Positions 1 to 64,000 of a stretch of 64,000 nt of DNA are shown here, piece after piece. The notes below the pieces were generated by a model. It did no database searches. It saw only the letters and a program-made list of their open reading frames with translations, and was not told the origin of the DNA. A program made the translations under genes and the position numbers. The first letter of the stretch is position 1. Each line of letters opens with the position of its first letter. The DNA comes from Emydura subglobosa (Eukaryota > Chordata > Testudines > Chelidae), in the NCBI GenBank assembly GCA_007922225.1, contig ML679954.1, positions 21,969,003 through 22,033,002 of the forward strand. The letters run 5' to 3'.

Positions 1-47
1 GCCCGGGGCTCCCGTCCGCCTCCGGCTGCACGGCCAGGCGCCGCCGG
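1..47 (+). other. SLC25A24: Upstream fragment of SLC25A24 coding exon 1, separated by a transposon
   Basis: This GC-rich 47-base segment ends in CCGG at 44-47, the left copy of the target-site duplication. If the transposon (48-17027) and one CCGG copy are removed, the segment joins 17032 in frame. It then reads ...PPPAARPGAAG directly before SSGRYENLF of SLC25A24. Family members have an LPxAA-like stretch at about this distance before RYE, so this is probably the 5' part of coding exon 1. The start codon lies outside the window. The sequence is short and low in complexity, so the assignment depends on the junction rather than on strong similarity. Confidence 0.6.
44..47. repeat. Left target-site duplication (CCGG)
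   Basis: CCGG immediately precedes the left TIR and is repeated directly after the right TIR at 17028-17031. Removing the element and one copy restores an open exon. Confidence 0.85.
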
Positions 48-83
48 TGTGAAGTGAAAAACTGTATTTCGCGAGAATGTGTG
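48..83 (+). repeat. Left terminal inverted repeat
   Basis: This 36-base terminal repeat starts TGTGAAGTG. It differs from the reverse complement of 16992-17027 at five positions (54, 68, 71, 72 and 78). Its inner half and the bases after it (66-108) resemble the 100-bp repeat unit found at 191-586, suggesting a shared transposase-binding motif. Confidence 0.88.
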
Positions 84-190
84 TCCCCGCTCTGTTTCTC
101 CCATGTAGATGGCAGAAGGGTAAACCTGTGACCACTGCATTGTGCGCATGCTCACCGCATTCAGCATTCAGCAAGCATTCAGCAAGCAAT

Positions 191-586
191 GACACACAAA
201 ATCACGGGAAAAAGTGTGCCCCCGCTTCTCATAGCCTGTATCACTTTTTCCTCTCTTCTCTTTCTACTGGACCACTCCTTCACATCCCTGGACACACAAA
301 ATCACGGGAAAAAGTGTGCCCCCGCTTCTCATAGCCTGTATCACTTTTTCCCCTCTCCTCTTTCTACTGGACCACTTCTTCACATCCCTGGACACACAAA
401 ATCACGGGAAAAAGTGTGCCCCCGCGTCTCATAGCCTGTATCACTTTTTCCCCTCTCCTCTTTCTACTGGACCACTTCTTCACATCCCTGGACACACAAA
501 ATCACGGGAAAAAGTGTGCCCCCGCTTCTCATAGCCTGTATCACTTTTTCCTCTCTTCTCTTTCTACTGGACCACTTCTTCACATT
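191..586 (+). repeat. Subterminal tandem array, four units of exactly 100 bp
   Basis: The motif ATCACGGGAAAAAGTGTGCC begins at 201, 301, 401 and 501, giving an exact 100-bp period with only scattered substitutions. The last unit fades out near 586. Each unit also contains a pyrimidine-rich half with TATCACTTTTTCC. The TCRCGRGAA..GTGTGYCCCCGCT core is also recognisable at 69-90, next to the TIR. Arrays like this near transposon ends often bind transposase, and that role is inferred here. Short open frames across the array are a by-product of the repeat and show no protein character. Confidence 0.93.
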
Positions 587-2840
587 TCTCCGTCTCCTTC
601 CCAATTTATTTGTACACATTATTTGCCCCCATGTAAGCTCCTTTCCATTTTCTTCTCTAGGATTTCAGTTTTCCCTTTTCTTGTTTTGTATTTGCATTTT
701 TTATATGTATTTACCTTGATCCTTTATCATGCTGTATTTAATTCCTATAGGGGTGTTTCATGTTATGATGCTCTGACCCCTATTTCCAAGCACTTCATCT
801 ATATTAACTTCTTGTTCCACATCAGTGCTCAACTTACAATTAGAGCACCGATTTCACCTCCTCTAGTATGTTTCACGACTACCTGCCACAAGAAGCTTAC
901 ATGTAAGGTTTATTGAAATCTTCTCTGTGTATCACATAGAAACTCAATATGTGGGTACTTGTAAGCCAAAAGTTTTATTACATTCTTTACTTGTATACTG
1001 CCTGGTGGGTGGGAGTATATTCCTACTGTTATACTGCCATTAATGCAGCGTGGAGTTGCTATCCACAGACATTCTATGGTATATTTTGTTAATTGTACAG
1101 TTTTCGTTAATTGTGTTATATGCTTTCTTTCAAGTAGAGCCCTCCCGGCCCCCCCAACCCCCCTCCCCCCGGCAACCTTTTGTCAAATTACCATTCTTTT
1201 ATTCCCTGTTATTTGTTTATCCCATGTTGAAGTTTCAGTTTCCCCTATAGTATCAAGAATTATTTTTTACTGTTGTATTGTACACAACTGTATAGAAGCA
1301 AGAACAATGAGTTCTTTTAAAAGTATTCAGAAACAGGTACGTAAACATATGAATTTGAGTAATGAAGATTTTATTTCCTCTACTGGCTTGAACAGTAATA
1401 TCAAACTTTACTATTCTCCATTGATAAGCCAGATATGTCACTCCAACATAACTGAACATAACTCCAACATAACTCAACAATTTATTTTGAAACAACAGTT
1501 ATACAATGTATGAACTAGGCACACTTTTTGCACTTGTACTCCTTGTGCTCATCATGCAGTATGTCTTCACTTATTCCTCCAGGAATGCAGAGAACATGTG
1601 CCCACCTCTTACAGGAGTCACACTGGACCTGTCATAAGTAATAATGAGAATATGAATGAAATCACTGGCCAGATAATGAGAAATTTAATTTCTCTTGACT
1701 GGTACTACTCCATAAATAATATTTATTATATGTATAATCATTACTGAGGAGATTGCTCTCATCGTTGATGACACAGTACTGCACACGAATTAATACAAGA
1801 ATACTGAGCCTTATGTAGGGTATTGAGTGCGGTGTATGTGCAAGTCTTGTGATATTGCTCCATCATATTACTTTGTGTTTAAAAAAAAACGAACGTAACT
1901 TACATATTTGATACAATATGGAGTGTGCCTGTGTTTGTGTGTGTTTCTGAGATGTCAGTAATACTTCGGTCATGTAGACATTGAGCTGTGCCACAGACAA
2001 AGTGGAAGGGAACCCCCCCCCATGAAATCCACAACGGCTACAGCTCAGGAGCAACCCTGAACTCAGCTCTGTACACCACTCGCCACACAGTGGATGGGCA
2101 CCTGGCCTGAGATAAGCATCTCTGCACTGCTGAAGGCCTGCCCCATCGCCAGCCAACCCGCCTCCATTTCCCTCAGTTCATGAGGTAGGGTGGCTTGAGT
2201 AGATGTAGCTTGTTAATCAGCTATCAGTACATTTGTATTATTAATGTTATTATGTCATGTACTGCCGTTACTGTTTTCATCATATGTTCTTAACGGGGAT
2301 CTTATTGCTTATTGCTGCTAGTGGTGCACTTGTTCTACCTACTGTTACTGTGTGGCTTGTACTCAAAAACAGTAGCAATCACATAAAATATTTCTTGATT
2401 CTTACCATCATGCAGTCTTTCTTCTGTGTGCAAGTCATGAAGCTGCAGTATATGCAGTAGTCCTCCACGCTGTCTGAAAAATCAATAAAGGTTTATGTAA
2501 GGATGCTTATACTGTGACGTAAATGCTACATTTACACATCTTGTCACTTAAGCAACAGGTTCTGAAATATATTCGTTTGTATTGTATAAGAATATTTTTT
2601 ACTTTGCAGCTCAGAATACTTTTCTCAAACTCTCACTATACATATTGCTGGTGGATCTAACAATCAAAGTACATATACGTGTTCTGTCAGGAGGAGCAAT
2701 TCATCGCATCCACATTGTACATCTCTTCTACACATTATTCAGACACTGTCACCATGATAGGAAAAAACCTGAGATATACCCACTGAACTATTCACATAAT
2801 AACCACTTACATTCACGTTGTCTTACCATACCCTGTGTCC
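587..2840. other. Left interior of the transposon, no convincing gene
   Basis: This is AT-rich sequence between the tandem array and the 3' end of the integrase-protease gene. Minus-strand AATAAA poly(A) signals (TTTATT on the + strand) lie near 607-612, 1197-1202 and 1366, so part of it may be the gene's 3' UTR. A GC-richer island on the minus strand at about 2040-2200 could be a further exon; see findings. Plus-strand open frames, such as 1043-1513, show no recognisable domain. A C-rich tract lies at about 1141-1171. Confidence 0.5.
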
Positions 2841-2978
2841 TCAATCGGTATTCGTAAGACAGTTATTACCTGACTCCTGCAGCAAACGAATTGCCATTTT
2901 TCTTCGAAAAATATTCATGGCCTCTTCCGTTGTTTCCACAGTCCTGATGTCTTCTTCCAATAAATAACTTTCTGCAAA
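2841..2978 (-). CDS. Integrase-protease exon: Ulp1 C-terminal helix
   Basis: The acceptor is GTTATCATAG. It encodes FAESYLLEED... and then NIFRKMAIRLLQES, the C-terminal helices of Ulp1-like domains. Either translation reads through to the TGA at 2841-2843 (adding GNNCLTNTD), or a donor (TCAG|GTAATA at 2869) joins a further exon. Confidence 0.75.
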   Translation of the reverse strand, partial: FAESYLLEEDIRTVETTEEAMNIFRRKMAIRLLQESGNNCLTNTD

Positions 2979-5900
2979 CTATGATAACTTTTATTTAGAA
3001 AATACATCGTTATAACACAGGGATACAAGTTATTATTAAAACTTTGTCTTCAATACCCTTAGGATGAGTGGTCCACAGTTGTGCCCATCACTTTGTGCCT
3101 TGTGTTCCAGCACCTTTGTTTTCCAGCCTATGGTGCCTTTACTTCTGTCTCTGAACAAGAAGGCTCTGAATTGGTGGAGAGAACAATAGCATGATGTATC
3201 ACTGTATCCTGCTTTTCCTCATCCTACATATGTAGGACTTCTTTTCTTCTTGCTTTAGTAAATGCTTTCAACGGGTTCATACTCACATAGATACATTCCT
3301 TTCCACGTGATCATGTCAGTTTTATGACACCTACCACTTTTTCCCCTGTCTGCCATGTGGCAAACAAAACATTATGTATCATGCTACATACCCACCCCTT
3401 TTTAAGGAACCTACTATGACAATATTACCCAGGTAGTTACTGTTCTGCCAAGTACTGTCACACATATAGACACTGTGACCTCTGTACAGAATTAGGTTCT
3501 ATTCACCTCCAATTCTTCAGCCATTCTTCAACATATTTCGTCTCCTGACATAAGGGGTCAATTATCAACAACTCTTTCTTGGCCATCAATGCTATCTGAC
3601 AGTGTAAAGACAGAGATGTTAACAGTTATTGCCAATATCATATTTTCAAGCACTACATAATGCCTTCTCAGAAAAGTAATTCAAAAATTCAACACTGGCA
3701 GTGTATCACTGTTACGTATCTCTACATCATGTTTTGCAGTCACTCCTGTACAGCAGGATAGACCACAGTTGTACCATGTACATGCACAGCATCGTAACCC
3801 TCTCTGCACAGTAACCGCATTTTTAGATCAATACTCTGCATGTCAACACCTCCAATGAACTTTTGGTTTCCTACATTGCAATGGGACTTTGTGAACTAAT
3901 TAATTTCAACATCGTACCTCACTGCGACAAAGCAGTGTGTTTAATTTTTCACGCTGTAATTAATCTACTGCATACTATCCCAAAGTTTAGCAAACAAAAA
4001 CATCTTACCCCAATTACCCAATGGTTTGATGAGTTGAAAGGAAGCAGCACTATATCCTTCGTTATCATTTCTCTCTGTGTTCAGTGCAAAAAATAGAAGA
4101 GAAATGGCAATGACCCAAACGAGGCAATGTGGATTACACTACCACTCCAAATGTCCTTAGAGGGCTACTATTACTCAATCTTCCACATAACCTGACATTT
4201 CACAGTTTGTTGCACGGGTCTTCACTGACTGTCACTACATTTTCTTTCCCCATAGCAGTCAAAAGACACAGTTCATTCTTACCTTCATGGAAAAGCATGA
4301 TCTTGCTGTGCCATTTAGAATGGTAGTTGAAATTACAGATGAGATGGCTTGTACCTGCTGACACTGAAGAAGACTTAGGTGATGCATTGCTCATTCTAGC
4401 ACACAAACGGCATTCTTAACTGAATTAATTCCTAAACACATCCATACATCCATACACACAATCAATCGTCACTGTTAGAAATACTTCATATACAGCAGTA
4501 GATAACACTGTTCTGTGAAATGTGGGACTTATAGGCAGAGTACATGTCAAAGATCTGGTAACAGTCATTCGGTCAAGTAATGACAGTGTGGCATACAACT
4601 CAAAGTATTTCCTAGTCCGTTTCATAGCAGCAAGAATATTGCAATCGTGATACTACATTTTCAGAGTTACACTTTGAGGAAACTTGCACTTCAATTTCTC
4701 TGTTCACCGTGCTCTTAGTTCTATGATCTATTTCTATGCGCTGTCTAGGTACACCATCCTACCTTTTGACTTTCTTGCTTGACCACACAAAACAAATATG
4801 CATCGATGACCTACAAAATACAAACAACAGAAACAGTTCTTGCACCATTTATTCTTCTGCATTCAGGTATTACACCTTTTCCTCTGTTGCTGCCAATTAC
4901 CTCATCGCCCAGCCATTGTCCTGGCTTCAGGCCACAAAATGAAATGCCATAAAGGCTGATATTTCCGACTCTGGCCTCTACTCGGCTTCCGTCACGGTCA
5001 GTCTGCAGTAATCGTACTGTAAGAGACATTTAGAAACACATCAGGCATGTTCATTGCTCATTTTCTCTCCATACCAGAATACTGAGTGCGTCTATTCTTT
5101 ACGGAAACGTTGACTTTGGGTCCAAATACAGCTTACTTTAACATACTTTACAACGATTTGTTCTGGTTCTTACCTTTCTGAAACCATTCTCTGTCTTCCT
5201 CAACCTCCATACATGGGTCATCAACGTCACTGTCCTCCTCACTGTCAATTGCTTTCAATACACATTCCCCTTCTTCCATCTTGAGTACATCAATGCTTCT
5301 TTTGAAGCAGTCACCACTGATGTCACATTCATCACCGCTGTTTAGAACCAAGTTTTGTGGGGGACTGTTTTTTGGAATGTCGTCAACAGCAGTTTGTATT
5401 TTGACGTTGTCCTCTGAGATGTTCTCAGAGACTACTTGTGCAGGTCCTTTAAAGGCTTTCAAGTGGGCTATACTATACATGGTTCCTAAACGTTTCCCAG
5501 ACATGGTTTCCAGTGTCACTCTTTTACCCACTACACTGGTAAGTTTGTATGGTCCCCGATAGGTAGGTTCCAGCGACCCTCCCTGTCTTGTTTTACGTCT
5601 TGCATTCAGCAACAGAACACTCTGTCCAACCTCAAATGTAGTTTTTCCAAATTTTGACATGTGTCTTTTACTATATTGCCTTTGTTGTCTTTCTTGTGCT
5701 TTAGAAATATTTTTCAAGCACAATTCTGCATCCGCTTCTTGTTGTGCTATAAAATCTTTCCTGTACCGCTGTATGTCTTCTTCAGTGGGTTCCATGACCT
5801 CGGGAAGCTTTGAAAAATAAAGGTCATGGTGTTCTATTACTAAGACTAATAGTCACACAGTAACAAGTTTGAAATAAAAGTTACGGCCATCAAAGACACG

Positions 5901-8900
5901 TACCATATAATTTTCTTGAACTTGGTCTGCAAATCTTGCTTCCCGTCCCATCATTAGTAGCATTGGTGACATTTTGGTACTCATGCTGGGTTTTGAGCGC
6001 AGTGAAAACAGAATGGCTGGAAGATACTCATCCCAAGTATTAAGTTTATTGCCAACACACTTTGCCAGTCCTCTGTGAAGAAAAGTTTTCGTTGTATTAT
6101 TAAAATAAAGCAAGGGTTAAATCACTGTTTTTGTATTCAATGTATACATAACCGAACTGGTGCATGGACGCTACGTTACAAGAACACCGTTATTGTACAC
6201 AATAACCAAATGTGCTTTATGGGTGTGCTATCCGACACGTTTCCCAAGGAACTGTCAGGACACAGCTGCTGTGCAGTGTCGCCTTACATCATTGGGAAAC
6301 AGTAGATAGATTGTGTAAATGTTGAATGGTGCGATTCACCTTCTCGCATGACTCGTCCAACTTCCCTTTTACACTGTTCTTGCTTAAAATCCCTATACTT
6401 ACTTTTTGATGGAATTGTTCGTGATTTCAGCAAGTCCGTTTGTTTGAGGGTGATAGGGGCTGGTGAAGCTACGCTGAATGTTAAATCTCTTGCAAAGTTC
6501 TAGGTTCAACTGTAAAAGAAATATTAAACAAATCTATGTAAATATACACCCATTAAAAGGAATGCTACTTTTCCTAGTACACATAGCTGTTATCTGCTAA
6601 TGCTTAGCTGTCCTAGGCGTGCTGTCGAAAGTATATCCAGCAATAACATGCTGTGGATAAATAAATTTCTGATGTAAAAGACCATGTTTACCTCCCAGGA
6701 ACTGAATGTCTTCGACATGTGTCTCAGATATGGAGTCCAATGCAACCGATTGTTGCAACGGAGACCCTAATTACCCTCAGGCACTTCTTGAGGCCAACAC
6801 CGACTGCGGGGACAGAGGGTGCATATGGAACCCTTCTTCTGGGACGTAAGATTTATTTTCTGCTCCCCGGGAACTCTGTGCGACTGAGGCCGGCGTCTCC
6901 CACACGCCATTCGCCAACTTAGGGACCCTGTCATGCACGGCGCAAGGATTAAAGGTAGAGAAACCCAGCATGGCACGGAAAGTGAAACCAAAATGATACA
7001 TAATATTACAGTGTGAAATAATGCACTTCAGTATTCACCAGTGCACAGTACAGGACAATTAAATCAGTACTCAAAAATAATCAGACATAAGATGAAAAAA
7101 TTGAAAGTTCTTTCCAGAATATGTGGTCTGATACATAGAGAAAATTTGTGGCTAGTGCCGAACATCGGCATACTGTCAAGTACTTTGCAATGGATATGAG
7201 CTCGCACTGGAAGTAGAACTGTAAGCAAGTGGAGAACAGGGAACGTCTGTACCCACACCGTTGCCTGCCCAAGAAAAGGTGGCTGGTTACGCAACCTTTC
7301 CCTGACCAATCCACATTCCATAGACATTAACAGGGAAACAAAAGTATTGTTCATCATCAAGCATCAGAGACATAGGAGACTGTTTAAAGACACACTGCGA
7401 AGAGCTCCGGAAAGATCTCTGTACCGTATTATTAAACTCTGATCCACGATCAGTCAGAATCCGTTGAGGACATCCATATCTAAGGCACAATTTCCATATC
7501 TTCCTTGCCACCATAGAAGAAGACTTACTTCGAAGTGGAAATGCTTCTACCCATTTTGAAAAATGATCTACCACTGTCAGAATGTACTTGTATCCTCTCT
7601 TTGTCTCAGGCATTGGCCCTATTAAATCCATTCCAAGCAATTCCCATAACTGAGTAACCTGTGTGCAAAGGAACAGGCGTGAGTGACACTTGTTATGTAT
7701 CGTACAGTCCTGTTCTCAGAAGCCCATTGTCAATATGATCCTTGAACACAGTTATGTGGTTCAAAGAGCCAATCAACGTACCATACCACTGTACAAACTG
7801 TGACAACAGAAAGAGAAAGCAGGAAGGACGGATATGGGATGTGGGGAAATGGAAAAGAAGGCATGAATGGGAGAAGAAGAAAGATGATAAAGCACAGTGT
7901 AGCGGGTATCCCATGACAGCTTATTAAAAAAAAATAAAAGTATCTCCACTATCCATATTCATGGCACATGTTGCATAATGAACAAGGTGTTTCCGGACAC
8001 AAATGTTGAACAGGAATCATGAGACCGAGTGCTGTCGAACAGTGTTCTGAAAGGATATGATAATGATTATTAAGGGACTTGGACAGGAATGTATCTCCCA
8101 GAGAGCCTGTTGTCATAAGCAATCTTAGTTCCAGAATGACAATGCAAGGCCACATAACAATTGTTAGGCACAGAATGAGCACTATGAGCGTTTCACCTTA
8201 ATGCTTTTCAGGGTGGAATCAGCAGTCAGAACCTTTCCCAGTCTCTGGCAATCCGGACACTGTGCAACCTACAGTAGATGAAATAGTATAACAACAGTAA
8301 CCTCATTTCCCATGTACAGAAACCATTTGCATTTTTCCCTCTAATTGCATACATCATATTTCTGTGAAATGGTAGAACATACCCATTCTGCTATGTCACT
8401 GGTCATCCCTGGCCAATAGTATCTGGAGCCCATAGCAAGTCTAGTCTTGTTAATTCCTTGATGTCCACCCTGTGCACTGTCATGATAGTGCTTAAAAAGA
8501 TCAAACGCTTCCTTCCTGGTGTGGACAACAAGTACCTTTCTTCCTTTTGAGGAATGGAAAAGGGTTCCTCCTGGTAATAAAAAAAACATAGACCTATTAG
8601 TGCTGCAGTGAATGTAGCATCATGACAGCTAACTGTTTCTCTATACAGAAGAGGATAAGATTGGGCCAACTAATGGTCACTGGGACAGTGCATCAAGTGG
8701 GTGGATGCAGCCCAGCTCCAACAGAACAGGGCACCTACCACCCGCATCACAGCTGGGAGAAGAAACAGTGCGTGAAATGGTGGCGCACGCCTTCCACAGA
8801 AGCTGGCTGCTGACACACCCCACAAAGCTGTGAGCTGTGCACAGCTGGGCAGTGGGCTGCTACCACAACGCTTTCCAAGAACTTGATGTCCGCCACCCGC

Positions 8901-9232
8901 ATCCCCCTGAAGTCTACTTTGCAGCGCATGCCCCCTGAATGTTTCATGTGGGTACGCGAAGCAGTGATGGAGAATAGATGATGCAGTTAACACACATGTA
9001 TTTTCATCCCCTACATAGGTACTCAGGTACATGTAATTGAAATGTATTTGGACATTGACTGGACTGTCAGAGGTATGTGTAGTACACATGGGAACTTATT
9101 ACTTGCCTTCCAAGGAGAACTTTGCAGCAAGTCTACGCAGACAAAACCGTTGTCCTTTACTCATCCCTTCTGGGTATTTCTTAGTGGTCCTGTATGCGAA
9201 AACCTTCGCAATTTTTTCATCAAAGGAAGTTC
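2841..9232 (-). CDS. Ginger/GIN-type integrase fused to a Ulp1-like cysteine protease (14 exons recognised, 5' end missing)
   Basis: The gene was assembled by eye from exons with splice signals and matching phases: 9107-9232, 8383-8570, 8197-8268, 7425-7658, 6403-6509, 5904-6072, 5174-5807, 4901-5016, 4763-4810, 4283-4354, 4009-4074, 3507-3595, 3057-3150 and 2841/2870-2978. They give about 708 codons with no stop or frameshift. Domain order is: YPxx-type N-terminal motif (KYPEGMSKG); an HHCC integrase zinc finger with final CPDC; a DDE core (GMDLIGP, LTDRGSEF, HPQTNGLAE); a GPY domain (YRGPYKL); an acidic linker; and a Ulp1/SENP-like fold (WLGDE-VIDAYL, NHW, IIDPL, AQSDGHNCG). The integrase should cut and join the element's ends. 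The protease suggests a SUMO- or ubiquitin-like processing role, but its substrate is unknown. The start codon was not found upstream of 9232 and may lie beyond the Penelope insertion. Intact frames suggest recent activity or selection. Confidence 0.82.
3057..3150 (-). CDS. Integrase-protease exon: Ulp1 catalytic cysteine
   Basis: This 94-bp exon (acceptor CTTGTTCAG, donor AGG|GTATTG) encodes KVLEHKAQSDGHNCGPLILR. It has the oxyanion-hole Gln six residues before the catalytic Cys, as in Q-x-D-x-x-N-C-G of Ulp1/SENP enzymes. Confidence 0.85.
3507..3595 (-). CDS. Integrase-protease exon: Ulp1 catalytic aspartate
   Basis: This 89-bp exon (acceptor CACTGTCAG, donor GGAG|GTGAAT) encodes IALMAKKELLIIDPL, with the catalytic Asp in IIDPL, then YVEEWLKNW. 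It leaves in phase 2. Confidence 0.85.
4009..4074 (-). CDS. Integrase-protease exon: Ulp1 catalytic histidine
   Basis: This 22-codon exon (acceptor CTGAACACAG, donor GGG|GTAAGA) encodes DIVLLPFNSSNHWVIG. NHW carries the catalytic His of C48 proteases. Confidence 0.85.
4283..4354 (-). CDS. Integrase-protease exon: Ulp1 linker before the catalytic His
   Basis: This 72-bp exon (acceptor GTGTCAGCAG, donor AAG|GTAAGA) encodes VQAISSVISTTILNG and onward, matching the segment between VIDAYL and the catalytic His in transposon-encoded Ulp1 proteases by position. It is phase 0 at both ends. It is less certain than its neighbours because the sequence itself is not diagnostic. Confidence 0.68.
4763..4810 (-). 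CDS. Integrase-protease exon: VIDAYL micro-exon
   Basis: This is a 48-bp, 16-codon exon (acceptor ATTTTGTAG, donor AAG|GTAGGA) encoding VIDAYLFCVVKQESQK. Joined to the previous exon it gives WLGDEVIDAYL, a typical Ulp1-family opening. Confidence 0.82.
4901..5016 (-). CDS. Integrase-protease exon: start of Ulp1-like domain
   Basis: The acceptor is GTCTCTTACAG and the donor is GAG|GTAATT. It encodes VRLLQTDRDGSRVE... and then LKPGQWLGDE, the WLxD start signature of the Ulp1/SENP fold, which continues in the next exon as VIDAYL. Confidence 0.82.
5174..5807 (-). CDS. Integrase-protease exon: GPY domain and acidic linker
   Basis: This is the longest exon (634 bp; acceptor TTTTTCAAAG, donor AAAG|GTAAGA). 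It begins LPEVMEPTEEDIQ, runs through a basic RQQRQYSKRHM stretch, then VGQSVLLLNARRKTRQGG and TYRGPYKL, the GPY domain found after many Gypsy/Ginger integrase cores. After SIAHLKAFKG it becomes low-complexity and acidic (EEDSDVDDPCMEVEEDREW), forming a linker of roughly 80 residues before the protease. Confidence 0.88.
5904..6072 (-). CDS. Integrase-protease exon: C-terminal part of integrase core
   Basis: The acceptor is TTCTTCACAG and the donor is ATG|GTACGT. It encodes GLAKCVGNKLNTWDEYLPAI then MSPMLLMMGREARF, the WDxxLP and PFxLxFGREARL-like segments that follow the DDE core in Gypsy-like integrases. Confidence 0.88.
6403..6509 (-). CDS. Integrase-protease exon: catalytic glutamate
   Basis: The acceptor is TTCTTTTACAG and the donor is AAAAA|GTAAGT. 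It encodes LNLELCKRFNIQ, then YHPQTNGLAE with the catalytic Glu, then ITNNSIKK. It completes the D-D-E triad with family-typical spacing when joined to 7425-7658. It leaves in phase 2. Confidence 0.88.
7425..7658 (-). CDS. Integrase-protease exon: DDE core, first two aspartates
   Basis: This 78-codon exon (acceptor TTGCACACAG, donor ACG|GTACAG) encodes WELLGMDLIGPMPET..., with the first catalytic Asp, then KYILTVVDHFSKWVEAFPL and LTDRGSEFNNT with the second Asp. The pattern matches Ty3/Gypsy-type integrase cores closely. Open reading continues past the donor, but those residues do not fit the family. Confidence 0.9.
8197..8268 (-). CDS. Integrase-protease exon: zinc-finger cysteines
   Basis: This 24-codon exon (acceptor CTACTGTAG, donor AAG|GTGAAA) encodes VAQCPDCQRLGK. 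It supplies the CxxC half of the HHCC zinc finger begun in the preceding exon and is phase 0 at both ends. Confidence 0.85.
8383..8570 (-). CDS. Integrase-protease exon: zinc-finger histidines
   Basis: The acceptor is TTTATTACCAG and the donor is TGG|GTATGT. It continues LEG|GTLFHSSKGRKVLVV and then carries the two zinc-binding histidines in HYHDSAQGGHQGINKTR, followed by YYWPGMTSDIAEW, the usual pattern of the integrase HHCC domain. It enters in phase 1 and leaves in phase 0. Confidence 0.85.
9107..9232 (-). CDS. Integrase-protease exon: YPxx N-terminal motif
   Basis: The exon starts after an AG acceptor (AATACTCAG) and encodes FDEKIAKVFAYRTTKKYPEG followed by a basic KGQRFCLRRLAAKF segment. 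This is the N-terminal helix-rich motif that precedes the zinc finger in Ginger/GIN integrases. It needs one base from an earlier exon. The only donor in the right phase is AAG|GCAAGT, a GC-type donor. A GT donor four bases later would break the frame. Confidence 0.75.
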
Positions 9233-9690
9233 CTGAGTATTCATTGAAATAAAGGATTAAATTGTGAACAGGTGCATATTGTATTAAATCTATAATCTAC
9301 CAATATCATCAGCGTACTTCTGATATTATGAATGACATGTACAGTACTGATATCTAAGCAAGGTAAGGCACAGTGTACAATGCTTGGACAATGATAACAG
9401 ATACAGAAGGAACAGCAAGATTTCTGTGGCACTTCAAAGAGTAAGTATTTCAGTAATAACAGACATAAGGTTACACAGAGTAGGTAACAGGGAGGCATGT
9501 TATAGAAATCAAAGCACATTGAGAACAGTGGTGTGAAGGTGAGGGGGAAACAGGGGGGAGGAGTGGGGTTGAGTATGGCACTTGAGGCCTGATGGCGGTA
9601 TGATATGGATTGATATGATGTCCATTTCTTAGCAGTTGGGTAGGAAGAGGATGTCTGTCTGTATCTGTGGCAGTCTTCCCATGAAGTTTG
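9233..9690. other. Upstream flank of the integrase-protease exons, no gene seen
   Basis: This region lies between the first recognised integrase exon and the Penelope element. A minus-strand start exon was expected here, but none with a good donor and correct phase was found. The open frame at 9241-9519 (minus) has no domain. Confidence 0.4.
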
Positions 9691-9699
9691 TGGATTTAC

Positions 9700-11745
9700 A
9701 TTTAAAATGGCTCAAAAAGCTACACCACTTCTCCATCACCTCTGTCTTGATGAACGCAAAGGCACCCAGTGCCGCAAAGAAAACTCTGACATGAAAATCA
9801 AAGAGGCCGACAAAGGATGCACCGTTGTCACCATGAATAGATTTGATAATGAGCAGGAGGCTGCAAAAGAACTTTCAAACACCATTATCTGCAAGCCACT
9901 ACTGTCCCATGCCACTGAATATAAGCAACATAAAGTAAAACATGTACTTCATAAAGTTTTTAAAGAACGAAGAGATAAAATCTACACTGACATACCTCCT
10001 GAGGCCAGACCAGGGTAATTCTATCTGCTACCCAAGATCCAGAAACCTGGGAATCCTGGACGCCCTATCCTCTCAGGCATTGGCACTGTCAATGCAGGTC
10101 TATAGGCTATATTGACTCTCTCTGCACAGGCTCTATGCCACCAGCACTCCTAGCTATCTTCCTTATACCACTGATGTCCCGAGGAAAGTACAATCCACCA
10201 CTGATCTTCCAGAAAATACCATACTAGCCAATATGGATGTGGAAGCTCTGTACAGTAAGCCATCCCAAATAGTGTTCCAGATTATGATATTTGACACCTG
10301 CCAGGTGAACCTAGAGACTTTGTCCTGAGCCACAACAACTTCAAATTTGGAACTTATCTATACTTCCAAGTCAGTGGCACAGCTATGGGTACCCGCATAG
10401 CCCCACATGATGCCACCATTTTTATGGCTTACCTTGAACAACGCATCCTCAAAACTCCTCCCCTAACAACTCTTCTTAACCTATGCTACACTGATGACGT
10501 TGTACTCGTCTGGACACACTGGAAAGAGTAACTTGAAGATTGTCCTGTGGATTTTAGTGATTTCCATCACACTATGAACCTCAGCGTACACCAGTTCAGA
10601 CAAGAAAGCCACTTCATGAAGACAAAGAAAATAAAAACTGGACGTGTACAGTAAAACAACCCTATACCGAAACCCAGATGACAGCAATACATATCTTCAT
10701 GCCTCCGTTTTTCAACCAAAACACAGAACACGATACGTTGCGTAGAACGAAGCCTTAAGATAGAACCGGATTAGGTCTGAACCGTTAGACAGACACAAAC
10801 ACATATAGGATCTGTATGAAAGATTAGTAACAGTACAATACCCACGTGGAGAAATCAAGAAAAATCTTGACAGAGCCAGACAGGTACCCAGAAGTCAGCT
10901 ACTGCATAACAGACCCAACAAAGAAAAGAAGAGAACACCACTGGCAATCGCATACAGTCCCCACGTAAAAACTCTCAAAGACACCATGAAAGATCTGCAA
11001 CCTATCCGAGCAGATTATCCGTCTCTCCCCTGGGCTGTTTCCGGAAGACCCATCCTGGCTTACAGACATCCACCTAACCTGAAGCAATTACTCAGCATCA
11101 ACCATACAGCCTACATAAAATCCTTCCCAGGAACCTATCCCTGCAACAAACCCCATTGCCAGCTCTGCACACACATCATCTCTAATGACATCATCAGTGG
11201 TCCTAACCACATCAATCACACCCTAAGGGGCTCATTCACCTTCTCATCCACTAATGTGATATATGCCATCCTGTGCCAGCAATGTCCCTCTGCCATGTAC
11301 ATTGGCCAAACTGGACTGTTACTACGCAGAAGGATAAATGGACAGAAATCATACATGAGAAATGAAAACAACCATAAACCAGTGGGAGACCATTTCAATT
11401 CCCAAGGGCATTCTGTGTTTGACCTGAAAGTGGCTGTACTTCTTCCACAAAACTATAAAAGCAGAATTCCAAGCTAAAATGCTGAGTTAGAAATGATCTG
11501 CAAAGTTGACACATTCAAACTGGGTTTAAACAGAGCCCTTGAGTGGCTGTCTCAGTATCGTAGGAAATTCCTTTTCTCACCTCCCACTCAACAGTGGTCC
11601 TCATTCCTCAAGTACCACCCTCCCCTTTTCCCTCCTCCTGTCCCCCATTCTTCGCACTGTGCTTTCATTATTACATGATGCATCTCTGTTACCTATTTGG
11701 TATATTACTGCAGCTGAGAAAGAGAGCTGAAGTCTATAGGTGCTC
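9700..11745 (+). mobile_element. Decayed Penelope-like retroelement (RT + GIY-YIG)
   Basis: Plus-strand fragments in changing frames show Penelope hallmarks. YLLPKIQKPGNPGRPILSGI (about 10018-10080), NFKFGTYLYFQVSGTAMGTR (about 10340-10400) and CYTDDVVLVW (about 10483-10512) are reverse-transcriptase motifs. STNVIYAILCQQCPSAMYIG with QTGLLLRRR (about 11247-11335) is the GIY-YIG endonuclease. Several stops and frameshifts (for example after 10018) show that it is inactive. It lies inside the transposon, upstream of the integrase gene on the opposite strand. Confidence 0.85.
10986..11477 (+). pseudogene. GIY-YIG endonuclease remnant of the Penelope-like element
   Basis: This is the longest intact open stretch of the element. 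It contains a Cys-rich region (CNKPHCQLCTHI) and then VIYAILCQQCPSAMYIGQTG with conserved Arg residues and HFNSQGHS, as in Penelope GIY-YIG domains. It ends in a stop soon after the domain. Confidence 0.82.
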
Positions 11746-11764
11746 ATGGATTTTGATAATGTGA

Positions 11765-12110
11765 ATGTTGATTTTAGTACCTGAAAGGGGGTCCCAGGGA
11801 GGATGGAGCTAGGCTGTTCTCACTGGTGGCAGATGACAGAACAAGGAGCAACTGTCTCAAGTTTCAGTGGGGGAGATCTAGATTGGACATGAGGTAAAAG
11901 TTTCTGAATAGGAGGGTGGTGGAGCAATGCAATGGGATACCTAGAGAGGTGGTAGAATGTCCAACTGTACATGTTTCTAACCTTTGGCTTGACAAAACCC
12001 TCGCTTAGATTATGTATATGAGGTCATTCCTGCTTTGATCTGGGTGATGGAGTAGCTGAAGTCATCCGCTCCCTTCTGTCATGCGTACTGGCTTGATTGG
12101 GGTGGCATCT
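11765..12110 (+). mobile_element. CR1 LINE 3' end fragment
   Basis: The text runs from GGGGGTCCCAGGGAGGATGG through GGAGCTAGGCTGTTCTC, GTGGCAGATGACAGAACAAG and CAGTGGGGGAGATCTAG to GCTTGACAAAACCCTCGCTT. This is the characteristic sense sequence of a sauropsid CR1 3' region. It lacks the terminal ATTCTATGATTCTATGAT-like end. Confidence 0.8.
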
Positions 12111-12149
12111 AGTATATTGCGTGACATCAGCATGGCATAATCATAATAA

Positions 12150-13190
12150 ACCATGTGGGATATGCCATGTCAGGTACTGTTTGAAAGGTTATAATATGCT
12201 AAGTAAGATAATACTTATGTTCAATTATAATATGTGAAATGGAAGTTATAGATGGATTTGAGATATCTGTTTTTCAAATTGTGCTGCCTGGGCAACACCC
12301 CAGATAGGATGGCCGCAGAACAATGGCCCCTTAAAGTATTCCCAGGTGCAAGGGGCCCAGAGGGAAAAGCCAGCATGACCAATGAGTCACCAGAACCTGC
12401 TTACGTGACTCTGTACTCCATTGCAGGCAGCACACCTGAAGAGGCATCAGGATTGGCCCATGTGACTCCGGACTCCAGTTTGGGTCTTGTGACTGTTCAC
12501 AGGCCACAGGGCCGGGGAAGGGGGTTTATAAGATCAAAACACAGGATCCATTTTGTCTATGATCCTGTCCAGCTGTAGACATACACCTACCTCTGGATCT
12601 ATTCAGCTTGCAACTGAACCAAAGGACTTAGACCCATCGAGGTACTGGATGTGAACCAGAGTGAACTAAAGAAGCCTGCAAATCCACATTTGTTCCAGAA
12701 ACCTGATGTAAATGTAGTGTTACTCATTTGTATATCCGTGATTTACTTTAACCCTTTAACATTTCTCTCATGATTTATTTCTTTCTTTTTACAATAAACC
12801 TTTAGTTTAGATACTAAAGGATTAGGTGCCAGCGTGGTATTTTAGGTAAGATCCAAACTTATAGTGAACTGGTGCTGTGGCTGACCCCTTGGGGTCAGAG
12901 GGAACCTTTTTAGTAAAGAGCATAGAGTTTAAGTAACTGATCTCTTTACTGGACCTAGTGCTGATTTGGGAGCCAGGAACTGGAATGCAGTAAAGGGGGC
13001 TGTGGGCATTTGTTGACTGGCTTCTTGATATCCAGTGTTGGGAAATCAGAAGCAGTTCGTGGCTGCTTGGGAAGCTGGGCTTCAGTGTCACCCACCAGAG
13101 CTGGGAGAATCTGCTCTCCTTTTGCAGCCTGCCCTGATCTTGGCATTCTCAGGTCTGTACCCCTGGCACGGACGGGTCACACCTTCCAAC
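12150..13190 (+). repeat. LTR-like interspersed repeat, copy 1
   Basis: The segment contains a poly(A) signal region (ACAATAAACCTTTAGTTTAG, about 12791-12810), then ACTAAAGGATT and GGTAAGATCCAAACTTATAG. It ends with a GGCACGGACGGGTCACA stretch. The same blocks recur at 30480-30965 (+) and, inverted, at 33660-34280. Open frames across it are repeat-derived. The LTR nature is inferred from length and layout; no target-site duplication was identified. Confidence 0.6.
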
Positions 13191-13199
13191 TGTATGATT

Positions 13200-14280
13200 C
13201 TATGAGCATGTAGTACACTACCCCTCATTTAAACCTTACATTAGTTAGTAAACTGTGGAGAGTGCAGGTCACCACCACAACATTTATCCTGTCACATCTG
13301 TATAGTAAACCCTCTTCTTACCTGCCATATTGATGTTGAGCTGAGAGCCTGGATCCATGGTCTCAGAAAGCAGCTGGGCAAGATGGTAGTTCTTCTCAGT
13401 TTCTTGTCAAGACTGATTCCTCTTCTCTTGAAGCTTGCCTGCTTGCTTATTTCCATTGCTTCTCTTTTATATTCTTCAATCCAATGTTTTTCAAAATATT
13501 TTGCTAATTTACATGAGTAAACACAGGAATTCCAAGAAACAATATAAGAGGGAGAGAACCATGTGCTTTAATTACTGAAAAGGTGCTAACCACCTAGATT
13601 TGTTCTTTAGCTACAGTGTTCCACCCTTCAAACAAAGGGGTATTGGGGTTGTTGTGATTAAATTGAGCAACACCTGGGATGTTATCCAGCCATTAGCTTT
13701 GTTCACAAGGTATTTTGAGAGGTCTGGAGCCATGGAGGTCTAGCACGCCCTGCATTTAACACATTTCTGTTTATGCATAGATGAGTTACTCCCAGAGGAT
13801 AAGTTCATTAGGGAAAATGGTCCAGACAGAAATGCAATTAATAAAACAGTTATCTTAATGAAATAACAGACATACTTTTAGAATAGAAAGACAGCATGGG
13901 TGTGTTGCAATGAGAAACACTCACATCTTTTCAAAAGGGACTCCAGCCACCATTTCACATATTCTGCAGTATGCACTTATTAATTTGGTAGTTAAATTTT
14001 ATAATTTGGCCCATCTTAGCTGAAATTTCACAGTCTACAGTGAGATATGATCAATTATTTAAATACTTTGATATTCATGATCTACTTTAGGATTATACGG
14101 GGGAGGTGTTATGGAGGGGGGAAAACAGGGGGTGGAGGCAAGAATCCAAGTTAGCAAGGGCAGAGGAAGAGAGGGTGTGGGAGGTGGGGAAACCAAGGCA
14201 TATATGTAACATATCTTCTTTTAACATATTGAACAATCACAAGCTAGCATATCACAAGGTCATCCCTTAGATTGGGATAT
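13200..14280. other. Transposon interior, possible retroviral remnant, no clear gene
   Basis: This is AT-rich sequence with a purine-rich tract at about 14098-14190. It lies on the 3' side of the env-like frames at 14283-14849 if those are real. No intact coding region was found. Confidence 0.35.
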
Positions 14281-14282
14281 AG

Positions 14283-14849
14283 TCATATTAAGTATGATAT
14301 CGGAGGATTCTTTAATTGCTGTATAGAATCCATCCATGGCTGCGTTAACTGTAACTGTTCATGTAGCCATTGTAAAGAATTAGGGTGGTCAAAACTGAGA
14401 TTTTGTAGTGGTACAGCAAACATAGACAAACCATATTTAACTTGAACAGAAACCATAATTACATCATGTAGAAGTGTCTTATTAGATCCCAAATGGATAA
14501 TATCATCAGGAGGGGTGGAGTGGAGCACAGAGCAGGTGGTAGAGGGGATATAACCACAGGTAATCAAGTTACAGCATCTTACATCCAAACATCCCAGGCA
14601 GCTGACTGGGTTTGAACAGTGTTCTTGGCAATACCGTCCGTCCATCCCAGGTTCCTATAGCAAAGGTGAAAGTTCTGTCCATCCCTCTCCTAGGCTTATT
14701 CCTTTCTCAAAAGCATTTTGTATACCGCAGGATAGCTTGTCCTCAGCGCAGATGGAAGGAAATCTGGAACATAGTTCTTGAAAAGGGTTAGAGGTATTCC
14801 AGGTGAGAGTCACAGATTTAGCAGTGGCAATAGACACACACACAATCAA
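14283..14849 (-). pseudogene. Possible endogenous retroviral envelope-like fragment
   Basis: Two adjoining minus-strand frames (14655-14849 and 14283-14645) are separated by a stop. The first begins with a hydrophobic leader-like stretch (IVCVSIATA) and has an NTS sequon. The second is Cys-rich (CQEHC, CLGCLDVRCC) with NKT and NLS sequons. This looks like a secreted or envelope surface protein, but I do not recognise a specific family. It may instead be a captured host-type exon. It is broken and lacks a visible partner gene. Confidence 0.3.
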
Positions 14850-16990
14850 ATAACCATAGCTATGGGGAATGCTATAGCCATAGGGAAAACCCAGGTGGCT
14901 ATAGGGAAGTCAAGCAGCATGTCTGGATGCTGGGCAAATGTAGTTCGCCTGACTAACAGATACAAAAGACTGATATAGGGGTTGCTTAGGTTCATTAACA
15001 TGTTGATCGTATAGTGGATTTAGATTAACAGTTTATACTTGACAGGAAAGACAATCATAATGCACAATGGGGTGCGCCAGATGTTTTCACAGGAAAGACA
15101 AGAGTCACTTGATTATACAATGTGGTTATCAGATACTTGGCTATCACCCAAAGATGGGTGGCTACACAATACATGTTAAAATGCTAATTTGTATGGAGTA
15201 ACTTCCTATGGGGCCAGAAAGACAGGGGGCCATATACTGATACTTATCAGAACAGGAGATGTTGGTTTACAGACATCAGAAGGGCTACAGTTCTCAAAAT
15301 TAGTTTGCATTTAAATGGTGGTCCTGAGACATCCTGTGTGATTTTAGCATCTTTATCTCAGTCTCAGTTTGGGGCATCCTGTCAATGATTGAACATGAGG
15401 GCTTCCATCACAGTTCAGGCTACCCAGTTTGAGGCCAGGCCTTCTATAATCAATTTCAGACCAGGCATTCTATAATCAATTCTATGATTTCTTCTTTGAT
15501 TCCACACAGACATGGCATATCTGAGATGCATTAATATGATTTTGAAATATTTTGGTCAATTCTTATAACATTCTCTCCCCCCCTCTCCCCCCCCTTCAAC
15601 ACAGTGGAGATGGAAAAGAAAACAGGAAGGGAAATAGTGATTTTGCTAGCATGGTCACTTTCCATGCTTCTTTTCCTCACTCTTGCATAAATCAGTGGAG
15701 AGTCACTACGGTATAACAGTGCTTTGTACAAGAAGGGACAAATCTGTCATTCACTGGGAATAGTAGTGAGCATGAAGTGTCTTTCAGGGGCAGCTCCCTG
15801 CATCTCACACCAAGTTAGAAGTAAGCATGGATTAGGGTTAGGGCCACAGGAATGTAAGTAATGTCCCTGGGGGTTACTCATACATATTTATAACATCATA
15901 GAAAGCTGACACATACATATAAACATTATTATGTATTGTAGTAAACCATGACTGTACAAGAGAGACTTTGCATGTTATATGATATTTATTGTAAATCAAG
16001 AATATGGGTTCAGTAAGATTACACATGGTCATTGATACTCCACAGGCAATCACAATACTATACTTCTGGAATATTTGATAATTAAGTTCGTCTCACAGTC
16101 AAAATTATGTGAAAAAGCAGTAATAAAATAAACAGTTGCAAAAGGCAATCCCCATTGCTGGAACAATGGCAAAAGGAGTGTTGACAGCAGGACTGGAAGT
16201 CAGTCATCCAGGAACATGATCCAACGGAAGAATCTTGCGCTACAAAAGTAAGTTAAGAAAGATAGAATGAAAAGTCACAGTAAGAACAAGAGTAAGTACA
16301 ATAATAAAAAGACAGATATCCTTGCAAAAATTGATACCACTTAGACATGCATCCGCACAATGAAGATAAAGGTAAATGCTGACATGGTAACAGTATGAAG
16401 AGTATAGATAAAATATTAGATCCTCAAAGGAGCATACTTCAAATGTGTGGCACTGTTTCATGGAATCAGTCCCCCTATAGCATGTTTCTAGGTATTGGGA
16501 TGCCTGTGCCTTTAAGAGCTGAGCCTCCCTGAGACAGAGACGAGGGTAAGAGCAGAAACAAAACAGCCCCACAGCCCCCTCCCCCTGATCTATTTTTCAA
16601 ACAGGGCAGGTCATAGGTGGCCCATCCCAGGGGGGTCACTGTGACCCCCTCTGCCCCTCATTAGGGTGGGGTTTTGCCTCTACAATAGGCTAACAACACC
16701 GCCCCCCCGGGCTAACCCCGGCTGATTCCTACCCCCCTCCCTGGTTTTGGTCCTCAGACCCTCTCCTACTCCTGCCTGCATCAGCTGCACAGCACAGACC
16801 AGTAAAATTCTGCCCCCTGATTACATCCTGCCCATCCCCGCCTCCAATGTGCCCCCTTTGCCCCTTTTTAGCCACTCTGAACAGCGGGCAACACAGTCTA
16901 ACTCCGAGCAAGGGCAGGGTGAGGGCAGCGGCTTCAGAAAATGTTAGAGAGCATGCTCAGTTCTTCTGCGCATGCTCAGTACACCCCCAG
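14850..16990. other. Right interior and subterminal region of the transposon
   Basis: No domain-bearing open frame was recognised. A pyrimidine tract lies at about 15570-15598. From about 16560 to 16990 the + strand is C-rich and unlike the rest of the element. It ends with two copies of GCATGCTCAGT (16951-16961, 16971-16981), the second within a GCGCATGC palindrome (16968-16975). A long open frame enters SLC25A24 from 16847. The region could hold a promoter firing rightward; this is inference. Confidence 0.4.
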
Positions 16991-17002
16991 GCACACGTTC
17001 TC

Positions 17003-51188
<34,186 letters not shown>

Positions 51189-53300
51189 AAAGAAAGAAAA
51201 AACTGATAAGCCTCTACCCTTCTCAGGTATATTCAAACCAAAATGATTTCTGAAATAACTGATTTATTCTTATTTATAATTGGAGAACAGATCACTGTGC
51301 AAAGAAGCCGTGGTTTTGTTTTTTCCCCAAGTTGGAAGGAACTGCCTTAGTTTGAGAGGGGAGGGGGGACTAGAAACTGCTATCAGTATAGCACTTGAAA
51401 GTATGACTCAATTTTCAAAAATAAAAAAATACAGCATCTTTAAATCAGCTATAGAATAAAAGACTACCAGGAAACCATTTATGGTTTAGCCCTTGGCTTT
51501 AATTTTTTTGTAATTACTGCTCCCCTAAATATGCATTTGACTGGAATGAAACCAAATTTGAGAGAGGCGTGTACTGCATTGGTATTAAAAGACACAGATT
51601 TGGCACACCATCTTATCCTCAAGCAATTCACAACCATCCTTTTGCACTTATCTGTAAAGGTAATATTGCTCTTTTTGTTAAACTATTAAAATAAGTCCTG
51701 GAAAAACATTGCCTTAGAGGCAGACAAGAATTAAACTTTGAGTCCTCATAGCTTTTCCTTCAGGATGACCAAATGTTTGGCTTTATATATTCCTCTTGTT
51801 TTTCCTCTAAAGAAATGAAAGTGCAAGGAGATGCTGTTCAATGGCACCCAAAATACCTCAAGCTGAGTTAAATGCTACATACAGTCACAGTGACCTTCAG
51901 AGCTCGTTTCACTGGGCTTCTTTCCACTTAATTTGTAAATGCTGACAGCAATAGCCAAGACTGTCTTGGTTCTTGATGCAAGTGTTATAGGATCATAATA
52001 GTTAGCAACAGAAAAGAACGACTGGATCACTAAATTCCCTGCAAGTGCAGGTTACAGTTCCAGGATAAAGGAAGTATCTAATATGAACCTGATGCTGTAT
52101 TAGGTCTTGGCTGTGTTAATAGGAGTGTACCAAAGCAAGCAAGTTAGCAAAGAGCACAGAGCTGATTATTGGGAGGCTTTTGGATGATTTTTCTCAATGG
52201 GGTTGGGAATGCTGTTCTCATCCTACCAGAGTCTGAGGTTGCAGTTCAACAACATGCTGCCAGTTGAGTAATACTTGATGGGGAGTTGCTGATGAACACT
52301 GTGAGGCACTCTCCCCCTACCTAATCTGAAGGGCTGAGAGCACTGGTTTAGGGGGACCAGAAAATGAGATGAGGTTGCCTGAGTGCCTAGGCAGGACACC
52401 ACAGTGACACTATTAAAGTGGTCCTCTGTTTTATATTAATGGGGATGGGGGAGAATATAAACGAAGCATTCAGAGAGCCCATTAACTCATTTTTATAAGT
52501 GATTATTTCACAGTTTCTCCCATATCGGAGATGAATATTTTAATGTACAAACACTCCATAAATGGCTTCCCCACTAAGGCATACTTCATTTGCTTGCAGG
52601 CTTGAACACTGGCACAAAATGACTGTTTTTGTAGTGTTAATTTGTACTATTTCTGTGGGTGGGCCGACAGAACAGACAGAATTTGGCCTTTTATGTAAGA
52701 CAAACAAATAGAGGTAACCATTTTTCATTCTTGATTTTATGAATCCTGGGAGTTAATCTGGTAATAATATAAAATGGCAGCTTTTTCTGGCTTTACCTTT
52801 ATTTTAATCTGCCCTCTTATTTTAAGCACTTCTTTTTAAAGCCAGACTAGATCGCTTTGTACAAGGTATTATGGTACTTATGTACAGTGTCTTTATGATC
52901 TGATTGTCCGTGCTCTTTTGTCTTTGCCAGTCTCTTTGTACCCGTATATAATTAATGGGATCCAGTTTTGTTTCTCAGTTATCTCTTTGCCTGTAACTAT
53001 ACAAAGATATATTCTTTATGAAATGCAAAGATGACCTAAGCAGCATCTGTTGTAGAGCAGACTCAGTGCATTTTGTTAATATTGTGTAAGAGCGATTATG
53101 AATGCTCAGTTATGGTGGGGATAGTTGCAAATGCCAAAGAACATGAGACCATTTGATTTTTAACTTCTCACCATGTGCCTATAACAGACTATGTTCAAAT
53201 TGTGTATTCTTAGTCTGTGTACTGAAAAAAAACCTGATGTTCACGTTTATAGATCTGTAGAACTACCAGTTTATAATAAATATTTGTTTCTTAACCTGTC
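51189..53300 (+). other. SLC25A24: SLC25A24 3' UTR
   Basis: About 2.1 kb of non-coding sequence follows the stop, with few recognisable repeats. AATAAA occurs at 51419-51424 and 51455-51460 (possible proximal sites) and at 53275-53280 (TTATAATAAATATTTG), the best distal site. Another AATAAA lies at 54372-54377 and would extend the UTR by a kilobase. Confidence 0.7.
53275..53280 (+). terminator. SLC25A24: Probable distal poly(A) signal of SLC25A24
   Basis: AATAAA is followed within about 25 bases by TTTGTTTCTTAACCTGTCTG, a T/GT-rich downstream element. The usage is inferred. Confidence 0.55.
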
Positions 53301-55104
53301 TGGGATGCATTATGTTTTTCATGGTTTGGAAGACTGATGTCCAAAGATGACAATTCATTTAACTCCTGTATTGTGTTTCTGATTTAATGTCAAGATGAAA
53401 GACAAAACAGCGTTAGCAAGAATTAGTACTGAAATCAGTCTACACTGCCCATTACAATGGTATTTGAACACCTTCTTTAGCATTTGAAGGCTGTATTCTG
53501 GCTACACTACAAAACCAACTGCCAGGGGTTGCAACTAAAATATTAACATTGTTCCATCTTTCAGTGTAGATGGGAACAAGCAAAGTCTCCAAAGTCTTAA
53601 TCCTTAGCACAGTTCAAGGGATGCTGTTAAACCATGATTTGTTACTGTCTACCCTGCAAGACGCAAGAGCATTTTATCTGTGAAGGGACAGGCATGTTTG
53701 TAAGAGTGACTTAACGTGGCTGATGGTTGTTGTATACTTAGTGCTTGTCTTTAAGTTAAAGGTAGTTTAGAAATCAAAGGATCATTATATACAGCCTTTT
53801 CAGAACAACTGGTTTAATTTATGCTGTACACTTAATGGTTTGTTTGCTCAACTAAGCATGGATGGAATGGCCAGCATACAGACTTCCTTTTGATTCTTCA
53901 GTCTTTCACATCATTCTTCTTCTAAAGGTTGAAATTCTAAAAGATGCAGCCTCCCAAAATTTGAATGTCACTCGATACCTAAAGTACTGCACATCATACA
54001 TAACTAAACAAAGATTCTGTACTATTACCCTTTTAACCTATGGGTGAATTAAGGGCTGTGTATGTGTTTCCTGATTGAAGATTCATGTCTACCATTCATA
54101 GAAGGCAAGAATGTGCATGTACAGAACTGGTATTGGAAAGACTTAGCCCTAAATGTTGAAAAGGAAAAAAGGGTTCTAGTGCCACCTGCCTTCTGAGGTG
54201 TTTGGAGGTAATGGCAGAAATGTACAGCACAGTTTCTGTACTGAGATAGTCCAGCTAGCTACTGTGAAATTGGATATTACTTGAGAAGATAGTAGCATGT
54301 AGTGATGCATGTTGGAAGATGTATAAATCATGTTTTTCAAGTCAGTATAAAATGTAGTGTGTGTATTTATAAATAAAACTGGTACTAAAACATTGGGTTT
54401 TTTTAAACCTGCTGCACTTAAGAGTCTGAGTTCTTCAGTCTTCTTACTGGTGTCTAGTCCTGATAAGATATTTTCAGATATACTACAACTACCATAATTA
54501 AGACAACACAGCTGCCTATGATGATTGGTTTTGAGATAGCGGTGATCCACAGTACAAATTTGTGCCATATTTGTTAAGTATCAAACAAACAAACCCATAC
54601 ATTAAGAATATTAAGTTAGACAAAAATGAATGAGGGTAGGGAGGAGAGAAGACTGGGACAACGGGATGGAGGTGACAGGACAGAAGTGGCTGTCCCCTTT
54701 AGAGTACACACCCCTCCAATAGGGAAACATTTGGACCAGTATTTCCCATTAAAACCATCTGGCACTTGCAGAGAAGCAGAACACTGACTGTAAATCAAAA
54801 ACCATTTCTTCATACCTGCTCCCATAACTTTCAATGTACTCCACACCATTGATGATACTCTTTTAATAAAAGCCCTTTGACAATTATATCACCAAAAACA
54901 GAACTGAGTTCAGTCTTGAAATTATCAGTGTTATAGTTGAGTGCCCCTTTCTCCTTCCCACATCTCACATTATCCATATCTTGATCCTAAACTTTTGTTA
55001 AACTCTTCAGCCCCGGAAAATGTGTGTTTTCTCTTCCTTTGTCTATTTATCTTATCATTTGCTAAATATATTACATGTCTGATACTACCTTATTCTGCAG
55101 TTTC
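53301..55104. other. Intergenic sequence downstream of SLC25A24
   Basis: Mostly AT-rich unique sequence. It has AATAAA at 54372-54377, and no coding potential is recognisable. Confidence 0.6.
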
Positions 55105-56203
55105 AAGGCAGTTTGATCCTATTTGGGTGCGGAGACATAGCCACAGGTGGGTTTGTGCCTGCCTAAAAGCTCTTCCCCCAACCAGAGGGGAGGAGCCACT
55201 GAGCCCAGGACTCAACTAAATGCAGGGGCAACAAATGAGAAAACAGGAGCAGGCATGAAGGTCAGAGGGAACCTGAGGGGGAAACCGAGCAGAGAACCCT
55301 GGCCAGTGCTCACTGCTCCTCAAAGGTGTCTAAGGAACCAGCGGACACGGCCAGAGGAACTCTGCCTGGATGTGTGATAGGACAGAGGAATGGAAATAGG
55401 CCCCACAGTCGCAGAGCAGCTCCTCAGCCAACATCCTCTTCTTTGTGTTGTAAATGGCCACCTTGGCCAGTGTGAGGAGGAGGTTGACGAGGAGGTCCTG
55501 TGACTTGGTGGGGCCATAGATGAGGTGCACGTACAGGAACAGGTGTGGGAAGAAGTGCAGCCACAACCTCATGAGGAGGTTCTGGAGGAGCTGGAACAGG
55601 GGTAGCAGCCTGGTGCACTCCAGGTAAGCATGTGCCCGGGTCTCCCTCATGCTGCAAAAAGAGCAGGTGTTGGGACGGGGAGGAGGGGGTGAACCTTGCT
55701 GGTACACGCCCATGCTCACAGCTCCATGAAGGAGCCACTAACTAATATCCCCAGTGGGCCACAGACCCCAGGTGGAATAAAGACTGGCCCACGGGGGTTC
55801 CTCACCTTCGACAGGTGGCAAAAGGTCCCACCTCTTAGTATCAGGGTGGGATACAAGGATGAGGAAAGGGAGAGGATGGTGTATGAGTGTGTAGAGATGG
55901 GCCCGTGGTGTGACTTGGAAACAAACTGGCTGCAGATCTAGCAGCCAATTTGGGGTGTATGGAGGGGGTGGCTCATGGGGCAGGGGTTCAATGAAAAGAG
56001 GTGGAGGGCCGGGGGTCAGGGGCAGGCAGGGAGAACCCTCCCGCAGAATCGGTTTGAGCTAAACCCAAGAGGTGGGTGACAAGGCTGCCCTCACCTCCTG
56101 AAGTATGCGCCAGGGGGCTTGAAGGGTGGAGGGCCCCTCGCGATGACCCAGTACTCAAGGATCCACCCAGTTCGCCCGCAAGGCAGTTTGGTGCAAGGCA
56201 GTT
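55105..56203 (-). mobile_element. 5'-truncated LINE (Tx1/L1-like ORF2 C-terminus)
   Basis: The minus strand (55330-55719) encodes NTCSFCSMRETRAHAYLECT, then RLLPLFQLLQNLLMRLWLHF and NLLLTLAKVAIYNTKKRM. This is the Cys/His motif and C-terminal region of a LINE ORF2 of the Tx1-like type. AAGGCAGTT at 55105-55113 recurs at 56180-56188 and 56195-56203, a likely target-site duplication. The frames are short, so the copy is dead. Confidence 0.78.
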
Positions 56204-56279
56204 AGATTAAGTTAGTGAAATGTATATAACCCAAACAAACAATATCCATAGGGCCACACTGTGGATTTTTCATCCATAG

Positions 56280-56445
56280 ATCTCAAAGGGTAAATATCTC
56301 ATCTTACACATGGAGAAATTGGGACACAGCGAGGTGAAGTGACTTACTCAATCACACAGCAAATCAAGGGCAAGGCCAGGAATAGAATCCTAGATTCTTT
56401 GTCTAGGACCGTACCCACTGGCCCTTGTAGTATTAGCCCTGGGCT
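56280..56445 (+). repeat. MIR-like SINE
   Basis: CATCTTACACATGGAGAAAT, GGGACACAGCGAGGTGAAGT, GACTTACTCAATCACACAGC and AATAGAATCCTAGATTC align in order with the MIR core and 3' part. Confidence 0.75.
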
Positions 56446-58559
56446 TTTGTGACACAGTGCTTGTAACAGTTGCAGTGTGCCTACCCAGCCTGGCTGCTCT
56501 GCTATAAGAAGGCCCCTGCACACATCTATTCCCTGCTTCTTTTGCTAAGGCTAGTGATTATAGCAGAGCCAGCCCTATGGTCATCTTGTTTTTCTGAGCC
56601 AAAGGATTCCCATTGTGCCTGGCCCCTTCCTGGGAGGGGAGGTGGGAGCTACAATGGAGGAAAGAGAATGGCACCCTGCATCCCTGCCCCCACTTGAGCA
56701 CCTATGCAGAGGCTGGGCAGTCTGGCCATTACCCTCTACCCCTGCTGTACTATTAAACTGGCACTGAAGGAACAGCTCAGTGATCAAAAGGTGTCTGTAC
56801 CGCTCCTCTGAGCACTGCTGCAATAGGAGTGTTGACCGGCCAATCACTGCTCAGGGTTCATCTGCCCACACTGCTTCCCTCAGATCTGTCTCTCCAAAAT
56901 GGTGCCCTCCAAAGTGCTGCAGCCTAGCCCTGGGTTCCTTGAGCCTATTGATTCATAAAGTCCTGCTACGGTGAAGTGTAATGTATCACTGAGCATGACG
57001 CAGCACAACAAAAACTTGCCAATGATTTTCTTTCCTACAGAACGAGCAGCACACACTATTCCGATGGTGAGGTGAGATGAGGCTTTTCAAATGGGCTTCT
57101 GACTTGCTCACCATGGATTTAACTGCATATCCTGCAAGCACTTGAGCCCCTCCATTGTGATGCCTATCGTTACTCCCCCTTTCACTTCAAATTCTTGGGC
57201 TGGTCACAATTACATTCAGCGGAACACTTCATACAGTTCTCCCTCATGGACAGTGAGAAATTTAGCGTGGGGGTGATCCCAATTAACAGCTCTTGCACCG
57301 GGGTATACAAACCCCACACCTGGTAACACAGGGTTAACGAGCTGTCATGGCCTCAATCTGCCCCACCATGCCTGTGAGAAATGTCAGATCTGGAGGGAGG
57401 AGTTTAAAACGGGAACACTGTACACTTGGTAGCAGATCAGAAGAGAGTAGGCTCCCCGTGCTCAGCTCCAGGGGAAAGGTTAGATAAAGGCTAAAGCTTT
57501 GCAAATGACTGCTGCCCCAGAGCACCCTTCTGAAAGGAAGGAACAAAGGGATGGCCTGACTGAACCACTATTGTTACAGACTAGCTTGAGCCTGCCTGCT
57601 TACCAGAGACTCTCTGAGGAAAGAGTCGTACCATATCTGTGTGACAGTTTGTTGACAACCCAGAACAGGTGGACTATCCTAGACCCAGGTAGAATACTTA
57701 GTCTCTCACAACTGGACCTGTGTGGCAGACTGCTTGGCTGTTGCTAACTCTAGGCCAGGTGAGTACAAAGGCTCTGTCCCTTCCCTGCACAGTGCCCTGG
57801 GAGAGGAACCCAGTGAAAGTCTGCTCTTTAGAAATGATTGTTAGGAATACCCACATGAGTAGGCCTGTAACAGGTTCATTCAGGGCCCTCCTGTTCCTTG
57901 GATCCTCTGCACCCACAAACCAGTCAGAGACCTCAACTTCATGCTCCCATCAGTGAGCTTTAGTTACAGTTTGCCTGACCACCACCTTCTATAGACAGTT
58001 CAGTAACAGCCTCAAGGGCCTCTCAGTCTTAGACACCAGCTGAGAGGAGCAGAAGGCAGCAGTGGCACCCCCTTTCCTGGGGGGGAGAGGGGTGTCGTCC
58101 CTGTGAGCCCTTTGTAGCCCCTGGCTAACGAGGCCGGCAGCTGCTCCCTATTGGCCTACTAAGTGCAGGTTTACTCAGCTGGCTCCAATTCCCCTTCCTT
58201 GATTTGGGCTCACCTGACAGAGGGATGGCTCAGCTTTCCTTTGCCTAGTACCCTTTCACAAGGCTTTTCAGCATCTAGGAAAGACCTATCAGAAAGGTAG
58301 TCTGAAATAAGATGCTGTTCACAATGAATGGCAGTCAGGGATGGCTGACTATTTATTCATAGTCCCTTCCCATAGTTTCACTGAATTCAGAACCATCCAA
58401 TTGTGACATAGTTAGCCAATGTAAATTGTAGGCTCTTATTAATATTAGGGCTTGTCTACCCAGAGGAATTGACCAGCAGAGATATAATAGAAAATATATT
58501 GGTTAGTTTCCTCATGGTGAAAAATTGTTGTCTTATCCTTCCTCCCTATTACTTCTTAC
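56446..58559. other. Intergenic, GC-richer, no gene recognised
   Basis: Several short open frames on both strands lack domains and overlap each other. Parts resemble LTR-like interspersed repeats, but no ends could be defined. Confidence 0.45.
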
Positions 58560-58690
58560 ACTCATTTACTGTGTCTTGTCTTAAGATTGTAAACTCTTCA
58601 GGGCACTGGTCTTCCTGTGTGTTTGTACAGCACCTAGCACATTAGGGACCTGATCAGACTGGATGATACCACAATATAAACAAATTAATT
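58560..58690. repeat. Short interspersed repeat (TTTGTACAG-GCCTAGC family), copy 2
   Basis: AAACTCTTCAGGGCACTGGT, GTTTGTACAGCACCTAGCAC and ATACCACAATATAAACAAAT match copy 1 at 48525-48630 in layout. Confidence 0.6.
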
Positions 58691-61600
58691 AATTAAACCT
58701 CTGATCCGGAATAAAAAAAGTCATTCCACAGCTTTTTCTTCATCTCTGTACAATGAAAAACTAGCCTAATTGGAACAACTCTGTAAAAATGAGCAAAGAT
58801 AGGTAGATAAGATAAAGGGCCAGCATGTCTCTACCCTTAATATTCCAAATACCAACAAGGATATTTTATGGAAAACTTGAGGCAGATATGATCCCAAGTC
58901 CAGCTAGAAAAGGCATAACATCCACTGCCAAACATTGCATAAAAATATAAAATGTTGATCCAAACATTATATAGGAACAGTGTAGTCTATAAGAGCCCCA
59001 ATTCTGTGAGAAGCTGAACTCTATGAGAGCTGAGAACACTCAGCACCTTGCAGGAGTGCGCCCTATGCCAGGGATTGAAGAACAATACTTGCAGCAATAT
59101 TGCACATGGGTAGTTCTATCTGGCCTTGGAACCCTTCTGTGGTCTTGTAAGATGCAGAAAATTTGCTTATTGGATACCATCAATGTAAATATTCTCCACA
59201 TCCCTAGCAAATGAATACCATCTAAAAGCTGCCTTTGCAAGTGTATATTGTCATCCAAAGGCAATTTCTCCCCATTAAATTTCAACCCTTCTTCCTGTGG
59301 GGCTGATCTCTTCCTTGAACACTTCAGTGCTGAGTCTTTAGTGAGCTTTACAAGGTAATGCAGTAATTCACCTAACCCTCTCTCCTGTGGGCTGAGTGTG
59401 TCAGTGTTATACAGACAGCTCCTGCAAGAGACAATAGATGCAGACAAGTGTCTTTTATGTGATAACACGTGACAATGCTACCCAAACCATAGTCAGTCCT
59501 ATGAAACCAAGGTGAAAAGTTTTTGGATCCACTGCAATATTATGTGATATATATAGCATATCCAGTACCACACTAAGTGGTAAGCGCAGGAAATGAGAAA
59601 TAATCTAAGGAGGGGGGCAACACTTTATTACAGCTAAACAGCCAGAACCTTTATCTGAGCTGGAGCCATTACCTTAAAGAAGGCTCTATAGTTACAGTAC
59701 CTGACTTATCTTTCATCTCATTGCAGTACGCCTGCATCTAAGGCACAGGAGTACAAAATATCAAAAGGTTAACTATAATATTTTTATTTCCAATAACTCT
59801 TTTAAAACAACCAATCACTATATACGTTGTATAAATGACGTGTCTCTGTAACCCTTTCTCAGAGTTTAAATTGCATAATATACATAATATAAGATACATA
59901 TGTATCTAGGCTTTAAACCCAGCAGCGCCATCTATTGGCACACTGCAATATAGGAGTAAAAAAGGGAACTGTTCATAACTTTCCAGGTGTCCTCTGCCAA
60001 ATGCATACTGTATTCTACCGAGTTCCAGAGAGCTGAGCAGCTGCTCACTGGAAAAGAAGCTGGCAGTCTCTACAATCAGTGGAAAATGCAAGCAGCAGTA
60101 GCAGAGGTAACTTTCACCTTTGTTAAAATAGGAAGCTAGCCTGTAGCAGCACAACAACAGACCTGCTTGGGCCCTATATTCAGCTGTGGTAGTGCCAGTG
60201 TGTAGTAATCCAAGGTGCCATCCTGGATTCCAGCTGCAAAACAGGCATCTGTGACTTGTATGCATTCTTGGGGGGAAAAAATCCTCTTCTAGCTGAAAAG
60301 ATTATGCAGTGACTAATAGCAGGAGGTCACATGCTTTGTAGCTTCTGTCAACTAAGCTCACTTCACACAACAGAGATTTTTGGCATTCCTCCATTTCCCT
60401 CTTTCTTTCTGCTATGTGCCATCCTCCCAACCCCCTCTTTCAAGGGCTCTCTGCAACTTCCTCTAATCTCCCTTTACCATGGATGCCCCCTAGTCCCCTT
60501 ATACCAGGGTCCCCAATTTTGTCCTAAGGCTGGAGCTCTGTGTACCTCACATTCAGGGTTCCCCCATGGCTTGGGATGTGTTCACACCCCTCATTTTCAC
60601 CACCAGTATTTTTTATCTGATATTCAGAGTGTCAACCTGTTAAATTCTACTGGGAGGATAAGCAGAGAGGACATGGGATACTGTTATAATGCGAGATGTT
60701 AATAGGTGGCCATCAGCCAGTTATTTGAACTATACAAAACTGCAGAGGTGGTTGAAGCTGTACTAAGCAGAGGGTAGAAGGTCTGTATATCCACTCCTTC
60801 CGTCCTTTGATTTTCCAGCTTTCCCTAAATTTAACAAGGTTTGGGCCATTCATCCTTAGAACATTCCCTCACATTTTGAAATTGATTGCCTTCAGTATTC
60901 AAAAGTTGTTAGCATTTCTTTAAGTATGGATCATATTAAGACCTTTGCAAATTCAGCCAATGTGAGGGGCATTCATGCTACACAGGCCCTGACTGGTTTC
61001 AATGTGGGCTAGCAGCAGCCACTTAACTTTATAGGCTGCACCTGAAGGGGAGGCAGGGCTTGGTCTCAGGCCTAATTGCAGATGAAGTCAGTGAGGCTAG
61101 GATTATAAAGCTGGGACTTGAGAATAAGAGATGATTGCAGGGGGGTTGGAGTCATTCCTGAGAGGAAAAGCAAATTGGTTGGGGATAAGATAGAAGTTTA
61201 GAGAGAGACTAAGCTGTGGGATCCTGCCTGGTCTAGAGGTTCTGGGAAGAGACTGAGAGGGGTGAAATAGCCATAGGGAGCAGAAAAAACTGGTAGAACA
61301 CTGAGAGACAGTCCAGAAGACAGTGAGGTGGGGTAGGAAGGTAGCTAGGAAAACAGCAACAGAGAGTGAATAGACTTTGATTGCTGATCATAATATCCTT
61401 GGCTGGAACCTAGAGTTGTGGGATGGGGGACCCTGGGTTTCTCTACTAGTTATGGGGAAGTAGTACAAGATCTAGAGGTGGAATGAAAGTCTATCTAAGG
61501 TGGCATTTGGATAGCTTGTCTGGTAAAGATTTTGATACCTGGGGGGTGGGATACATAAGTGAGCTGGCTGGAAGACTAAGTCACAAAGAAAGAGGGACCA

Positions 61601-63240
61601 CAACATAAGCAAATGACAGTAGGGGTAAAAGCTAATTCCCAGAACTAGACACCAGCACCTATGGAGCCCTTTACAGCCAATAACAGGGATGTTCAACTTT
61701 TTAAAAAGGTGCTTGATATAAAAGTTCCCATAATTTTAGTTTCCTCTTATTTTTGTATAGTGTGGGTGTGAGCCTGGTATTTAGAGGTCTTTGAGACTTA
61801 GTGTATTTGAGGTGCCCAGCAATCCTGCTAGCCTTAGACCAGTGGATGGAGAAAGACTTAACACAGCAAATTCTGACAGGAAGACAGAATTTTGCTCTGT
61901 CAGAATTTGCTACCTCTATGCCTATGCACAAGAGCAGACATTTTTGATGGGGTAGGAAAAATTATATGCCTTCAATGACAGTTATTTGCTACAGGTAGCA
62001 GATTCTGATGGAAAGCAATTTCAGGGACTACACTAGCCCAGACAACGGCCTCCTACCTTTGAGGGTGCCACATTGTGGTGGTGGGTTGTTGCATTAATTT
62101 TAGATGAAATAAAGGGGCCCAAAAGAGTCAAAGGTGTTAACATCACTGTCTGACATTAAACAGTTTGGTACCCAGAGATCTCAGCCTGCTTAGTGCCCTG
62201 GCAGACACACCATTCCAATGCTCTTTAACTCTTTTTATCAAAGATACAGAAAAGAAGGAAAAACAGTTAAAGCATTTGAAATGTAAATTATTAAGGCTTG
62301 AATAATGAACGTTGTTAAAATAACCTTGTCTTTAGCTAGTGAGTGAGTTTGTTTGTTTGTTTGTTTTAGAAGAAGGGAAAAAAACCAAAACAACCCAAAC
62401 CTTATTTGACAGTTTGACCATCCTTTAGATGGTGGTAACGGCCCTGGTTTGAGAAAGAGAAGTTCGTTGAGATGGTCTGGAGTTGCTGTTGTTAAAGCCT
62501 GAGTCCATTTCCCAAAAGAAAAGACAAGACAAATTACATACATGAGGGGAAAGAAGACTAGCAAAGATAGAAAATATAGCTTTTGCCTCTGGTGTTGATT
62601 CCCATTTGAAACCTTACTGCTGGAAAATAGAAGTGTAGCACACTGTCTTATCAGCCAGTTTGAGACCTGGCAAACTTGTGCAGAGTTGGGCTGTTTAGGG
62701 TAATGTTTTTAGCTGCAACTTTGGTCACAGACTTACAGCACTGTTGCAAAATATACACTCCTGTCCAGCTAAGCCAGACTGTTATTAGGTGGGGGCAGGA
62801 GAAAGAGGGATAGGAAAGAGGAAAAAATAAGGTGGGAAAGAAAAAGGACAGGCAGAAGGACAAATAGTTATATCCCAGCTGCAGTTTGAGACTTAGCCAG
62901 AGCTGGTGGAGATGGTGATGATGGTGTTTGAGTTGGTCTCCCTGGCCCGGCCTAGTCAGGAAATCTTTCACAATCAGGATGATAAAGCCATAAAGGAGTT
63001 ATGCTGGATTTTGCAGTCCCAGGCAATGGTGAAGATGGCAGCCATGATGGTAAAGCTTGCTACGGCAGTTGTTGGCAGACAGTTGTTTTTTCTGTGAACT
63101 TTTCCTTGCAAGTCTTCAGTGTTTAAGAACCTTAAAAGGAAGAGTAAAGCAGAACAGTCCATCCTCTTGTAATTTTGTCCACCAATAGGCCTAATTTCCA
63201 ACACACCAATTATGGTTCATTGACTTTTGGTACTCACTTT
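58691..63240. other. Intergenic, no gene recognised
   Basis: Open frames up to about 140 codons occur but have no family signature or splice-consistent neighbours. (GTTT)n occurs at about 62348-62366. A GATGATG-rich stretch lies at about 62910-62930. Confidence 0.5.
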
Positions 63241-63254
63241 TTATATTTACCATG

Positions 63255-63357
63255 TATGATCTTAGTACAGTCCTTGAATTACATTAGTAACCCTTTTTTG
63301 TTTTAGCCTAAACAAAAAGGCCTCCTAATATAATTCAAGGACTGTGTTAAGATCATA
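63255..63357. repeat. Near-perfect palindrome (MITE or hairpin RNA precursor)
   Basis: The arms 63255-63300 and 63312-63357 pair almost completely (TATGATCTTAGTACAGTCC with GGACTGTGTTAAGATCATA), around a loop near GTTTTAGCCTAAAC. At about 103 bp with TA at the ends it resembles a Tc1/mariner-type MITE of the class that has produced microRNA hairpins in other vertebrates. Confidence 0.85.
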
Positions 63358-64000
63358 ACTGATAAGTGTTTTTTTTTTTTAAAAGTGTGGGACTGAAAAT
63401 TAGGTTAGTCTTTGTCTCCCTTTTCCACCTTCTCCCATCAACATTTATTATAGATTATTGTGACACTTTATAAACTTTTATCTACTTTTTACAGTTGAAT
63501 TAGGGTAAATTTTAGGCCCAATTACTAAACATAATGCATTCTGATTCCAGCTTAACTAAAGCAGATGGCCTGTAGCTCGTACAGATGGATCAATAATGGC
63601 ATACACAACTGTACCTAATATCTGGCTTGTAAGCATTTCATTTTTTGTTTGCCAGCCAGCCACCATTTGGGAAGGGATCAGCTACCGGTGCAGCATAGAG
63701 ACTGGTCCAGCATAGCGTTTCTCCACAGGGATCTTCTGCTACTACTTCAGCTTTCCTCTCTTTGACTGTAAATCACTCTCTGGTACTGTCCATCTCTGTG
63801 TGCCGTTTATGTTATGTTCAAGCTGAAATAACTTCATGTTCAATGCTCCTACTGGGAACATCTGCCTCTAGTTTATTATTTCACCAGTAGGTTTTAGTCT
63901 TCCAAATTCACTATATTAAGGAAGAAGAAGGGATAAGGAGGCAGATTTATTTAATCAATAATATGGTTTGGTTTTTATATGGGTGGGTCTACACCTTGCT
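63358..64000. other. Intergenic tail of the window, nothing recognised
   Basis: AT-rich sequence with a T-run at 63368-63379. No coding region or defined repeat was seen. Confidence 0.5.

What the first reader, a model, noticed from the sequence alone, without database searches (positions are those of the whole stretch)
2841..9232. Complete integrase fused to a complete Ulp1-like protease, with fourteen intact, phase-matched exons
Every diagnostic residue of both enzymes is present: HHCC, D-D-E, GPY, and then WLxD, H, D, Q and C. They sit in exons whose phases all agree and that have no stop or frameshift, although the open-frame view shows only scattered pieces. Ulp1 or OTU proteases have been reported in some Ginger elements, as I recall, but an intact vertebrate copy this size is unusual. 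The gene is either recently mobile or under selection (domesticated, as GIN1 and GIN2 are).
Basis: partly seen in the sequence, partly recalled or inferred. Interest (0 to 1): 0.95.

Follow-up and report, generated by a model that had tools for sequence, protein, structure and literature searches.

The report
Recently mobile giant Ginger1 transposon, turtle
A turtle chromosome carries a 17-kilobase jumping gene whose 17-exon enzyme joins a retrovirus-like integrase to a SUMO-protease domain and a chromatin-reading finger; near-identical copies elsewhere in the genome show that it moved recently, and this copy landed inside the first coding exon of the gene SLC25A24.

Summary
In detail: 14 minus-strand exons (9232-2841) join in one open frame with H2C2, D-D-E, GPY and the Ulp1 residues W, H, D, Q, C. 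The model was incomplete: a 5' exon (13328-13322) and two PHD exons (2473-2406, 1628-1515) complete a 17-exon, 775-aa INT-Ulp1-PHD protein.

The gene is cargo of a complete Ginger1 DNA transposon, window 48-17027: 36-bp terminal inverted repeats starting TGTGA, flanked by CCGG duplications, in coding exon 1 of SLC25A24 of a turtle. Exon 7 occurs at 19 other places in the genome, a lower bound. Six fetched copies are about 99% identical over at least 85% of the element; three of them keep the whole frame. Introns of the four closest differ by 0.2-0.5%. So it is recently mobile, not domesticated.

All nine copies examined have at least one GC- and CpG-rich flank, suggesting insertion into CpG islands, perhaps steered by the PHD finger (inference).

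Ginger1 with Ulp1 and PHD is known from Hydra; length, 16 introns, host and youth are notable.

The parts
44..47 (.). left target-site duplication CCGG
48..83 (+). left terminal inverted repeat, TGTGAAGTG..., 31 of 36 bases match the right one
191..585 (+). four 100-bp tandem repeats near the left end of the element
13322..13328 (-). exon 0, ATG GCA G (another in-frame ATG at 13358)
   Evidence: matches N-terminus of P0001; found in 6 of 8 other copies
9107..9232 (-). exon 1, with a GC splice donor
8383..8570 (-). exon 2, H2C2 zinc-binding part
8197..8268 (-). exon 3, end of H2C2
7425..7658 (-). exon 4, integrase core with both D of D-D-E
6403..6509 (-). exon 5, integrase core with E of D-D-E
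5904..6072 (-). exon 6, end of integrase core
5174..5807 (-). exon 7, GPY motif and linker
4901..5016 (-). exon 8, start of Ulp1 domain (WLGDE)
4763..4810 (-). exon 9, Ulp1
4283..4354 (-). exon 10, Ulp1
4009..4074 (-). exon 11, Ulp1 catalytic H
3507..3595 (-). exon 12, Ulp1 catalytic D
3057..3165 (-). exon 13, Ulp1 catalytic Q and C
2870..2978 (-). exon 14, end of Ulp1 domain; splices at 2870
2406..2473 (-). exon 15, first half of PHD finger
1515..1628 (-). exon 16, second half of PHD finger and stop
9644..11477 (+). broken Penelope-like element in the first intron; the stretch is also present in the other young copies
   Evidence: the name Penelope is my recognition; only a weak RVT_1 match was computed
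12088..13181 (.). old interspersed repeat in the first intron, 75-79% like a copy at 33680-35503
16992..17027 (-). right terminal inverted repeat, ...TTTCACA
17028..17031 (.). right target-site duplication CCGG
17032..17158 (+). host gene SLC25A24, 3' part of coding exon 1 (first EF hand), interrupted by the element

Best explanation
Window 48-17027 is a full-length, recently mobile Ginger1 DNA transposon in a turtle. Its gene is spliced from 17 exons into a 775-aa transposase: an H2C2- and GPY-bearing retroviral-type integrase, then a Ulp1 (C48) SUMO-protease domain, then a PHD finger. Shown: gene model, intact catalytic residues, terminal repeats, CCGG duplications, near-identical copies at different sites, insertion in SLC25A24 exon 1. 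Inferred: the integrase binds the TGTGA...TCACA ends, cuts at them and joins them to a 4-bp staggered CCGG target; the PHD finger tethers the complex to methylated histone H3 at active CpG-island promoters; the Ulp1 domain strips SUMO from silencing or repair factors so that the element escapes repression or the gap is repaired.
For: Terminal inverted repeats, TGTNR end and CCGG on both sides of the window copy and of copy C90, as Bao 2010 defines Ginger1. Integrase part matches PFV integrase, E 1.1e-25. C48 above cut-off, SENP2 at 3.6e-7. AlphaFold model of the tortoise relative P0241 matches human SENP2, Foldseek E 2.2e-13. Six other copies about 99% identical over at least 85% of the element. 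Introns of the four closest differ from the window by 0.22-0.50%. Three of the six keep the full frame. dN/dS of the window against the older copies C656 and C31: 0.53 and 0.39. Coding bases differ less than intron bases in the four closest pairs, 11 of 9312 against 70 of 19973, p 2.8e-4, pairs not independent.
Against: No transcript of this copy was seen. The SLC25A24 exon is found once in the assembly, with the insertion, so the insertion was not shown to be polymorphic. Terminal repeats are 36 bp, just under the 40-270 bp of the literature. Of 12 readable element ends in nine copies, 7 abut exact CCGG and 5 do not (both ends of C689, right of C855 and C542, left of C31). PHD scores below the Pfam cut-off (18 against 24 bits). 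The tethering and de-SUMOylation roles are untested.
Confidence: 0.9

Rival explanations
1. A domesticated host gene, like GIN1 or GIN2, kept intact by selection for a host function.
For: Open frame over 17 exons; broken old repeats inside its intron and a neutral-decay simulation in which an old copy does not stay intact; dN/dS below 1.
Against: Six other copies about 99% identical over most of the element, at least five at other sites; the old repeats and the imperfect terminal repeats are shared by young copies, so they do not date this insertion; terminal repeats and target duplications are intact. dN/dS below 1 is also expected of a transposase lineage that keeps moving.
Confidence: 0.04
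2. A recently mobile Ginger1 family that is now dead: the burst ended and no copy can still move. (A question about present activity; compatible with the best explanation otherwise.)
For: Three of the seven young copies are broken (one stop, one stop, one frameshift); no transcript or polymorphism was shown.
Against: Four of seven, window copy included, keep frame, start, stop and splice sites, and the window copy its catalytic residues; intron divergence down to 0.22%.
Confidence: 0.4
3. A Gypsy LTR retrotransposon remnant with a captured protease.
For: Integrase part is closest among solved structures to PFV and Ty3 integrases.
Against: Ends are inverted, not direct, repeats; introns throughout; no gag-pol frame was noticed in the ORF lists (not scanned by profile throughout); the tree places it with fish integrase proteins, several with Ulp1 and PHD, away from the Gypsy-type rows.
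Confidence: 0.01

Closest known systems
Ginger1 DNA transposons with Ulp1 (and PHD) of Hydra, e.g. Ginger1-5_HM and Ginger1-9_HM (Bao et al. 2010, PMC2836005)
   Same: H2C2 - D-D-E - GPY integrase followed by Ulp1, PHD in Ginger1-9_HM; TGTNR ends; CCGG target duplications; introns; a GC-AG intron is reported in Ginger1-5_HM too (position not compared).
   Different: Tabulated Ginger1 elements are 2.6-7.1 kb with 0-4 introns; this one is 17.0 kb with 16 introns, in a turtle, with other repeats lodged in an intron.
INT-Ulp1-PHD proteins of teleosts, e.g. Astyanax P0003 (793 aa, annotated GIN1-like)
   Same: Same domain order and catalytic residues, 38% identity over 99% of the query.
   Different: Separate branch; their mobility, ends and gene structures were not examined here.
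Other turtle relatives: Pelodiscus P0002, Trachemys P0007, Gopherus P0241/P0242, Lepidochelys P0243
   Same: 41-57% identical pieces of the same protein.
   Different: The protein records lack the integrase core, or lack the N-terminal half, or have a shifted or partial PHD (my reading); they look like older families. Their DNA was not seen.
GIN1 and GIN2 host genes
   Same: Derived from Ginger1; H2C2 and integrase core.
   Different: Described as host genes (GIN2 at a syntenic place) with six to eight introns; no Ulp1 or PHD mentioned in what I read. Here: mobile, multi-copy, protease and PHD kept.

Membership tests
Ginger1 DNA transposon | Gypsy-like integrase with H2C2, D-D-E and GPY/F | tested here: met
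Ginger1 DNA transposon | YPYY motif upstream of the zinc finger | tested here: inconclusive
   Exon 1 has a YPEG stretch shared with P0001 and P0002, but it was not aligned to published YPYY sequences
Ginger1 DNA transposon | Extra C-terminal Ulp1 or OTU domain | tested here: met
   Ulp1; PHD in addition, (below Pfam cut-off)
Ginger1 DNA transposon | Terminal inverted repeats of about 40-270 bp beginning TGTNR | tested here: inconclusive
   TGTGA start met; length 36 bp, 31 of 36 matching, slightly short
Ginger1 DNA transposon | 4-bp CCGG or CCGT target-site duplication | tested here: met
   Window copy and C90 on both sides; 7 of 12 readable ends over nine copies abut exact CCGG
Ginger1 DNA transposon | Multi-copy and mobile | tested here: met
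GIN1/GIN2 domesticated gene | Host gene at a fixed place without transposon ends | tested here: not met
GIN1/GIN2 domesticated gene | Groups with GIN1 or GIN2 in a tree | tested here: inconclusive
   groups with P0001 and fish proteins; no verified GIN1 or GIN2 sequence was in the tree
Gypsy LTR retrotransposon | Long direct terminal repeats | tested here: not met
   the only end-to-end similarity is inverted
Ulp1/SENP (C48) protease | H-D-Q-C catalytic residues in a C48 fold | tested here: met
   Residues, profile; fold only for the relative P0241
Ulp1/SENP (C48) protease | SUMO-cleaving activity | not testable with these tools
   needs biochemistry

The most novel reading that the evidence does not exclude
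A living vertebrate transposon whose transposase carries its own promoter-targeting and de-repression kit: the PHD finger reads methylated H3K4, steering integration into CpG-island promoters and first exons, while the Ulp1 domain removes SUMO from silencing or repair proteins. In SLC25A24 the right terminal repeat even offers an in-frame ATG ([19 protein letters not shown]...), so the element may supply the host gene with a new N-terminus.
Probability: 0.2. Interest if true: 0.85.

Novelty: new member of a known kind. Interest (0 to 1): 0.62.

Why it matters
The one survey of tetrapod Ginger1 seen here reports relics (PMC9004415, passages). A young, intact, multi-copy Ginger1 in a turtle is a living vertebrate relative of the lineage from which the GIN genes are thought to come, and a system in which to ask why integrase-type DNA transposons carry SUMO proteases and PHD fingers. 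Its 16 introns and 17 kb are far beyond the 0-4 introns and up to 7.1 kb tabulated for Ginger1, so it also bears on how a transposon spreads with a gene that must be spliced. If the CpG-island preference holds, it is a directly testable case of chromatin-guided transposition.

Tried and rejected
Domestication by age: I first read the element as old, because its terminal repeats differ at 5 of 36 bases, a broken Penelope-like element and a 75-79% repeat sit in its intron, and a simulation showed that a neutral frame would have decayed by then. The copies overturned this: the 20 outermost bases of both terminal repeats are the same in C90, and the internal repeats lie inside the stretches aligned at about 99% in the other young copies, so they are old cargo, not clocks. 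The simulation is kept only as a record.

PF02902 over the own genome found five places; our protein has no convincing match in them (best E 0.45) and they read like host SENP-type proteases (my reading). PF00665 over the own genome scored only 150 of 2467 candidates; the window exons were not among them.

Splicing the whole element out of SLC25A24 as an intron: GT and AG exist at the ends, but the most obvious pair does not keep the frame, though a weaker donor would (read by eye, no script); not pursued.

CpG-island preference: with CCGG targets alone, 7 of 7 insertions in islands would have probability 0.0003-0.03 under assumed island fractions and densities, computed before C656 and C31 were looked at and counting copies that miss the strict island ratio; suggestive only. 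The background came from this one window (the script stopped with an error after printing the CCGG counts). A genome-wide search for the terminal repeat was asked for repeatedly and never answered.

Literature searches. Seen: PMC2836005, parts 1-3 of 5 of the text; PMC12863088, outline and passages; PMC9004415, PMC3424704, PMC5753468, PMC6431247, PMC6505133, passages only. Other papers were seen as listings. PMC6505133 tabulates some Ginger1 bases in grayling, a fish. That no intact tetrapod Ginger1 is in print rests on these searches alone. The H3K4 specificity of the PHD relatives and the mutation rate behind any age in years are recalled.

Full report
What was checked. The minus strand of the window was translated and the exons rebuilt from splice sites and frame. 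Pfam finds Integrase_H2C2 (4e-19), rve (5e-15) and Peptidase_C48 (8e-10), each above its cut-off.

Relatives of the protein end in a PHD finger. Two further exons encode it here, 2473-2406 and 1628-1515; exon 14 therefore splices at 2870 and the stop at 2841 is not used. Exon 1 lacks a start codon; a tiny first exon, ATG GCA G, lies at 13328-13322 with a GTAAGA donor and gives the N-terminus MAG seen in P0001. An in-frame ATG ten codons upstream, at 13358, is an alternative start. The exon 6/7 junction was moved to 5904/5807 because relatives lack the extra residues. The finished model has 17 exons, 2328 nt and 775 aa; fifteen introns are GT-AG and one, after exon 1, is GC-AG.

The protein. 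An alignment with 15 relatives (several partial) shows both D and the E of the integrase triad, the H2C2 ligands, GPY, the Ulp1 W, H, D, Q and C, and the PHD cysteines and histidine in our protein. Sequence search of solved structures gives PFV integrase at 1.1e-25, SENP2 at 3.6e-7 and, weakly, PHD fingers: a HORMA-domain protein at 0.0025, then BYE1, PHF20, SET domain-containing protein 3 and PHF2 at 0.0055-0.0084; I recall the last four as readers of methylated H3K4. PHD is under the Pfam cut-off (18 against 24 bits). An AlphaFold model of the 491-aa tortoise relative P0241 (mean pLDDT 68; 57% identical over the searched region) matches human SENP2 at Foldseek E 2.2e-13; the fold of our own protein was not predicted. 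In a tree of 22 integrase regions ours pairs with P0001 (100/100) inside a group with fish proteins, several of which carry Ulp1 and PHD (93/96, below the tool's mark for firm support), away from the Gypsy-type rows.

The element. The longest inverted repeat in the first 20 kb joins 40-83 with 16992-17035. Read at the bases, a 16,980-bp element runs from TGTGAAGTG at 48 to TTTCACA at 17027, with CCGG on both sides. TGTNR ends and CCGG duplications are the published Ginger1 signature, and Ginger1 proteins carry Ulp1 or OTU, one also PHD (PMC2836005).

The site. Right of the element follows the first EF hand of SLC25A24; nine further coding stretches of that gene lie downstream on the plus strand, the last near 51191. 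A protein joined from these is 94% identical to a turtle cluster (named Eretmochelys imbricata) and at most 90% to the other listed records that cover it fully, so the host is taken to be a turtle; the species is not known. The left flank is only 47 bp, target duplication included, and then Ns. Across the empty site the frame would read [11 protein letters not shown]. The exon is found once in the assembly, with the insertion; the only other hit is a 45-base match at 89%. The right terminal repeat has an in-frame ATG at 17003 reading into the EF hand (by eye).

Copies. Searching the own genome with the full protein gave 73 matches; 58 of 3824 first-look candidates were scored, so counts are lower bounds. 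Exon 7 occurs at 20 places including the window, at 53-99% identity; most of the other long matches are at 30-33%, cover the integrase and look Gypsy-type. I fetched 8 of the 19 other exon-7 places. Six (C90, C50, C689, C855, C447, C542) align at 98.5-99.6% over their long stretches (97.2% over 1.9 kb at one end of C542) and cover at least 85% of the element, some cut by contig ends; two (C656, C31) are 92-95% and rearranged. Flanks compared pairwise are unlike each other: six right flanks (window, C90, C689, C855, C447, C542) and six left flanks (window, C90, C50, C689, C656, C31). Because C50 is read on the left only and C855, C447 and C542 on the right only, C50 could share a site with one of them.

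State of the copies. The 2328-nt frame is unbroken in the window, C50, C689 and C447; C90 and C542 have one stop, C855 a frameshift, C656 lacks exons 0 and 4, C31 is broken in several exons. Introns differ from the window by 0.22% (C689), 0.32% (C50), 0.36% (C447), 0.50% (C90), 1.06% (C855), 1.32% (C542) and about 5% (C656, C31). For the window against C656 and C31, dN/dS is 0.53 and 0.39; against C855 and C542, 0.45 and 0.39. In the four closest pairs 11 of 9312 coding bases differ against 70 of 19,973 intron bases (p 2.8e-4; the pairs share the window copy and are not independent). For exon 7 alone, 19 loci including the window (one of the 20 was not taken along) grade from 100% to 74% identity, with dN/dS of 0.38 to 1.02 where defined: a long-lived lineage with a young burst, and weak constraint on this linker exon. 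At a recalled rate near 1e-9 per site and year the closest copies parted about one to two and a half million years ago.

Where it lands. All nine copies examined (the window and the eight fetched) have at least one flank with GC of 0.63 or more and CpG observed/expected of 0.46 or more (250 bp, but 300 bp right of the window and only 47 bp for C447). Six of nine meet GC 0.6 and ratio 0.6 on at least one flank; C542, C855 and C656 miss the ratio. C656's right flank, where the terminal repeat is lost, is not island-like (0.58, 0.14), and over 500 bp the window's right flank falls to 0.57 and 0.54. Of 185 chunks of the remaining window none meets both (mean GC 0.40, ratio 0.16). CCGG occurs 0.32 times per kb in that background, so a CCGG preference by itself explains much of the bias.

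How it most likely works. Shown: structure, ends, duplications, youth, site. From general knowledge of integrases: the protein binds the ends, cuts at the terminal CA and joins them to staggered CCGG. Inferred and untested: PHD tethering to methylated H3K4, and Ulp1 acting on SUMO-marked silencing or repair factors, as Bao et al. suggested in general terms for Ulp1 and OTU. Domestication was considered first and dropped once the copies were seen.

Known or new. Ginger1 with Ulp1, in one case with PHD, is known from Hydra; tabulated Ginger1 elements are 2.6-7.1 kb with 0-4 introns. A 2022 study reports Ginger1 relics in alligator, turtle, coelacanth and frog (passages). Of 18 papers in the library that hold the word Ginger1, some of them about the plant, I opened six in part; none of what I saw describes an intact or young tetrapod element. 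This is filed as a new member of a known kind, unusual in length, intron number, host and youth.

Noticed in passing
window 17032-51191, plus strand: SLC25A24 (SCaMC-1), ten coding stretches, no stop within the exons as read by eye; its first coding exon is interrupted by the element and is found once in the assembly.
   Followed up: partly
window 17003-17044: The right terminal repeat carries an in-frame ATG giving [14 protein letters not shown]..., a possible new N-terminus for SLC25A24.
   Followed up: no
window 191-585: Four 100-bp tandem repeats, 97% alike, just inside the left end; similar arrays lie at the left end of other copies. They may be transposase-binding sites.
   Followed up: no
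window 9644-11477: Broken Penelope-like retroelement (weak RVT_1; name by my recognition) lodged in the first intron and carried along by the transposon.
   Followed up: partly
window 12088-13181 and 33680-35503: Two copies of an unnamed interspersed repeat, 75-79% identical, opposite orientation, one inside the transposon, one in an SLC25A24 intron.
   Followed up: no
window 21939-22466, minus strand: Fragment of a LINE-type reverse transcriptase (weak RVT_1), CR1-like by my recognition.
   Followed up: no
P0241, Gopherus evgoodei, 491 aa, cluster of 18 sequences: A tortoise record holds only linker, Ulp1 and PHD, with catalytic residues intact, annotated sentrin-specific protease 1-like; possibly a partly retained or domesticated Ginger1 protease, or a truncated gene model.
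   Followed up: partly
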